Of a stretch of DNA of 59,287 nucleotides, positions 1 to 59,287 are shown piece by piece. The DNA comes from an uncultured Pelagibacteraceae bacterium (GTDB lineage: Bacteria > Pseudomonadota > Alphaproteobacteria > Pelagibacterales > Pelagibacteraceae). The stretch's first letter is position 1, and every line of letters starts with the position of its first letter. Position numbers and translations under genes: made by a program. The DNA lies in contig CACJMW010000005.1 of the NCBI GenBank assembly GCA_902594655.1, forward strand, positions 1-59,287. The letters are read 5' to 3'. Under the pieces are notes generated by a model that worked only from the letters and a program-made list of their open reading frames with translations, did no database searches and had not been told where the DNA came from.

Positions 1-1
1 A

Positions 2-1279
2 AAAACTGCTTTTGAAAGTTGGAAAAAAACATCAAAAGAAGAAAGACTAAAACTATTAGAAAAGCTATTAGAGGTTTATAAAAAAAGATTTAATGAAATG
101 GCAAAAGCTATTTCGGATGAAATGGGTGCACCAATGGATTGGGCTACAGAGGTGCAAACAGGATCAGGCCAAGCTCATTTAGAGGATTTCATTTTAAGAT
201 TAAAAGAATTTAATTTCGATGAACATTTTGACTCTAAATCAAGTAATCATATTTGTTATGAACCAATAGGTGTTTGTGGATTAATCACGCCATGGAACTG
301 GCCTATTAATCAAATTGCATTAAAGGTTGTTCCTGCACTTGCAACTGGATGTACAATGATTTTAAAACCTTCAGAAATTGCTCCTATATCAGGAATGCTG
401 TTTGCTGAAATGATCGATGAAGCTGGCTTTCCTGCGGGTGTTTTTAATTTAATTAACGGAGATGGTGCTGGAGTTGGCACTCATATTTCAGGTCATCCTA
501 ATATTGATATGGTTTCATTTACAGGATCAACTAGAGCAGGAAAATTAATTTCTAAAAATGCCGCCGAAACAATTAAAAGAGTTTGCTTAGAGCTTGGAGG
601 AAAAGGTGGAAATATAGTTTTTGCAGACTCTTATCCAAACGCTGTAAGAGATGGAATTAGAAATGTGATGAGCAATTCTGGTCAATCATGCGATGCACCA
701 ACTAGAATGCTTGTTGAGAAATCAATTTATCAAAGAGCTGTAGATGAAGCAGTGGATGAAGCAAATAAAATTAAAGTAGATGTAGGTTCAAAGAAAGGTG
801 ATCACATAGGTCCGGTTATTTCAAAAACTCAATACGATAAAATAATTAATTTAATTGAAAGCGGTATATCAGAAGGAGCAACTTTAGCAGCAGGAGGACC
901 TGATAGACCAAATGGGTTAAATAAAGGATATTTCATTAAACCAACAATCTTTACTGATGTTACAAATGATATGAGAATTGCAAAAGAAGAAATCTTTGGG
1001 CCTGTCTTATCAATTATTCCTTTCGAAAAAGAGGAGGAAGCAATTAAAATTGTTAATGACACTTCATATGGTTTAGGAAATTATCTACAAACAGAAAATA
1101 AAGAGAAAGCTCATAGGGTTGCAAAAGAACTTAGATCAGGTTGCGTTTATATTAATGGAAAAGGAGCTGATCCAGGAACGCCATTTGGTGGGTATAGACA
1201 ATCAGGTAACGGACGTGAAGGTGGAGTTTGGGGTTTAGAAGAATATTTAGAAGTAAAAACAGTAACAGGCTGGAAATAA
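2..1279 (+). CDS. NAD(P)-dependent aldehyde dehydrogenase (5' end outside window)
   Basis: The reading frame is open from base 2, so the N-terminus lies upstream of the window; the first in-window ATG (98) is internal to the ALDH fold. Visible family marks are the PWNWP segment of the cofactor domain, KPSE, FTGSTRAGK, the general-base motif LELGGKGG, the nucleophile in GQSCDAP and the EEIFGPVLS motif. ALDHs oxidise aldehydes to acids. In this neighbourhood (choline dehydrogenase at 9888, gamma-butyrobetaine hydroxylase-like gene at 1922) betaine aldehyde or 4-trimethylaminobutyraldehyde are the most plausible substrates, but the sequence alone does not decide. The next gene starts 15 bp downstream on the same strand. 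Confidence 0.85.
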   Translation, partial: KTAFESWKKTSKEERLKLLEKLLEVYKKRFNEMAKAISDEMGAPMDWATEVQTGSGQAHLEDFILRLKEFNFDEHFDSKSSNHICYEPIGVCGLITPWNWPINQIALKVVPALATGCTMILKPSEIAPISGMLFAEMIDEAGFPAGVFNLINGDGAGVGTHISGHPNIDMVSFTGSTRAGKLISKNAAETIKRVCLELGGKGGNIVFADSYPNAVRDGIRNVMSNSGQSCDAPTRMLVEKSIYQRAVDEAVDEANKIKVDVGSKKGDHIGPVISKTQYDKIINLIESGISEGATLAAGGPDRPNGLNKGYFIKPTIFTDVTNDMRIAKEEIFGPVLSIIPFEKEEEAIKIVNDTSYGLGNYLQTENKEKAHRVAKELRSGCVYINGKGADPGTPFGGYRQSGNGREGGVWGLEEYLEVKTVTGWK

Positions 1280-1294
1280 CCTTATTAAATCATA

Positions 1295-1927
1295 ATGCAT
1301 TTAATACATAGAGGTATTGTAAACAAAAATTATAAAGAAAACTTACTAAATTCATTTAAAACTTCATTTAAAAAAGGCTACGGAATTGAAACAGATATTC
1401 ATGCCACAAAAGATGGTGAGTTTGTTTGTTTTCATGACTTTACTTTAAAAAGAATTCATAAAATCAACAAAAGTATAAAAAACTTAAATTATACCGAAAT
1501 ACTCAACTTAACTAAAAAAAATCCAATACCACTACTAAAAGATTTATTGAAACTTTCAAAAAATAAATTTGATTTATTTATAGAAATTAAACCACTTTTC
1601 TCAAATAAACTATTAAGAAAATTATTATATGAGACTAAAAAATATAAGAAATGTGTATTTATTTCTTTTAAAGAAAAAAATATTTATAGGATAATAAAAA
1701 TAAAAAGAAAAACAAAAGTTGGACTTTCATATTCTCCATCAACTAGTATTAAAATAATAACAAAAAAATCTAAAAATAAAGATGTCAATTGTTTAATTTT
1801 AGATAAGTATTTTCTAAAGAGTTGTGAAATAAATAAAATTAAAAAAGAAAAATATTTTTATACAATTAAAAATAAAAAGGATTTTAAGAAATATTCAAAC
1901 AGTAATCTTATTTTTGAAAATTTATAA
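1295..1927 (+). CDS. Glycerophosphodiester phosphodiesterase (GDPD family)
   Basis: A short (210 aa) single-domain GDPD protein. It begins with the family's HRG motif (MHLIHRG), followed by GIETDIHATKDG with the metal-binding Glu and Asp, and FHDFTLKR with the second catalytic His. The C-terminal half is very lysine-rich and AT-biased. The family hydrolyses glycerophosphodiesters to glycerol-3-phosphate plus an alcohol; glycerophosphocholine would release choline and so feed the betaine genes around it, and the glycerol-3-phosphate could meet glpK/gpsA-type enzymes at 48-51 kb. There is no signal peptide, so it is probably cytoplasmic. Its stop overlaps the convergent oxygenase gene by 6 bp. 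Confidence 0.8.
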   Translation: MHLIHRGIVNKNYKENLLNSFKTSFKKGYGIETDIHATKDGEFVCFHDFTLKRIHKINKSIKNLNYTEILNLTKKNPIPLLKDLLKLSKNKFDLFIEIKPLFSNKLLRKLLYETKKYKKCVFISFKEKNIYRIIKIKRKTKVGLSYSPSTSIKIITKKSKNKDVNCLILDKYFLKSCEINKIKKEKYFYTIKNKKDFKKYSNSNLIFENL

Positions 1928-3058
1928 ATTTTTCAAATAATTAAGTCTTCCGATAATTTCATCTCTATCCATATAATAGCCCTGTAAATGTCTATTACCT
2001 GAATTTGGATCAAATTCTGTTCTGCCGTGAAGCAATCTTCTGTTATTAAAGCAAAAAATATCACCTGGCTCTAGTCTAAAATTAATTTGAAATTTACTGT
2101 CGTGTAATAAATTTCCAAATCTGTGGTGTGCTTTATATACTTTTTCCATTATATCTGGGTGACAATCAAGAGTATCTAGTGTTGCAATACTGTATCTAAT
2201 ATCATTATAATCTCCATCCTTTGTTAAAGATATTGCTGTACCATAAACGCTTCTTATCGCCTCTTGGGTATAATCTTTATCTCTAAATTTAAGAGGTACA
2301 TTAACAAGTATATCAAAAATTTCTTTTTCATTTTTTCTCAAATAATCTGCTACCGCAAATGCATCTACAGCTGAAGAGTCTCCTCCTTTAGCAGAATTAA
2401 CTAAACAATGTAAAAACTGATATCCTGGAGGATTTTCAAACCAAGGTAAATCCATATGATTTCTTAATGCGTGAGCTGTATATGCTGAATTATTTGGTTT
2501 TGGAATATTAATTACTTCAAATGGTGTTTTAAAAAAAGTTTCTCTAGTATGGCTTATTTTATTTAAAACAGGTAAAGCAGACTTTTCGTCTGTTGGAGCG
2601 TTTTTAATTATTGCTATTCCCTTATGATGCAAAAGTTCTAACCATTTAATTAAACCATCATTAGTTTCCATTATTTCATTATGATTTATAATTATTGTCT
2701 CTAAATTTTTTTCAAGTGAGCAATCCCATAAATCATATGGAGAAACATATTTCTTGTTATTCTTTATTGTATAACAGTTTTCTCTTAACCAATTAGGATC
2801 ATAGTAACTTGTATGATTGCCCTCACTCCACTCTACTTCCAATTTTCCATCTTTGTTTATATTTAAATTTTTTGCACTTAATTTTTCAGAGACATTTAAA
2901 ATGCTAAACATTCTATGTCTTGAGTCTGGATCGTGAGCTGTTGGACAATTATCTCTTAACCACATATAATTAAATTGACTTTTAATTCCATCATTCCATT
3001 CAACTTCTAAAGAAGTTCCATTCTTTGATACATTCTTAATATAAAAATTTTCACTCAT
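1922..3058 (-). CDS. Gamma-butyrobetaine hydroxylase-type Fe(II)/2OG oxygenase (BBOX or TmpA-like)
   Basis: 378 aa with the two-part layout of gamma-butyrobetaine hydroxylases: an N-terminal DUF971-like domain (WLRDNCP at about 33-39) and a C-terminal TauD-type double-stranded helix with His201-x-Asp203 and distal His344 in RRLLHGRTEF. The family hydroxylates gamma-butyrobetaine to L-carnitine. TmpA, which hydroxylates 2-(trimethylammonio)ethylphosphonate, is a known look-alike. Only the first N-terminal zinc cysteine (Cys38) is obvious; the following CxxC-type cysteines of animal BBOX are replaced by TAHDPD. L-carnitine dehydrogenase (16026), BKACE (7121) and thioesterase (8058) genes favour the carnitine role. 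The HD oxygenase gene at 9355 keeps TmpA possible. Confidence 0.75.
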   Translation of the reverse strand: MSENFYIKNVSKNGTSLEVEWNDGIKSQFNYMWLRDNCPTAHDPDSRHRMFSILNVSEKLSAKNLNINKDGKLEVEWSEGNHTSYYDPNWLRENCYTIKNNKKYVSPYDLWDCSLEKNLETIIINHNEIMETNDGLIKWLELLHHKGIAIIKNAPTDEKSALPVLNKISHTRETFFKTPFEVINIPKPNNSAYTAHALRNHMDLPWFENPPGYQFLHCLVNSAKGGDSSAVDAFAVADYLRKNEKEIFDILVNVPLKFRDKDYTQEAIRSVYGTAISLTKDGDYNDIRYSIATLDTLDCHPDIMEKVYKAHHRFGNLLHDSKFQINFRLEPGDIFCFNNRRLLHGRTEFDPNSGNRHLQGYYMDRDEIIGRLNYLKNL

Positions 3059-3098
3059 GCAAATATCTTCAATTCTTAATAAAACTCATAAAATTTTC

Positions 3099-3119
3099 AA
3101 TTCAATTAATAGTTGAATT
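3099..3119. promoter_or_regulatory. Inverted repeat, candidate operator upstream of the first ABC operon
   Basis: Seven-base arms AATTCAA / TTGAATT are separated by 7 bases, about 14 bp before the predicted -35 box of the binding-protein gene at 3198. The core CAATTAATAGTTG (3103-3115) agrees at 11 of 13 positions with the core of the inverted repeat before the second binding-protein gene (25743-25755). Function is inferred; the composition is very AT-rich, so chance is possible. Confidence 0.35.
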
Positions 3120-3132
3120 ATAAAAGGTTATC

Positions 3133-3161
3133 TTGAACTTTTTTATAAATCAATGTCTAAT
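3133..3161 (+). promoter_or_regulatory. Predicted sigma-70 promoter of the first OpuA-like operon
   Basis: TTGAAC (3133-3138), a 17-bp spacer and TCTAAT (3156-3161) form a near-consensus promoter. Transcription would start near 3168, about 30 bases before the ATG at 3198. A start at 3153 would fall inside the promoter, which supports the later start codon. Confidence 0.5.
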
Positions 3162-3197
3162 GCTCTTTGTTATATAACTTTTATATGGAGGGAACAT

Positions 3198-4217
3198 ATG
3201 AGAAATCTTAAGAATATTCTCCTAACAACTGTTTTAGCATCTATGCTTGCGGTGTTTACTACATCTGCAAACGCAAAATGCAAAGCTAGATTGGGAGACT
3301 TTGATTGGTCTAGTGCTAACATTCATACAGCAATAACTACATTTATTCTTGAAAAAGGATATGGATGTGAAGTTTCTGTTACAAAAGGAAGTACTACTCC
3401 AATAATGGCCGCTCATTATGACGGTCAATTAGATGTTATTACTGAAGTTTGGTATGACAATATTATTGGTAATTATAAGCCTCACGAAGAAGCAGGTACA
3501 ATTATCCATATGGGTACAAATACACCAGACTCTCAGCAAGCATTCTACGTAGATAAAGCTACTGCTGATAAATACAATTTAAAGTCTGTTGAAGATATGA
3601 AAGATCCAAAAATAGCTGCGCTATTTAAAGATCCGGAAGATCCTTCAAAAGGAAGAATGACTAGCTGTATATCTGGTTGGACTTGCTACACTGTTAACTT
3701 GGTAAAACAAAAAGAGTATGGTCTAGATAAATACTATACTAACTTTGACCCAGGTTCAGGTGGTGCATTAGATGCTGCGATAGCAGGTGCATTTGCAAAG
3801 AAAAAACCAATCTTTACATACTACTGGGCACCAACTGGTTTAATGGGTAAAGTTGATCTAGTAAGATTAACAGAGCCTAAATTTAATCAAAAATGTTGGG
3901 ATGATATGTCTGTGGTTGTTGAAGACATAAAAGCTAATGGTCCAGACGCTTACAAACCTTCTTGTGCATGTGAATATAGAGATATGGCTTTAACTAAGTC
4001 TGTTCTTGCAACATGGGCAAAATCTCATCCAAAAGAAAATGAGTTCATTGGAAAATATACAATACCAACAGCTGTTGTGAACAAAATGTTGGCATTTTAT
4101 GAAGATGAGTCAGGTGGTGATATGGAAGCTACTGCAATAGAGTTCTTAAAATCGGAAACTATGTGGAAAGACTGGGTACCAGCTGATGTTGCTAAGAAAG
4201 TTTCTGCAGCATTATAA
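3198..4217 (+). CDS. Periplasmic substrate-binding protein of OpuA/ProU-type ABC transporter (betaine/carnitine/choline class)
   Basis: Start chosen at 3198 because a GGAGGGA ribosome site lies just upstream and the product then opens with a clean signal peptide (MRNLKNILLT... ending SANA-KC); 45 upstream bases are also open but fall in the promoter. The mature protein (about 310 aa) is an OpuAC-fold binding protein, with the typical start KARLGDFDWSSANIHTA and aromatic-rich segments (WYDN, WTCY, YYWAP) of the kind that cage quaternary ammonium groups. It delivers ligand to the permease and ATPase encoded next. A hairpin terminator separates it from the permease gene, consistent with over-expression of the binding protein. 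The exact ligand cannot be read from sequence. Confidence 0.88.
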   Translation: MRNLKNILLTTVLASMLAVFTTSANAKCKARLGDFDWSSANIHTAITTFILEKGYGCEVSVTKGSTTPIMAAHYDGQLDVITEVWYDNIIGNYKPHEEAGTIIHMGTNTPDSQQAFYVDKATADKYNLKSVEDMKDPKIAALFKDPEDPSKGRMTSCISGWTCYTVNLVKQKEYGLDKYYTNFDPGSGGALDAAIAGAFAKKKPIFTYYWAPTGLMGKVDLVRLTEPKFNQKCWDDMSVVVEDIKANGPDAYKPSCACEYRDMALTKSVLATWAKSHPKENEFIGKYTIPTAVVNKMLAFYEDESGGDMEATAIEFLKSETMWKDWVPADVAKKVSAAL

Positions 4218-4237
4218 TCACTAAATAAAATATAATG

Positions 4238-4259
4238 AGAGAGCCCTTCGGGGCTCTTT
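4238..4259 (+). terminator. Stem-loop between binding-protein and permease genes (partial terminator)
   Basis: A GC-rich stem, AGAGCCC-TTCG-GGGCTCT (core 4240-4257, extendable by two G-T/A-T pairs), with a UUCG tetraloop is followed by TTTCTTT. It sits in the 61-bp gap inside the transporter operon and probably reduces readthrough or stabilises the upstream transcript. Confidence 0.75.
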
Positions 4260-4278
4260 CTTTAATTAAAACCGACAT

Positions 4279-5310
4279 ATGGAAGTACTAAAGAAAAATA
4301 AAAAAATAATTTTTAACGTTGGATTGTTATTTGTTTTCGTATGGTTATTAATAACTAGTTACAGTCAATCAAAAAGAAAACCTGAAAATATTAGTGAATT
4401 ATTAAATGATTTTTCTTGGCTTGGAGGTAAGTGGCCTAAGTGGTTAGATTTACCATTAATGAATTGGATTAATGTTGGTTTTAAAGCACTAAATGAAAAA
4501 TATGGTTATATATTTGAAGCTATAAACAATGTTCTTTTATATATGTTGATGCTTGTAAAGAATTTTTTAATTCAAGCGCCGTGGCCATTGGTAATACTTG
4601 GTGTAGTTGTTTTAACTTATTTTGCGAGCGGGAGAAAAATTGGAACAACTGTATTTGTTGGTTTCTGTACATTTTTTATAGGTTTTCTTCACCCAATATT
4701 TTGGCAAAAAGCAATTGAAACAACTGCAATAATGTTAATTGGAATTTTTCTTTGTGTTATTGCTGGAATTCCATTGGGGATAGCTATGGCAAGAAGTGCG
4801 AGAACAAGAAATGTAATTTTACCTGTTTTAGATTTAATGCAAACAATTCCAAGTTTTTGCTACTTAATTCCAGGTATAATGTTATTTGGACTAGGGGCTG
4901 TGCCAGCTATTATTGCAACTTTTATTTATGCTGTCCCACCTCTTGTAAGACTTACAGATTTAGGAATAAGGTTAGTTGATAAAGAAGTCATAGAAGCAGC
5001 TGATGCGTTTGGTGCTAGCAAGAAACAAAAATTATTAGGCGTTCAATTACCTTTAGCTTTACCAAATATTATGCAAGGCATTAACCAATGTACTATGATG
5101 GCTTTAGCGATGGTAGTAATTGCATCCATGATAGGAACAAGAGGTTTGGGTGATGAGGTATTGTTAGGCTTACAACAATTAAATGTAGGTAGAGCTGCAG
5201 AAGCTGGTATTGCAATAGTTCTATTAGCTATTGTTTTAGATAGAATAACTCAATCTTATGGAGAAACTTTACAAGAGAGGACTACACCTGCTAAAAAGGA
5301 GAAAAAATAA
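4279..5310 (+). CDS. OpuA/ProU-type ABC transporter permease
   Basis: 343-aa membrane protein of the ProW/OpuAB class. It has an N-terminal hydrophobic helix (about 10-28), a cytoplasmic/periplasmic stretch, then several membrane segments. The BPD_transp_1 core contains the conserved TIPSFCYLIPG and the EAADAFGASKKQKLLGVQLPLA coupling region that docks on the ATPase, followed by ASMIGTRGLG. It forms the channel for the binding protein encoded upstream; its TAATG end overlaps the ATPase gene start by one base, so the two are translationally coupled. Confidence 0.88.
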   Translation: MEVLKKNKKIIFNVGLLFVFVWLLITSYSQSKRKPENISELLNDFSWLGGKWPKWLDLPLMNWINVGFKALNEKYGYIFEAINNVLLYMLMLVKNFLIQAPWPLVILGVVVLTYFASGRKIGTTVFVGFCTFFIGFLHPIFWQKAIETTAIMLIGIFLCVIAGIPLGIAMARSARTRNVILPVLDLMQTIPSFCYLIPGIMLFGLGAVPAIIATFIYAVPPLVRLTDLGIRLVDKEVIEAADAFGASKKQKLLGVQLPLALPNIMQGINQCTMMALAMVVIASMIGTRGLGDEVLLGLQQLNVGRAAEAGIAIVLLAIVLDRITQSYGETLQERTTPAKKEKK

Positions 5311-6335
5311 TGTCTAAGATAGAAATAAATAACGTTTACAAAATTTTTGGAAATAATCCTAATTCCATTTTACCAATGGTAAAGGATGGAGCAACTAAAG
5401 AACAAGTTCTTGAAGAAACTGGTCATACTGTAGGTTTAGATAATGTTTCTCTAAAAATTGAAGAAGGAGAAACATTTGTATGTATGGGACTATCAGGTTC
5501 AGGAAAATCAACATTAATTAGACATTTGAATAGATTGATTGATCCAACTGATGGGGAAATTTTAATTGAAGGCACAAATGTAATGAGTTTGAACACTGAA
5601 AGTCTTATCGATTTTAGAAGACATAAAATGAGCATGGTCTTTCAAAGATTTGGTTTGTTTCCTCACAAGACTGTTTTGCAAAATGTAGGTTATGGTCTTG
5701 AAATGCAAGGAATTGATGAAAATAAAAGAAATAGTGTAGCGATGGATAAAATCCAAGCTGTTGGATTAAACGGATTTGAAAATCAATTTCCTGCACAATT
5801 ATCTGGAGGTATGCAACAAAGAGTTGGTCTTGCTAGAGCATTAGCTACCGATACTGATATTATGTTAATGGATGAAGCATTTTCAGCATTAGACCCATTA
5901 ATAAGAAGTGACATGCAGAAACAGCTTTTAGATTTACAAGCAGAATTAAAGAAAACTATAGTATTTATTACTCACGATTTGGATGAATCATTGAGACTGG
6001 GAGACCACATAGGGATTTTAAATGCTGGAAAATTAGTTCAAGTTGGAACTCCTGTTGAAATTATAATGAATCCTGCTGATGACTATGTAGAGGCGTTTGT
6101 TAAAGATGTTAACAGAGCGAAAGTAATTAAAGCAAAAATTATTATGATACCTGCCGCACAAGCGAATGGCATAGATAAATCAAATTTAATTAAAGTCAAT
6201 GAGGATCAATTTATTGAAGAATTTTTACCTCAAGTAGTTTGTAATAATGCAAATTGTGAAGTAGTTGATAGACAAGGTAACACAAAAGGGTACATAACTA
6301 ATAAGGAATTACAAAAATCTTTATCAAAGTCATAA
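5310..6335 (+). CDS. OpuA/ProU-type ABC transporter ATP-binding protein
   Basis: 341 aa. The ProV family N-terminal extension (VYKIFG) is followed by Walker A GLSGSGKST (about 59-67), a Q-loop, the signature LSGGMQQR, Walker B IMLMDEAFSALDP and the switch His in ITHDLDE. A C-terminal region of about 90 aa resembles a reduced CBS-type regulatory domain. It powers uptake by the permease it overlaps. It could also serve the binding-protein/permease pair at 25.8-27.8 kb, which has no ATPase gene of its own (inference). Confidence 0.9.
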   Translation: MSKIEINNVYKIFGNNPNSILPMVKDGATKEQVLEETGHTVGLDNVSLKIEEGETFVCMGLSGSGKSTLIRHLNRLIDPTDGEILIEGTNVMSLNTESLIDFRRHKMSMVFQRFGLFPHKTVLQNVGYGLEMQGIDENKRNSVAMDKIQAVGLNGFENQFPAQLSGGMQQRVGLARALATDTDIMLMDEAFSALDPLIRSDMQKQLLDLQAELKKTIVFITHDLDESLRLGDHIGILNAGKLVQVGTPVEIIMNPADDYVEAFVKDVNRAKVIKAKIIMIPAAQANGIDKSNLIKVNEDQFIEEFLPQVVCNNANCEVVDRQGNTKGYITNKELQKSLSKS

Positions 6336-6338
6336 TTA

Positions 6339-7124
6339 ATGACTACTCAATCATTGAAAAATAAAAAAATAGTTATATCTGCTGGTGCATCTGGCATTGG
6401 ACTTGCAACAACAAAGATCTGTTTACAGAGAGGTGCTACAGTTTTTGTTTCTGATATCAATGAAAAATTTATAATTAAATTAAGAAAAAAATTTAAAAAC
6501 AAAAAACTTTTTATTTATCATTGTGATGCCTCAAATGAGAACGATGTAAATAACTTATTCGATAAAATTAAAAAAAAAACTAATAAAATTGATGCTTTAA
6601 TAAATAACGTAGGAATAGCAGGTCCCACTGGAACTATAGAAAAACTAAGCTCTTTCGATTGGGAAAATACTTTAAAAGTAAATATTATCAGCCATTTTTA
6701 TTTTACAAAAAATGCAATTCCACTTCTTAAAAAAAATAAAGGTGGAGCTATAATTAATCTTTCATCTGGCGCTGGTATAATGGGATTCCCATTAAGATCT
6801 CCATACGCTGCAAGTAAATGGGCAATTGTTGGTGTTACAAAAACTCTAGCTATGGAGCTTGGTAAGTTTAAAATTAGAGTTAATGCAATTTGTCCTGGTA
6901 CAATTAAAGGTGATCGAATGGTTAGAGTAATTAGAGATAAAGCAAAATTTTTAAAAACTTCAAAAAAATCAGTTGAAAAAGAATTTATTTCCATGGCATC
7001 CATGAACAGTTGGATTTATGAGGACGACATTGGAAAAATGTGTAGCTTTTTAATCTCTAAGGACTCTGAAAGAATTTCAGGACAAGTTATTGGTGTTGAC
7101 GGTAATGCTATAAGGTTAGACTAA
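6339..7124 (+). CDS. Short-chain dehydrogenase/reductase (SDR)
   Basis: 261 aa classical SDR. A Rossmann motif close to GxxxGxG (SAGASGIGLA), NNVGIAG, the catalytic Ser in NLSSGAG and the YAASK active-site motif are all present, as is the C-terminal SGQVIGVDGN segment. It starts 3 bp after the transporter ATPase gene, so it is probably co-transcribed and acts on the imported compound or a derivative, oxidising or reducing an alcohol/ketone with NAD(P). A role in carnitine or 3-hydroxybutyrate metabolism would fit the neighbours but is unproven. The stop overlaps the convergent BKACE gene by 4 bp. Confidence 0.82.
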   Translation: MTTQSLKNKKIVISAGASGIGLATTKICLQRGATVFVSDINEKFIIKLRKKFKNKKLFIYHCDASNENDVNNLFDKIKKKTNKIDALINNVGIAGPTGTIEKLSSFDWENTLKVNIISHFYFTKNAIPLLKKNKGGAIINLSSGAGIMGFPLRSPYAASKWAIVGVTKTLAMELGKFKIRVNAICPGTIKGDRMVRVIRDKAKFLKTSKKSVEKEFISMASMNSWIYEDDIGKMCSFLISKDSERISGQVIGVDGNAIRLD

Positions 7125-8008
7125 TAATGTTTGGTAAGATTTAATTTTTCTCTAGTTTCAGCTGGTGTCATTATAGAAATTCCAAGATCGCTTACAATTC
7201 TAATTGCTTTCTCTACTAGTTGTGCATTCGTTGCTAATTTTCCTTTTTCTAAATATAAATTATCCTCAAGTCCTACTCTTGGATTTCCTCCCATAATTGC
7301 TGTTTGTGCAACAAATGGCATTTCATTTCTAGAAATTGCAAATCCAGACCATACAGCATTTTCTGGCATTATGTCTTTCATTGCTTGCATTGCTAAAGGT
7401 GTTGCAGGGGCACCCCAAGGGATACCTAAGCACATTTGAAACATTGGTGGATCATCTAGTAAACCTTCTTTATATAATTGTGCCCCGAACCACATATTAC
7501 CTAAATCGAAAGCTTCTATTTCAGGTTTAACTTTAATTTCTTTTAATCTTTTTGCAGCTTTTCTTAAATCATTTGGAGTGTTAACTGTAATAACTGAACT
7601 ATCACCGAAGTTTAGAGTTCCACAATCAAGAGTGCAAATCTCTGGTAAAAATTGTTCAGCATTAGCTATTCTCTCCATAACGTTTGCCATGTCTGTCATT
7701 GGTCCAAAATCTAAAGGGTTTTTTCCTTGTCCAATATCTAAATCACCACCCATCCCTGTAGTTAAATTTAAAACTACATCAGTACCGCTTGAACGTATTC
7801 TATCAACCACTTCTTTGTATAATTCAAGGCGTCTGCTTGGAGTTCCATCGTCTTCTCTTACATGAATATGTGCAATTGCTGCGCCGGCTTTTGCAGCCTC
7901 AATAGCAGCAGTTGCAATTTGTTCAGGAGTTTTTGGTAAATCTGGATGTTTAGATGCAGTATCCCCAGATCCTGTTACTGCGCATGATATAAATACTTTA
8001 TTGTTCAT
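7121..8008 (-). CDS. Beta-keto acid cleavage enzyme (BKACE, DUF849), probable dehydrocarnitine cleavage
   Basis: 295 aa, full length for BKACE. The metal-binding HIHVRE motif lies near residue 48, NLTTGMGG follows, and the LGNMWFG and LGIPWGAPATP segments line the (beta/alpha)8 barrel site. BKACEs condense a beta-keto acid with acetyl-CoA and cleave it; the carnitine branch turns 3-dehydrocarnitine plus acetyl-CoA into betainyl-CoA plus acetoacetate. The adjacent thioesterase gene (divergent, 49 bp away) and the L-carnitine dehydrogenase at 16026 support that branch over the lysine-fermentation one. Substrate is inferred from context. Confidence 0.82.
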   Translation of the reverse strand: MNNKVFISCAVTGSGDTASKHPDLPKTPEQIATAAIEAAKAGAAIAHIHVREDDGTPSRRLELYKEVVDRIRSSGTDVVLNLTTGMGGDLDIGQGKNPLDFGPMTDMANVMERIANAEQFLPEICTLDCGTLNFGDSSVITVNTPNDLRKAAKRLKEIKVKPEIEAFDLGNMWFGAQLYKEGLLDDPPMFQMCLGIPWGAPATPLAMQAMKDIMPENAVWSGFAISRNEMPFVAQTAIMGGNPRVGLEDNLYLEKGKLATNAQLVEKAIRIVSDLGISIMTPAETREKLNLTKHY

Positions 8009-8057
8009 TTTAATTATTAGATTTATACTATTAAATTAAGTCTTGGGAAATAAAAAT

Positions 8058-8525
8058 ATGTCAGTGCATGTTACAAATGTAAAAATTAAATCTGAGTGGA
8101 CAGATTACAACAAACATCTCAACATGGCCTATTATGTTTTAGTATTTGATCAAGCTTGGGAAATTTTACTTGAAAAATTTGGCATGGGTGAAACTTCAGC
8201 AAAAACTACTGGAATGAGCACTATGGTTGTTGAAACAAATACAACATACGACAATGAAGTTGAAGAAGGTAAAGAGGTTGAAATAATTTTAACTTATTTT
8301 GATCACGATAAAAAACGATTACATTACAAGTTGGAAATGATCGAGAAAGAAACAAATAAACTTTCTTCAACAATTGAAATGTTATCTTTACATGTTGATT
8401 TAAGCAAAAGAAAGGTAGCTGAATTTGATGAAGAAAGAACCAAACTTATGGATACTTTTATTAGTGAAAATAAACAAAAATTTAAAAGTGATAATTTAAA
8501 ATTCACAGGTAAACTAAAAAAATAA
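8058..8525 (+). CDS. Hotdog-fold acyl-CoA thioesterase, probable betainyl-CoA thioesterase
   Basis: 155 aa 4HBT-type hotdog protein; the family signature is in DYNKHLNMAYYVLVFDQA near the N-terminus, with the Asp/Asn active-site region. ATG at 8058 is preferred over a TTG at 8043 because it is preceded by GGGA and gives the usual N-terminus. In carnitine degradation, a thioesterase releases glycine betaine from betainyl-CoA, the BKACE product; the BKACE gene lies divergently next door. A four-gene plus-strand series (this gene, TauD, HD oxygenase, GMC oxidase) begins here with gaps of 1 bp or overlaps. Confidence 0.75.
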   Translation: MSVHVTNVKIKSEWTDYNKHLNMAYYVLVFDQAWEILLEKFGMGETSAKTTGMSTMVVETNTTYDNEVEEGKEVEIILTYFDHDKKRLHYKLEMIEKETNKLSSTIEMLSLHVDLSKRKVAEFDEERTKLMDTFISENKQKFKSDNLKFTGKLKK

Positions 8526-8526
8526 T

Positions 8527-9354
8527 ATGGAAGTAAATTTATTATCTGGTGCATTAGGGGCTGAAGTAAAAGGGATCAGTTTAAAAGACTCCTCTGAAAA
8601 AAACTGGCAGTTAATTAATAATTTAATGCTTGAACACAAAGCTCTATTTTTTAGAGACCAAGATATCACTTGTGAAGAGCAAATTAATTTAGCAAAAAAA
8701 TTTGGTCCACTTGAAAGACATGTATATGTTAAAGGTTTAAAAGACCATCCGGAAATTCTAAGAATTGTGAAGGGAGCTGAGGAAAAACATCAATGGGGCG
8801 AAACATGGCATACTGATGTAAGCTACAATCCAAAACCAACTAAAGTTATTATTTTAAGATCTAGAAAAATTCCTCCTGTTGGTGGAGATACTATGTTTTC
8901 AAATATGGAAATTGCATATGAAACTCTTGATAACGAAATTAAAAAGAAAATCGAAGGAAAGAAAGCAATTCATAGCTCATTAGGCGCTGCAGCTTTTGTA
9001 GATAAATATACAGAGATGGAAGGTAATGGAAATTTAGATGAATACTCAAATGAGCATCCGATGGTAAGAATTCACCCTGAAACAAAGAAAAAAATTCTTT
9101 ATGTAAACTCAATGTATACAAAAAAAATAATAGGTATGGATAAAAAAGAGAGCGATGAAATATTAAAAAATATTTTTGAGCATCAAGAAAGATTAGATTT
9201 TACATGTAGATTTAAATGGACAGAAAATGCTGTTGCTATTTGGGATAACAGAAATACCCAACATCAAGGTCTTACAGATTTTTTTCCTGGCAGAGGCCTT
9301 GGTCATGAAAGAATAATGGATCGAATTGCAATTGAAGGAGATCATCCACATTAA
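8527..9354 (+). CDS. TauD/TfdA-family Fe(II)/2OG dioxygenase
   Basis: 275 aa, single TauD domain. It shows His95-x-Asp97 (ETWHTDVSY), distal His246 (RNTQHQGLTD) and Arg262/Arg266 for 2-oxoglutarate. It lacks the N-terminal extension of gamma-butyrobetaine hydroxylases. It begins 1 bp after the thioesterase gene and its stop is directly followed by the ATG of the PhnZ-like HD oxygenase. That arrangement mirrors the known two-step phosphonate systems (PhnY-PhnZ, TmpA-TmpB), in which a 2OG enzyme hydroxylates C1 before HD-oxygenase cleavage. Taurine or another sulfonate/ammonium substrate is equally possible on sequence alone. Confidence 0.85.
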   Translation: MEVNLLSGALGAEVKGISLKDSSEKNWQLINNLMLEHKALFFRDQDITCEEQINLAKKFGPLERHVYVKGLKDHPEILRIVKGAEEKHQWGETWHTDVSYNPKPTKVIILRSRKIPPVGGDTMFSNMEIAYETLDNEIKKKIEGKKAIHSSLGAAAFVDKYTEMEGNGNLDEYSNEHPMVRIHPETKKKILYVNSMYTKKIIGMDKKESDEILKNIFEHQERLDFTCRFKWTENAVAIWDNRNTQHQGLTDFFPGRGLGHERIMDRIAIEGDHPH

Positions 9355-9891
9355 ATGGATATTATTGAGAAAATAATTAGCAACTTTAAAAATAATAAAT
9401 CACTTTATATTGGAGAAAGCGTAACAATTGCTGAACACATGATTCAGTCAGCAATGATGGCTGAAAAATCAAAAAGCAAAGATAATTTGGTGTGCTCATG
9501 TTTATTACACGATTATGGTCATTTCATATTAGATGATCCTGATGAATTGGTTAGAAATAATCAAGATGGTAAACACGAAGATATTGGTTATGAGTATTTA
9601 AAAAGATTTTTTAAGAAAGAGGTAGTTGAACCTATTAAACATCACGTTTTAGCTAAAAGATATCTTGCAAGGGATAAAAAATATTACAATCGATTATCTG
9701 AAGCATCTGTAGTAAGTCTCAAGCTCCAAGGAGGTCTCTTAAATAGCAAAGAAGCAAAGGTATTTGAAAAAGAAGAGTTCTTCAAAGATGCAATAAAACT
9801 CAGAAAGTTTGATGAAGCTGCAAAGAAAATAGGCATCAAAATAAAAGATATCATTCATTACAAAGATTTATTAAAAGCATCTCTAAAATGA
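9355..9891 (+). CDS. HD-domain mixed-valent diiron oxygenase (PhnZ/TmpB-like)
   Basis: 178 aa. The predicted diiron ligands are His28, His52-Asp53 (LLHDYGHF), His74 (GKHEDIG), His97 (KHHVLAK) and Asp153 (LRKFDEAAK). Their spacing, and that of Tyr18-x-x-Glu21, His56 and Lys101, follows the pattern I recall for PhnZ (Y24, E27, H34, H58, D59, H62, H80, H104, K108, D161) with an offset of 6-8. The SLKLQGG segment near 121-127 also matches. PhnZ and TmpB oxidatively cleave the C-P bond of a 1-hydroxyphosphonate, releasing phosphate and glycine or glycine betaine. Given the betaine setting, a TmpB-like role yielding betaine is attractive. The stop overlaps the GMC gene by 4 bp. Confidence 0.8.
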   Translation: MDIIEKIISNFKNNKSLYIGESVTIAEHMIQSAMMAEKSKSKDNLVCSCLLHDYGHFILDDPDELVRNNQDGKHEDIGYEYLKRFFKKEVVEPIKHHVLAKRYLARDKKYYNRLSEASVVSLKLQGGLLNSKEAKVFEKEEFFKDAIKLRKFDEAAKKIGIKIKDIIHYKDLLKASLK

Positions 9892-11468
9892 ATTATGATT
9901 ATTTAATAATTGGTGCAGGTTCAGCAGGATGCGTGCTTGCAAATAGACTAACAGAAAATGGTCAAAATAATGTAGCTATTTTTGAAGCTGGTAAGCCTAG
10001 TGATATTTGGAAAGTTAAAATGCCCCTTGCAATTTTATATACAATGCATGATCCTAAGTATAATTACAAATATTACTCAGAACCAGAGCCTCATTTACAT
10101 AATAGAAGATTATTTTGTCCAAGAGGTAAAATGATTGGCGGATGTTCTGCTCATAATGGAATGGTATTTGTAAGAGGAAATCCAAACGATTATGCGAGAT
10201 GGGCATCTTTTGGATTAGAAAATTGGTCTTATGAAAAAGTCCTTCCTTATTTTAAAAAAATTGAAACATGGTCTGAAGGAGAAAATGACTATAGAGGTGG
10301 AAGTGGTATATTGCCAGTAAACCAATCTAAAAATAAAAATCCCTTATTTAAAGCATTTGTCGAGTCAGCTGGTGAAGCTGGTTATAAAATAAATGATGAT
10401 ATGAATGGTAAAGAACAAGAAGGTTTTGGAATGTACGATGTCACTATTCATAAAGGCGAAAGAGCAAGTGTTTCTAAATATTATTTAAATCCTGCAAAAA
10501 AAAGAAAAAACCTTAAGGTATTTACAGAGTCTTTTGTAGAAAAAATTATTTTTGATGGGAAGAAAGCTATTGGTATTGAGGTCAAAATTAAAAATAAAGT
10601 TGAAAAAATATATGCAAATAAAGAAGTAATTTTAAGTGGTGGTGCTATAAACTCTCCTCAATTGCTTATGCTGTCTGGCATTGGTCCAAGTCAACACCTA
10701 AAAGACAAAGGAATTAATGTAGTTCACAATTTAGAGGGGGTTGGAAAAAATCTACAAGATCACTTAGAAACATACGTTCAACAGGAGTGTAAAACAAAAG
10801 ATACTTTATATTCTTATGTTAATAAAATTAATATGATTAGAATAGGTATTCAATGGTTTCTAAATAGAAGTGGTCCTTGCTCAACCTCTTTTTTGGAAGC
10901 AGGTGGCTTTTGTAAATCATCTTCTGAAAGAGAGTACCCAAATATTCAATTTCATTTTTTTCCTGCTTTTGTAATTGACCACGGATTAGTTGATCCAGAT
11001 AGACATGGTTATCAATTACATGCGAGTCCAAATCATCCAAAAAGTAGGGGCCATGTAACTCTAAATAGTTCTAATCCTTATGATTATCCAAAAATTCAAT
11101 TTAATTATCTTGAGCATGAAGATGATTTAAATCAAACAATAGAAAGTATTCATGTAGCAAGAAATATTTTGGGACAAAACTCTTTAAAACCATTTGCAGG
11201 AAAAGAGATTGGACCAGGAGAACATGCTCAAACTCAAGAAGTATTTGAAGAATACATTCGTTCAAAAGCTGAGACTGCTTATCACCCATCCTGTACTTTA
11301 AAAATGGGGGTAGATAATATGGCTGTGGTTGACCAAAAACTAAAAGTTCATGGTGTAGAAAATTTAAGAGTAGTTGATGCTTCTGTTATGCCTGAAATTA
11401 CAAGCGGAAATCTTAACGCTCCAACACTAATGATTGCTGAAAGAGCATCAGAATTTATTTTAAACTAA
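9888..11468 (+). CDS. betA: GMC-family FAD oxidoreductase, choline dehydrogenase-like
   Basis: 526 aa, usual length for BetA (about 550). It has an N-terminal FAD motif YLIIGAGSAGCVLANRL, GMC signature 1 (RGKMIGGCSAHNGM), signature 2 (GGAINSPQLLMLSGIGP) and the catalytic His region ETAYHPSCTLKMG. It ends with the BetA-like SGNLNAPTLMIAERA. Choline dehydrogenase oxidises choline to betaine aldehyde, which an aldehyde dehydrogenase such as the one at the window start could finish to betaine. Other GMC alcohol oxidations (for example PEG-type alcohols) cannot be excluded. It is translationally coupled (ATGA overlap) to the HD oxygenase gene. Confidence 0.78.
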   Translation: MNYDYLIIGAGSAGCVLANRLTENGQNNVAIFEAGKPSDIWKVKMPLAILYTMHDPKYNYKYYSEPEPHLHNRRLFCPRGKMIGGCSAHNGMVFVRGNPNDYARWASFGLENWSYEKVLPYFKKIETWSEGENDYRGGSGILPVNQSKNKNPLFKAFVESAGEAGYKINDDMNGKEQEGFGMYDVTIHKGERASVSKYYLNPAKKRKNLKVFTESFVEKIIFDGKKAIGIEVKIKNKVEKIYANKEVILSGGAINSPQLLMLSGIGPSQHLKDKGINVVHNLEGVGKNLQDHLETYVQQECKTKDTLYSYVNKINMIRIGIQWFLNRSGPCSTSFLEAGGFCKSSSEREYPNIQFHFFPAFVIDHGLVDPDRHGYQLHASPNHPKSRGHVTLNSSNPYDYPKIQFNYLEHEDDLNQTIESIHVARNILGQNSLKPFAGKEIGPGEHAQTQEVFEEYIRSKAETAYHPSCTLKMGVDNMAVVDQKLKVHGVENLRVVDASVMPEITSGNLNAPTLMIAERASEFILN

Positions 11469-11470
11469 AA

Positions 11471-12457
11471 TTATTTGTTACGATAAACTGAAATTAAACA
11501 GATAATTTCAAACATTATAGCCGATGCCACCATTGCGGTAATTTGATTTGGATTATCTTTTGTAGGCATTAAACATGCAACATCACCACCAATAACATTT
11601 TTACCTTTTAGGCATTGAATAAGTTTTCTTGCTTCGTCCATATTAAATCCTCTGTAAGCTGATTCAATATTTGCAACTCCTGGCGCAACAGAAGGATCTA
11701 AACAATCTAAATCAAAAGTTACATATATAGGATTATCCCCTATTCTATTTAAAATCATTTTTGCACATTTTTCATGGCCCCACTCTCTATATTCATCCAT
11801 AGTAATTACTTGATAACCATTGTCATAACTTGCTTGTAACCAATCTAATGTTCTGGGGTTTCCCCTTATACCTATTTGAGTACTTGTATGTGGATCCACG
11901 TTTCCTTGTTTTACCAAATATGATGCCCAGTGTGCAGCTGATTTTTTTGCACCAAGAAAGTGATCTAGTTTTTCAAAACAATCTGTATGTGCATCAAAAT
12001 GCAGAAAAGTAATTTTTTTTCCTTTTGTAAGTTTTGAATTTTTTTTTGCTAAGCTTTGAACAATGCCTCCAGTTATAGAATGATCTCCACCTATGGATAC
12101 AACTGGTTTTTCTGCTTGTTCTATTTGATCATAAAAAGCAGAAATTCTTTCTATACATTTTTCATTATTATTTGCCTCTGGAAAAGGAACATCTCCCAAA
12201 TCATGAATTTTATTTTCTTTCCAAGGATCAATTTTATAATCAAAATGAGATCTTTTTAACATTGCAGAAATATTTCTTACTGCCCTTGGTCCTAAATGTT
12301 GATCTCTTTCTGTGGTACCATTTCCAGTGCTATGAGGAACGCCAACTAAAGCTATATCACAGTTTTTTGGATCAGGATCATTTTTGCATCTAAATAAAGT
12401 CGGTATACCCCACCAATAGAGGGTCTCCATCATTATTTTATCTTCTTCTGAAAACAT
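11471..12457 (-). CDS. Ureohydrolase (agmatinase/guanidino-acid hydrolase family)
   Basis: 328 aa arginase-fold enzyme with a full di-metal set: His126 (SIGGDHS), Asp155, His157 and Asp159 (HFDAHTD), Asp249 and Asp251 (TFDLDCLDPS). The family hydrolyses guanidino compounds to urea plus an amine; known members act on agmatine, guanidinobutyrate, guanidinopropionate or guanidine. Substrate cannot be called. It is convergent with the GMC gene (2 bp between stops) and divergent from the DMT permease/2OG oxygenase operon, sharing a 62-bp promoter region with it, so a joint role in guanidino-compound use is possible. Confidence 0.82.
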   Translation of the reverse strand: MFSEEDKIMMETLYWWGIPTLFRCKNDPDPKNCDIALVGVPHSTGNGTTERDQHLGPRAVRNISAMLKRSHFDYKIDPWKENKIHDLGDVPFPEANNNEKCIERISAFYDQIEQAEKPVVSIGGDHSITGGIVQSLAKKNSKLTKGKKITFLHFDAHTDCFEKLDHFLGAKKSAAHWASYLVKQGNVDPHTSTQIGIRGNPRTLDWLQASYDNGYQVITMDEYREWGHEKCAKMILNRIGDNPIYVTFDLDCLDPSVAPGVANIESAYRGFNMDEARKLIQCLKGKNVIGGDVACLMPTKDNPNQITAMVASAIMFEIICLISVYRNK

Positions 12458-12519
12458 AAACTGAATATGACATAAATTTTTAAAATTTAAAATTTATTTT
12501 TTTCTGATATATAGCCTAA

Positions 12520-13470
12520 ATGAGTGCTCTAAATAATAATCCTAAAGGTATTTTGCTTATCCTTTCAGGTATGGCACTTTTCTCAGTACAAGACTCATTA
12601 ATTAAATATATTTTTGAAGAGTCTGCTCTTTATGAATTATACTTTGGTAGAACATTAACTGCTTTAATTTTATTATTAGTATTTTTAAAAATTACATCTC
12701 AAAAATTAGTATTTAAAACATATTATCCTCTTTTAACTTGCTGTAGAGTGATATGTTTCTTTTTTGGTTTTAGCTTCTTTTATATTTCACTAACTTATAT
12801 GTCGCTCGCAATGGCAAATGCATTATTTTTCTCAAGTCCATTCTTTATATCAATTTTAGCTATAATTTTTTTAGGTGAGAAAGTTGGAATAAGAAGGTGG
12901 CTTGCAATCTTGGTTGGATTTATAGGGGTTTATATTGTTTTAAATCCTGATTTTGAAGACTTTAATTATATGAAGCTAGCACCTGTTGCATGCGCGCTAT
13001 GTTATGCAATATCTATGACGATTACAAAGATTACATCTGATAAAGATAATGTTTATTCACAGATGTTTCATTTATATATAGGTGCAATTGGAATAAGTAT
13101 TTTATTTTTTATTTTCACTGGTAAAGGACAATTTAATACTTTTTCAGATCCGACCTTTCAATTTATTACTAGAGAATGGTTTACGAACCCAACCTATGCA
13201 TGGCCATATATTATAACTATGGGATTTGTGGCAGCAATTTCCTTCTACTGTGTATTTTCAGCGTACTCAGTTGCATCTCCTTCAGTGGTCTCTTTATTTG
13301 AATACTCTCTAATTATTTGGGCAATTATAATTGGTTATTTATTATTTAATGATGTACCAACGATAAGAACTTTTGTTGGTGTTGCTTTAATTATTGGTGC
13401 TGGTGTGTATATTTATTTAAGAGAAAAAGTAAAAGATCAAATGATTGTTACTGATACTCCTAACAGATGA
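12520..13470 (+). CDS. EamA/DMT-superfamily membrane permease
   Basis: 316 aa with about ten hydrophobic helices in two EamA repeats, beginning with GILLILSGMALFSVQDSLIKY and a second repeat near residue 150. The motif FLGEKVGIRRW ends repeat one, and repeat two closes on LFNDVPTIRTFVGVALIIGAG. DMT permeases move small metabolites, often as exporters, across the inner membrane. It overlaps the following 2OG oxygenase gene by 4 bp (ATGA). Substrate unknown. Confidence 0.82.
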   Translation: MSALNNNPKGILLILSGMALFSVQDSLIKYIFEESALYELYFGRTLTALILLLVFLKITSQKLVFKTYYPLLTCCRVICFFFGFSFFYISLTYMSLAMANALFFSSPFFISILAIIFLGEKVGIRRWLAILVGFIGVYIVLNPDFEDFNYMKLAPVACALCYAISMTITKITSDKDNVYSQMFHLYIGAIGISILFFIFTGKGQFNTFSDPTFQFITREWFTNPTYAWPYIITMGFVAAISFYCVFSAYSVASPSVVSLFEYSLIIWAIIIGYLLFNDVPTIRTFVGVALIIGAGVYIYLREKVKDQMIVTDTPNR

Positions 13471-14438
13471 TGAGAAAGAATTATATTCCTACCATCAATA
13501 TTTCAAAACTTAATCTTGAATGCATAAGTTCAAAAAATAATGATATATTTAAACAAATCCAAAAGGCTTGTATTGAAGTGGGATTTTTCCAAATTGTTGG
13601 CCATGGGATTGAAAAAAATTTAATTAAGAAGATAGCTAAAACAGCTCATAGATTTTTTAATTCCAACGTAAAAAATAAATACAAATTAGCTCCAAAAAAA
13701 TGGAATAAATCTAATAATAATGTTTACCGGGGTTATTTCCCTAGTGATGTAAATGGTAAAGAAGGTTTGGATATTGGTGATCCAATGATTTCAAGTGTAT
13801 TTGTCAAAAAAAATAAAAGAAAAAAAATAGAAAAATTAAACCTTTCAAAATCATTAAGTAGAAATTCTATTGAAATAATAAATAAATATTATGGGGAAAT
13901 ATTTAATTTAAGTGAATTACTTTTCAAAATAATTATATCTATTTCTAAAAAAAATCATAAATTATCAAAAGCTGCATTTCAAAGAGTAAAAACTTTAAGT
14001 ACCTTAAGGTTTAATTATTATCCAAAACAAAAAAATCCTGTTGAAATATCTAAACAAGATGGGGTCGCTCTAGGATGTGAGACACATGTAGATAGTGGTA
14101 TTTTTACTGTTCTATATCAAGACCGCAAAGGAGGTTTGCAAGTTCAAAATCGAAGAAATAAAAAATGGTTCGATGTGCCTTTTAATAAAAATGCATTGGT
14201 TGTTAATACTGGTCTAGCTTTAGAATATCTTACAAATGGTAAATATAAAGCGACTAATCATAGAGTCTTATGGAATAAATCTGAGAGATTATCTATACCA
14301 TTTTTTTTCGAACCATCATTTGATTTTAAAATGAATAAAACCTTCTTTGGAAAGAAATCATATAACAAGTCCGTTGGGATTAAATATGATAAATTTTTAA
14401 TGAATTCTCTTAAAAAGTTTATTGAATATAATAGATAG
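13467..14438 (+). CDS. Isopenicillin-N-synthase-like Fe(II)/2OG oxygenase
   Basis: 323 aa with the DIOX_N-type opening (IPTINISKLNL... CIEVGFFQIVGHGIE) and a C-terminal 2OG-FeII_Oxy core. Metal ligands are His and Asp in ETHVDSGIFTVL and the distal His in ATNHRVLW, with the RLSIPFF arginine for 2-oxoglutarate. Bacterial members include ethylene-forming enzyme relatives and amino-acid or guanidino-compound hydroxylases. It is co-transcribed with the DMT permease. Lysine-rich stretches (about 105-115) are typical of the host's AT bias. Substrate unknown. Confidence 0.8.
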   Translation: MMRKNYIPTINISKLNLECISSKNNDIFKQIQKACIEVGFFQIVGHGIEKNLIKKIAKTAHRFFNSNVKNKYKLAPKKWNKSNNNVYRGYFPSDVNGKEGLDIGDPMISSVFVKKNKRKKIEKLNLSKSLSRNSIEIINKYYGEIFNLSELLFKIIISISKKNHKLSKAAFQRVKTLSTLRFNYYPKQKNPVEISKQDGVALGCETHVDSGIFTVLYQDRKGGLQVQNRRNKKWFDVPFNKNALVVNTGLALEYLTNGKYKATNHRVLWNKSERLSIPFFFEPSFDFKMNKTFFGKKSYNKSVGIKYDKFLMNSLKKFIEYNR

Positions 14439-14447
14439 TTCTAATTA

Positions 14448-14900
14448 TTATTTTATAAGGTGAGGAAAATTTATTTTTTTCTTTTGCATTATTCTCTGAT
14501 ATTCAGTTTTAATACATGAGTTTTCTATATAGTTTGCATTAATTGATTTAGCATTTTCTTCAGCTTTTTCACTCTTTATGCCTAGTTGTAACCAAATTGT
14601 TTTAGGATTAAGGTCTTTAGCTTCTTCAACAATTTTTTCAGCTTCGGCGGATGGTCTAAAGATATCCACAATATCAATCTTTTTATCAATTTCTTTAATA
14701 GATCTATAAGTCATTTGACCTAATATTTCTTGTCCTGCTGCACCTGGATTTACTGGTATTACCTCAAAGCCAAACTCAATTAAATATTTCATCACTATAT
14801 GAGAAGTTTTATCTTTTTTTGCACTAGCTCCAACTAATGCAATTACTTTTGACTCTGTAAAAATTTCTTTTAATTTTTTATCGTCTATTTGTTTTTCCAT
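14448..14900 (-). CDS. CoA-binding (YccU-like) Rossmann protein
   Basis: 150 aa CoA_binding_2 protein: a Rossmann start (SKVIALVGASAKKDKTSHIV), PVNPG, and VDIFRPSAEAEKI are characteristic of the YccU group, which binds CoA but has no settled function. It is the last gene of the 13-gene minus-strand run and overlaps the enoyl-CoA hydratase gene by 16 bp, so both may act on a CoA thioester. Convergent with the 2OG oxygenase gene upstream on the plus strand. Confidence 0.78.
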   Translation of the reverse strand: MEKQIDDKKLKEIFTESKVIALVGASAKKDKTSHIVMKYLIEFGFEVIPVNPGAAGQEILGQMTYRSIKEIDKKIDIVDIFRPSAEAEKIVEEAKDLNPKTIWLQLGIKSEKAEENAKSINANYIENSCIKTEYQRIMQKKKINFPHLIK

Positions 14901-15658
14901 TTAGGTTTTCTTTTTTCTAAAAACGCTGAAATTCCCTCGTGTGCATCCATGGCCATCATATTTAGTGTCATCATCTTACTAGTGTAGGTATAGGCTTTTC
15001 TTAAAGGCATTTCTAATTGTTTATAAAAAGCTTGTTTTCCAATTTTAATTGTTAAATTAGATTTTGATGCAATTTTTCTTGCAACATTGAGAACTTCTTT
15101 ATCTAGTTTAGATTTAGAATAATAATCATTAATTAAGCCTATGTCTTTTGCAAAATTTGCTTTAATTGGCTCACCAGTCAAAAGCATCTTCATCATTCTT
15201 TTTCTGTGAATTTTTCTACTTACAGCAACCATTGGTGTACTACAGAATAAACCAATATTTACGCCTGGAGTAGCAAACATAGCATCATTTGAACTATATG
15301 CTAAATCACAACTTGCTACTAACTGACATCCGGCTGCATAAGCTGCTCCATGAACTTTTGCAATTACTGGTTTTCTCCCTTCAACAATTTGGATCATTAC
15401 TTTTGAACAAAGGTTAAATAATTTTAAATATTTTGATCTTTTTTTTAATCCCCGCACTTCTTTTAAATTATGGCCTGCACTAAACCCTTTTCCAGCCCCT
15501 TCTAAAACTATTACTTTTGTTGAATTATCCTTATCTAGTTTTTTTAAAGTATTTAATAGTGAATTTAGTGTTTGAAACGATAAAGAATTATAAGTTTTAG
15601 GGTCATTTATAATTACTTTTTTAACTCCAGAGCCTAAATTTTTTATTGAAATATTCAT
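14885..15658 (-). CDS. Enoyl-CoA hydratase/isomerase family protein
   Basis: 257 aa crotonase-fold protein. The oxyanion-hole segments are GKGFSAGHNLKEV (about 57-69) and KVHGAAYAAGCQLVASCDLA (about 102-121). Gly/Ser residues rather than the paired glutamates of mitochondrial hydratase appear around 125-135 (MFATPGVNIGLFC), similar to the ECHDC3/isomerase branch, so the reaction is uncertain. It lies in the carnitine dehydrogenase gene run, where a role on a carnitine- or crotonobetaine-derived CoA ester is possible but not shown. Confidence 0.78.
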   Translation of the reverse strand: MNISIKNLGSGVKKVIINDPKTYNSLSFQTLNSLLNTLKKLDKDNSTKVIVLEGAGKGFSAGHNLKEVRGLKKRSKYLKLFNLCSKVMIQIVEGRKPVIAKVHGAAYAAGCQLVASCDLAYSSNDAMFATPGVNIGLFCSTPMVAVSRKIHRKRMMKMLLTGEPIKANFAKDIGLINDYYSKSKLDKEVLNVARKIASKSNLTIKIGKQAFYKQLEMPLRKAYTYTSKMMTLNMMAMDAHEGISAFLEKRKPKWKNK

Positions 15659-15663
15659 ATATT

Positions 15664-16023
15664 TTATAATTTATCTCCATCAAAAACTGGAATGTTCTTA
15701 TATTCAAAAGTATTCAAATTGTCTATGCAGCCTACATTATATTCATAATTTTCTGGGTTGGTATAAGATCTATGATGAGTATAAATTCCACAGTTTTTAC
15801 AAAAAAAGTGTTCGGCGAGATGTTTCTTGCCAAATTTATAAACAGTTAATTGATCTTTACCTTTTTTAATTTTCAAATTTTCTAATTTAATTTTAGCCAT
15901 TATATAACCTCTTCTTTTACATAATGAGCAATTACATCTCACTAATTCCTCGATTCCATTTTCTAAATTCAGTTCAATTTTAACTCTGTTGCAATGACAG
16001 GTTAATATTTCTATTCTTTTCAA
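15664..16023 (-). CDS. GFA/CENP-V family zinc protein
   Basis: 119 aa. Paired cysteines of the GFA fold are visible: CHCNR near the N-terminus, CNCSLC (about 30-35) and CKNCG (about 74-78), which bind two zinc ions in the family. GFA-type enzymes include glutathione-dependent formaldehyde-activating enzyme and C-S lyases. Formaldehyde released by oxidative demethylation nearby (Rieske oxygenase, 2OG enzymes) would give such an enzyme a role, but this is inference. Two base pairs separate it from the carnitine dehydrogenase gene. Confidence 0.75.
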   Translation of the reverse strand: MKRIEILTCHCNRVKIELNLENGIEELVRCNCSLCKRRGYIMAKIKLENLKIKKGKDQLTVYKFGKKHLAEHFFCKNCGIYTHHRSYTNPENYEYNVGCIDNLNTFEYKNIPVFDGDKL

Positions 16024-16025
16024 AA

Positions 16026-16964
16026 CTACCTCCTTATCTTTACTTCATATTTTTTTCTCATCTTTTGTAAGTTAAGCAAATACTCATCTCTAATTTTTGC
16101 AATTGTTGCAACAGATTTTCCTTTAGCTTGCTTTCTTGTGCCAGATATTACTCTGTTTGATAATTTTTTTGAAAGTTTTGGTGCTTTTAGTTTAGTCCAC
16201 GGAAGTTTTAAAGCAGGGCCAAATTGTTTTAGCATATGCTTCATCCCAGCATTTCCGCCAGCTAAATGAAATGTAAGAAAAGTGCCCATCAATGACCATC
16301 TCATTCCTGGTCCGTCTTCAATGGCTCTATCTAGATCTTTAGTTGAGGCATATCCTTCATTAACAATATGAAGCGCTTCTCTCCATAGCGCCTCTTGCAG
16401 TCTATCTGATAAAAAACCTGGTAATTCCTTTTTCAACATTATTGGATTCATAGATATAGACTCATAAAATTTCTTAGCCCTATTAAGAGTCTTATTGCTT
16501 GTTTTTTTTCCTGGAACAATTTCAACACCAGGCAACATGTAAACTGGATTAAAGGGGTGAGCAATTATTGCTCTGGATGGAATTTTACATTTTGAATAAA
16601 TCTTTGATGGCAATAGCCCCGAAGAGCTCGATGAAATAATTGCATTAGATTTAGAATATTTGCCAATTACCTCCATTAGTTTAGTTTTTAATTTATAATT
16701 TTCTGGAGCGCACTCTTGAATAAAATCTGCATTTTTTAATGCATCTTTTATATCTGTAACATAACTAAAATTCGTTAAATTTAGTTTATTTTTATTAAAT
16801 AACTTTTTTACAAATGGCCATGCTCTTTTAACTTCTAAAATAACTTTTTTCTTTAATTTTGGGTCTGTATCATAAACAATTACTTTTTTATTATGTGCAA
16901 GAAATCTTACAACCCATCCTGATCCTATTACTCCAGCGCCGATTACAGCAATTTTGTTTATCAT
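16026..16964 (-). CDS. lcdH: L-carnitine dehydrogenase (3-hydroxyacyl-CoA dehydrogenase fold)
   Basis: 312 aa, the typical length of bacterial L-carnitine 3-dehydrogenase. It begins with an NAD site IAVIGAGVIGSGWVVRFLAH and carries the conserved block PGFLSDRLQEALWREALH, then DGPGMRWSLMGTF, FHLAGGNAGMKH and FGPALKLPWTKL, all of which I associate with LcdH rather than with 3-hydroxybutyryl-CoA dehydrogenase. It would oxidise L-carnitine to 3-dehydrocarnitine, the substrate of the BKACE enzyme at 7121. It sits 1 bp downstream of the 2OG oxygenase gene in the long minus-strand run. Confidence 0.85.
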   Translation of the reverse strand: MINKIAVIGAGVIGSGWVVRFLAHNKKVIVYDTDPKLKKKVILEVKRAWPFVKKLFNKNKLNLTNFSYVTDIKDALKNADFIQECAPENYKLKTKLMEVIGKYSKSNAIISSSSSGLLPSKIYSKCKIPSRAIIAHPFNPVYMLPGVEIVPGKKTSNKTLNRAKKFYESISMNPIMLKKELPGFLSDRLQEALWREALHIVNEGYASTKDLDRAIEDGPGMRWSLMGTFLTFHLAGGNAGMKHMLKQFGPALKLPWTKLKAPKLSKKLSNRVISGTRKQAKGKSVATIAKIRDEYLLNLQKMRKKYEVKIRR

Positions 16965-17816
16965 TTAATCAGCTAATCCATCTGATCTAGCTATATTTCT
17001 TTCAATATGTATTGGTAAAACTTTTCCATATATAGCCTTTGAGTGTTCAGGAGTATTTACTCTCCACGGATCTAATACATAAGCAGGTATACACATGTAT
17101 CTTGATTTCTTACCCTCAACTTTTGTTACCCTATGCAATGTAAATCTTCCTTTAAATATCTGAAGATCGCCTGGTTCCAATTTTAATTGTTTTACTCTTG
17201 ATCTGTCACCATCTAAAACTTTTTTAACTTCATCGAAGTTTTCATTTCCTGGGCCACGAATGTTTGGACAATATTCAAATATTCCACCTTTTTCAGGCTT
17301 CTGTATCATTAAACTCAAAGTAAATTCACAACTATCAAAATGCCAAGGAAGTATTCCATCTGGCTTCATTACATTATAAGCATGACATGCTAAAGGATCG
17401 GCCCATCTATAAATTGGTGATACACCAAGACATGCAGATACAAATTTTAACAATTCATCTGTCTCATACAAATATTTCATTTCCGAGTTTTTTGAAAAAC
17501 AATCAGAATTTAAATATCCATTATATCTATCCATAAAAATTCTTTTTGGATGATCCTTGGGTAAAGTTATGTCATCTTTTGCATATAAATAAGCATTTAT
17601 ATTTTCTTTTGACATATAAACTTCATTTAATTGTTTTTCTAATTCTGAATTCATTATTTCTAATGATTTTGACAAAATAAAATTAGGTATTGTTGAACAA
17701 CTAGTCTCATCTAACTCTTTTTTACATTTTTTAATAAGACTTTTAGTTTTTGAGGAATTTAAATTATGAATTGGATATTTTTCTAAATTAACTATAGATT
17801 TAAGTCTTTCGTTCAC
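16965..17816 (-). CDS. Phytanoyl-CoA-dioxygenase-like Fe(II)/2OG oxygenase
   Basis: 283 aa. His159-x-Asp161 (LPWHFDSCEF), distal His228 (RFTLHRVTKV) and Arg239 (KKSRYMCIPAY) give a complete 2OG-oxygenase site; the surrounding PGDLQIFKGR is typical of PhyH-like enzymes. It overlaps the nucleotidyltransferase gene by 4 bp, and that one overlaps the kinase gene by 4 bp, so the three form a tight unit inside the betaine/carnitine operon. No characterised homolog comes to mind. A role in modifying or activating a small hydroxylated molecule is inference. Confidence 0.78.
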   Translation of the reverse strand: MNERLKSIVNLEKYPIHNLNSSKTKSLIKKCKKELDETSCSTIPNFILSKSLEIMNSELEKQLNEVYMSKENINAYLYAKDDITLPKDHPKRIFMDRYNGYLNSDCFSKNSEMKYLYETDELLKFVSACLGVSPIYRWADPLACHAYNVMKPDGILPWHFDSCEFTLSLMIQKPEKGGIFEYCPNIRGPGNENFDEVKKVLDGDRSRVKQLKLEPGDLQIFKGRFTLHRVTKVEGKKSRYMCIPAYVLDPWRVNTPEHSKAIYGKVLPIHIERNIARSDGLAD

Positions 17817-18187
17817 TTTAGATCACCATCCTCTCGCATTTTTGCTCTAATATTTGTTGCTGAAATTTTTTGAATTTCCTCAGGCAAAACTATTTCCTCA
17901 ATTTTATATCCAACACCTCTTCCGTAACAAATATTAGTTATATTGGGTACAAGCATTATCTTAAATCTACCCTCAAATTCAGGGTTTAGTCTTTCCTCAA
18001 TTTTCTTTTTTATTGTTTCAAAATCAAAAGGATTATCATCTACACCTTGAACATCTCTAATTTGAATACAAACTTGTCCAGTTTTTTTAATAATTTCTTT
18101 AAACAAAGTGTAATGGCCATCATGAAAAGGTTGCCATCTTCCTAACATTTGTGCTGTTGGTTTTTTATTATCCCATTTATATGTCAT
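17813..18187 (-). CDS. Small HxGH nucleotidyltransferase
   Basis: 124 aa single-domain protein of the nucleotidylyltransferase superfamily. It shows GRWQPFHDGHYTLF with the HxGH nucleotide motif (about 17-30), Arg43-Asp-Val in the strand after, and ISATNIRAKM near the C-terminus, the counterpart of the ISSTxxR motif. Members transfer AMP or CMP to a phosphorylated substrate. Its neighbours are an APS-kinase-like protein and a 2OG oxygenase, all overlapping, so it likely acts on the same intermediate. Substrate unknown; a phosphate, phosphonate or sulfate ester are all possible. Confidence 0.75.
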   Translation of the reverse strand: MTYKWDNKKPTAQMLGRWQPFHDGHYTLFKEIIKKTGQVCIQIRDVQGVDDNPFDFETIKKKIEERLNPEFEGRFKIMLVPNITNICYGRGVGYKIEEIVLPEEIQKISATNIRAKMREDGDLK

Positions 18188-18594
18188 TTAATTATCTCCT
18201 TATATATTTTTTGTGCCCAGTTCTTTGCATCAAATGTATCTATTTTAATATTAAAATTTTCTGGTTTGACAAACATTTGGTTTGTGTCATCAAATCTTCC
18301 TTTTTCAATAGTATCCATCCAAATTGTAAAATCTGCTCCAAACAATTTTCGTGCTTCTTTAGTTGGACAAACAAAATCTGCTACGACATAATTTCCTTCA
18401 TCTCTAAGTTTTTTTGCTAAATCTCTCATTCTATTGGCTTGTCTTACTCTTCCTTCTGCTGAAAAATCCCAGTCATTATGCTCTGTTCTGACTTTATCAG
18501 CATTTAGCCACTTTGCATCGAGTAAAGGTACTAACTCCTTCGCCAGTGTAGTTTTACCTGATCCAGGTAATCCCATTATTAAAACAACTTTCAT
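18184..18594 (-). CDS. APS-kinase-like P-loop kinase
   Basis: 136 aa P-loop protein: Walker A GLPGSGKTT (about 8-16), then LDAKWLNADKVRTEHNDWDF, reminiscent of the adenylylsulfate kinase LDGDxxR region, and VVADFVCPTKEARKLF resembling the APS kinase FISPxxxxR segment. It is shorter than full APS kinases (about 190-200 aa), so it is probably a relative that phosphorylates another small molecule or nucleotide-linked group. Gene overlaps on both sides (4 bp with the nucleotidyltransferase, 1 bp with the DddP-like gene) indicate joint expression. Confidence 0.75.
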   Translation of the reverse strand: MKVVLIMGLPGSGKTTLAKELVPLLDAKWLNADKVRTEHNDWDFSAEGRVRQANRMRDLAKKLRDEGNYVVADFVCPTKEARKLFGADFTIWMDTIEKGRFDDTNQMFVKPENFNIKIDTFDAKNWAQKIYKEIIK

Positions 18595-19829
18595 TAAATA
18601 TTTTCTAAAGGATGATGAGACATTAGCTCTAATCCATTTTCTCCTATTAAATATTGTTGTTCTAGTTTTACTCCCTCTTTACCACCTACTTTTCCAATAT
18701 AACTTTCAACTGTGATAGTCATATTTTTTTGAAAAATTCCACCTCTCTCTCCTCCGTCAGTTGGGTATCTTATAGCGGGCCACTCATCACACAAACCTAT
18801 ACCATGAACCATAACTGAATATCTATTTGGATAGTAATCTTCAGGTAATATCCAGGATTTCTCAGTAAATTCTAAAAATGAAACACCATCTTTAATTAAT
18901 CTGGAATTATGATTTATTTGTTCTGCTGCCATTGAATATAATTTCTTTTGTTCATCATTGAACTTGTGGCCCACTACAAAAGTTCTAGAAATATCCGCAC
19001 AATATCCATAAGGTCCCACCATATCTGTATCAAAAGCTACAATTTCGCCAGTTTGCATAATCTTATTAGTGCTTTCTTGCATCCATGGATTTGTTCTTTC
19101 TCCAGAAGAAAGTATTCTGCACTCAATCCATTCTCCACCATTTTCTATATTTGTTTTATGCAATATTGACCAAAGCTCATCCTCCGTCATTCCAGGCTTT
19201 AATTCTTCTCTCATTTTAGCTACACCAATTTCAGCAACATCTATTGCAGATTTCATACATTTTAACTCATCTGGTGATTTAATTACTCTTGCTTGTTCTA
19301 AAATTAATTTTGCATCTACAACTTTTATTCCCTCGTTATTAAGTTCTCCAACCGCTGGTCCATTTAAAACGTCAATAGCAACCTTTTTGCTTTTAAAATA
19401 TTTATTCGAAAGTTCTTTGATCTCATTTATCCATTTTTTTAATTGTATATCAGATTGATTACCGTTGCTAAAATAGTCCCAGGTTATTGCTGGTCTTATT
19501 TCATCAATCAAATTTAAGTGTTTGGATAAAATTTCACAATTAAAGTATTCATATAGAATAGTTGGCCCATCCACAGGAATAAAACAATATCTTGTAAGAT
19601 TATGCATGTTGTAAACGCTCATGTTTACAGTATCTAATGCATATCTAACATTTACAGGATCAAATAGAATACAGGCTTCTAAATTATTTTTTTGTAATTC
19701 CTTTTTAACTCTATCCAATCTATAAGATCTTAACCTCTCAAAATTAATTTCATCTTCTCTTAATCTTTTTTTTGTAATAAATTTATGATTTGCTTGTGTT
19801 TCTGGGGCTATTTTTCTATTAAATCTCAT
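18594..19829 (-). CDS. dddP: M24-family DddP-like DMSP lyase
   Basis: 411 aa with a creatinase-like N-domain and pita-bread C-domain. Segments GGEWIECRILSSGERTNPW, AFDTDMVG..CADISRTF and HGIGLCDEWP are close to those I recall in DddP. Predicted metal ligands are Asp269, Asp279, His342, Glu375 and Glu390, and Asp348 occupies the place of the DddP catalytic aspartate six residues after the ligand His. DddP cleaves DMSP to DMS and acrylate. Placement in a betaine/carnitine operon leaves open a related substrate, so the specific call is moderate; membership of the M24 family is firm. Confidence 0.7.
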   Translation of the reverse strand: MRFNRKIAPETQANHKFITKKRLREDEINFERLRSYRLDRVKKELQKNNLEACILFDPVNVRYALDTVNMSVYNMHNLTRYCFIPVDGPTILYEYFNCEILSKHLNLIDEIRPAITWDYFSNGNQSDIQLKKWINEIKELSNKYFKSKKVAIDVLNGPAVGELNNEGIKVVDAKLILEQARVIKSPDELKCMKSAIDVAEIGVAKMREELKPGMTEDELWSILHKTNIENGGEWIECRILSSGERTNPWMQESTNKIMQTGEIVAFDTDMVGPYGYCADISRTFVVGHKFNDEQKKLYSMAAEQINHNSRLIKDGVSFLEFTEKSWILPEDYYPNRYSVMVHGIGLCDEWPAIRYPTDGGERGGIFQKNMTITVESYIGKVGGKEGVKLEQQYLIGENGLELMSHHPLENI

Positions 19830-19847
19830 ATCATCAAAACAATTTAT

Positions 19848-20261
19848 TTAATTAAAAGAATACAAAGTATAATCTGCAACAAGTTCTTCACCTGGCTCTA
19901 TATCTCTAGTTGAAACAATAAACATATATTTTGCCTCAGGTTTTTCACTTAAATTATAGTATAAATTTTCTCTATTATTTTTTCCGTCTTCAAGTGGTTC
20001 TATTTTTTTATTAATATCAATGGAATCTCCAAGATTAAACTTTGGAATAACATCTGAAACCATTTTCATAATATTGGATTCTTTTGAATGGTTGTAAAAA
20101 CCTCCTAATGGGGTTCTGATATATTTACCTTCAAACAATTCATCTCTAATATGTGTTAAGCCAATGTAAGAATTTTTTTTTATTTTGACCGTTGCAAATA
20201 ATCCTAGGCCCTCTATTTTTGAATTTTTAATTGTTAGTTCGTCTGGCAAAGGTCTGTACAT
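19848..20261 (-). CDS. Small SET-domain protein (putative lysine methyltransferase)
   Basis: 137 aa if started at ATG 20261, directly after the Rieske stop; a longer start at 20288 would overlap that gene by 25 bp. It carries the SET features SKIEGLGLFATVKIKK at the N-terminus, YNHSKESNI (compare the NHS motif) near the middle and EPGEELVADYTLY at the C-terminus, the GEEL/Y pair of SET enzymes. SET proteins use SAM to methylate lysines, though small bacterial ones are mostly uncharacterised. It lies between genes for a Rieske oxygenase and the DddP-like protein (gap 18 bp). Confidence 0.75.
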   Translation of the reverse strand: MYRPLPDELTIKNSKIEGLGLFATVKIKKNSYIGLTHIRDELFEGKYIRTPLGGFYNHSKESNIMKMVSDVIPKFNLGDSIDINKKIEPLEDGKNNRENLYYNLSEKPEAKYMFIVSTRDIEPGEELVADYTLYSFN

Positions 20262-20263
20262 AA

Positions 20264-21439
20264 TTACTCCAAATTTTTTGCTACCCATTTATGAAAATGG
20301 TGGGTGGGATTATCCATTATTGGTGAAAAATTTCCACCATTATATATTGGAGAATTTCTACCATCTTGCATACCTTCAATAATATTCAAGTCCTCAGTCT
20401 GAATACTTTTCCACATTTGATAATTTTGTTTTCTAATTGATTTATACTTTTTTGTATTGGCTGCTTTTTTTCCCACATAGTAAATTTCCATATGCTCTTT
20501 TGTATATTTATGGTTAACTGGTTCTAACCAATAAGCATAGAAATGATCTTTGTGTATTCCAAGCATGACGTTTGGAAATAATGAAATATATTCTGCGATA
20601 TGTTCTTGATGCTTTGGCCAATTAGGAAAACAGGGAAACTTTTCTTTACCTCTTAGTCTCGGATTATAAACTTTAGTTCCTTGGCCAGCAAAACGATTTG
20701 GTAAACCTTGAATGTGATAATGGTCTTCAATTTTTGAATATGAGTTTAAACCTGGATGGACCCAAGGCAGGTGATAACTTTCGCAATAGTTTTCAATTGC
20801 AAACTTCCAATTACAATTTGCATTTAAATTAAAATAACCATAATCATTTGAATGTACTATTAAATTTCTATCTTTAGTTGGCCAAAATTTTTCCCATCTA
20901 TCGCTTAGCGGTTTTATATATTCCTTAAAATTTATTTCATTCTCATTTAAATTAATAAATATCATATCTAACCAAACATTTGATCTAACTTCTTTTAATC
21001 CACTTTTTGATTTATCAAATTTTTTACATTCATGCTTGTTCATTCCTCCAATATGTGGTGTTGCAATAAGTTTGCCTTTTGTATCATATGACCATGAATG
21101 ATAAGGACACCTTAGTACATTTTTAATTTTACACTCTTTTTGTAAAATTTTATATCCACGATGACTACAAACATTATGAAAGACTCTAATTGTATTTTCT
21201 TTATCTCTTAAAATTATTAGTGGGATACCTAAAAGATCAAAAGGTTTAGCGTCACCTTTATTAGGTAGTGAGCTTGCAATTCCAATCACAACCCATTTAT
21301 CTTCAAATAATTTTTTTCTTTCGAGTTGTGTATATCTTTCACTTGTATAACATTCATTTGGAAGTCCATGCGAGTTCTCTATAGGATTATTAACAACATC
21401 TAATTTTTTTTTATCTATTATTTCGTAAATTTCAGACAT
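20264..21439 (-). CDS. Rieske-type oxygenase alpha subunit (quaternary-amine demethylase/hydroxylase class)
   Basis: 391 aa. Rieske cluster ligands are Cys91, His93, Cys111 and His114 (CSHRG, CPYHSW). The mononuclear iron site has His223, His228 and Asp350, with Glu220 in the bridging position (Glu is also reported for carnitine oxygenase CntA; most family members have Asp). The CntA/GbcA/choline monooxygenase group fits size and context, acting on carnitine, glycine betaine or similar. No reductase component gene is seen in the window. Stop and start codons abut or overlap with the SET and methyltransferase genes, so it is part of the long operon. Confidence 0.83.
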   Translation of the reverse strand: MSEIYEIIDKKKLDVVNNPIENSHGLPNECYTSERYTQLERKKLFEDKWVVIGIASSLPNKGDAKPFDLLGIPLIILRDKENTIRVFHNVCSHRGYKILQKECKIKNVLRCPYHSWSYDTKGKLIATPHIGGMNKHECKKFDKSKSGLKEVRSNVWLDMIFINLNENEINFKEYIKPLSDRWEKFWPTKDRNLIVHSNDYGYFNLNANCNWKFAIENYCESYHLPWVHPGLNSYSKIEDHYHIQGLPNRFAGQGTKVYNPRLRGKEKFPCFPNWPKHQEHIAEYISLFPNVMLGIHKDHFYAYWLEPVNHKYTKEHMEIYYVGKKAANTKKYKSIRKQNYQMWKSIQTEDLNIIEGMQDGRNSPIYNGGNFSPIMDNPTHHFHKWVAKNLE

Positions 21440-22068
21440 TATTTAGTTACCTCGTATAATCCTAGCCACGCATTCACATCTTTGCTTGCAATATAATCTG
21501 ATTTAAAAAATTCAATTTCTTTCCATTTTTTTTCTTTTTTAAGTTCTTCTAATTTTTTATCAAAACCATACTCCTCATGAATTCCCTCGTTTATTGTAAA
21601 ACAAATTAAACCTGAATTTTTTGTAATTCTAATAAATTCATCTAATGCTGGTGGTTTCACATGTCCAAAAGTAAATGTCCCGACGCACATTACTGCATCA
21701 AAAGAATTATCTTTGTGATTTATCGCTTCATTGAGATCAACTTTTTCTAAAGATTTATATAGTCCTGAGGGTACTAAATCTAAAAGTTTTTGAGACAGAT
21801 CGGCTCCATGAAAATTTGAAAAACCATATTTTTTTAATTCAGCCCCAACTAAACCCGTACCACAACCTGCGTCATATATTTTAATGTTTTTAACATTTGC
21901 ATGTTTATTAAAAATTTTTGAGGTTTCTTTTGGACCAGTATAATTCCAATCAACCATATCTTTGTCATATTTATTTCCTTCTCCCCACTCATCATAATAT
22001 TTCATTACTTCATGGGTTTTTTTTAATTTATAAATTGGTACCTTGTTTCCTACATCCTTTTGAGCCAT
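21439..22068 (-). CDS. Class I SAM-dependent methyltransferase
   Basis: 209 aa. SAM-binding motif I is IKIYDAGCGTGLVGAEL (about 65-81), followed by the acidic end of strand 2 (FHGADLS) and motif IV FDAVMCVGTFTFGH. Type-11/25-like methyltransferases of this size act on small molecules or proteins. Neighbouring enzymes remove methyl groups from betaine, so it may methylate or bind an intermediate, or handle a methylated by-product; the substrate is unknown. It overlaps the Rieske and dimethylglycine dehydrogenase genes by one base each. Confidence 0.8.
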   Translation of the reverse strand: MAQKDVGNKVPIYKLKKTHEVMKYYDEWGEGNKYDKDMVDWNYTGPKETSKIFNKHANVKNIKIYDAGCGTGLVGAELKKYGFSNFHGADLSQKLLDLVPSGLYKSLEKVDLNEAINHKDNSFDAVMCVGTFTFGHVKPPALDEFIRITKNSGLICFTINEGIHEEYGFDKKLEELKKEKKWKEIEFFKSDYIASKDVNAWLGLYEVTK

Positions 22069-24476
22069 TAGCTTCTCATCTTTTGTCCACTTGGATCATA
22101 AAGTGGCTCTTTTATTATCGAACAATTAAATAAGTCTCCATTAATCTCTATTTGTATTCCTTTTTCAGTTTTCATTTCTTCTTTATTTATATATGAAAAA
22201 GCAATACTTTTATTTACATAATGACCAAACCCACCAGAAGTAACATAGCCTATACTTTTGTCTTTTTTTACAACGGCCTCATTGTTCGTTACATCGATAT
22301 CATTTGTTTGAACAATTAAAGGAACTAGTTGATTGGAGCTTTGGTCTTTTTGAGCATTTTCTTTTCCGATAAAATCTTTATCCCAGTTAATAAATGTATC
22401 TAAACCGGTTTCTTTTGCGGTAAAGTCAGGTCTATAGTCTAATGTCCAAGCACCCCAATTTTTTTCTAACCTCATTGACATTAATGCTCTTCCACCAAAA
22501 GGTTTAATATTAAATTCCTTTCCTGCTTCCATAATTTCTTCATAAAGTTTCAACTGGTAATGAGGAGCTACATAAATTTCATAACCTAATTCACCAGTAA
22601 ATGAAATTCTATTTACAATTGCTGGAACTCCACCAATAAACATATGTCTTGAATCTCTAAATTTTAACTTAGAATTTGAAACATCATCTCTTGTTATTTT
22701 TTGTAACAGGTCTCTCGACTTAGGGCCTGCAATCGATAGACCATGAAACTCATCAGATCTATTTTTATATGTTAAATTAAATTTGTTTATGTGACTTTCA
22801 AACCATCTTCTATGCATTTCTTGAGCAGCACCTGATCCAAAAACCATAAATTCATTTTTGTCAAAACACGCTACTGTTAAATCTCCATATAATTTTCCTC
22901 TATATGACAACATTGGTGACAAAGAAATTCTTCCTGGTTTTGGCAATTTGCCAGCCATAACATGATCTAAGAATTTTCTTGCATCCGGGCCTTTAAATTC
23001 ATGTTTAGAAAAATTAGCAACCTCTATAACACCAACGTTTTCTCTTACATTAATAACTTCTTTAGAAACATAATTATGAGATCTTGATCTTTTAATTGTT
23101 GGTTCTTCGTGTGCATCTTCTTTGTTATTTGCAAACCATAAAACATTCTCTAGACCAAAACTATCACCCATTACTGCACCTTGATCTACAAAACGATCAT
23201 ACAATGCTGTTGTTTTTTGTTTTCTGCCTTTTGGTAAAGTTTCATTAGGAAAAGTCATAATAAATCTTCTTTCATAATTTTCTGAAGATTTAATAGTTCC
23301 ATATTGTGGAGATGCATAATCTCCAAATCTAGCCACATCCATCGCCCAAACATCTATTGAAGGTTCTCCTTCAATAATCCATTCTGCAATACATTTTCCA
23401 ACTCCTCCGCCTTGGCAAAATCCTGCCATTACACCAACAGCAACCCAATAATTTTTTAAACCTGGAACAGGTCCAATTAGAGGACTTCCATCTGGACCAA
23501 AAGTAAAAGGCCCATTAACGATATTTTTTATTCCAGCTTTTTCTAAAGCTGGCATTCTCTCAAAACCAATGGCTAATCTATCTTGAATGTTATCAAGTTT
23601 TGGTTCAAGTAATTCATGACCGAAGTTCATAGGAGTTCCTTCAACTTTCCAAGGAGTTGATTTAGGTTCATAAGTTCCAAGCAACATTCCTTTTCCTTCT
23701 TGTCTAAAATAAATATTTCCTTCGAAATCAGTTCCTATCGGTAATCTTTGATCTCCAAGTGCCTCAATTTCAGGAATAGCTTCAGTGATTAAATAATGAT
23801 GTTCCATCGGTTGAACTGGAAGATTTAATCCTGCAAGTTGACCGACTTCTCTTGCCCATAACCCTCCTGCATTTATCACTATTTCTGCATTAATATTTCC
23901 CTTATCTGTTATTACATCCCACGAACCATCTTGTTTTAGTTTAGTATCCTTTACAACAGTATGAGTATAATATTTTCCACCATGAACTTTTGCTGCCTTT
24001 GCAAAGGCATAAGTAACACCTGATGGGTCAACTTCTCCATCTATTGGATCCCAAAGAGCCAAAAGATATCTTGAGGGATCAATTAATGGATTTTTCTTTT
24101 TAACCTCTTCCAGAGAAATAAATTCTTGATCTAGCCCCATATATCTTGCTTTTGATCTCTCTCTTTTAAGATAATCGGCCCAAACTTCATTTGATGCTAA
24201 ATAAAAACCACCACTAGGTTTAAATCCAGTTGAATGACCAGACTCTTTTTCAATCTCTTTATAAAGACCTATTGTATAGGCCATCATTCTTGAAATGTTT
24301 GGATCTGATGAAATTACATGAACATTTCCAGCGGCATGCCATGACGAACCTGAAGTTAATTCATTCCTCTCTAAAAGAATACAATCCTTTAGCCCAAATT
24401 TTGAGAGGTGATATAAAATTGAACATCCTACTACACCACCTCCAATTATTACTACCTTTGCATTCTTTTCCATCAA
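22068..24476 (-). CDS. Dimethylglycine dehydrogenase-type FAD/folate enzyme
   Basis: 802 aa two-part protein: an N-terminal DAO flavoprotein domain (KVVIIGGGVVGCSILYHL, about 8-25) and a C-terminal GcvT-like folate domain (from about 480). SGSSWHAAGN places His47 at the position that carries covalent FAD in mammalian dimethylglycine dehydrogenase. The reaction converts dimethylglycine to sarcosine and passes formaldehyde to tetrahydrofolate, with electrons to ETF. It is encoded 6 bp after betaine-homocysteine methyltransferase, whose product is dimethylglycine, and upstream in metabolism of soxBDAG. Sarcosine dehydrogenase is a close alternative. Confidence 0.88.
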   Translation of the reverse strand: MMEKNAKVVIIGGGVVGCSILYHLSKFGLKDCILLERNELTSGSSWHAAGNVHVISSDPNISRMMAYTIGLYKEIEKESGHSTGFKPSGGFYLASNEVWADYLKRERSKARYMGLDQEFISLEEVKKKNPLIDPSRYLLALWDPIDGEVDPSGVTYAFAKAAKVHGGKYYTHTVVKDTKLKQDGSWDVITDKGNINAEIVINAGGLWAREVGQLAGLNLPVQPMEHHYLITEAIPEIEALGDQRLPIGTDFEGNIYFRQEGKGMLLGTYEPKSTPWKVEGTPMNFGHELLEPKLDNIQDRLAIGFERMPALEKAGIKNIVNGPFTFGPDGSPLIGPVPGLKNYWVAVGVMAGFCQGGGVGKCIAEWIIEGEPSIDVWAMDVARFGDYASPQYGTIKSSENYERRFIMTFPNETLPKGRKQKTTALYDRFVDQGAVMGDSFGLENVLWFANNKEDAHEEPTIKRSRSHNYVSKEVINVRENVGVIEVANFSKHEFKGPDARKFLDHVMAGKLPKPGRISLSPMLSYRGKLYGDLTVACFDKNEFMVFGSGAAQEMHRRWFESHINKFNLTYKNRSDEFHGLSIAGPKSRDLLQKITRDDVSNSKLKFRDSRHMFIGGVPAIVNRISFTGELGYEIYVAPHYQLKLYEEIMEAGKEFNIKPFGGRALMSMRLEKNWGAWTLDYRPDFTAKETGLDTFINWDKDFIGKENAQKDQSSNQLVPLIVQTNDIDVTNNEAVVKKDKSIGYVTSGGFGHYVNKSIAFSYINKEEMKTEKGIQIEINGDLFNCSIIKEPLYDPSGQKMRS

Positions 24477-24482
24477 CTTCCT

Positions 24483-25529
24483 TTATAAAGTTTTTGCAGC
24501 ATCAGTATTATGTTTTTTCAAAGTAGGATCAGTTCCATGAGCATAATGTTTGGACATATCTGGATAATATTTATAAGCAATAGGTTTTCTACCTAATGCT
24601 ACAGCCATCTCTCTAACATGATGAGGTTCTGCTCCACAACATATTCCAATAAAGTTAACTTTCATATTTAAACATTGTTTTGCAAACTCTGCCATTTCAA
24701 ATCTGTTGCAATATAAATTATCCAAAGCGACTGGGAATGCATTACCGCCAGGGATACAATCACATCCTTCATCAACTTGATTTAAAAATCCAGGACGTTG
24801 TTCGGTTGTTCTGTACGGAACAGGTAACGCTGCTACATGACAAGAAACAGCTTTTCTTATTTCTGGTAAAAGTTTCATTGTCATCTCTGGACCTCTAAAA
24901 CAATTTGTTCCAACCACATCAGCTCCATGATCTTCTAATATTTTACAACCATCTGCAGGGCTAATACCATCTCTGAGGCCACCAGCACTTCTAAACGCGT
25001 AGTTACAGACTGCAATTAACCCAGCATCTTTAATTGCTTTGAGTGCAATTTTCATTTCTTCAACCCAAGTAATTGTTTCTGCTATTACAAAATCTACTCC
25101 AGCATCTTTTGCCCATCCAACTTGCTCTTCAAACATTTTTTGACATTCAATATTACTTTTTTTATCATTTGGGTCATAAACATTTGTATTTGCAACATTG
25201 CCAGCTACCAATAAATTTAAATCTTTAAATTCGTCTCTAGCGTCTTTTGCAATTTTCAAAGCATTTTGTTGAAGTGACTCGAGAAGTTTTTCTTTACCAA
25301 TTATTCTTAATTTTTCTCTATGTCCATAATAAGTGAATGCTTGTACAACGTCACTTCCAGCTCTAATAAATTCTCTATGTAATTGAGTGACCACTTCTGG
25401 ATGTTCCAAAACAACTTCTGGAACAAATGCTCCAGCTTGTAAATACCCTCTTCTCTCCATTGCAAATAAATATCCTTCAGCACAAAGAACAGGTCCTTCA
25501 TTTAATCTTGTTATTAAATCTTTAGTCAT
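24483..25529 (-). CDS. bhmT: Betaine-homocysteine S-methyltransferase
   Basis: 348 aa single Pfam S-methyl_trans domain. Zinc ligands are Cys210 (VVGTNCFRG), Cys297 and Cys298 (GICCGAEPHH), equivalent to Cys217/299/300 of the human enzyme. It transfers a methyl group from glycine betaine to homocysteine, making methionine and dimethylglycine. A strong AAGGAGG ribosome site (25534-25540) precedes the ATG, and a SAM-V-like leader precedes that, matching the reported control of bhmT in SAR11. It is the first gene of the 13-gene minus-strand run. Confidence 0.92.
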   Translation of the reverse strand: MTKDLITRLNEGPVLCAEGYLFAMERRGYLQAGAFVPEVVLEHPEVVTQLHREFIRAGSDVVQAFTYYGHREKLRIIGKEKLLESLQQNALKIAKDARDEFKDLNLLVAGNVANTNVYDPNDKKSNIECQKMFEEQVGWAKDAGVDFVIAETITWVEEMKIALKAIKDAGLIAVCNYAFRSAGGLRDGISPADGCKILEDHGADVVGTNCFRGPEMTMKLLPEIRKAVSCHVAALPVPYRTTEQRPGFLNQVDEGCDCIPGGNAFPVALDNLYCNRFEMAEFAKQCLNMKVNFIGICCGAEPHHVREMAVALGRKPIAYKYYPDMSKHYAHGTDPTLKKHNTDAAKTL

Positions 25530-25533
25530 AAAT

Positions 25534-25612
25534 CCTCCTTTAAATTTTTTGATTTTAAAAAAAAAAGATTATCGACTCTGGAAATAATTTGAGTGCAATC
25601 TGTAGTGATGCC
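25534..25612 (-). promoter_or_regulatory. SAM-V-like riboswitch in the bhmT leader
   Basis: On the minus strand the leader reads GGCATCACTACA (from 25612), GATTGCACTC (25600-25591), then GAGTCGATAATC (25578-25567), ten T (25566-25557), and AAAGGAGG just before the ATG. The elements ATTGCACTC and CGATAA, followed by a purine run covering the ribosome site, are those I recall from SAM-V riboswitches, which are described in front of bhmT in Pelagibacter. ACTC/GAGT and AGATT/AATCT can pair, leaving a T tract. The pairing scheme could not be verified by covariance here. Confidence 0.55.
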
Positions 25613-25672
25613 TGTTTAAATATAAATCTTTAAAAGCAAAATATCCAAGAACACAGAATTTTTTTATAAAAC

Positions 25673-25766
25673 TGTAATCTCCTTTAGACATCAATTTTAA
25701 GATTACATCTGAAAACTAGGATTGGCAAAACAATTTGTCTACAACTAAAAGTTGTAACAAGTTTGC
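25673..25766. promoter_or_regulatory. Two nested inverted repeats in the bhmT / binding-protein divergent region
   Basis: Repeat 1 is TGTAATCT (25673-25680) with AGATTACA (25700-25707). Repeat 2 is an imperfect hairpin of about 17 pairs: GCAAA (25725-25729), TTTGT, TACAACT, loop AAA (25747-25749), AGTTGTA, ACAAG, TTTGC (25762-25766), with a C bulge and a 4-base bulge. Repeat 2 touches the predicted -35 of the binding-protein gene at 25825. It may be an operator or, if transcription starts upstream, a structured leader. The remaining parts of the 295-bp region (25613-25672, 25792-25824) show nothing I can name beyond a GGGAGA ribosome site. Confidence 0.45.
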
Positions 25767-25791
25767 ATTTTTCTCCTAGATATGTTCTCAT
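25763..25791 (+). promoter_or_regulatory. Possible sigma-70 promoter of the second binding-protein gene
   Basis: TTGCAT (25763-25768), 17 bases and TCTCAT (25786-25791) resemble the promoter at 3133-3161 in both spacing and the TCT-AT form of the -10 box. The match to consensus is only moderate. Confidence 0.3.
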
Positions 25792-25824
25792 AACTTTCAT
25801 TAATTAATAAATTAAAGGGAGAAT

Positions 25825-26844
25825 ATGAAAATAAAAAACATTATTATTTCTGCTTTAGTTGTGCTTGGTTTCACGTCATTTACTGGAATTGCAAACGCTA
25901 AATGTGGAAAGCTAGTTATTGCTGAACAAAACTGGGCGTCGGCTGAATTAATGGCTAACGTAGATAAAATTATCTTAGAAGAAGGCTACGGCTGTGACGT
26001 GGAACTTGTTCCAGGAGCTACAATGCCAACTTTTACTTCTATGAATGACAAAGGATCACCTGACATGAACCCAGAACAATGGGCTAATGCAGTTTATACA
26101 CCATTAAAAAAAGCAGTAAGTGAAAAAAGATTAATTATTGCTAATGGTGCTCCTATTACAGGTCTTGGTGAAGGTTGGTGGTTAAATCCAGCAGCTTTAA
26201 AAAAACATCCAAAACTTAAAGGAATGACTGCAGTTCAAATTCTTGAACACCCTGAGTTATTTCCAGATAAAGAAGATCCATCAAAAGGAGCTTTCATGGG
26301 ATGTCCAGCTGGATGGGGATGTCAATTAGCTAACGCAAATCTTTTTAGAGCATTTGAGATGGAAAAAAAAGGTTGGAAATTAATTGATCCAGGTTCAGCT
26401 GCAGGTTTAGATGGATCTATTGCAAAAGCATCTGATTCGGGTGAACCTTGGTTTGGATATTACTGGAACCCTACATCTATGGTTGGAAAATATAATTTAC
26501 AACCAGTTGATTTTGGTGTGCCATTTGCAGGAAGAGACAACTGGGATAATTGTATAACACTTGCAGAGCAAGATTGTGCAAATCCAAAAGCAACAGCTTG
26601 GACTAAATCAGAAGTTAATTCTATTGTAACAGCTAATTTTGCAAAAACTGGTGGTAAAGAGGCTTTAAGTTATGTTGAAAAAAGAGTTTTTCCAGGTGAA
26701 GTAATGAATGGAATGCTTGTATACATGGCTGATAACCAGGCAAAAGGATCTGATGCTGCAGTTGAATTTTTGATTAAACATGAAGATGTTTGGACTAAAT
26801 GGGTATCTTCATCAGCTGCAAAAAAAATCAAAAAAAGTTTATAA
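25825..26844 (+). CDS. Periplasmic substrate-binding protein, OpuAC family (second system)
   Basis: 339 aa with signal peptide MKIKNIIISALVVLGF...IANA-KC and an AAAGGGAGA ribosome site. It shares with the 3198 product the opening (CGKLVIAEQNWASAELMAN) and overall fold, so the two are paralogs, but has a longer aromatic-rich part (GEGWWLNPAAL, GYYWNPTSM) and several Cys suggesting disulfides. Ligand is likely another quaternary ammonium or sulfonium compound. The downstream genes for permease, MetF-like and DmdA-like proteins imply that the ligand is demethylated with folate. No ATPase gene is present in this operon. Confidence 0.87.
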   Translation: MKIKNIIISALVVLGFTSFTGIANAKCGKLVIAEQNWASAELMANVDKIILEEGYGCDVELVPGATMPTFTSMNDKGSPDMNPEQWANAVYTPLKKAVSEKRLIIANGAPITGLGEGWWLNPAALKKHPKLKGMTAVQILEHPELFPDKEDPSKGAFMGCPAGWGCQLANANLFRAFEMEKKGWKLIDPGSAAGLDGSIAKASDSGEPWFGYYWNPTSMVGKYNLQPVDFGVPFAGRDNWDNCITLAEQDCANPKATAWTKSEVNSIVTANFAKTGGKEALSYVEKRVFPGEVMNGMLVYMADNQAKGSDAAVEFLIKHEDVWTKWVSSSAAKKIKKSL

Positions 26845-26856
26845 AAACTTAAATAT

Positions 26857-26884
26857 AACGAGCCTATTTTAAAATAGGCTCGTT
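26857..26884. terminator. 28-bp perfect palindrome between binding-protein and permease genes
   Basis: AACGAGCCTATTTT is followed directly by its complement AAAATAGGCTCGTT. It forms a strong hairpin in the same place as the stem-loop at 4238 in the first transporter operon. There is no T tract after it on the plus strand, so it may protect the 3' end of the upstream message or act as a weak terminator. Confidence 0.65.
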
Positions 26885-26900
26885 GGTAAAAAAAATAATT

Positions 26901-27785
26901 ATGGAATTTTTCACTGAATTTCCTGAACTCGGTAGACGTTCACAAATGGAGCTAAGAAAAGGTATAGACTTAGCTTTTAGAAATTTTTCTAGAGAATATG
27001 GAGATGGAATTGAAGCTTTTTTTGATCCATTATTATTTTTTTTAGTTTCACTAGAAAAATTACTTTTAGCAACGCCATGGGTTATAATTATAGGAATAAT
27101 TTGTAGTTTAGCTTGGTTGGGCTCTAGAAGTTGGAAGCTTGTTGTAGGAAGTGCAATCGCATTTTTATTAATTGGCTATTTTGGAATGTGGGAGGATTGT
27201 ATGGCAACAGTTGCTATTATTACTGTTTGTACAATTCTTTGTATTGTCGTTGGAATACCTATTGGAATTGTTATGTCTAGATCGGCAAGAGCAGAAAGAA
27301 CTATACTGCCTGTTTTAGATATGATGCAAACAATTCCAAGTTTCGTGTATTTAATTCCTATACTAATGTTGTTAGGAATAGGAAAAGTGCCAGGCTTAAT
27401 TGCTGTTTGCGTCTATGCCGTGCCTCCAATAATAAGATTGACTAATCTAGGTATAAGAGAGGTAGATAAAGAGACCTTAGAGGCTAGTGAGGCATTTGGC
27501 GCCACCACAGTACAAAAACTAAAGTCGGTTCAAATACCTCTAGCTTTACCAACTGTCTTTGCGGGAGTTAACCAAACAATTATGATGGCGCTTGCTATGG
27601 TGGTCATTGCATCTATGATTGGAGTAAAAGGGCTTGGAGTGCCAATTTTAAGAGCAGTTTCTAACCAATATTTAGCTTTGGGTTTATTTAATGGGCTGGC
27701 AATTGTTGCTCTCGCAATTGTATTTGATAGGGTCACCCAAGAGTATGGGCGAAGGATTCAAAAACACAGGGGTCAAAGAAAGTAA
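26901..27785 (+). CDS. OpuA/ProU-type ABC transporter permease (second system)
   Basis: 294 aa. ATG 26901 is preferred to an upstream TTG (26883), which lies inside the palindrome. Several membrane helices and the BPD_transp_1 core TIPSFVYLIPILMLLGIG, the EASEAFGATTVQKLKSVQIP coupling loop and ASMIGVKGLG are clear; it is a shorter paralog of the 4279 product. It pairs with the binding protein at 25825. No ATP-binding gene follows, so it must borrow an ATPase, perhaps the one at 5310, or one outside the window. Confidence 0.86.
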   Translation: MEFFTEFPELGRRSQMELRKGIDLAFRNFSREYGDGIEAFFDPLLFFLVSLEKLLLATPWVIIIGIICSLAWLGSRSWKLVVGSAIAFLLIGYFGMWEDCMATVAIITVCTILCIVVGIPIGIVMSRSARAERTILPVLDMMQTIPSFVYLIPILMLLGIGKVPGLIAVCVYAVPPIIRLTNLGIREVDKETLEASEAFGATTVQKLKSVQIPLALPTVFAGVNQTIMMALAMVVIASMIGVKGLGVPILRAVSNQYLALGLFNGLAIVALAIVFDRVTQEYGRRIQKHRGQRK

Positions 27786-27826
27786 AATTTTCTAGACAGT
27801 TATTCTAAAATAAATAAAGTTCTCAA

Positions 27827-28555
27827 ATGAATTTTTCAATTGAGATTAGTCCATCCACTGACCTTGAGACATTGCCAGCTTTAAAAGATGTTTATATCAC
27901 TCTTTTACCTGGTGGTGACTTTAAAGAAACGGCAGATCAGGCTGGAAAATTGGTTAAAAAGGGATTTAACCCAATTCCTCACATTCCTGCTAGATCAATT
28001 GAAGGTGAAACACAACTTAAAGAATATGTTTCTAGATGCAAAGATGGAGGGACCAAACAAGTCTTAATAATTGGTGGAAGTAGAGAGCCAATCGGAGATT
28101 TTGATAGTTCTATCCAACTTCTAGAAACTGGTTATTTTGAGGATATGAAGATTGGAATCGCTGGACACCCGGAAGGGAGTCCTGATATATCTGACTCAAA
28201 ATTAGAAAAAGCTATGAATGATAAAAAGCCTTATGCTGACTATATAGTTACTCAATGGTTACTAGATCATCAGACAATCATAGATTTTATATCTAAACAA
28301 TCAGTACCAGTTCATGTTGGAATTACTGGACCTTTAAAAATTACAAGCTTGATAAAGTTTGCAAATATTGTTGGGGCAAAAAATTCCTTAAACTTTCTAA
28401 AATCTAATTTTAGTAAGGCGTTAGATTTAATGAAACCTAAAGACCCTAATGATTTAATTGGGAAGGTTAAATCGCATACTGATAACTTCCACATTTATAC
28501 ATTCGGCGGCTTGAAGGAAACTAACAAGTGGTTGATGGAGAATAAATATGTCTAA
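27827..28555 (+). CDS. Short MetF-like methylenetetrahydrofolate reductase
   Basis: 242 aa, about 50 aa shorter than E. coli MetF. The segments PHIPARSI, VLIIGGSREP, KIGIAGHPEGSPD, IVTQWLLDH and PVHVGITGP follow the MTHFR barrel strand by strand; the FAD-binding GGSR..P and GHPEGH-like motifs are recognisable. Encoded immediately before, and overlapping by 8 bp, a DmdA-like demethylase, it would plausibly oxidise the 5-methyl-THF made by that enzyme to methylene-THF. Folate use is from family knowledge; the direction of reaction is inference. Confidence 0.8.
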   Translation: MNFSIEISPSTDLETLPALKDVYITLLPGGDFKETADQAGKLVKKGFNPIPHIPARSIEGETQLKEYVSRCKDGGTKQVLIIGGSREPIGDFDSSIQLLETGYFEDMKIGIAGHPEGSPDISDSKLEKAMNDKKPYADYIVTQWLLDHQTIIDFISKQSVPVHVGITGPLKITSLIKFANIVGAKNSLNFLKSNFSKALDLMKPKDPNDLIGKVKSHTDNFHIYTFGGLKETNKWLMENKYV

Positions 28556-29906
28556 AGAGTTTGATTATAGTAAAATGAGACATGTAACGTCAGTGGATCA
28601 AACTGACAGAAAGGTTCCGTATAATTTAAGACAAAGCGGACCTACAAAAGTAGAAATGCTAATTTCAACAAGGGTAAGAAAATCACCTTATTGGCATTTA
28701 TCAATGAAGGAAGGTTGCTGGAGGGCAACTGTGTACAATCGTATATATCACCCAAGAGGATATGTAAAACCTGAAGATGGTGGCGCAATGGTAGAGTATG
28801 ATGCAATTGTAAATCACGTAACGATGTGGAACGTTGCTGTAGAAAGACAAATTCAAGTCAAAGGTCCTGATGCAGAAAAATTCGTTGATTATGTAATTAC
28901 AAGAGATGCAACAAAAATATCACCTATGAGAGCAAGATATGTAATTTTGTGTAATCAATACGGAGGAGTATTAAACGATCCTATACTTTTAAGAATTTCT
29001 GAAGATGAATTTTGGTTTTCTTTATCAGATAGTGATATTGGAATGTATCTACAAGGTGTTAACGCTGACGGAAGGTTTAATTGTGAAATACATGAGATAG
29101 ATGTATCACCAGTTCAAATCCAAGGTCCAAAATCTAAAGCATTAATGAAAGATCTTTGTGGTGATCAAGTGGATTTTGATAATATACCGTTTTATGGATT
29201 AGCATCAGCTAAAATAGGTGGGAGGAGTTGTATAATTTCTCAATCTGGTTTTTCTGGAGAAGCGGGGTATGAAATATATTTAAGAGAGTCAACTTTATAT
29301 GCTGAGGACATGTGGAATTCAGTGCTTGATGCAGGAAAAAAACATAATCTTATGGTTATTGCTCCTGCTCACCATAGAAGAATTCAAGCTGGAATTTTAT
29401 CATGGGGTCAGGATATGGATCATCAACATAATCCTTATCAATGTAATCTTGGATATCAAGTTTCACTATCAGGAAAAGGAGAGTGGAATAAAAAGGGAGA
29501 TTATGTTGGTAAAAAAGTTTTAGAAGCTATGGGTGCTGAAATTAAAGCTGGGAAAAAACCATATAAACTCCAATTGGTTGGTATGGAGTTAGGGGGTAAA
29601 CCTATTGAAGATTATGCACCTGATTTTTGGCTGATCTCAAATGGTGACGGTGGCGAACCAGTGGGTTTTGTTACCTCGCCTTGGTGGCACCCTGAGAAGA
29701 AAAAAAACATTGCAATGGGTTATGTGCCTTTTGATGGTACTTTGAATGCAAATGGTTTTCCAAAAGGTAAGACTGGAACTAAATATAAAATTCATTTGCC
29801 TGAAAAATACTCAGAAACTCCTGGACAACCAGTAGATGCAGTCATAGTTGATATTCCTTTCAAAGAATCTTTCAACGCAAATACAAGAGAAGTTGTAAAA
29901 GGATAG
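28548..29906 (+). CDS. DmdA-like THF-dependent demethylase (GcvT family), long form
   Basis: 452 aa GcvT-fold protein. Motifs shared with the SAR11 DMSP demethylase DmdA include LISTRVRKSPYW (about 34-45), VERQIQVKG, FWFSLSDSDI, VSPVQIQGPKS and the C-terminal-domain opening GILSWGQDMDHQHNPYQC. It is some 80 aa longer than DmdA, with extra sequence at the N-terminus (about 30 aa) and between the C-terminal blocks. GcvT relatives move a methyl or methylene group to tetrahydrofolate. Context (binding protein, permease, MetF-like) suggests demethylation of an imported onium compound other than, or in addition to, DMSP. Its substrate is not known. Confidence 0.82.
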   Translation: MSKEFDYSKMRHVTSVDQTDRKVPYNLRQSGPTKVEMLISTRVRKSPYWHLSMKEGCWRATVYNRIYHPRGYVKPEDGGAMVEYDAIVNHVTMWNVAVERQIQVKGPDAEKFVDYVITRDATKISPMRARYVILCNQYGGVLNDPILLRISEDEFWFSLSDSDIGMYLQGVNADGRFNCEIHEIDVSPVQIQGPKSKALMKDLCGDQVDFDNIPFYGLASAKIGGRSCIISQSGFSGEAGYEIYLRESTLYAEDMWNSVLDAGKKHNLMVIAPAHHRRIQAGILSWGQDMDHQHNPYQCNLGYQVSLSGKGEWNKKGDYVGKKVLEAMGAEIKAGKKPYKLQLVGMELGGKPIEDYAPDFWLISNGDGGEPVGFVTSPWWHPEKKKNIAMGYVPFDGTLNANGFPKGKTGTKYKIHLPEKYSETPGQPVDAVIVDIPFKESFNANTREVVKG

Positions 29907-29913
29907 TATTTTA

Positions 29914-29940
29914 TTTAGGGGAAGTTTAACTTCCCCTAAA
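29914..29940 (+). terminator. Stem-loop after the DmdA-like gene
   Basis: TTTAGGGGAAG (29914-29924), loop TTTAA and CTTCCCCTAAA (29930-29940) form an 11-bp stem 8 bp after the stop codon, closing the transporter/demethylase operon. The following T tract is weak. Confidence 0.75.
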
Positions 29941-29992
29941 TCAATTTATCATTCGACATTCCTTATATAATTCTGTATTAAATATTTAAGTA

Positions 29993-30094
29993 ATGGGTGT
30001 CACTTTAATCGTTATATGTGTGATTATCACAATCGCTTTAATAATATTTCCATTAGTTGTGTCTTACATTGCTCAAGATAAAGATAAGAAATAA
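29993..30094 (+). CDS. 33-aa single-span membrane peptide
   Basis: ATG at 29993 opens a 33-codon frame whose first 27 residues are almost entirely hydrophobic (GVTLIVICVIITIALIIFP and on), followed by a charged tail QDKDKK. Its TAA overlaps the ATG of the next membrane-protein gene by one base (TAATG), as in many genuine pairs here. It is too short for common gene-calling cutoffs. No homolog is recognised; a small subunit or regulator of the Yip1-like protein is possible. Confidence 0.5.
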   Translation: MGVTLIVICVIITIALIIFPLVVSYIAQDKDKK

Positions 30095-30639
30095 TGTTTG
30101 GTCAATTCTTACATATAGTTGTTAGCTGTTTAAAGTTAGACAGGAATATATTTAAGGATCCAAAATATTTTGGTGAAGCGGCAGTTTATTTTGCTGGTCT
30201 AATTATGATCTTAGACGGTGTGGCTGGTGCTGTCGCTGCGAATACTTTTGTAAAAACATCGATAGGAGTATCTGGAATAACCGCACTAGTAACGTGGTTT
30301 ATTTGGGCAATATTTATATATGTTATTGGAGTTAAATTATTTCCTGATGGAAACGCAAAAATACCTTTTAAAAAAGTTCTTATTGGTGTTGGTTATGCAC
30401 ATTCGCCAGGTTTAATTAGATTTTTTGCTGTCACTCCTGAGCTTGTTATACCTATAATATTCTTAACTCAGTTCTGGATATTCGCTACACTAATCATCTC
30501 TACAAAGCATATTTTAAATTTAAAATCAAATCTTAAAGCTTTTGGGATAATATTTTTATCTTTTTTGATAATTGCTTTTTTATCTATTTCATTCGTAATG
30601 AGCAGAATGAGTGCTCTTCCAATATCTAATATAAGTTAA
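30094..30639 (+). CDS. Yip1-like integral membrane protein
   Basis: 181 aa with about five predicted membrane helices. FGEAAVYFAGLIMILDGVAG, ALVTWFIWAIFIYVIG and KKVLIGVGYAHSPGLI match the general appearance of Yip1/DUF1282-type proteins. Function of bacterial members is unknown. It is coupled to the 33-aa peptide upstream and ends against the convergent zinc-ribbon gene with a 4-bp overlap. Confidence 0.65.
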   Translation: MFGQFLHIVVSCLKLDRNIFKDPKYFGEAAVYFAGLIMILDGVAGAVAANTFVKTSIGVSGITALVTWFIWAIFIYVIGVKLFPDGNAKIPFKKVLIGVGYAHSPGLIRFFAVTPELVIPIIFLTQFWIFATLIISTKHILNLKSNLKAFGIIFLSFLIIAFLSISFVMSRMSALPISNIS

Positions 30640-30782
30640 ATTGGAAAAATAGTCTTTGAGGTTCTGCATGAATTACATAGTTTAAATCCTGTAAGAATTA
30701 AATTTTGGGAAACACTTTCGTGTTCCTTTTTACATTCCTCACAAATGTTATCTATGCTTTCATTGTTATCTTCGTCAGTCAT
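30636..30782 (-). CDS. 48-aa zinc-ribbon-like protein
   Basis: An ATG at 30782 gives a 48-residue frame with two CxxC knuckles, NICEECKKEH (Cys14, Cys17) and KLCNSCRT (Cys36, Cys39), spaced as in a zinc ribbon. It overlaps the end of the DUF3726-like gene by 8 bp, so it is the third gene of that operon, and its stop overlaps the convergent Yip1-like gene. Too small for usual ORF lists; coding status rests on the cysteine pattern and the operon packing. Confidence 0.6.
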   Translation of the reverse strand: MTDEDNNESIDNICEECKKEHESVSQNLILTGFKLCNSCRTSKTIFPI

Positions 30783-31386
30783 TATCCGTTAATCCAGCTC
30801 CTGCTGATTTTTCTTTTAATTCATCACTTTCTTCCACAAAAGTTTCATTTGCAAATTTAGTCATTTCTTTCCATTCAACTTCGTTAAATGAATTGTTATT
30901 ATCTAAAAAATTAATAAATACTGAATTAGCATTTTCCCAAATTTCATTTTTTGAATAGTTTCCAAAAATGCTTTGATTAAAATTTAAGATAAATTCTTTT
31001 TCATCAATCTTTACTAATATTTTTTTTCCTAAAATTTCTGAGGCTCTACTTGCAAAGGGTAAAAATAAAATTGGATAAGCAATTTTATTAAATTCTAATG
31101 ATTTTAGTTTCTCTAATGATTTAATTTGATCTAAAAAACCTATACCTGAACTGATTGGGCAATGATATTTATTTTCTGATATATTTGATTTGGAAATAAG
31201 TTTGATTTGTTGGAATTTATTTTGATCATATATTTTTAGATATTGATTAAGATTTTTAAGACCTGGCAAACCAAATAATTCTAAGTATTTAACACTTTTG
31301 CCTATTTCTTCACAAACACCCCAGCTAAAACCCTTTGCTCTTGAAGCACGTTTAGAAATAGTATCAATTTCACTTAAAGATCTCAT
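30775..31386 (-). CDS. DUF3726-like protein of unknown function
   Basis: 203 aa. The N-terminus (MRSLSEIDTISKRASRAKGF, then SWGVCEEIGKSVKYLE) has the look of DUF3726 proteins of marine alphaproteobacteria, as far as I recall; no enzyme motif is visible. A further short motif is YHCPISSGIGFLD near 94-106. It starts immediately after the stop of the 552-aa gene and overlaps the zinc-ribbon gene, so the three products probably work together. Family assignment is from memory and moderate. Confidence 0.6.
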   Translation of the reverse strand: MRSLSEIDTISKRASRAKGFSWGVCEEIGKSVKYLELFGLPGLKNLNQYLKIYDQNKFQQIKLISKSNISENKYHCPISSGIGFLDQIKSLEKLKSLEFNKIAYPILFLPFASRASEILGKKILVKIDEKEFILNFNQSIFGNYSKNEIWENANSVFINFLDNNNSFNEVEWKEMTKFANETFVEESDELKEKSAGAGLTDND

Positions 31387-33045
31387 TTAATTTAAAGTTT
31401 CATAGACCCATTTATCATCGAAATTATTTAATTGATTAGGTAGTGGTGCACCTTGAAACATACAAATCCTTAACCATTTGTCTGATCTAGGATCAAATTT
31501 AATTGCTCCAAAAAATGACAATTTAAATCTTAGCATATCTATTGGCATTAGTTGTTGTCCAATAGTATTATCTAATATTTCAGAATAGGGAAATTTTTCG
31601 ATTATAAATGCTCTTCTTACTGCATGTCTCAAATCATTATTTTCAATTAAAAATTCCGCAATTGATAAACTATTCTTTGTAACTATTACTCTTTCATATA
31701 ATTTTTTTATATCCCTTGAAATTGCTAAAGGTTGTTCTAATTCAGATCCATTTAACTCAAATCTATTACCAAGTCGAGGTTCTTCTTTATTTTTTGATAT
31801 AAACCAAAAATTATGATTGTTTTCTTTTTTTGAAAAATCTAATTTCAAAATATCAGAATAATTTTTTTCAAGAATATCTCTTAGTTCTGATGTTTTTCTT
31901 TCTGTTGGTATTGTAAAATATTTATCTTCATCTGAGCTCATCTTATCTTTAAATTCGTTTACTATTCCATCAAATGGTTCCATAAAAATTGAAACTAAAT
32001 ATTCTAAGCATTCATTGCATACTTGATTTTCAGCCCATTTATAAATTTCGTTAAATAAAAATTTTTGGTTGACGTTAATTGTTTCTAAATATTTTATAGT
32101 TTTTTCTAAATCTTTGAATAGCTCTTTAATCTTTTTTTTTTGAAAATCACTATCGGTATTCCAATTTTCAACATTTTTGATTGATTTTTTAAGACATGTA
32201 AAAAAAATGTTAAATTGGTCTTTATCTACGTTTTCAAGTTCTCTAATTTTTTTTAAAATCGTTTCTCTAGCAAGAACCCAATTATTTAATAAAGTTGGAT
32301 GATTTACTATAAATGGTGCCATACCAAGTCCAGTGGAGTTACCAATTCCAAGTCCTTTTGCAATTTCGCTATCAAGTTCAACAAATTTTTTTGGATTTTT
32401 GTTTTTTGATATATGATTAATTTGATCAAATGTAAATTGTCTCACCAAATAAACTAACATCATTTCTAATCTGAACGGTCCTTTAATTTCTGGACGATTT
32501 TTAACTCTGAATCTGTCAGCCAAACCAAATTTACCAGATCCATAAACTGCTGTTGTTCTATATAAATATCCGACTTTTGACAAAATTTTTTTATTTGGTT
32601 GTCTTCCATTTGATAGACTTTCAACAACTTCATTAAATAATCTTACTGATCTATTTGCCCTTGAAAGAGTTAACTCCTTATAGCTTAATCTTCCAACTTC
32701 TTGTTTTGGTACATTTTTATATAACCTATCAATATCTTGCTTGTTTGGGACTCCATCATGTAGTGCAAATGCAGCATCCCACTTTGTTGCAATAACTCTA
32801 TCAGATCTCTCATTATCTTTAAGTTCATTAGCAAAACAAACTAAGGAATAAGTTCTATTATTTTTAGAAAAAGAATATACCGCCCTTCCAAATCCCTCTT
32901 TATTTAATTCAAATAAATCCCTTGAATATTTCCAGTCTTTAAATTCTTCCAAAAATGATCTTAAAAATGAGAGTTTAGACTGATGAAAACACCCCAGTCT
33001 TGAGAGCTTCATAATTTCTTTTGGTGATCTTAATTGAACTTCCAT
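31387..33045 (-). CDS. Conserved-looking 552-aa protein of unknown function
   Basis: 552 aa soluble protein without signal peptide or clear membrane helix. Visible segments are EIMKLSRLGCFHQSKLSFLR at the N-terminus, RTTAVYGSGKFGLADR (about 169-184), FRLEMMLVYLVRQF (about 196-209) and GNSTGLGMAPFIVNHPT (about 235-251); the last two look like conserved site motifs. A lysine/aspartate-rich helical region follows (about 270-350). I do not recognise the family. It is encoded between an M19 dipeptidase (1-bp overlap) and the DUF3726-like protein (adjacent), which suggests a joint process. Confidence 0.75.
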   Translation of the reverse strand: MEVQLRSPKEIMKLSRLGCFHQSKLSFLRSFLEEFKDWKYSRDLFELNKEGFGRAVYSFSKNNRTYSLVCFANELKDNERSDRVIATKWDAAFALHDGVPNKQDIDRLYKNVPKQEVGRLSYKELTLSRANRSVRLFNEVVESLSNGRQPNKKILSKVGYLYRTTAVYGSGKFGLADRFRVKNRPEIKGPFRLEMMLVYLVRQFTFDQINHISKNKNPKKFVELDSEIAKGLGIGNSTGLGMAPFIVNHPTLLNNWVLARETILKKIRELENVDKDQFNIFFTCLKKSIKNVENWNTDSDFQKKKIKELFKDLEKTIKYLETINVNQKFLFNEIYKWAENQVCNECLEYLVSIFMEPFDGIVNEFKDKMSSDEDKYFTIPTERKTSELRDILEKNYSDILKLDFSKKENNHNFWFISKNKEEPRLGNRFELNGSELEQPLAISRDIKKLYERVIVTKNSLSIAEFLIENNDLRHAVRRAFIIEKFPYSEILDNTIGQQLMPIDMLRFKLSFFGAIKFDPRSDKWLRICMFQGAPLPNQLNNFDDKWVYETLN

Positions 33046-34013
33046 TAATTCATTCTTTTATAAAAATTAAACCAATTATCTCCAAGGATTCCATTAATTT
33101 CATTTTTATTAAATCCAACTTTTGATAATCCACTTTCTAAATTAGAAAATCCTCTTGCATCAATAAACCATTTAGGTTGTTTAGGAAATCCTGAGTTTTT
33201 TTTTGTACCTTCGCCATAATTTTTTGCCCTAGCCCAAGTTCCATTTCTCATCCATTCAACAACAATGTCAGGCTGGTTTAAACAAAGATCTGAACCAATT
33301 CCAATTTTTTCTACACCCATTAGGTCAGCAGTTTTTGCTGCCATTTCACAAAAACTTTCTAAAGAGCAATTTGTTCCATCTTTAAGATGATGGGGGTATA
33401 AAGACAATCCTAACATACCATCATTTTGAGATAAAATTTTTAGCAACTCATCTGATTTATTTCTTTTAGCTGCGTGCCAAAACGCAGGGTTTGCGTGTGT
33501 AATTGCAATTGGTTTTTGACTTAAATTAATTGCATCTATTGTACTTTTTTCTGCTGAGTGAGACATATCAATTACAAGTCCAAGCCTATTCATTTCTTTA
33601 ATTACTTCTTTTCCAAAATTTGTAACTCCACTATCAGTATTTTCAAAACATCCTGTGGCTAATAAAGACTGATTATTATATGTTAATTGCATGAACCTGC
33701 AGCCAAGATCGTAAACTTTTTCAACTAAACCAATATCATCTTCAATAGGAGAACAATTTTGAAAACCAAAAAATATTGCAGTTTTTTTTTCTATTTTAGC
33801 CTTTTCAATATCTTTATATGATTTTCCTAAAAAAATTAAATCTGAATTGTCTTTAAAATATTCATTCCATTCATTAACTCTAGAATTGAATTCATCAAAA
33901 TCTTCATGATAAACAACTGTCACATGTACTGCATCTAGTCCAGCCTCTCTATTAATTTGAAATACTTCTCTTGACCATTTGCAATATTGAAGATTGTCTA
34001 TTTTATAATTCAT
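33045..34013 (-). CDS. M19-family (renal-type) dipeptidase-like metalloenzyme
   Basis: 322 aa. Features of the M19 barrel include FFGFQNCSPIEDD (metal Glu strand), MQLTYNNQ, VIDMSHSAEKSTIDA with the bridging His, ITHANPAFW, and IGIGSDL near the C-terminal Asp. Members cleave dipeptides or beta-lactams, or act on related amidohydrolase substrates; some lie in betaine-catabolism loci of Pseudomonas next to dimethylglycine genes. No signal peptide is present, so this one is cytoplasmic. It is the first gene of the minus-strand group ending with the zinc-ribbon gene. Confidence 0.82.
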   Translation of the reverse strand: MNYKIDNLQYCKWSREVFQINREAGLDAVHVTVVYHEDFDEFNSRVNEWNEYFKDNSDLIFLGKSYKDIEKAKIEKKTAIFFGFQNCSPIEDDIGLVEKVYDLGCRFMQLTYNNQSLLATGCFENTDSGVTNFGKEVIKEMNRLGLVIDMSHSAEKSTIDAINLSQKPIAITHANPAFWHAAKRNKSDELLKILSQNDGMLGLSLYPHHLKDGTNCSLESFCEMAAKTADLMGVEKIGIGSDLCLNQPDIVVEWMRNGTWARAKNYGEGTKKNSGFPKQPKWFIDARGFSNLESGLSKVGFNKNEINGILGDNWFNFYKRMN

Positions 34014-34053
34014 ATTTTTAAAGGTATATTAGATTAAAAATATTTGCTATTAA

Positions 34054-34557
34054 ATGAATAAAATGCCTCAAAAAAATAAACCTTTAGTATCAATAATTAT
34101 GGGTAGTCAATCTGATTATTCAACAATGAGATACACAGAAGAGGTGCTTAAGAATTTAAGTATTAGATTTGAGACAAAAATCGTATCTGCCCATAGAACA
34201 CCAAAAAGATTATTTGAATATGCAAATCAAGCAGAAGTAAATAAAATTTCTGTGATTATTGCTGGTGCTGGAGGCTCTGCACACTTACCAGGAATGGTGG
34301 CTGCAATAACAAATATTCCTGTAATCGGTGTTCCAATTGAAAGTAAAAAACTTAAAGGATTAGATAGTTTATTATCTATAGTACAAATGCCAAAAGGAAT
34401 TCCTGTTGGATCGGTCGCTATAGGTAAAGATGGTGCTATAAATTCAGCTTTATATGCTGCTTCAATCTTAGCAGTTAGTGATAAAAATATTAGATCAAAA
34501 TTAAAAAAATTGAGATCTAAGCAAACCAAATCTGTTAGAAAAAAACCTAGAAAGTAA
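34054..34557 (+). CDS. purE: N5-carboxyaminoimidazole ribonucleotide mutase
   Basis: 167 aa class I Pur[31 protein letters not shown] and [15 protein letters not shown] are the substrate-binding and catalytic (His) motifs, and IPVIGVPI follows. It rearranges N5-CAIR to CAIR in purine synthesis. The tail is lysine/arginine-rich. It is followed after 1 bp by purK, the usual pairing. A start at the Met three residues later is equally possible. Confidence 0.95.
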
Positions 34558-34558
34558 A

Positions 34559-35605
34559 ATGTCTGAGCAAACTGTTGGAATTTTAGGTGGTGGTCAACTT
34601 GGCAGTTTATTATGTTTAGGTGCTAAAAAATTAAATATTAAAACAATTATATATTGTGATGAAGAAAATGCACCTGCACAAACTTATTCTGATGAATTTA
34701 TTTTTGGTGATTACAAAGATAAAATTAAAATACAAGAATTTATTGATAAAGTAGACGTTGTTACTTATGAGTTCGAAAATATTCCTTTTGAAACACTGGA
34801 TTTAATTAATCAGTATAAACAAGTTAAACCCAAGCCAGCAATAAATAAAATAGTACAACACAGGTTGTATGAAAAAGATTTTATTAATAAGTGTAATATT
34901 AGCACCACCAGATACGTATCAATAAAAGAAAAATCAGATCTTAATGCTAATGTAAAATTAATTCCTGCCCTTCTTAAAACATGTAGACTTGGATATGATG
35001 GAAAAGGACAACATAAATTAAACAATTCCACGGATTTAGAAAACTTAAGTATTGATTTTTCTCAAGAGTATATTCTCGAGAAATTAATAAATTTAAAGAA
35101 AGAGTTTTCTATAATATTAACTAGATATGGTCATTCTATTCACTCAATCTATGAACCAATAGAAAATAAACATGAAAATCAAATATTAAAATATTCAAAA
35201 ATACCAGCAGATATTGATGAAAAAATTATTTTAAAAGCAAAAGATTGGGCATCAATAATTGCTGACGATCTAGACTATATAGGAACAATATGCGTAGAAT
35301 ATTTTATAGACAAAAATGACAATTTATATGTAAATGAAATCGCACCTCGAGTTCATAACTCAGGTCATTTGACAATAAATTCGTACAATATTAGTCAATT
35401 TGAAAATCATATAAGAGCAATCTGTGGCTTTGAAAAAGAGGAATTAAAAAAAATATATAATGCAAAAATGATAAACATAATTGGTGATGAAATTGTCTCA
35501 TATCGTTCTAAAAATTATTCTGATAATGAATTTTTTTTTGATTATGGAAAAAAAGATATTAAAGCAAACAGAAAAATGGGTCATTTAACCATTATTCAAA
35601 AGTAA
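34559..35605 (+). CDS. purK: N5-carboxyaminoimidazole ribonucleotide synthetase
   Basis: 348 aa ATP-grasp enzyme. It has the N-terminal GILGGGQLGSLLCLGAKKL, ALLKTCRLGYDGKGQ (ATP-grasp loop), YIGTICVEYFID with metal-binding Glu, and NEIAPRVHNSGHLT. It carboxylates AIR to N5-CAIR with ATP and bicarbonate, feeding PurE encoded just before. Housekeeping gene, ordinary for the family. Confidence 0.95.
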   Translation: MSEQTVGILGGGQLGSLLCLGAKKLNIKTIIYCDEENAPAQTYSDEFIFGDYKDKIKIQEFIDKVDVVTYEFENIPFETLDLINQYKQVKPKPAINKIVQHRLYEKDFINKCNISTTRYVSIKEKSDLNANVKLIPALLKTCRLGYDGKGQHKLNNSTDLENLSIDFSQEYILEKLINLKKEFSIILTRYGHSIHSIYEPIENKHENQILKYSKIPADIDEKIILKAKDWASIIADDLDYIGTICVEYFIDKNDNLYVNEIAPRVHNSGHLTINSYNISQFENHIRAICGFEKEELKKIYNAKMINIIGDEIVSYRSKNYSDNEFFFDYGKKDIKANRKMGHLTIIQK

Positions 35606-35609
35606 ACGT

Positions 35610-36665
35610 GTGACAAAATTTTTTATTTTTCTATTTATTTTATTAAATTACTCAAATAATTTGTTTGCTATGGATACAAGACCATATCACCATCTATCTG
35701 ATGGAACTTTTAGAAATCCAGAAGGTTCACCTGTAAGGGACTCTTCTTTTAATTGGAGTTTTAAAATATTCAATGAAGAAAAGAAAAAACTTAATACTAC
35801 AGTTCCTGATGATCACGTTATTAAAAAGACCGAGGTATTAAACAATTTAAATAAATATAATAAAGGCAATTATATTGCTTGGATAGGACATGCTACATTT
35901 CTGATAAAATTAGGAAATACAACAATTATAACTGACCCTGTATTTGAAAAAAATATGGGTCCATTAATATTTGGTCCAAAAAGGTTTGTAGATCCTGCTT
36001 TAGAATTAAATGAATTACCTGAAGTAGATTTATTTCTACTCACACACAATCACTACGATCATTTAAGCACAAGGACAATTCAAAGATTTCCTTATAAAAA
36101 AGCTAAAGTGCTTGCACCTTTAAAACTAGGTAAATATTTCACACGTAATGGTTATAGAGATGTAGATGAAATGGATTGGTACGATGAGATCAAAATAAAT
36201 GATCTAAAAGTCACTCTAGTGCCAGCTGTGCATTGGTCAAAACGAAGTTTGTGGGATACAAATAAAACACTTTGGGGTAGCTTCATTATTGAATACAAGG
36301 GTATGAAAATATTTTTTGCTTGTGATACTGGATATGGAAACATTTATAAGGATCTGGGAAAAAAATATGGACCAATAGATTTAACGCTAATAAATATTGG
36401 AGCATATAACTTTTATCCAATGGCTCCCGTTAAAGATAAATCAATATATCATACAAATCCTGAAGAGGCTCTACAAATAGGTAAAGATTTGAATAGTAAA
36501 AAAATGTTAGGAATGCATTGGGGAACAGTTGTTCTTTCTTTAGAGCCTATACTTGAGCCTGCAAAAAGATTTAAAGACTCAGCCAATCAATTTGGGTACC
36601 GTCCTGATGATGCTATTATTTTTAAAATTGGACAAGTAGAGCCGATAGAAAAAATATTAAAATAA
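35610..36665 (+). CDS. Secreted metallo-beta-lactamase-fold hydrolase (NAPE-PLD-like)
   Basis: 351 aa starting at GTG 35610, 4 bp after purK. It has a hydrophobic N-terminal signal (MTKFFIFLFILLNYSNNLFA) and the NAPE-PLD/UlaG-like MBL core: IAWIGHATFLIKLG, TDPVF, LTHNHYDHLS with the HxHxDH zinc motif, PAVHWSKRSLWD and ACDTGYG. Relatives hydrolyse N-acyl phosphatidylethanolamine or other phosphodiesters. The signal indicates a periplasmic or envelope location. Exact substrate unknown; phospholipid-headgroup release would suit an osmolyte scavenger. Confidence 0.82.
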   Translation: MTKFFIFLFILLNYSNNLFAMDTRPYHHLSDGTFRNPEGSPVRDSSFNWSFKIFNEEKKKLNTTVPDDHVIKKTEVLNNLNKYNKGNYIAWIGHATFLIKLGNTTIITDPVFEKNMGPLIFGPKRFVDPALELNELPEVDLFLLTHNHYDHLSTRTIQRFPYKKAKVLAPLKLGKYFTRNGYRDVDEMDWYDEIKINDLKVTLVPAVHWSKRSLWDTNKTLWGSFIIEYKGMKIFFACDTGYGNIYKDLGKKYGPIDLTLINIGAYNFYPMAPVKDKSIYHTNPEEALQIGKDLNSKKMLGMHWGTVVLSLEPILEPAKRFKDSANQFGYRPDDAIIFKIGQVEPIEKILK

Positions 36666-36666
36666 A

Positions 36667-37290
36667 TTATTTTATTTTTTGAATTAAAGATATAGAGTTA
36701 TTTGTAGGTTTATTAACATCTTTTGAAATTTCATAGAACTCTAAATTGGGCTTATTTGCTTCTTTTAAAAAATTTGAACCATCTATTTGTAAGTTCAAAT
36801 AATTATTAATATCCTTTTCATTTAATATTACAGGCTGTCTATGATGAATTTCGTTTATATTTTTTGATGCTTGCTCAGTAATTAAACAAAATTCATTATC
36901 TGCAAAAATTCCTGCAATAAACATCATTTTTTTATCATCTCTTAAAAAGTAAAAAGGTGTTTTTTCCTTACCATCTCTTTTCCATTCATAAAATCCATCA
37001 GCAACAGCAATACATCTGTGAACTTTAATATGTTTTTTAAAAGAAATTTTTTCATCTATTGTTTCCAGTCTTGCATTAATCAGTGGTTTAAAATCTTTTT
37101 GTTTTGACCATGATGGTACTATACCCCATTTAAGCAACTCTAGCGTGTTACCATTTGTATATTTTTTTATTACTGGTAGATTTTGAGCTGGGTGCGCATT
37201 ATAATTTTCTGTATCCTCTACTTTTATTGCCATTTTTACAATTCCTTTTGTTTTAGCGACAGGATTGGTGACTACAAATCTTCCACACAT
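36667..37290 (-). CDS. SOS-response-associated protein YedK/HMCES family
   Basis: 207 aa. It starts with the catalytic MCGRF (Cys2 after Met removal), and shows INARLETI, DGFYEWKR and HHRQPVIL, the Asn, Glu and His of the family's abasic-site active pocket. YedK/HMCES forms a covalent thiazolidine cross-link with abasic sites in single-stranded DNA. Convergent with the MBL gene (stops 1 bp apart). Start at 37290 is divergent to the GNAT gene. Confidence 0.92.
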   Translation of the reverse strand: MCGRFVVTNPVAKTKGIVKMAIKVEDTENYNAHPAQNLPVIKKYTNGNTLELLKWGIVPSWSKQKDFKPLINARLETIDEKISFKKHIKVHRCIAVADGFYEWKRDGKEKTPFYFLRDDKKMMFIAGIFADNEFCLITEQASKNINEIHHRQPVILNEKDINNYLNLQIDGSNFLKEANKPNLEFYEISKDVNKPTNNSISLIQKIK

Positions 37291-37342
37291 AAAAAAAAAT
37301 TCTTTGTTTAATTTATTTTTAGATTATATGTTTTTCAGATTT

Positions 37343-37798
37343 ATGAAATCAATAGAAAATAACTTTGATAATCCAAGTGTAAATACACTTCTGCATTATC
37401 ATTTTTATCAACTCAGGTCTAATTCACCTGAAGGAAGTACACATGTTTTAGATATTGAAGGATTGAAGGTCCCAAGTATTAAATTTTGGAGTATTTGGGA
37501 AGAAGATAAATTAATTGGATGTGGCGCGCTCAAGTTTTTAGAAAAAAGTCATGGAGAATTTAAATCTATTAGAATAGCTGATGAATTTAGAGGTAAAGGG
37601 TATGGTATCAAGCTTCTTGATCATCTAATAATAGAAGCAAAAAGAAATGGAATAAATAAAATTAGTTTAGAGACTGGTGCAGGAATTTTTTTTGAACCTG
37701 CAAGAAAACTTTTTAAAAAAGCGGGATTTAGAACTTGCGAACCTTTCGCACATTATAAAATAGACTCAAACTCTTGTTATTATTCAAAGGAAATTTAA
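37343..37798 (+). CDS. GNAT-family N-acetyltransferase
   Basis: 151 aa from ATG 37343; the frame is open further upstream (37265) but would then overlap the YedK start. Acetyl-CoA motif A is FRGKGYGIKLLDHLI, followed by ISLETGAG and ARKLFKKAGFRTCEPF, similar to YafP/PhnO-like amino-group acetylases. Acceptor unknown. A hypothetical gene follows after 4 bp. Confidence 0.8.
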   Translation: MKSIENNFDNPSVNTLLHYHFYQLRSNSPEGSTHVLDIEGLKVPSIKFWSIWEEDKLIGCGALKFLEKSHGEFKSIRIADEFRGKGYGIKLLDHLIIEAKRNGINKISLETGAGIFFEPARKLFKKAGFRTCEPFAHYKIDSNSCYYSKEI

Positions 37799-37802
37799 TT
37801 TA

Positions 37803-38237
37803 ATGAGACAAAATATTGAAAAACCTTATATTTTACATGTAGCTGAGATTATCTATAAAGAAGTATATAATTTAAAACAGAAAAATAATATTAATAATAT
37901 TGAGGCATTTGAGAGATTTATTGGATCTGAAACTTATGAAAAAATAAGCTCAGGAAAATTTCATGATGAATGGTTTAGTAATTTAAAAGAAAATAATTTT
38001 ATCGACAAAAAAACTAATAAAAAAATTCCTGCTGAAACAATTAGACTGCTAGAAATTCAAAAAGATTCAATGATTAAACAATTGATAAAATATCCTAACT
38101 TGTATTATGCCAAAAGTCAGTTTCCTTTAGAAATATCTCAAAGAGCATTTAATCATTTATGGAGGATATGCGAAAGTTATGAATTATGGTGCAAGGAAAC
38201 AGATCAAAAAAAATTAATACAACTAAACCTAATTTGA
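37803..38237 (+). CDS. Hypothetical protein, 144 aa
   Basis: A soluble, helical-looking protein without signal peptide, cysteine pair or known motif; the C-terminal part includes FNHLWRICESYELWC. Co-directional with the GNAT gene 4 bp upstream, and its end overlaps the convergent lipoprotein gene by 9 bp. I do not recognise a family. Confidence 0.65.
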   Translation: MRQNIEKPYILHVAEIIYKEVYNLKQKNNINNIEAFERFIGSETYEKISSGKFHDEWFSNLKENNFIDKKTNKKIPAETIRLLEIQKDSMIKQLIKYPNLYYAKSQFPLEISQRAFNHLWRICESYELWCKETDQKKLIQLNLI

Positions 38238-38567
38238 ATTTATTACATTTCTTGTTTTTTTAATATTATTTTGTAACAAAATTACTAATTGCTTGTGTTC
38301 AATATTATTTTCAAGAATCTTGGATAGTTCTTTATTAATTTTGTAATCTTTTGTTTTTATTTGCTGCTCCTCTACTTTTTTTACAATGAACTCATGAGTT
38401 TGCATACCTGTTTCGTTCTCTACAGCCTGATTTGTTAAATATGTTCCAAAGGCATGACCTAAATTTCCTGATGAAACTAGAGTCATGGTAGGACCAACCA
38501 TCGCTGTGCTTTGGAAACAGCCAGTTAAAAAAGTCAATAAAATTAAACTTAAAAATAATTTTTTCAT
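38229..38567 (-). CDS. Small putative lipoprotein
   Basis: 112 aa. An N-terminal lipoprotein signal, MKKLFLSLILLTFLTGC, ends in a lipobox (LTGC) with Cys17, so the mature protein should be membrane-anchored. A small glycine-rich segment (VGPTMTLVSSGNLGHAFGTY) precedes a charged helical tail. Function unknown. Convergent overlap with the hypothetical gene. Confidence 0.75.
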   Translation of the reverse strand: MKKLFLSLILLTFLTGCFQSTAMVGPTMTLVSSGNLGHAFGTYLTNQAVENETGMQTHEFIVKKVEEQQIKTKDYKINKELSKILENNIEHKQLVILLQNNIKKTRNVINSN

Positions 38568-38677
38568 TCCCTTATAGAATCAATACATATTTTGAAATTC
38601 AACTCAATAGCGAAAATACTATTATGCCTACTTTGGACATTATCTTTATTAATTTATTATATTTAATAATATGAATT

Positions 38678-39361
38678 ATGATTTTTGAACAATTGTTTGA
38701 TAAGACATCCTCGACATACACATATTTAATTTCATCAGGACCTGGTAGAGAAGCATTAATTATTGATCCAGTTTTAGAACATGTGGATGTTTATTTAAAC
38801 ATCTTAAGCAAGCTTGAATTAAAACTTGTAAAAGTAATAGATACACACATTCATGCAGATCACATAACTGGGATGTCAGATCTTAAAAATAAAACTAATT
38901 GCGAAACAGTCATGGGGGATAAAACCCCTGCAGATATTGTGTCTATAAAAGTGAAGGATCAAGAAAATATAACTTTAGAAAATTTTAAACTAAAAGCAAT
39001 TTATACGCCTGGTCATACATATGAAAGTTTTAGTTTCTTAATGGGAGATAAAGTTTTTACAGGAGATACGCTTTTAATTGGAGGTACTGGTAGAACAGAT
39101 TTTCAAAATGGAAACCCTTATGACTCATATAATTCTATTTTCAATATTTTATTAAAGCTACCTGATAAAACTAAAGTTTACCCAGCACACGATTATAACG
39201 GAAAATATTTTAGTACTATAGAAAATGAGAGAAAAAATAATCCAAGATTACAAGTAAAATCTGCTGATGAATACGCGGATATAATGAATAATCTAAATTT
39301 GCCAGATCCAAAATTAATGGATGTAGCAATCCCCCGAAATTTGAAATTAGGTGCTAAATAA
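38678..39361 (+). CDS. ETHE1-like persulfide dioxygenase / MBL-fold protein
   Basis: 227 aa. The zinc/iron site has THIHADHITG (HxHxDH), PGHTYES and TGDTLLIGGTGRTDFQNG, then VYPAHDYNG, which together are the ETHE1/sulfur dioxygenase pattern (the TGRTDFQ segment distinguishes it from glyoxalase II). Such enzymes oxidise glutathione persulfide to sulfite. It is a single gene; convergent with soxG, 1 bp between stops. Relevance may lie in sulfur from DMSP or methionine metabolism, which is inference. Confidence 0.82.
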   Translation: MIFEQLFDKTSSTYTYLISSGPGREALIIDPVLEHVDVYLNILSKLELKLVKVIDTHIHADHITGMSDLKNKTNCETVMGDKTPADIVSIKVKDQENITLENFKLKAIYTPGHTYESFSFLMGDKVFTGDTLLIGGTGRTDFQNGNPYDSYNSIFNILLKLPDKTKVYPAHDYNGKYFSTIENERKNNPRLQVKSADEYADIMNNLNLPDPKLMDVAIPRNLKLGAK

Positions 39362-39362
39362 T

Positions 39363-39941
39363 TTAAATTGTTTTATAGCCAAATTCTAAACACGAGTCAG
39401 TCAAAGAATGATACAAAGACTCGCCAAAGCTTCTTAAACCAAAAATTCTAATTATATTTGGATCATTTGAGATAAAGTCTAAAGTTATAGTTATTCCATT
39501 ATAAACTGTATTTGCGCAATTTCCTTCTTTCAATTTACCAACATCTAACGGGGATCCCTTTTTTAAAACTTCATAAACCATTTCACCTTCAAGCTCAATA
39601 ATTGATCTTGAATGAGAAAGATCAGTGATTGCAAAATCAGTTTCTTTAAAATTATTTAAATCCTCACTAGTATCTTTTGACGAAAAAACAAACCAATTAT
39701 CTGGACCCATCCAAATAATTCTTGTAGATGGGTTATTTGATGTCTTATTTGCGGTAGGCAAGTTAAGTCCATCTATTTTAAAATTAGATATATTTTTTTC
39801 TTTGTTTTTATATTTTACAACCTGAAATAAATTTATATTTTTAATTTCTTTTATTTTAATTATCTGATTTTCGTTTTTATCATTATGATCACCAAATAAT
39901 CCTAATTTGTGAACGTTTTTTAAAGACGAAATACTGTTCAT
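39363..39941 (-). CDS. soxG: Sarcosine oxidase gamma subunit
   Basis: 192 aa, usual SoxG length. IIWMGPDNWFVFS, ITDLSHSRSIIELEG and IFGLRSFGESLYHSL are typical of this GcvT-like small subunit. It completes the heterotetramer that oxidises sarcosine to glycine, transferring the methyl carbon to tetrahydrofolate. Last gene of soxBDAG; 4-bp overlap with soxA. Confidence 0.9.
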   Translation of the reverse strand: MNSISSLKNVHKLGLFGDHNDKNENQIIKIKEIKNINLFQVVKYKNKEKNISNFKIDGLNLPTANKTSNNPSTRIIWMGPDNWFVFSSKDTSEDLNNFKETDFAITDLSHSRSIIELEGEMVYEVLKKGSPLDVGKLKEGNCANTVYNGITITLDFISNDPNIIRIFGLRSFGESLYHSLTDSCLEFGYKTI

Positions 39942-42934
39942 GATCTTACTCTCTTTCCCTCATGATCAACATAATGGGATGAAATTACCTCAACTTCTAT
40001 TGATTTATTTTTTAATGGAGATACTGCAAATAATTTTTTACCTATCATATTTTTTCCATCTTTAATAATTGCTAAAGAAAAAGGGTTATTATTTTCAACA
40101 CTCCAGCATGAGGAAGATACATGTCCTAATTTTGGATTTGGTAATTGAGCGTTTTTATCTAAAACGAGATGCGATCCTTCGGGAATACTCGTTTTTCTAT
40201 CAATAGGTACAAGGCCAACAATTTTTTGCCTGTTTGCTTCATTGAATGCTATTTTAGTTAAAGATCTTTTTCCAATAAAATCTTTTTTCTTTGAAACCAT
40301 TCCGTCAAGAGAAACATCATAAGGAATAGTTCTACCATCTAACTCTGGTCCTGCAACATGTCCCATTTCTATTCTCAGTGTAGATAATGCTTCTGTTCCA
40401 TATGGCTGAATTCCAAATTCTTTACCTATATCCATCATTTTTTCCCACATATATAATCCATAGTCTGACTGCACATTTATTTCATAAGCGAGTTCACCTG
40501 AAAAAGAAATTCTAAAAATTCTTGCTGGTACACCAAAAAGATCTCCTTCAACATATCCCATAAATGGAAGAGACTCATTTGAAACATTTATATTTGGAAA
40601 TAATTTTGCTAGAACATCTCTTGACTTGGGACCTGCTAGTGCAGCACCTGCCCACTGTTCTGTGGTTGATACAACGTTAACATTTAATTCTGGCCATACA
40701 ATTTGAAGGTAATATTCTAAGTGAGACAGTACATTTGCCGCCTGTGCTGTTGTTGTTGTCATATGATAATGATGTTCTGAAATTCTTGTAGTTGTTCCAT
40801 CATCCATTACCATTCCATCTTCTCTAAGCATAACACCATACCTTGCTTTTCCTACAGGAAGCTTCATCCAAGCGTTAGTGTATACTCTATTTAAAAATTC
40901 AGCTGCATCTGGACCTTTAACATCAATTTTTCCTAAAGTGGTAACATCACATATCCCCACTTTATCTCTTACATTTTTTGCCTCACGGGTTGCTGCCTCT
41001 AACATAGTTTCATTTCCGATTTTATAATACCTAGGTCTTTTCCAAGCTCCAGCATCTACAAAGACTGCATTATTTTTTATATGCCAATTATGCATTGGGG
41101 TTAATCTTGTTGGCATAAAATGTTTTCCCACTTCTCTCCCAACGATTGTACCTATTGTTACAGGAGTGAAAGGTGGTCTAAATGTTGTATGACCAACTTC
41201 AGGAACAATTTTATTCTCAATATTTGAAACTAGCTGTAGTCCGTTCAGATTACTCGTTCTGCCTTGGTCAGTTGCCATTCCAAGAGTAGTATACCTCTTC
41301 ACATGCTCTATTGATCTATAACCTTCTCTTAAAGCAATCTCAATATCTGTAACAGATACATCATTTTGAAAATCAACAAATCTTTTTGCCTTAATATTTT
41401 TAGGTAATGGAGCACACCAAAACTTATCATGAGTTTTATGTTTTTTTTCTGTTACATTTGGTATCTGAATATCAACATCCTTATTATTTAATTTTTTAGA
41501 AACTTGACTTCCAGCACTAAAACCAGCATTCAATGTATCGTGTAGAGTGAAGTTACCATTTGCTGCGCCAACTGTTATTTCCTCTTGTTTTGACTTATCC
41601 GGTACAAAAGCATCAATTTCTTTATCAAATTTTAATTTATTTCCTGATTGAGATGCCAAGTGAACTGACGGTGTCCAAAATCCAGACACGCAAATACAAT
41701 CACATTCTACACTACTAGTATTTTTATATGTTTTTTTATCTTCCGATAATTCTCCAATAATTGCTGATTTTACCTTCTTATAACCATCGGCTTTTATTAC
41801 AGCATGATTAAATTTAATTTTAATATCCTTATTTTTTGCGTCATTAATTAAATCTGAACTTTGCTCTTTTCTTGTGTCTATAATTAAAGGATCTGCACCA
41901 TTATTTTTAAATTCTATAGCAGTTTCATATGCGCTATCGTTGTTTGTGAATATAATTGGTTTTCTCCCTACAAGAACTCCATAAACTTTCATATACTCTT
42001 TTGCCCCTGATGAAAGCATTACACCAGGTGTGTCGTTATTTCCAAAAACGATAGGTCTTTCAATAGATCCAGTTGAGAGTATTACTTCTTTACATCTTAT
42101 ATACCAAAGTCTTTGTCTTGGAGTAAATTCTGATTTTTTTTCGAGATGGTCTCCTGTTCTCTCAAACATAACAAGCATGTTATGATCATAATAACCAAAA
42201 ACTTGTGACCTATTTTTTACAATCACATTTGGCATTTCTTTAAGTTCTGAAATAATTTTATCTGCCCAATCCTTTCCAGATAAATTGTCAATACTCACAT
42301 CATCCATCAAAAGTGATCCACCAAATCTATGCTTATCTTCAGCTAAAATAACTTTAGCTCCACTTTTTGCTGCCGCATATGCGCTAGCAAGCCCCGCAGG
42401 TCCAGACCCGGTTACTAACAAATCACAATATTCAAATTTATGCTCATATCTTTCTGTATCTTTTTTGGTTGATGCAATTCCTAATCCTGCAGCTTTTCTA
42501 ATAAATGGCTCATAAATTTTATACCAAAAACTCTTGGGCCACATGAACGTTTTATAATAAAAACCTGCGGGGAAAAATTTTTGCAAGAGATTATTAATTG
42601 CTCCAACATCAAATTCTACTGATGGCCAACAATTCTGACTTGTTGCCACCATTCCTTCAACTAACTCTATCTCTGTTGCATTTACATTTGGTTCGGAATG
42701 TCCATTTAATTGAATCTGTAATTTTGCATTTGGCTCGTCCACTCCAGCAGCAAAAAATCCTCTAGGTCTATGATATTTAAAACTTCTTCCAACTAAATGA
42801 ATCCCATTTGCTAAAAGAGCAGATGCTAAAGTATCTCCCTCGTACCCAGTATAATTTTTACCATTAAACCTAAAATTAATAATTTTATTTCTGTTAATGT
42901 ACCCTTTTTCTTTTATTCTAAATTCCTGAGACAT
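39938..42934 (-). CDS. soxA: Sarcosine oxidase alpha subunit
   Basis: 998 aa, the standard length. Order of parts: an N-terminal ferredoxin-like beta-grasp region (INFRFNGKNYTGYEGDTLAS), a flavoprotein NAD/FAD domain (LVTGSGPAGLASAYAAAKSG at about 172-191), then a GcvT-like folate-binding half from about 590 (VDAGAWKRPRYYKIG...). It binds NAD+ and tetrahydrofolate, and the complex makes glycine, methylene-THF and hydrogen peroxide. It overlaps soxD by one base. Confidence 0.95.
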   Translation of the reverse strand: MSQEFRIKEKGYINRNKIINFRFNGKNYTGYEGDTLASALLANGIHLVGRSFKYHRPRGFFAAGVDEPNAKLQIQLNGHSEPNVNATEIELVEGMVATSQNCWPSVEFDVGAINNLLQKFFPAGFYYKTFMWPKSFWYKIYEPFIRKAAGLGIASTKKDTERYEHKFEYCDLLVTGSGPAGLASAYAAAKSGAKVILAEDKHRFGGSLLMDDVSIDNLSGKDWADKIISELKEMPNVIVKNRSQVFGYYDHNMLVMFERTGDHLEKKSEFTPRQRLWYIRCKEVILSTGSIERPIVFGNNDTPGVMLSSGAKEYMKVYGVLVGRKPIIFTNNDSAYETAIEFKNNGADPLIIDTRKEQSSDLINDAKNKDIKIKFNHAVIKADGYKKVKSAIIGELSEDKKTYKNTSSVECDCICVSGFWTPSVHLASQSGNKLKFDKEIDAFVPDKSKQEEITVGAANGNFTLHDTLNAGFSAGSQVSKKLNNKDVDIQIPNVTEKKHKTHDKFWCAPLPKNIKAKRFVDFQNDVSVTDIEIALREGYRSIEHVKRYTTLGMATDQGRTSNLNGLQLVSNIENKIVPEVGHTTFRPPFTPVTIGTIVGREVGKHFMPTRLTPMHNWHIKNNAVFVDAGAWKRPRYYKIGNETMLEAATREAKNVRDKVGICDVTTLGKIDVKGPDAAEFLNRVYTNAWMKLPVGKARYGVMLREDGMVMDDGTTTRISEHHYHMTTTTAQAANVLSHLEYYLQIVWPELNVNVVSTTEQWAGAALAGPKSRDVLAKLFPNINVSNESLPFMGYVEGDLFGVPARIFRISFSGELAYEINVQSDYGLYMWEKMMDIGKEFGIQPYGTEALSTLRIEMGHVAGPELDGRTIPYDVSLDGMVSKKKDFIGKRSLTKIAFNEANRQKIVGLVPIDRKTSIPEGSHLVLDKNAQLPNPKLGHVSSSCWSVENNNPFSLAIIKDGKNMIGKKLFAVSPLKNKSIEVEVISSHYVDHEGKRVRS

Positions 42935-43200
42935 TATATTTCTTCATTCATCATTGCAGTTTTAAAAATTTCATGAGTTGCTGTGTCTCTTTGAGCTTTA
43001 AACCATTGCCTGCAACCTGAGACGTGGTGCCAAAGTTCTACATGTTTTCCTCTTGGGCTTTTTCTATTATAAACAAAGTCGTCCCATTCTTTATCTGATA
43101 CATCTTTATTTAATTCTGGTCGTTTAATAGAGGCGTCTCCTCCGTATGCAAATTCATTCTGCGATCTCATACCGCAATAAGGACATTTAATATAAAGCAT
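42934..43200 (-). CDS. soxD: Sarcosine oxidase delta subunit
   Basis: 88 aa zinc-binding SoxD: IKCPYCGMRSQNEFAYGGDA carries the first cysteine pair, with HHVSGCRQWF supplying the later His/Cys ligands. The segment SPRGKHVELWHHVSGC is diagnostic. Located between soxB and soxA in the canonical order, 3 bp after soxB. Confidence 0.95.
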   Translation of the reverse strand: MLYIKCPYCGMRSQNEFAYGGDASIKRPELNKDVSDKEWDDFVYNRKSPRGKHVELWHHVSGCRQWFKAQRDTATHEIFKTAMMNEEI

Positions 43201-43203
43201 AAA

Positions 43204-44460
43204 TTAACCTATCCAAGTTTTTGTTCCAATGCCCTTTTCATCTAAAAGATATCCAGTTGAGAATCTATTAAGAGATAATTCTGAATTTAAATCGTGTGGT
43301 CTATCTTGTGCAATTGTATGAGCAAAGGTCCATCCTGAAACAGGAGTAGATTTAAATCCTCCATAACACCATCCACAATTTAAATATAATCCATCAATAT
43401 GTGTCTTATCAATAATTGGTGAGCCATCCATCGACATATCCATAATTCCTCCCCAGGTTCTAAGCATTTTAAGTCTACTTAAAAACGGAAATAAAGCTAA
43501 ACCACCTGTTAAAACGTGTTGGATAGTTGGAAGATTGCCTCTCTGTGCATAGCTATTATATCCATCTAAATCTCCTCCCATCACCATCTCACCTTTATCA
43601 GATTGGCTAATATAAAAATGGCCAGCTCCGAATGTAACTACTCCATCTAATAGAGGTTTTACTGGTTCAGAAACACAAGCTTGAAGACAATGTGTTTCAA
43701 TTGGAAGAGTCATATTTAATTTTTCAGCAAGAATATTTGTGCTTCCGGCAACACATAGTCCTACTTTTTTTGCTTTAATTTCTCCTTTTGAAGTTCTTAC
43801 TCCAGAAATTTTTCCATTTGTAATATTAAATCCCTCAACTTCACAATGTTGAATTATATCTACACCCATAGAGTCTGCCTGTCTTGCATAACCCCACGCA
43901 ACCGCATCGTGTCTTGCGGTGCCGGCACTTGGTTGCATTAATCCCCCATAAATTGGAAAACGTACATCATCGGAAAAGTCTGCCATTGGGATATGTTTTT
44001 TTACTTCTTCTCTTCCTAATAAAACTGCATCGATTCCATTTAATCTCATTGAGTTGCCTCTCCTAGCATAAGCATTCATTTGAGCATCAGAGTGTGCTAG
44101 GTTTATTATTCCTCTTGGAGAAAACATTACATTGAAATTTAATTCTTGACTAAGGTTCCTCCATAATTCCATTCCAAATTCATTGAAACGTCCATTAGCA
44201 TCGTACATAAAATTTGAACGAATTATTGTTGTATTTCTTCCAACATTTCCTCCCCCAATCCAACCCTTCTCGATTATTGCAACATTTGTAATGTTATGCT
44301 CTTTAGCTAAATAATATGCTGTAGCTAAACCATGTCCTCCACCACCTATAATGATAACATCATACTCTTTCTTTGGAGTAGGGTCTTTCCAGGCCACTTC
44401 CCAGTTCATATGGTCTGAAAATGCATTTTTGATCAAGCTAAAAACAGAATATTTCTGCAT
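43204..44460 (-). CDS. soxB: Sarcosine oxidase beta subunit
   Basis: 418 aa DAO-type flavoprotein: DVIIIGGGGHGLATAYYLAKE (FAD-binding) and the IRSNFMYDANGRF region. It carries the noncovalent FAD and the FMN-bearing His region of the heterotetramer, where sarcosine is oxidised. First gene of soxBDAG; its upstream region (44461-44576) is shared with the formate-THF ligase gene, and the pair is thus likely to be co-regulated with one-carbon metabolism. Confidence 0.93.
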   Translation of the reverse strand: MQKYSVFSLIKNAFSDHMNWEVAWKDPTPKKEYDVIIIGGGGHGLATAYYLAKEHNITNVAIIEKGWIGGGNVGRNTTIIRSNFMYDANGRFNEFGMELWRNLSQELNFNVMFSPRGIINLAHSDAQMNAYARRGNSMRLNGIDAVLLGREEVKKHIPMADFSDDVRFPIYGGLMQPSAGTARHDAVAWGYARQADSMGVDIIQHCEVEGFNITNGKISGVRTSKGEIKAKKVGLCVAGSTNILAEKLNMTLPIETHCLQACVSEPVKPLLDGVVTFGAGHFYISQSDKGEMVMGGDLDGYNSYAQRGNLPTIQHVLTGGLALFPFLSRLKMLRTWGGIMDMSMDGSPIIDKTHIDGLYLNCGWCYGGFKSTPVSGWTFAHTIAQDRPHDLNSELSLNRFSTGYLLDEKGIGTKTWIG

Positions 44461-44543
44461 GTAATAACTTTATCCAATTAAAAGTAATTATTTCTTATTT
44501 TTTATATATATATTTTTTAGAAGTTTAAATATATATAAAAGAC

Positions 44544-44571
44544 TATACTAATTCGTTTCGTAGATGAGGAG
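44544..44571 (+). promoter_or_regulatory. Probable -10 box and ribosome site of fhs
   Basis: TATACT (44544-44549) preceded by an A/T-rich tract is a good -10 box, and GAGGAG lies at 44566-44571, six bases before the ATG at 44577. A clear -35 was not identified. The soxB-fhs gap also holds CAATTAAAAGTAA (44475-44487), an 11-of-13 match to one form of the inverted-repeat core described at 3099 and 25743. Confidence 0.4.
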
Positions 44572-44576
44572 ACAAA

Positions 44577-46256
44577 ATGCCTAAATCTGATATTGAAATA
44601 GCTAGAGCGGCAAATATGAAACCTATCAAGGAAATCCTTGAGGTATTAAATGTCCCCGATGATCCAAAAGCTTTCAGTCCAATGGGCAGACATATTGCTA
44701 AAATTAATTTAGAGTATCTTGATCAACAAAAAAATAAAAAAGACGGAAAATTAATTCTTGTAACCGCTATAACGCCAACTCCGGCTGGAGAAGGAAAAAC
44801 AACTACTTCGGTAGGATTAAATGACGGTCTTAATAAAATTGGAAAAAAATCAATTGTTTGTTTAAGGGAACCAAGCCTAGGACCATCGTTTGGTATGAAG
44901 GGTGGAGCTGCAGGTGGTGGATACGCACAAGTAGTTCCAATGGAACAAATAAATTTACATTTCACTGGGGACTTTCACGCTATTACATCTGCACATAATT
45001 TATTATCAGCATTGATTGATAATCATATTTATTGGGGAAATAAACTTAATATTGACGTGAGAAGAGTAGTTTGGAAAAGAGTAATGGATATGAATGATAG
45101 ATCTCTTAGATCAATAGTAGTTGATTTAGGGGGTGTTGCAAACGGATATCCAAGACAAGACGGATTTGATATTACTGTAGCCTCTGAAATCATGGCGATA
45201 TTTTGTTTAGCTAACGATTTGAAAGACTTAGAAAATAGAATTGGAAATATAACAATAGCTTATACTAGAGATAAAAAACCAATTTATGCAAAAGATTTAA
45301 ATGCCCAAGGTCCAATGACTGTTCTTTTAAAAGATGCAATTAGACCAAATGTAACTCAAACATTGGAGAATAATCCTGCAATAATTCATGGAGGTCCTTT
45401 TGCAAATATTGCTCATGGATGCAATTCAGTAATTGCAACTAAAGCAGGGTTAAAATTGGCAGACTTTGTTGTCACTGAAGCAGGTTTTGGCGCTGATCTT
45501 GGTGCTGAAAAATTTTTAGATATTAAATGTAGAAAATCTGGAATTAAACCAGATTGCGTAGTTATTGTAGCAACAATTAGAGCACTTAAAATGCATGGAG
45601 GGGTGCCGAAGGATGAATTAAAAAATGAAAATGTAGATGCTCTGAATAAAGGATTAGTCAATTTAGAAAGACATATAAATAATACAAGAAAATTTGGTAT
45701 CCCAGTCACTATTGCAGTAAATCATTTTATCACTGATACAGATAAAGAAATGAACACATTATTAGATTTTTGTAAAACACAAGGTGTAAAAGCATCTAAG
45801 TGTACCCATTGGTCTAACGGAAGTGAGGGAACAAAAGAACTTGCACAGAATGTAGTAGAAATTTGTGAAGATAATAAAAATACTTTTAAATATCTATATG
45901 AAGATAAATTAAGTTTGTTTAAAAAGATTGAAAAGATTGCTCAAGAAATTTATCACGCAAGCGAAGTAGTTGCAGATACAAAAGTAAGACAACAGCTAAA
46001 AGATTTTGAGGAAAAAGGTTATGGAAAACTTCCTGTATGTATTGCAAAAACTCAATATAGTTTCTCTACAGATCCAAATTTAAAAGGTGCTCCAACTGGT
46101 CATGTGCTACCAGTAAGGGAAGTTCGTTTATCATCAGGAGCTGAATTTGTCGTTGTTGTATGTGGTGAGATAATGACAATGCCAGGGCTACCACGAGTAC
46201 CTGCGGCAGACTCTATCAAGCTCAATGACAAAGGTGAAATAGAAGGTCTTTTTTAA
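44577..46256 (+). CDS. fhs: Formate-tetrahydrofolate ligase
   Basis: 559 aa full-length enzyme. The ATP loop [16 protein letters not shown] (about 67-82), [20 protein letters not shown] and the [22 protein letters not shown]-type segment are clear. It interconverts formate, THF and ATP with 10-formyl-THF. Downstream of folate-dependent demethylation by dimethylglycine dehydrogenase, sarcosine oxidase and the DmdA-like protein, it can run in reverse to regain ATP and expel formate. Convergent with the amidotransferase gene (4-bp overlap). Confidence 0.96.
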
Positions 46257-47035
46257 AAAGAATTCAACCAATTTTTTAATTCAATCATTCTCTGTTGATT
46301 GTCAGAAATTGATATTTCTTTTTCTATAAAAGAAATATGTTCATCAACTTGGTCATGATTGGCAAACACTTTCCTTGTTTCAATTAATCTATTTTTCCTA
46401 AACTTTATAAGTTGTATCATTTTTTGATAAGTGATTTCAGGATGATACTGTAAACCCCAAATATTATTATTATTTATTTTAAAATACATGCTTTGAACTT
46501 TGTTTATTTTATTTGATGCTAAGCAAACACCATTTTCTGGAAGTGTAGCTACTTCATCAAAATTAAATGCTGGTGTATTAAAATTATTTTTTTTTCCACT
46601 GTACAATGGATGTTTTAATCCTTGTTCGTTTATTACTAATTGATTTGCAATTCCTATATGAGCTCCATTAGATGATTTTTTTACAACTCCTCCAGCTGCA
46701 GTAACAGCTACTTGCATGCCCCAACAAATAGCTAGAATATTTTTTACTTTTTTTTGACATTCTTTCATAAATTGAATTTGTCTCCTTATTTCAGGAGTAT
46801 CATTGTAGATGTTTAAACTACTACCACCCCATATTAAGCCATCATATTTATTAAGTTCCTTTACTTTTTTATCAATATCTTCATCTGATGATGGGTTTAC
46901 TACATCCATATCAAGTTCATTTGTAAAATTGGCTAAGGTATCTTGAAGACTTTGAGTATGAGTTTGTATACCAGAAGTAGAAAAATTTTGATTTTCTTCT
47001 CTCAGGTTGCCTTCAACAATTAGAATTTTTTTCAT
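46253..47035 (-). CDS. Class I glutamine amidotransferase-like protein
   Basis: 260 aa. The catalytic triad of class I amidotransferases is present: Cys104 in [10 protein letters not shown], His198 and Glu200 in LQYHPEITY. It stands alone rather than fused to a synthetase, as in GMP-synthase-like or gamma-glutamyl hydrolase-type proteins. Divergent from the trimethylamine monooxygenase gene (59 bp between starts). A role in gamma-glutamyl-methylamide turnover is conceivable because of the location, but no motif fixes the substrate. Confidence 0.78.
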
Positions 47036-47094
47036 AGTCTAAATGAAAATTATATTTTAATTTTTTTATTTTACTTATAAGATAATAAATAAAT

Positions 47095-48435
47095 ATGACA
47101 AAAGTTGCAATCATAGGCACAGGGCCATGTGGTCTTTCGATGTTAAGAGCTTTTGAACAAGCTGAAAAAAAAGGTGAAAAAATTCCTGAAGTAGTTGCTT
47201 TTGAAAAACAAAGTGATTGGGGTGGATTATGGAATTATAGTTGGAGAACAGGCTCAGACGAATATGGTGATCCAGTTCCTAATAGTATGTACAGATATCT
47301 TTGGTCAAATGGACCTAAAGAATGCTTAGAATTTGCTGATTATTCTTTTGATGAACACTTTGGAAAGCCTATTCCTTCATTTCCTCCAAGAGAAGTACTT
47401 TATGATTATATATTAGGTAGAGTTAAAAAAGGTAATTCTAAAAGCAAAGTAAGATTTAATACAACTGTAACCAGTGTGAAATATAATGGAAACAAATTTG
47501 AAGTTGTTTCAAATGACAAAAAAAATAACAAATTAGTGAAAGAAAATTTTGACTATGTTGTTGTTTCATCGGGACATTTTTCTGTACCATATATTCCTGA
47601 ATACCCAGGTATGAGTTCTTTTCCTGGAAGAATAATGCATTCACATGATTTTAGAGATGCAGAGGAATTTAGAGGAAAAAATGTAATTGTGTTAGGCAGC
47701 AGTTATTCGGCTGAAGATGTTGCTCTGCAATGTCATAAATATGGAGCCAAAACTGTCACGATTGGTTACAGACATAATCCAATGGGATTTAAATGGCCTA
47801 ATGGTGTAACAGAAGTTTTTCATCTTGATCGATTAGATGGAAAAAAAGCAATATTTAAAGATGGACACGAACAAGAAGCAGATGCAATTATATTATGCTC
47901 AGGATATCTTCATCACTTCCCTTTCTTGTCTGAAGACTTAAAACTAAAAACTAGAAACAGATTATATCCACCAAAATTATATAAAGGTGTAGTTTGGCAA
48001 GACAATCACAAATTATTATTTTTAGGAATGCAAGACCAATTCCATACATTTAATATGTTTGATTGTCAGGCATGGTATGCAAGAGATGTTGTTATGGGAA
48101 AAGTAAAAATGCCTGATAATAATGAAATTGAAAAAGATATTAACAAATGGGTAGCTATGGAAGAAAAATTAGAAAATCCAGATCAGATGATTGATTTTCA
48201 AACTGAATATACAAAAGAGCTTCATGGGTTATCAGATTATCCAAACATTGATTTTGAATTAATTAGAAAACACTTCAAAGAATGGGAGCATCATAAAGTA
48301 GAAGACATTATGACCTACAGGAATAAATCTTTTTCTTCTCCAGTTACTGGGTCAGTCGCCCCAATCCATCACACTCCTTGGGCAACAGCAATGGATGACT
48401 CTTTAAAAGTATTTTTGGATCAGCCTAAAAAATAA
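47095..48435 (+). CDS. tmm: Trimethylamine monooxygenase
   Basis: 446 aa flavin-containing monooxygenase: FAD motif KVAIIGTGPCGLSML, the FMO signature FPGRIMHSHDF (about 182-192), the NADPH motif VIVLGSSYSAEDVA and CSGYLHHFPF near 270. The GDPVPNSMYRYLWSNGPKE block is characteristic of bacterial Tmm. It oxidises trimethylamine to TMAO with NADPH and oxygen. TMAO demethylase and the TMAO transporter are encoded nearby, so the TMA-to-dimethylamine route is complete in the window. Convergent with gpsA. Confidence 0.93.
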   Translation: MTKVAIIGTGPCGLSMLRAFEQAEKKGEKIPEVVAFEKQSDWGGLWNYSWRTGSDEYGDPVPNSMYRYLWSNGPKECLEFADYSFDEHFGKPIPSFPPREVLYDYILGRVKKGNSKSKVRFNTTVTSVKYNGNKFEVVSNDKKNNKLVKENFDYVVVSSGHFSVPYIPEYPGMSSFPGRIMHSHDFRDAEEFRGKNVIVLGSSYSAEDVALQCHKYGAKTVTIGYRHNPMGFKWPNGVTEVFHLDRLDGKKAIFKDGHEQEADAIILCSGYLHHFPFLSEDLKLKTRNRLYPPKLYKGVVWQDNHKLLFLGMQDQFHTFNMFDCQAWYARDVVMGKVKMPDNNEIEKDINKWVAMEEKLENPDQMIDFQTEYTKELHGLSDYPNIDFELIRKHFKEWEHHKVEDIMTYRNKSFSSPVTGSVAPIHHTPWATAMDDSLKVFLDQPKK

Positions 48436-48444
48436 ATATTAATT

Positions 48445-49416
48445 CTATTTATTTCGCCATCTAATATTCAATTTTTTATTTTTTAAAATTGATCTTAATA
48501 AATCAACCATTAAAGGTATTTTTTTCTTATTAACTTTTTTTAAAATATATCTACCAATTTCTCTAGCAAGCTCTGCTCCTTCAACAGTATCATTTGGCAT
48601 AAATCTTTTTTTCGCATTTTTAAATGTAAAACCTTTACCTAAAAACTCACCCATCTTACTATTTCTTCCACCTACAGCGCTTACATACAAATCTCCAACA
48701 CCAGCTAAACCATAAACAGTTTCTTCTTTTCCTTTAAAATGTTTTGTTAAATACATCATTTCGTTAATAGATTTTGTAAATATAGAGGAAGAAGTATTTG
48801 AACCTTCTCCCGAACCAATTAACATAGAATAAATATTTTTAATCGCAGAACATACCTCTACACCTTTAATATCTCTCGAATATTCTATGTTGTAATATTT
48901 AGTTGAGATTAAATTTCCTATTGATTTTGCTTTTTTAATATCTTTGTTTGCAATAATAGTGCTAGATTTTATTTTTCTAGCTAACTCTTTTGCTAAACAA
49001 GGCCCTTTCAATACTGATATATCAAATTTTCTCGTTTCTTTATTAAGCTGTTCGGACATTGTAATGATTTTTTTTGAAATCTTGTCGTATTTTAAACCTT
49101 TAGTTAATACTAATATTTTTGAGCTGAATTTTAATTTTTTTAAACAATCCCTAACAAGATCAATTCCAATAGAACTAACCGCTACAACTACTAAATCCCA
49201 TCTTTTGTTTAATAATTCACTTGAAAAATTTTTTACAATTAAATTGTTGTGTAATTTTAATTTCAAAGATGGATGATATTTTTTATTTGAATTAATTTTT
49301 TTAATTAATTTAAAATTATATGGTTCTGACAATGTAACTTTATGTCTGTTATCCATACAAGGAACTGAAAATGCTGCCCCCATAGCTCCTGCTCCAATTA
49401 TAAGTATATTTTTCAT
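48445..49416 (-). CDS. gpsA: NAD(P)-dependent glycerol-3-phosphate dehydrogenase (GpsA-type)
   Basis: 323 aa. It has an N-terminal Rossmann motif NILIIGAGAMGAAFSVPC, a substrate-site Lys in KNIYSMLIGSGEG, and GLAGVGDLYVSAVGGRN. The dinucleotide motif reads GAGAMG rather than the usual GAGSWG, and the sequence is lysine-rich. It interconverts glycerol-3-phosphate and dihydroxyacetone phosphate. It is the last gene of a minus-strand series after tmoW, tmoV and glpK, with an 8-bp gap to glpK. The gene may be a paralog beside a housekeeping copy elsewhere. Confidence 0.83.
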   Translation of the reverse strand: MKNILIIGAGAMGAAFSVPCMDNRHKVTLSEPYNFKLIKKINSNKKYHPSLKLKLHNNLIVKNFSSELLNKRWDLVVVAVSSIGIDLVRDCLKKLKFSSKILVLTKGLKYDKISKKIITMSEQLNKETRKFDISVLKGPCLAKELARKIKSSTIIANKDIKKAKSIGNLISTKYYNIEYSRDIKGVEVCSAIKNIYSMLIGSGEGSNTSSSIFTKSINEMMYLTKHFKGKEETVYGLAGVGDLYVSAVGGRNSKMGEFLGKGFTFKNAKKRFMPNDTVEGAELAREIGRYILKKVNKKKIPLMVDLLRSILKNKKLNIRWRNK

Positions 49417-49424
49417 GTTTTAAA

Positions 49425-50903
49425 TTATGCTAAAGTTTTTCTAATTGCTTGTCTCCAACCTTGCAATAACTTATTTCTCAAAGATTTGTTAAGTTTTGGT
49501 GAAAAAACTCTATCTTTTTTCCATTTAACTTTAATTTCATTTAAAGATTTAAATTCTTTAATTTGATATCCTGCTAATAGTGCTACACCTAATGCAGTAG
49601 TTTCTGAAACTTTTGGTCTTACTACTTTTAAATTAATCGTATCTGATAAAAACTGTGCAAACCAATTGTTTGCTACCATTCCACCATCCACTTTAATTAT
49701 TTTTGGTTTTAGCCCGTCTTTTTTCATAGACTCAAATAAATCAAAACTTTGATACGAGACAGACTCTACAACTGCCCTGACTAAACTTTTCCAATCGCTA
49801 TTCCTAGTTAGGCCTGTAATCAATCCTCTTGCGTCTGGCCTCCAATACGGCGCTCCTATTCCACTAAATGCAGGAACAATGTATACACCCTCATTATTTT
49901 TTTTTGATTTAGCAATTTGTTCAGTTTCATATGCATTATTTATCAACTTTATTTTATCTCTCAACCATTGAACTCCGGCTCCAGCTATAAATATCGAGCC
50001 TTCTAATGCATAAGTGTTTTTACCATTCAGTGTATAGCAAATTGTGGTTAATAATTTATTTTTAGAATAAATTTTTTTAGATCCTGTGTTCATAATCACA
50101 AATGCTCCAGTTCCATATGTGCTTTTTGTTGAACCACTTTCAAAACAAGCTTGTCCAACAGCTGCGGATTGTTGATCTCCAAGAACAGCAGAAATAGGTA
50201 TCTCTTTACCTAAAATTTTTTTATTTGTTGTTCCAAAATTATCTGCAGAATTTTTTACTTTTGGTAAAATTTTGTAAGGTATTTTTAGTTTTTTTAATAT
50301 CTCATTGTCCCACTTATTTGTATTAATGTTGAAAAGCATTGTCCTTGAGGCATTAGTAGTCTCTGTTAAATGCTTATGTTCATTAGTAAGTTTCCAAATT
50401 AAAAATGTATCAATTGTACCAAACAATAAATTATTTGATTTTAATAATGATTTAGTTTTTTTTACATTATCTAATATCCATTTTATTTTTGTAGCTGAAA
50501 AATATGGATCAATAAATAAACCAGTTTTCTTTCTGATTTTGTTTTCAAAATTATTTTTTTTTAAAATTTTACAATAATTTTGTGTTCTTCTATCTTGCCA
50601 AACAATTGCATTATAAACTGGCTTTCCATTTTTTTTATTCCATAGAACTGTAGTCTCTCTCTGATTGGTAATGCCAATACTTAAGATTTTACCATTTAGC
50701 TTTTTTGCTTTTTGAATTACTTTTTTTAATGATGAAAGTGTAGTTTCCCAAATCTCATTTGGATTATGTTCTACCCAGCCATTTTTAGGAAAATATTGTT
50801 TAAATTCTAGCTGATGTATAAATTTTATATTACCACTAGTATCAAACAAAATTGCTCTTGAAGATGTTGTTCCCTGATCAATGGCAACAAGAAATTTTTT
50901 CAC
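49425..50903 (-). CDS. glpK: Glycerol kinase
   Basis: 492 aa FGGY kinase: N-terminal AIDQGTTSSRAILF, NQRETTVLW, IVWQDRRTQNY (glycerol site), GDQQSAAVGQACF and TYGTGAFVIMNTG, and KVDGGMVANNWFAQF near the C-terminus. It phosphorylates glycerol to glycerol-3-phosphate. Downstream gpsA would oxidise the product. It is 5 bp after tmoV, an unexpected partner for a TMAO transporter. Confidence 0.95.
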   Translation of the reverse strand: MKKFLVAIDQGTTSSRAILFDTSGNIKFIHQLEFKQYFPKNGWVEHNPNEIWETTLSSLKKVIQKAKKLNGKILSIGITNQRETTVLWNKKNGKPVYNAIVWQDRRTQNYCKILKKNNFENKIRKKTGLFIDPYFSATKIKWILDNVKKTKSLLKSNNLLFGTIDTFLIWKLTNEHKHLTETTNASRTMLFNINTNKWDNEILKKLKIPYKILPKVKNSADNFGTTNKKILGKEIPISAVLGDQQSAAVGQACFESGSTKSTYGTGAFVIMNTGSKKIYSKNKLLTTICYTLNGKNTYALEGSIFIAGAGVQWLRDKIKLINNAYETEQIAKSKKNNEGVYIVPAFSGIGAPYWRPDARGLITGLTRNSDWKSLVRAVVESVSYQSFDLFESMKKDGLKPKIIKVDGGMVANNWFAQFLSDTINLKVVRPKVSETTALGVALLAGYQIKEFKSLNEIKVKWKKDRVFSPKLNKSLRNKLLQGWRQAIRKTLA

Positions 50904-50908
50904 AGAGT

Positions 50909-53062
50909 TTAATCAATGCCTAGGTGTTTTTTTCTTTGTCCTACCCAAGTTCTAATCAAGTTATCAAATATCAAACCTATAAATGCTACACAAATACCAA
51001 GCGTTAATCCTATTCCAGCTCCGTTTTTATCCGAAAGCGCTTTAAGGATGTATTGTCCCAAATCTTCTGTTCCTATAAATGCTCCAATTATCACCATAAA
51101 CAAAGCAAAAACTATAGTTTGATTAAGACCAAGCATCATATGTGGAAATGCTAATGGAAATTCTATTTTTGTTAATCTTTGGAATTTATTCACTCCTGAC
51201 ATTGTTGCCGCATCGTGTAGACCTGCTGGAACACTTCTTAATCCTTCAATTGTATATCTTGTTGCAGGTATTGTTGCGTAAACTATAACAGCTATCAATA
51301 CAGATGTATCAGTGATTCCAAAAAGCATCATAACTGGTATCAGATAAACAAAAGATGGGAATGTTTGAAATATATCGCATACACCAAGCATAAAAGCAGC
51401 AGCACGTTTGCTTTGGAAACATAAAGTTCCAACCGTAAATCCAATTGTACAAGACATAATTACTCCAAAAGTTGCCATGTAGGTTGTAACCAAGGCTCTA
51501 TCCCACCACGGACTTAAAGCTATAAATAAAGTTAATGCAAAAACAACTAAAGCGGAACGAATTCCACCAATTAAATATCCTGCTCCTACAACTAAAACTA
51601 AGGTCGCTACTGCCGGCATTCTTAAATATAAAGCTCGCATTGGCTGAAGGACTTCAACAATCAGCCAGGTATTGAATGCTTTTATATATACAAAAAAAGT
51701 ATCAAAAATCCAGTCAACACCTTTATTCCAAAAATCTGCTGTTGATATTCCCTTATTATGTGGAACTTCAAATAAATAATTAAATGTATCTTTGAATATA
51801 AAAGTTCCAACATATGCAAGTATAATTCCTATAATTACTGATGCGCCAAAAAATAAAGAATTTTTATTTCTTTGGTAGAATGTAAGATTTCCAAAATAAT
51901 CTGTTTGTTTATTCGCCCAAGCTAAAGACATTTTATCTAAAAGAATTGCAATTAAACTAATACATAGTCCTGCCTCTAAAGCTAATCCAATATTTAATTG
52001 GTTTAAAGCTAATAATAAATTAAATCCTAAACCTTTTGCACCTATAAAGGCCGAAATAACAGCCATAGAAAAACAAACCATGATTACTTGGTTCACCCCT
52101 ATTAGGATATCTCTTCGTGCAGTTGGAATTAAAACTTTAGTCATCAGTTGCCAATTATTACATCCACTCATTCTCCCTGCTTCAATTACTTCAGGAGGTA
52201 CTGCTCTTAAACCCAATAAAGTTAAAAGTATCATTGGAGGTACAGCAACAATCATAGTTATAATTACAGCGGCATGATCTCCCACTCCAAAAAGAACAAG
52301 TGCTGGGACTAATACAGCGTATTGTGGCATTGTTTGCATAACTAGAAGTATGGGATACAACGCTTTTTCAACACGTTTACTTTTATATGCTGCTACACCT
52401 AATCCTAAACCAAATATAAATGACAATGGTGCTGCTACTAATATAAATGACAGCGTTTGCATAGATGGCTTCCACTGACCAAATATAGAAATATAAACCA
52501 TTACTAAACCAGCAAATATAGCTAAACCCTTGCCACTTAATTTGTATGAAAGTATAGCGAAACCAGCAGCAACAATTGTCCAAGGTAGACCTGGTAACTC
52601 TGCCCAAGGATTTTTATCAATCCAATCCCAACTAGTAAACGCTACAATTGTTTCAAGTCCACCTAATAAAGTTTCTCTAATTAAAAATATTAAAAATGTC
52701 ATAAATGAAGTTAAGGTTCTTGATATTTCTAATACTAGTGGTCTAGTTTTATATTCTTGTGTATCTTCATTCCAAAATTCCATTGGCATCCACTCATTCA
52801 TTAAAAAAAATAATGAATCATTGATCCAAATAGGTAGCCATCCAAGAAGTGGGGGTAGTCTCCAAAATACATCAAAAGCGTAATACCTTACTTCTTTACC
52901 TAAAAAAACATATGTACTTTGATTTGGGTCTTTTACAAATTCTGCTTGTCCTCTTATAAATTTGTATGTTTCAGGAACATCGATAGAAAAACATAAAGCA
53001 AAAAATATGATTAATAAAAATAACCATTGAAATAATTTCGGATATTTTTTTAAGTAATCCAT
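50909..53062 (-). CDS. tmoV: TMAO ABC transporter permease, double-length
   Basis: 717 aa, about twice a normal ProW permease, with two BPD_transp_1 cores. The first has LLVMQTMPQYAVLVPALVLFG and EAGRMSGCNNWQLMTKVLIP, the second DIFQTFPSFVYLIPVMMLFG and DAATMSGVNKFQRLTKIEFP. Each EAA loop contacts one ATPase, so one polypeptide could supply both membrane halves. It fits TmoV of the TMAO transporter in SAR11/Roseobacter. Encoded 3 bp after tmoW, and followed by glpK after 5 bp. Confidence 0.86.
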   Translation of the reverse strand: MDYLKKYPKLFQWLFLLIIFFALCFSIDVPETYKFIRGQAEFVKDPNQSTYVFLGKEVRYYAFDVFWRLPPLLGWLPIWINDSLFFLMNEWMPMEFWNEDTQEYKTRPLVLEISRTLTSFMTFLIFLIRETLLGGLETIVAFTSWDWIDKNPWAELPGLPWTIVAAGFAILSYKLSGKGLAIFAGLVMVYISIFGQWKPSMQTLSFILVAAPLSFIFGLGLGVAAYKSKRVEKALYPILLVMQTMPQYAVLVPALVLFGVGDHAAVIITMIVAVPPMILLTLLGLRAVPPEVIEAGRMSGCNNWQLMTKVLIPTARRDILIGVNQVIMVCFSMAVISAFIGAKGLGFNLLLALNQLNIGLALEAGLCISLIAILLDKMSLAWANKQTDYFGNLTFYQRNKNSLFFGASVIIGIILAYVGTFIFKDTFNYLFEVPHNKGISTADFWNKGVDWIFDTFFVYIKAFNTWLIVEVLQPMRALYLRMPAVATLVLVVGAGYLIGGIRSALVVFALTLFIALSPWWDRALVTTYMATFGVIMSCTIGFTVGTLCFQSKRAAAFMLGVCDIFQTFPSFVYLIPVMMLFGITDTSVLIAVIVYATIPATRYTIEGLRSVPAGLHDAATMSGVNKFQRLTKIEFPLAFPHMMLGLNQTIVFALFMVIIGAFIGTEDLGQYILKALSDKNGAGIGLTLGICVAFIGLIFDNLIRTWVGQRKKHLGID

Positions 53063-53065
53063 ATT

Positions 53066-54097
53066 TTAATTACTATTTTTTCTTCCTCCAAAAACCGTGT
53101 TAATTATTTTTGTAGGATTGATAGAACCGATTACTTTATTGTTTTCATCTGTAACGGCCACTGATTTTTCTTGAGAAAGAATTTTTTCAGCCACATTTTC
53201 TATGACTTCATCTTTTGAAACCTTTAAATCACCTACATTCTCTGTATTTGATGTATCCATTACATCTTCTATTAATAAAACTTTTTCTCTTGGCACTTCT
53301 TCAGTGAATTTTCTCACATATTCAGTCGCAGGATTTAAAACAATTTTTGCAGGAGTGTCTAATTGCTCAATTATACCATCTTTCATAATTGCAATACGGT
53401 CAGCAAGTTTTAAAGCTTCATCAAAATCATGCGTAATAAACATAATTGTTTTTTGTAATTTTTCCTGAAGTCTTAAAAACTCATCCTGCATTTCTTTACG
53501 AATTAAAGGGTCTAATGCAGAAAAAGGTTCATCTAAAAACCATATATCAGGTTCTACTGCTAAGGATCTTGCTATTCCTACCCTTTGCTGTTGACCACCT
53601 GAAAGTTCTCTTGGAAAATAATTTTCTCTTCCATCAAGGCCAACTAATTTAACCATATCCATTGCTTTGCTAATACTATCTTCAGTTTTAATTCCCTTAA
53701 TTTGAAGTGGAAAAGCAATATTTTCAACTACTGTTTTATGAGGCAGCAAAGCAAAACTTTGAAAAACCATTCCCATTTTATTTCTTCTAAGGTCTATAAG
53801 TTCTTTATTGTTTAATTTTAGAAGATCCTGACCTTCAATAAAAATTTTTCCACCTGTTGCATCTGTCAATCTGGATATACATCTTAACAATGTTGATTTG
53901 CCTGAACCTGATAGGCCCATTACGACCAACATTTCTCCTTTTGAAACTTCAAATGAAGCATTATTGACACCCACAATGCATCCATTATCTTGGAAAGTTT
54001 TAGCATCAACATTACCATTTGATTCTTGAAGCATTTTTTCTGCATTTGCTCCAAAAATTTTATAAACATTTTCACATTTAATAACTGGTTCTGACAT
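53066..54097 (-). CDS. tmoW: TMAO ABC transporter ATP-binding protein
   Basis: 343 aa ProV-type ATPase: Walker A GLSGSGKST, Q-loop, signature ELSGGQQQR, Walker B WFLDEPFSALDP and ITHDFDEAL, with a C-terminal region containing a partial CBS-like domain (VAVTDENNKVIGSINP). It energises the double permease encoded next. Its binding-protein gene (tmoX) is 1.1 kb upstream, separated by two small genes and a terminator. Confidence 0.88.
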   Translation of the reverse strand: MSEPVIKCENVYKIFGANAEKMLQESNGNVDAKTFQDNGCIVGVNNASFEVSKGEMLVVMGLSGSGKSTLLRCISRLTDATGGKIFIEGQDLLKLNNKELIDLRRNKMGMVFQSFALLPHKTVVENIAFPLQIKGIKTEDSISKAMDMVKLVGLDGRENYFPRELSGGQQQRVGIARSLAVEPDIWFLDEPFSALDPLIRKEMQDEFLRLQEKLQKTIMFITHDFDEALKLADRIAIMKDGIIEQLDTPAKIVLNPATEYVRKFTEEVPREKVLLIEDVMDTSNTENVGDLKVSKDEVIENVAEKILSQEKSVAVTDENNKVIGSINPTKIINTVFGGRKNSN

Positions 54098-54161
54098 AAA
54101 TTATTAACTAAATTATATGAAATTAATATAAAATTAAATCTATTTAATTAGTATTTTCCCC

Positions 54162-54713
54162 CTAAAAGTTTTTTATAAAATATACCCTTGTATCAATTCC
54201 AGTGCTTAAAAAGCTTAATGCTTCTCCACTAACAGTAATTGACTCGTTTACTCCTACATTATCTCCGCTTACAGTAAAGCCAGCAAAACATTTATTTTCT
54301 TCTTTATCCCATTTTACAAATGTATCGTCTATTTTATTTCCATTTATTGTATAAATTTCATGCGCTCTAAAATTTAAAAAATTTGCACCCATAATCGCAC
54401 GTTGTGGTATAAGTTTTGTTGCCTTGCAAACCTGCTCGTAAATATCATCTGTTAATTTGTAGTGATCTGTACCATCAAAAGTTACTAATATCCCTGATGG
54501 AAGTTTTGATATTAATTCACTAAGTTTTTTTTCTTGTGCAATTCTCTCTTCCTCTATTTTCATTTTTTCGACTAATTCATCACCTTCCCCAAACATGACA
54601 TTTAAAATAAAAAAAAATGAAATTACTATAATTGTTACTATGACTAAGCCTGCAAACTGTCTGATAGATTCTGGTAATTCTTTAATTCTATTTTGGTAAT
54701 TTTCTTTTAACAT
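54162..54713 (-). CDS. Hypothetical single-span membrane protein
   Basis: 183 aa from ATG 54713, which overlaps the MORN stop by one base; an earlier ATG at 54740 is less likely. One membrane helix (about 19-40: FAGLVIVTIIVISFFFIL), then a charged coiled segment (KMKIEEERIAQEKKLSEL) and a compact outer domain containing two Cys (VCKATKL, NKCFAGF). The domain is probably periplasmic. No recognised family. Lies between the MORN gene and tmoW. Confidence 0.7.
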   Translation of the reverse strand: MLKENYQNRIKELPESIRQFAGLVIVTIIVISFFFILNVMFGEGDELVEKMKIEEERIAQEKKLSELISKLPSGILVTFDGTDHYKLTDDIYEQVCKATKLIPQRAIMGANFLNFRAHEIYTINGNKIDDTFVKWDKEENKCFAGFTVSGDNVGVNESITVSGEALSFLSTGIDTRVYFIKNF

Positions 54714-55090
54714 TATTCTTGTAACTTTCCATTTTGCCAAATTCCAGATTTTTGCGATCCATCAGACCAAGTAAAGGTTCCCTTGCCATTCATAAAACCA
54801 TTAGCCCATTCTCCTTCATATGTTGATCCATCTGGAAAAGTAAGCACACCTATGCCGCTCCATTCACTATTCTTGAATTCGCCTTTATAAATATATCCGT
54901 TAGGCCAAGTCTCAACTCCTTGACCATTTTTTTTTGTACCTACCCACTCACCTTCATAAGTTGTTTTATCTGTATAAACCCATTTACCATAACCATTTTC
55001 GCAATTTCCCTCCTTGCATCCAGTACTACGAGCTAATGCAGCAGATGAGATGAATAAACTTAAAATAATGCTTATAAGAATTTTTTTCAT
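54713..55090 (-). CDS. Secreted MORN-repeat protein
   Basis: 125 aa: signal peptide MKKILISIILSLFISSAALA followed by four to five MORN repeats (YEGEWVGTKKNGQGVETWPNG and similar, about 44-125), each with the YxGxxxxGxxxGxG pattern. MORN arrays bind phospholipid or protein partners. The genes for this and a small membrane protein lie between tmoX and tmoW, both on the minus strand. Its location at the envelope is predicted from the signal. Confidence 0.85.
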   Translation of the reverse strand: MKKILISIILSLFISSAALARSTGCKEGNCENGYGKWVYTDKTTYEGEWVGTKKNGQGVETWPNGYIYKGEFKNSEWSGIGVLTFPDGSTYEGEWANGFMNGKGTFTWSDGSQKSGIWQNGKLQE

Positions 55091-55114
55091 TTTATTATTT
55101 TACACATTATTGAT

Positions 55115-55151
55115 AAAAAAAAAATCCCCCCCAACATGGTCGGGGGAGATT
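55115..55151 (-). terminator. Rho-independent terminator after tmoX
   Basis: Reading the minus strand, AATCTCCCCC (from 55151), loop GACCATGTT-like, GGGGGGATTT and a run of about ten T form a strong intrinsic terminator 22 bp beyond the tmoX stop codon. It separates the abundant binding-protein message from the MORN gene and transporter genes, like the stem-loops at 4238 and 26857. Confidence 0.85.
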
Positions 55152-55173
55152 TCTAAAATTTATTAGCTAAACC

Positions 55174-56121
55174 TTATTTAGTAAAAGCTTGCCAAACTTT
55201 CTTGTTATCTTTCAGCCATTTTTTAGCTGCATCTTCGTGAGTCATTTTGTCAACATCAACTAAAGCTGCCATTGCACCAATTTGACTTGTTGAAAACGAA
55301 AGTTTTTTGAACATTGCTGCCGCTTTTGGATGAGTTTTTGGAAAGTCAGCATTTACTGCTTTTTTCAAATAACCATCTGGCGAACCACATTTTCCATCTC
55401 CACCATCTTCTGGTCTACAACCTGCTGTGTATGGAGGAAAGTCGATAAATGTAAAACCAGCACCATCTGTGAAGTTAGGTGTCCAGTTAAAGATGATTGT
55501 TCCTCTTCCTTCTTTTTTAGCAGCTGCTAATTCCGCCCAAAGTGCATCCGCACTTCCAGCAAATTTAACCCACCAAAGATCTCCTAAACCTAAAGCGTCA
55601 ACCCTTTGTGGAATTAAGTCACCGTGCCAAGTTTGTGGACCTTCCAACATTCTTCCTTTTCCATCCGGAGAGTCAGGTGTTGTAAAGTTTTTTGCACAAT
55701 CAGGATTTTTTAAAGCAGTCCAGTCTGGTAGGCCTGGGCATAATCCTTTTTCAGCAACCCAATTAGGATATCCCATATCCTCTAGTGTTCTTGCCTCATG
55801 GTCTCCCCAGTCAAGCAATCCACCTTTATCAAGAGCTGTTGTGAATGATTTACCAAAAGCAGATTCCCATACCTCGTGAGATATAGTTACGTCACCAATT
55901 CTAATTGACTCGTATACTGCTTGTGAGTCAGCATTTACGTATTTTACGTTGTTACCCATGCTTTCCATAATTCCACCAATAACGTAAGCCATTACAATTT
56001 GACTTGACCAGTTATGAGTTGGGATAACGATGGGCTTTTTGCTATCTGCTGAGTTAGCAATTCCAGCAAAAGAAACGGCTGAAATTATTACTGCAGATAA
56101 AAATGATATTATTTTTCTCAT
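55174..56121 (-). CDS. tmoX: TMAO-binding periplasmic protein
   Basis: 315 aa from ATG 56121, preceded by GGGGAAA; 60 further bases upstream are open but would add a poor leader. Signal peptide MRKIISFLSAVIISAVSFAG...NSADSKKP. Binding-pocket aromatics include PTHNWSSQI, HEVWESAFG, DLWWVKFAG and FNWTPNF, in line with a Trp/aromatic cage for TMAO. It has more cysteines (GLCPG, GCRPEDGGDGKCG) than the other two binding proteins in the window. Its divergent neighbour is tdm, encoding the enzyme for the same compound. Confidence 0.85.
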   Translation of the reverse strand: MRKIISFLSAVIISAVSFAGIANSADSKKPIVIPTHNWSSQIVMAYVIGGIMESMGNNVKYVNADSQAVYESIRIGDVTISHEVWESAFGKSFTTALDKGGLLDWGDHEARTLEDMGYPNWVAEKGLCPGLPDWTALKNPDCAKNFTTPDSPDGKGRMLEGPQTWHGDLIPQRVDALGLGDLWWVKFAGSADALWAELAAAKKEGRGTIIFNWTPNFTDGAGFTFIDFPPYTAGCRPEDGGDGKCGSPDGYLKKAVNADFPKTHPKAAAMFKKLSFSTSQIGAMAALVDVDKMTHEDAAKKWLKDNKKVWQAFTK

Positions 56122-56168
56122 TTTTCCCCTTTCCTTAATATTAAGTAATTTAATTAAAGGCGTTATTA

Positions 56169-56194
56169 ATAAAAATATCAATCAATATTTTTAT
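56169..56194. promoter_or_regulatory. Inverted repeat in the tmoX/tdm divergent region
   Basis: ATAAAAATAT (56169-56178), spacer CAATCA, ATATTTTTAT (56185-56194). It lies almost midway between the two start codons (123 bp apart). Such AT-only arms can arise by chance in this composition; an operator for joint control of TMAO uptake and demethylation is only a suggestion. Confidence 0.3.
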
Positions 56195-56244
56195 ATATAA
56201 AAATTATAAATAGTTTTATATTATTATTTAAATATAAGCGTTTA

Positions 56245-58581
56245 ATGAAAACAAGTTTCGATATTAAAGAACCGGGTTTAAATGTATTACCACCTGGAGT
56301 TGAGCGTCATGTAGTAAATGGTGGAGGTCTAACCGGTTTACAAATTTTTCCTGATGATGAAATTGAAATCATTAATGATGAAGGAAATCAAGTTTGTGAA
56401 ATTGTTGTATTTGATAAAGATGGAAAATCTGATCTTGGAATATTAAATCTTAAAGAAAATTCAAAAAATTCAGAAATAAAAAAAATCTTAACTAGCAAAG
56501 ATGAAAGTTCTTTAATTGCAAACCATCAACTTAAAAAAAGAAATTTAGATATTACTAAGTCAAAATCTTCATTAATTTTTAGTAAGGAATCAATTTCAGG
56601 CGATAAAATAAATTTTAAATCAAAAGATAAGTGTTACGTTATTTTTGCCGCTCCAGGAGAAGATATGTTGGTACACGAACAAAATCCTGTAACAGATTTA
56701 ACTATATTTATTAAAAGAGCAAATGTAATAAATGATAAAGAATTATCTGTAATTCCAGATCCTGTATACGACCCAAAGCATGAACAGAATATTGATAGAA
56801 GTACAGCAATTTCATATGAAGTAAAAGAAGGAGACTACATTCAAGTTATTACACCAACTGGAAGACAATGCTCTGACTTTGTGGCATTTGATACTCAAAA
56901 ATTAGATAAAAAAATAGAAAAAGGATTGGACTGGCAAACTACAAGAACTTTTATGGGACATACTTTTCCAGGACCAGGTTTATTTTCTAAATTTTATGAT
57001 ACTGATCATCAGCCATTAGTAGAAGTTATAAGAGATACAGTCGGAAGACATGATACTTTCAATTTGGCATGTACCTCAAAATATTATGAAGATGCGGGTT
57101 ATTTTGGACATGCAAATTGCTCAGATAATTTAAGTAATGCAATGGAGCAATACGGAGTTCAAAGAAAAAAAGGTTGGCATGCAATAAACTTATTTTTTAA
57201 TACTTCAGCAGGCGGATTAAACTCAGTACTATCTGATGAATCTTTTGCAAGACCTGGAGATTATGTTTTATTTAAAGCTTTGAAAGATATAACTGTTGGT
57301 ACTTCTGCTTGTCCTAGCGATATTGATGCATGTAATTCATGGAATCCTACAGATATTTTTGTTAGAACTTATGACGGAAAAAAAGAATTTAAAAAATCTT
57401 TTGCTTTTAGAATGAAAACAGACTCAGAAAAAAAACTTACCAAACATTCAGGTTTCTATGAAAGAACTTCTAAACTTACTAGAAATTTTGTAGACGCGAG
57501 AGGTTTTTGGTTACCAAATGATTATACGAAAAGTGGTTTGGTTAATGAATATAATGCTTGTAGAGAAAAAGCAGTTTTAATAGATCTGTCAGCTTTAAGA
57601 AAATTTGAAATTATAGGACCAGATGCTGAAGAATTAATGAATTATACTCTTACAAGAAATATTAAAAAACTTTCTGTAGGACAAGTTGTGTATTCAGCAA
57701 TGTGTTATGAAAATGGAATGATGTTTGATGATGGAACTTTATTAAAATTAAGTGATACTGGTTATAGATGGATATGTGGTGATGAATATGGTGGAGAATG
57801 GTTAAAAGAAGTTGCGAAGAAAAAAAATTACAAAGTAATCATTAAAAATTCAACTGATCAAATTAGCAACGTTTCTATTCAAGGTCCGAATAGTAGAAAA
57901 ATTTTAAATAAATTAATTTTTACTCCTCCAACTCAGCCAACAATTGATGAACTGCAATGGTTCAGATTTACTATATGCAGAATGGATGATTTAAATGGCA
58001 TTCCCTTAGTGATATCTAGAACTGGATATACAGGCGAATTAGGTTATGAGGTTTGGTGTCACCCTAAAGATGCTCCTAAAGTTTGGGATAAATTAATGGA
58101 TGCAGGAAAAAATGACGGATTAATTCCAGCAGGGTTTGCTGCATTGGACAAACTTAGAATAGAAGCTGGTTTAATATTATTTGGAAATGAATTTGATGGT
58201 CAACAAGATCCTTTTGAGGCAGGCATTGGTTTTGCAGTTCCTTTAAAAACAAAAGAAGATGATTTTATTGGAAAAAAAGTTTTAGTTGAAAGAAAAGCAA
58301 ACCCACAAAAAAAATTGGTAGGTCTTGAATTGATTGCTAAAGAACCTGCCGCCCATGGTGATTGTGTTCATGTAGGAAGGGCTCAAGTAGGGATTGTAAC
58401 AAGTGCATGTTTTTCAACTGTACTCAATAAAAATGTAGCATTATGTAGAATTGATCCTCAATATGCTGAGATTGGAACTGAAGTTGAAGTTGGGAAAATC
58501 GATGGTCATCAAAAAAGAATTTCTGCAAAAGTAGTTAGATTTCCATTCTATGATCCGGATAAAACAAAAGTAAGATCTTAA
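56245..58581 (+). CDS. tdm: Trimethylamine N-oxide demethylase
   Basis: 778 aa two-part protein: an N-terminal DUF1989-type region (about 1-390) and a C-terminal GcvT-like folate domain (about 400-778). Cys276 (NLACTSKYY), Cys292 (GHANCSDNL) and Cys356 (GTSACPSDI) are spaced 16 and 64 apart, the spacing I recall for the three-cysteine zinc site of Methylocella Tdm. The enzyme converts TMAO to dimethylamine and formaldehyde, and the folate domain can trap the formaldehyde as methylene-THF. It is divergent from the TMAO-binding protein gene; the winged-helix gene follows after 5 bp. Confidence 0.92.
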   Translation: MKTSFDIKEPGLNVLPPGVERHVVNGGGLTGLQIFPDDEIEIINDEGNQVCEIVVFDKDGKSDLGILNLKENSKNSEIKKILTSKDESSLIANHQLKKRNLDITKSKSSLIFSKESISGDKINFKSKDKCYVIFAAPGEDMLVHEQNPVTDLTIFIKRANVINDKELSVIPDPVYDPKHEQNIDRSTAISYEVKEGDYIQVITPTGRQCSDFVAFDTQKLDKKIEKGLDWQTTRTFMGHTFPGPGLFSKFYDTDHQPLVEVIRDTVGRHDTFNLACTSKYYEDAGYFGHANCSDNLSNAMEQYGVQRKKGWHAINLFFNTSAGGLNSVLSDESFARPGDYVLFKALKDITVGTSACPSDIDACNSWNPTDIFVRTYDGKKEFKKSFAFRMKTDSEKKLTKHSGFYERTSKLTRNFVDARGFWLPNDYTKSGLVNEYNACREKAVLIDLSALRKFEIIGPDAEELMNYTLTRNIKKLSVGQVVYSAMCYENGMMFDDGTLLKLSDTGYRWICGDEYGGEWLKEVAKKKNYKVIIKNSTDQISNVSIQGPNSRKILNKLIFTPPTQPTIDELQWFRFTICRMDDLNGIPLVISRTGYTGELGYEVWCHPKDAPKVWDKLMDAGKNDGLIPAGFAALDKLRIEAGLILFGNEFDGQQDPFEAGIGFAVPLKTKEDDFIGKKVLVERKANPQKKLVGLELIAKEPAAHGDCVHVGRAQVGIVTSACFSTVLNKNVALCRIDPQYAEIGTEVEVGKIDGHQKRISAKVVRFPFYDPDKTKVRS

Positions 58582-58586
58582 AATAG

Positions 58587-58937
58587 ATGGCTAAAATTAA
58601 AAAGGATTTATTAGAATTTTGGGAAGATCAAATGAGACTATCCCATACATCAAGTAATTATTTTTTTAGGAAATCACCCTCTCATTATCATATGATGCTA
58701 ATAGTTATGCATGCTTATAAATATAGTGAAAGTTTATCAGTTGAAGAATTGAAGACTAAGCTATTTAAAACTTCTAGACCAAAGTCTGCTTTGATGATTA
58801 AAGAAGCTTGTGATAAAAATTTCTTTCTTTTGGAAAAAAAAGGCAAGGATAATAGAAAAAAATACGTTATCCCCACCCCAGAATTCATTAATGAATTTAA
58901 CGAATACCTTAAGACCCTAAATAATCTAAGCTTTTAG
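58587..58937 (+). CDS. Small winged-helix (MarR-like) DNA-binding protein
   Basis: 116 aa. ESLSVEELKTKLFKTSRPKSALMIKEACDKNFF, cut here as ESLSVEELKTKLFKTS then RPKSALMIKEACDKNFF, fits a helix-turn-helix, and EKKGKDNRKKYVIPTPEF a beta-wing, as in MarR-type regulators, although no effector domain is visible. It is encoded 5 bp after tdm, so it may regulate TMAO/methylamine genes. A related half-palindrome lies directly after its stop (58941). Confidence 0.65.
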   Translation: MAKIKKDLLEFWEDQMRLSHTSSNYFFRKSPSHYHMMLIVMHAYKYSESLSVEELKTKLFKTSRPKSALMIKEACDKNFFLLEKKGKDNRKKYVIPTPEFINEFNEYLKTLNNLSF

Positions 58938-58940
58938 AAA

Positions 58941-58953
58941 CAATCAAAAGTTG
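58941..58953. promoter_or_regulatory. Third copy of the CAA-AA-AGTTG motif
   Basis: CAATCAAAAGTTG differs at two positions from the core CAACTAAAAGTTG at 25743-25755. It stands 75 bp before the FAD oxidoreductase gene at 59028. The palindromic arms are degraded here. The intergenic stretch 58938-59027 is otherwise very AT-rich with no clear ribosome site. Confidence 0.3.
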
Positions 58954-59027
58954 AATGACAACACTTATATAAATTATATATAAAAAATAATATATTCTTT
59001 CTTAACACAAATAATAATGTTTCGACT

Positions 59028-59287
59028 ATGTCATTACCGACAAAAGCAAAAGTAGTTATTATTGGTGGAGGAATTCACGGTTTAAGTACTGCTTGGAAAC
59101 TTTCAGAAAAATACAAAAATCCAAACGACATTGTTGTATTAGAAAAAAAAGATACAGCTGCTGGAGCAAGTGGAATTGCTTGCGGTGTAGTTAGAAATAA
59201 TTATTTCCAACCAGCAATGAGACAACTAATGGCTCATTCAGTTGAAGTTTGGGAAAGTGATAAAGAAAATTTTAGATATAATCCAGT
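59028..59287 (+). CDS. FAD-dependent amine oxidoreductase (DAO/SoxB-like), 3' end outside window
   Basis: The frame from ATG 59028 runs off the end of the window (86 codons visible). It opens with an FAD motif, KVVIIGGGIHGLSTAWKL, then DIVVLEKKDTAAGASG and GVVRNNYFQPAMR, similar in order to SoxB and to dimethylglycine/sarcosine-type dehydrogenases. It follows the tdm regulator gene and so may oxidise a methylamine-derived or N-methyl amino-acid substrate. Only the N-terminus is seen; no finer call is justified. Confidence 0.75.
   Translation, partial: MSLPTKAKVVIIGGGIHGLSTAWKLSEKYKNPNDIVVLEKKDTAAGASGIACGVVRNNYFQPAMRQLMAHSVEVWESDKENFRYNP

Follow-up and report, generated by a model that had tools for sequence, protein, structure and literature searches.

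A TauD-type oxygenase gene beside a PhnZ/TmpB-like diiron oxygenase gene in a Pelagibacteraceae betaine island: a candidate phosphonate-to-betaine module

The closest described systems for oxidative cleavage of the carbon-phosphorus (C-P) bond are pairs of enzymes. TmpA-TmpB of Leisingera caerulea converts 2-(trimethylammonio)ethylphosphonate (TMAEP) to glycine betaine and phosphate; PhnY-PhnZ, in which PhnY is a PhyH-type protein, converts 2-aminoethylphosphonate (AEP) to glycine and phosphate; and GmPhnY-GmPhnZ1 converts methylphosphonate to formate and phosphate. A 2023 review gives, in the excerpts used here, four versions of the oxidative pathway, PhnYZ, GmPhnYZ, TmpAB and PhoF; nowhere in its text is TauD mentioned (PMC10574752). 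By title and abstract, no paper on a pairing of TauD with an HD protein or PhnZ was found in the open-licence literature, although subscription work may contain one; in the same literature, 'taurine dioxygenase' together with PhnZ led, in the excerpts retrieved, to caprazamycin work only, with nothing on the pairing.

The window analysed here, 59,287 nucleotides from an uncultured Pelagibacteraceae bacterium, is one entire contig (CACJMW010000005.1) of a genome that is 71% complete, and most of the genomes surveyed below are incomplete as well. It carries in a row the genes for a TauD-type Fe(II)/2OG oxygenase, an HD-domain oxygenase of the PhnZ/TmpB kind and a GMC oxidoreductase (hereafter TauD, HD and GMC; Table 1). 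With TmpA-TmpB the locus shares the kind and fold of its HD protein, the betaine setting and the two-gene oxidative logic. We propose, with a probability of roughly 40%, that TauD and HD form a two-step oxidative C-P cleavage module that would turn TMAEP into phosphate and glycine betaine and so feed the surrounding betaine island. For the first step we infer that TauD, with Fe(II), 2OG and O2, would hydroxylate a quaternary-ammonium ethylphosphonate at C1, with TMAEP as the likeliest such compound. In the second, HD, as a mixed-valent diiron enzyme, would release phosphate and glycine betaine by cleavage of the (R)-1-hydroxyphosphonate; here the enzyme class is well supported and the substrate is the conjectural part. 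The glycine betaine would join that derived from choline and carnitine through the neighbouring genes, and TauD would fill the role played elsewhere by a PhyH-type PhnY or a GBBH-type TmpA. A first-pass annotation, made from the sequence alone, had put the two genes forward as a third phosphonate-to-betaine pairing; the class of HD, the type of TauD and the betaine setting speak for that proposal, whereas the fixed pairing that it implied is not supported.

Table 1. Genes of the TauD-HD locus and its betaine/carnitine surroundings in the window.
Feature	Position	Strand	Evidence and remarks
Aldehyde dehydrogenase, betaine-aldehyde-type, 5' end cut by contig	98..1279	+	BADH TIGR01804 368 bits (cut-off 669)
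Gamma-butyrobetaine dioxygenase-like, with GBBH N-domain (PF06155)	1922..3058	-	TIGR02409 319 bits (cut-off 414.75); TmpA model 269 bits (cut-off 400)
Betaine-type ABC transporter: binding protein, permease, ATPase	3153..6335	+	PF04069 OpuAC 162 bits (binding protein)
BKACE beta-keto acid cleavage enzyme	7121..8008	-	PF05853 315 bits; dehydrocarnitine cleavage suspected
4HBT thioesterase, directly upstream of TauD	8043..8525	+	PF13279 77.6 bits; carnitine/betainyl-CoA type suspected
TauD-type Fe(II)/2OG oxygenase, 275 aa	8527..9354	+	PF02668 193.9 bits; proposed C1 hydroxylase
HD-domain mixed-valent diiron oxygenase, PhnZ/TmpB kind, 178 aa	9355..9891	+	Proposed C-P cleaving enzyme
GMC oxidoreductase, choline-dehydrogenase-like	9888..11468	+	NF002550 747 bits (above cut-off 605); BetA 682 bits (below cut-off 732)
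L-carnitine dehydrogenase-like	16026..16964	-	PRK07066 359 bits (cut-off 414)

HD is very probably an alpha-hydroxyphosphonate oxygenase, given its sequence matches, its TmpB/PhnZ-like predicted fold, and its conserved ligands and YxxE loop. Its best scores in NCBIfam, 170 bits to Phn-HD (TIGR03276, E 3.6e-50) and 162.5 bits to the TmpB model (NF049941), fall under the curated cut-off of 214.6 and the equivalog cut-off of 300, respectively, and it appears to be a divergent relative of Phn-HD, not a called member of that model. The hydroxymethylphosphonate (HMP) PhnZ1 model gave 131 bits (cut-off 300); in kind, then, HD also resembles GmPhnZ1, from which it differs by this lower score, as the locus does by its other first enzyme and by a betaine instead of a C1 setting. 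Searches against the PDB returned TmpB (E 5.8e-35) and PhnZ (E 1.4e-28), the remaining matches (E 0.2) being unrelated, and at these E values the relationships to Phn-HD and TmpB lie far above chance. The AlphaFold model of HD (pLDDT 90.8) superposed on TmpB with Z 25.2 over 168 residues and on PhnZ with Z 24.6 over 171 (rmsd 1.9), as against Z 11.2 and 10.3 for MIOX and at most 9.4 for every other row.

In PhnZ, the iron residues are given as H34, H58, H80, H104, D59 and D161, with Y24 and E27 in the mobile loop and H62 serving the hydroxyl group (excerpts of PMC7916636; PMC8177086). The PhnZ-type residues and spacing noticed at first pass proved to be in place: Y18xxE21, H28, H52-D53, H56, H74, H97, K101 and D153 of HD do not vary when the protein is aligned with TmpB, PhnZ and six relatives from SAR11, and HD thus resembles PhnZ in kind, ligands, YxxE loop and fold. 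The metal ligands (H...HD...H...H...D), together with Y18, E21, H56, K101 and R150, are retained throughout an alignment of 118 SAR11 clade rows, three of which have gaps or X, and loss of ligands in close homologues was thus not seen. The identification as a PhnZ/TmpB-like oxygenase is in this way upheld by sequence, residues and predicted fold, and clustering with phosphohydrolases or MIOX, looked for in sequence and in fold, did not occur; both were rejected as identities of HD on fold and motif. That HD might be a phosphohydrolase or some other enzyme with no part in C-P cleavage, placed in the island incidentally, seems very improbable to us, in view of the YxxE loop, the full ligand set and a fold far nearer to TmpB and PhnZ than to any hydrolase in the comparison.

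The position of HD within its class is less sharply drawn. A quick tree of 91 HD proteins united those from SAR11 that are of the window's kind in one clade (39 rows, SH-aLRT 99), which is present in 39 of the 48 HD genomes of the family sample. This clade stood apart from TmpB and its TmpA-adjacent relatives and next to the HD of locus L233, with supports of 94 and 83 that are not decisive. Trees constrained to join the clade with TmpB (p-AU 0.747) or with PhnZ (p-AU 0.864) both scored above the free search, and because that search had missed better trees, the placement beside L233 is not settled. The quick tree gave a SAR11 clade separate from TmpB, but a joint clade with either TmpB or PhnZ was not rejected. 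A viral scan with the HD alignment gave 22 pattern matches and no relative, and PADLOC found nothing.

The first enzyme is, as had been claimed, a plain TauD. At E 0.01 only PF02668 was found in it, with neither a PhyH domain nor the GBBH-like N-domain (PF06155), and the TmpA model NF049936 was not among its profile matches; by BLAST it has no similarity to TmpA beyond chance. This 275-aa protein of taurine-dioxygenase type is what sets the locus apart from TmpA-TmpB, as it does from PhnY-PhnZ, and the HD of the window lies under the TmpB cut-off as well. The best NCBIfam match was taurine dioxygenase (NF007104, 211 bits, under the equivalog cut-off of 313), and identity to E. coli TauD is 31% over nearly the entire length. 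GBBH-type proteins belong to the broad Pfam TauD family as well, that of the window scoring 130 bits there, so the new point is which TauD branch is used.

The active site can be compared with that of E. coli TauD through the residue roles of the latter. The iron ligands (H95, D97, H246) and the 2OG residues (T122, R262) are kept, and so are H65 and R266, the acid-binding equivalents of E. coli H70 and R270. E. coli Y73 and N95, which we take to be amine-side residues, give way to V68 and G91 in each of the five SAR11 rows compared; V68 and G91 are invariant in 27 aligned TauD rows, and such a change is what a changed amine end of the substrate would predict. The residues would thus fit an acid, phosphonate or sulfonate, with an altered amine end, and do not choose between the two acids. 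Besides these replacements and its score under the taurine dioxygenase cut-off, the protein differs from E. coli TauD in its operon, which holds HD and GMC and not tauABC. Its predicted model was poor (pLDDT 64) and was left out of the structural comparison. Each of the two TauD active-site types discerned is found in the presence of HD and also in its absence. Beyond the family, matches at E <= 1e-50 came from 34 of 141 other genomes of the class, all at 44% identity or less and none ortholog-like; TauD matches in 272 plasmid records were all below 60% identity, the best among the matches listed being 38%.

The two genes abut exactly in the window, as the first-pass annotation had reported, the TAA of TauD at 9352-9354 being directly followed by the ATG of HD at 9355. 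They are not fused, as it had put it, since a stop codon lies between them and the spacing varies among relatives: with start codons assigned mechanically, the distance ranged from -1 to 9 bases in 74 distinct same-strand pairs and was exactly 0 in six, so that exact abutment is not conserved. Locus L034, where TauD lies 3.4 kb from HD on the opposite strand, is the one exception to close spacing. The tightest junction of the locus is that from HD to GMC, not that from TauD to HD, a 4-base overlap being present in all 91 cases measured out of 99 distinct HD sequences. Both proteins are under strong constraint, with dN/dS of 0.03-0.08 for HD and 0.03-0.14 for TauD (11 comparisons each, some with dS > 1 and thus saturated). 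In L053:8882-9710 (G396) and L075:844-1670 (G073), TauD is in two frames beside an intact HD, which may reflect sequencing error or decay. In L052, L109, L111 and L113, HD is 93-96% identical to that of the window, but identity drops to 74-75% in GMC, a pattern resembling a replacement of GMC by recombination immediately 3' of the overlap.

Profile searches confirmed the claim that the pair is set among betaine genes (Table 1), most of the island genes scoring below equivalog cut-offs. The thioesterase also matched the C-terminal part of carnitine 3-dehydrogenase (NF005716, 63 bits, below cut-off). Several demethylase-like proteins also belong to the island, as does a homocysteine methyltransferase-like protein whose models include the betaine-homocysteine type. 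The set of genes points towards quaternary amines, with glycine betaine as the end product; the ABC transporter, its permease and ATPase being named by reading ORF translations, is a possible uptake route. An oxygenase-like protein at 16965-17816, tried as a PhnY candidate, was rejected as it matched Halogenase D (44.5 bits, gathering score 26) and no PhyH model; it could be a halogenase or a hydroxylase. Elsewhere in the window we noted a DddP-like protein (18594-19829; 344 bits, below the DMSP lyase cut-off of 600) and a 778-aa protein that joins DUF1989 to a GcvT-type domain pair (56245-58581).

The strongest pointer to the substrate comes from relatives of HD. A sister clade, 52-57% identical, is present in five family genomes. 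In two of them, G082 and G042, HD (57-58% identical) adjoins a gene over the TmpA cut-off of 400 (542 and 532 bits), one of these genes scoring 469 bits to crystallised TmpA. G057 and G130 have TauD followed by GMC and no gene over the TmpA cut-off, and in G006 (83% complete) HD has an internal stop and neither TauD nor true TmpA was found. With true TmpA beside two sister-clade HDs of this bacterial family, the substrate is most likely to be TMAEP; we regard this pointer as real, though it comes from few and incomplete genomes, and would give TMAEP, over a less methylated homologue, even odds or slightly better. Of 72 genomes examined for true TmpA, namely the 39 that carry this HD and 33 more, six contained it; all six belong to the 39, and four of the six also have TauD next to HD (one TauD split, two cut by contig ends). 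The true TmpA genes over the equivalog cut-off in SAR11 family genomes are at L036:1965-3110, L037:3053-4186, L258, L259, L260 and L261; in L036, L258, L259 and L260 they adjoin relatives of the aldehyde dehydrogenase at the left end of the window, in the same betaine island. Around one HD, judging from these genes, the hydroxylase would be TmpA, TauD or both.

The same comparisons bear on the idea that the pair acts, like PhnY-PhnZ, on AEP, or else on AEP with one or two methyl groups or some other small phosphonate. Phosphate would then be released along with glycine, sarcosine or dimethylglycine, the last of which would also enter the island. AEP is a chemical analogue of taurine, the scores of HD for Phn-HD and TmpB are nearly equal, and the HD of L233, grouping next to the SAR11 clade, adjoins a PhnY-like protein (193 bits to the methylphosphonate hydroxylase model, cut-off 500) and lies beside genes that read in translation as PhnD-, PhnC- and PhnE-like. 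We nevertheless hold this to be unlikely: unlike PhnY-PhnZ, the pair has no phosphonate transporter among its identified neighbours, which include a betaine-type binding protein and betaine genes instead, sister-clade HDs adjoin true TmpA, and the amine-side residues of TauD are changed.

How constant the pair is was followed in two partly overlapping collections, which share some contigs, are not additive and contain 99 distinct HD sequences: 80 named loci, the best 80 of 430 HD relatives from named genomes (all Pelagibacteraceae, Pelagibacterales or Candidatus Pelagibacter), and 48 family loci. The named loci comprised TauD-HD-GMC (65), TauD-HD at a contig end (2), thioesterase-HD-GMC (12) and one cut by the contig start. 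TauD lies directly 5' of HD in 67 of these 80; among the family loci, 33 have GMC after HD, and in 25 of them TauD likewise comes directly before HD. HD without TauD was seen in 12 of the 80 and in 5 of the 48. A survey of 397 family genomes found this HD in 39 and TauD in 54, with both in 29, TauD only in 25, HD only in 10 and neither in 333, counts that are not corrected for kinship; in two of the ten HD-only genomes TauD ends lie at contig edges. As for conservation of the pair in SAR11, adjacency is thus common, but 25 of the 54 TauD genomes lack this HD.

Three arrangements, TauD-HD-GMC, TauD-GMC and HD-GMC, occur at one site between the upstream genes and GMC, which speaks against a fixed TauD-HD pairing. 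GMC directly follows TauD in 25 of the 28 TauD loci fetched that have no HD beside them, and this neighbour, with TauD standing without HD in so many genomes, implies that TauD has a use without HD. Seven of the 25 TauD-only genomes carry, away from this site, an HD of a second and distant class; in the other 18 the survey found no HD at all. On the TauD tree, adjacency to HD changed seven times by parsimony, at least four of the changes being forced by supported branches. The HDs of five family genomes that lack TauD form one clade nested among TauD-HD ones, and TauD was for that reason probably lost there; these genomes had no TauD ortholog, only a paralog at 31-33% identity, and no true TmpA.

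This separateness of the modules is the strongest counter-evidence to a fixed pair. We read the locus as modular, with HD adding phosphonate use, and regard as a serious rival, improbable on balance yet well worth weighing, that TauD and HD are separate feeders of one betaine hub: TauD, on its own, would make betaine aldehyde for GMC or the aldehyde dehydrogenase from a sulfonate or a sulfate ester that bears a quaternary ammonium group (trimethyltaurine, choline-O-sulfate), and HD would cleave a hydroxyphosphonate that is either the product of another hydroxylase or imported as such. The TauD-GMC and HD-GMC loci fit such a division, as do the acid-binding H and R of taurine dioxygenase that TauD retains, and in the five HD-only family genomes a distant TauD paralog is present in all and a TmpA-like paralog (335-339 bits, cut-off 400) in three. 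Against it stand the strong co-occurrence of TauD and HD, their closeness, at most 9 bases in every same-strand pair measured, and the frequency of TmpA-like paralogs in genomes without HD, TmpA or a TmpA-like protein being held by 33 of 39 HD genomes as against 21 of 33 others (Fisher p 0.057). We put it at slightly better than an even chance that TauD is the usual hydroxylase of HD.

The genome of the window itself has a TmpA-like paralog (G000:C6:31345-32409, L262; 345 bits, cut-off 400) a few genes from an ABC ATPase-like gene, and so do many of its tested relatives. As the partner of HD it was rejected and is kept only within the two-feeder rival, first because it is common without HD. 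The second reason lies in L038, the one member aligned to TmpA, where our own reading of the alignment places D and T at TmpA N187 and N287, with R288 kept (TmpA residues from excerpts of PMC9296572).

A reading that takes in the modularity is that a SAR11 hydroxylase of taurine-dioxygenase type took the role of TmpA, would act alone on betaine sulfonates or sulfate esters, and would serve to harvest phosphorus where HD was inserted; we consider this rather doubtful. TauD-HD as such is probably a variant of the known oxidative C-P pathway, with a different first enzyme, a testable substrate and an unexpected modularity. In the excerpts used here, Pelagibacterales make up 45% of marine phnZ sequences in a survey that counts phnZ as aminoethylphosphonate use yielding glycine (PMC9381506), whereas another study divides phnZ among subclades, of which the aminoethylphosphonate form turned up at very few sites (PMC8316502). 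Were the substrate a betaine phosphonate, this could help to explain the disagreement between the surveys, and supplies of phosphorus, nitrogen and betaine would be linked in the ocean's most abundant bacteria. If the SAR11 TauD did take the TmpA role, much of the SAR11 phnZ counted as aminoethylphosphonate use would belong to a betaine-phosphonate pathway.

The TauD-HD pairing is known here from Pelagibacteraceae only. Outside the family, TauD adjoined HD in none of 70 loci (68 genomes), which came from 40 of 87 genomes of the class, 28 genomes of the phylum (23 loci, covering 1.5 kb on each side only) and 7 of 20 genomes of a second family of the order; L249 has a TauD-like frame on the opposite strand, 4.3 kb from HD. 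TmpA adjoined HD in 28 of the 70, with a TmpA fragment at the contig edge in one more, and 6 of the 40 class loci adjoin PhnM of the C-P lyase pathway, identified by reading translations. One of two loci inspected in detail from the second family of the order, L289:2735-11050, has a 199-aa HD together with genes that read in translation as a PhnX-like HAD protein, a phosphatase-like protein and a transporter of PhnCDE type. Within Pelagibacteraceae, a TauD ortholog (79%) at L092:8000-8827 adjoins a glycosyltransferase-like gene (translation reading), without GMC or HD. The second, distant HD class, 40-44% identical, occurs in 10 of the 397 family genomes (L041-L050, e.g. L043:9811-10362), near two permease-like genes and an MFS-like gene (translation reading) and with no 2OG oxygenase seen beside it; one member scores 201 bits to Phn-HD.
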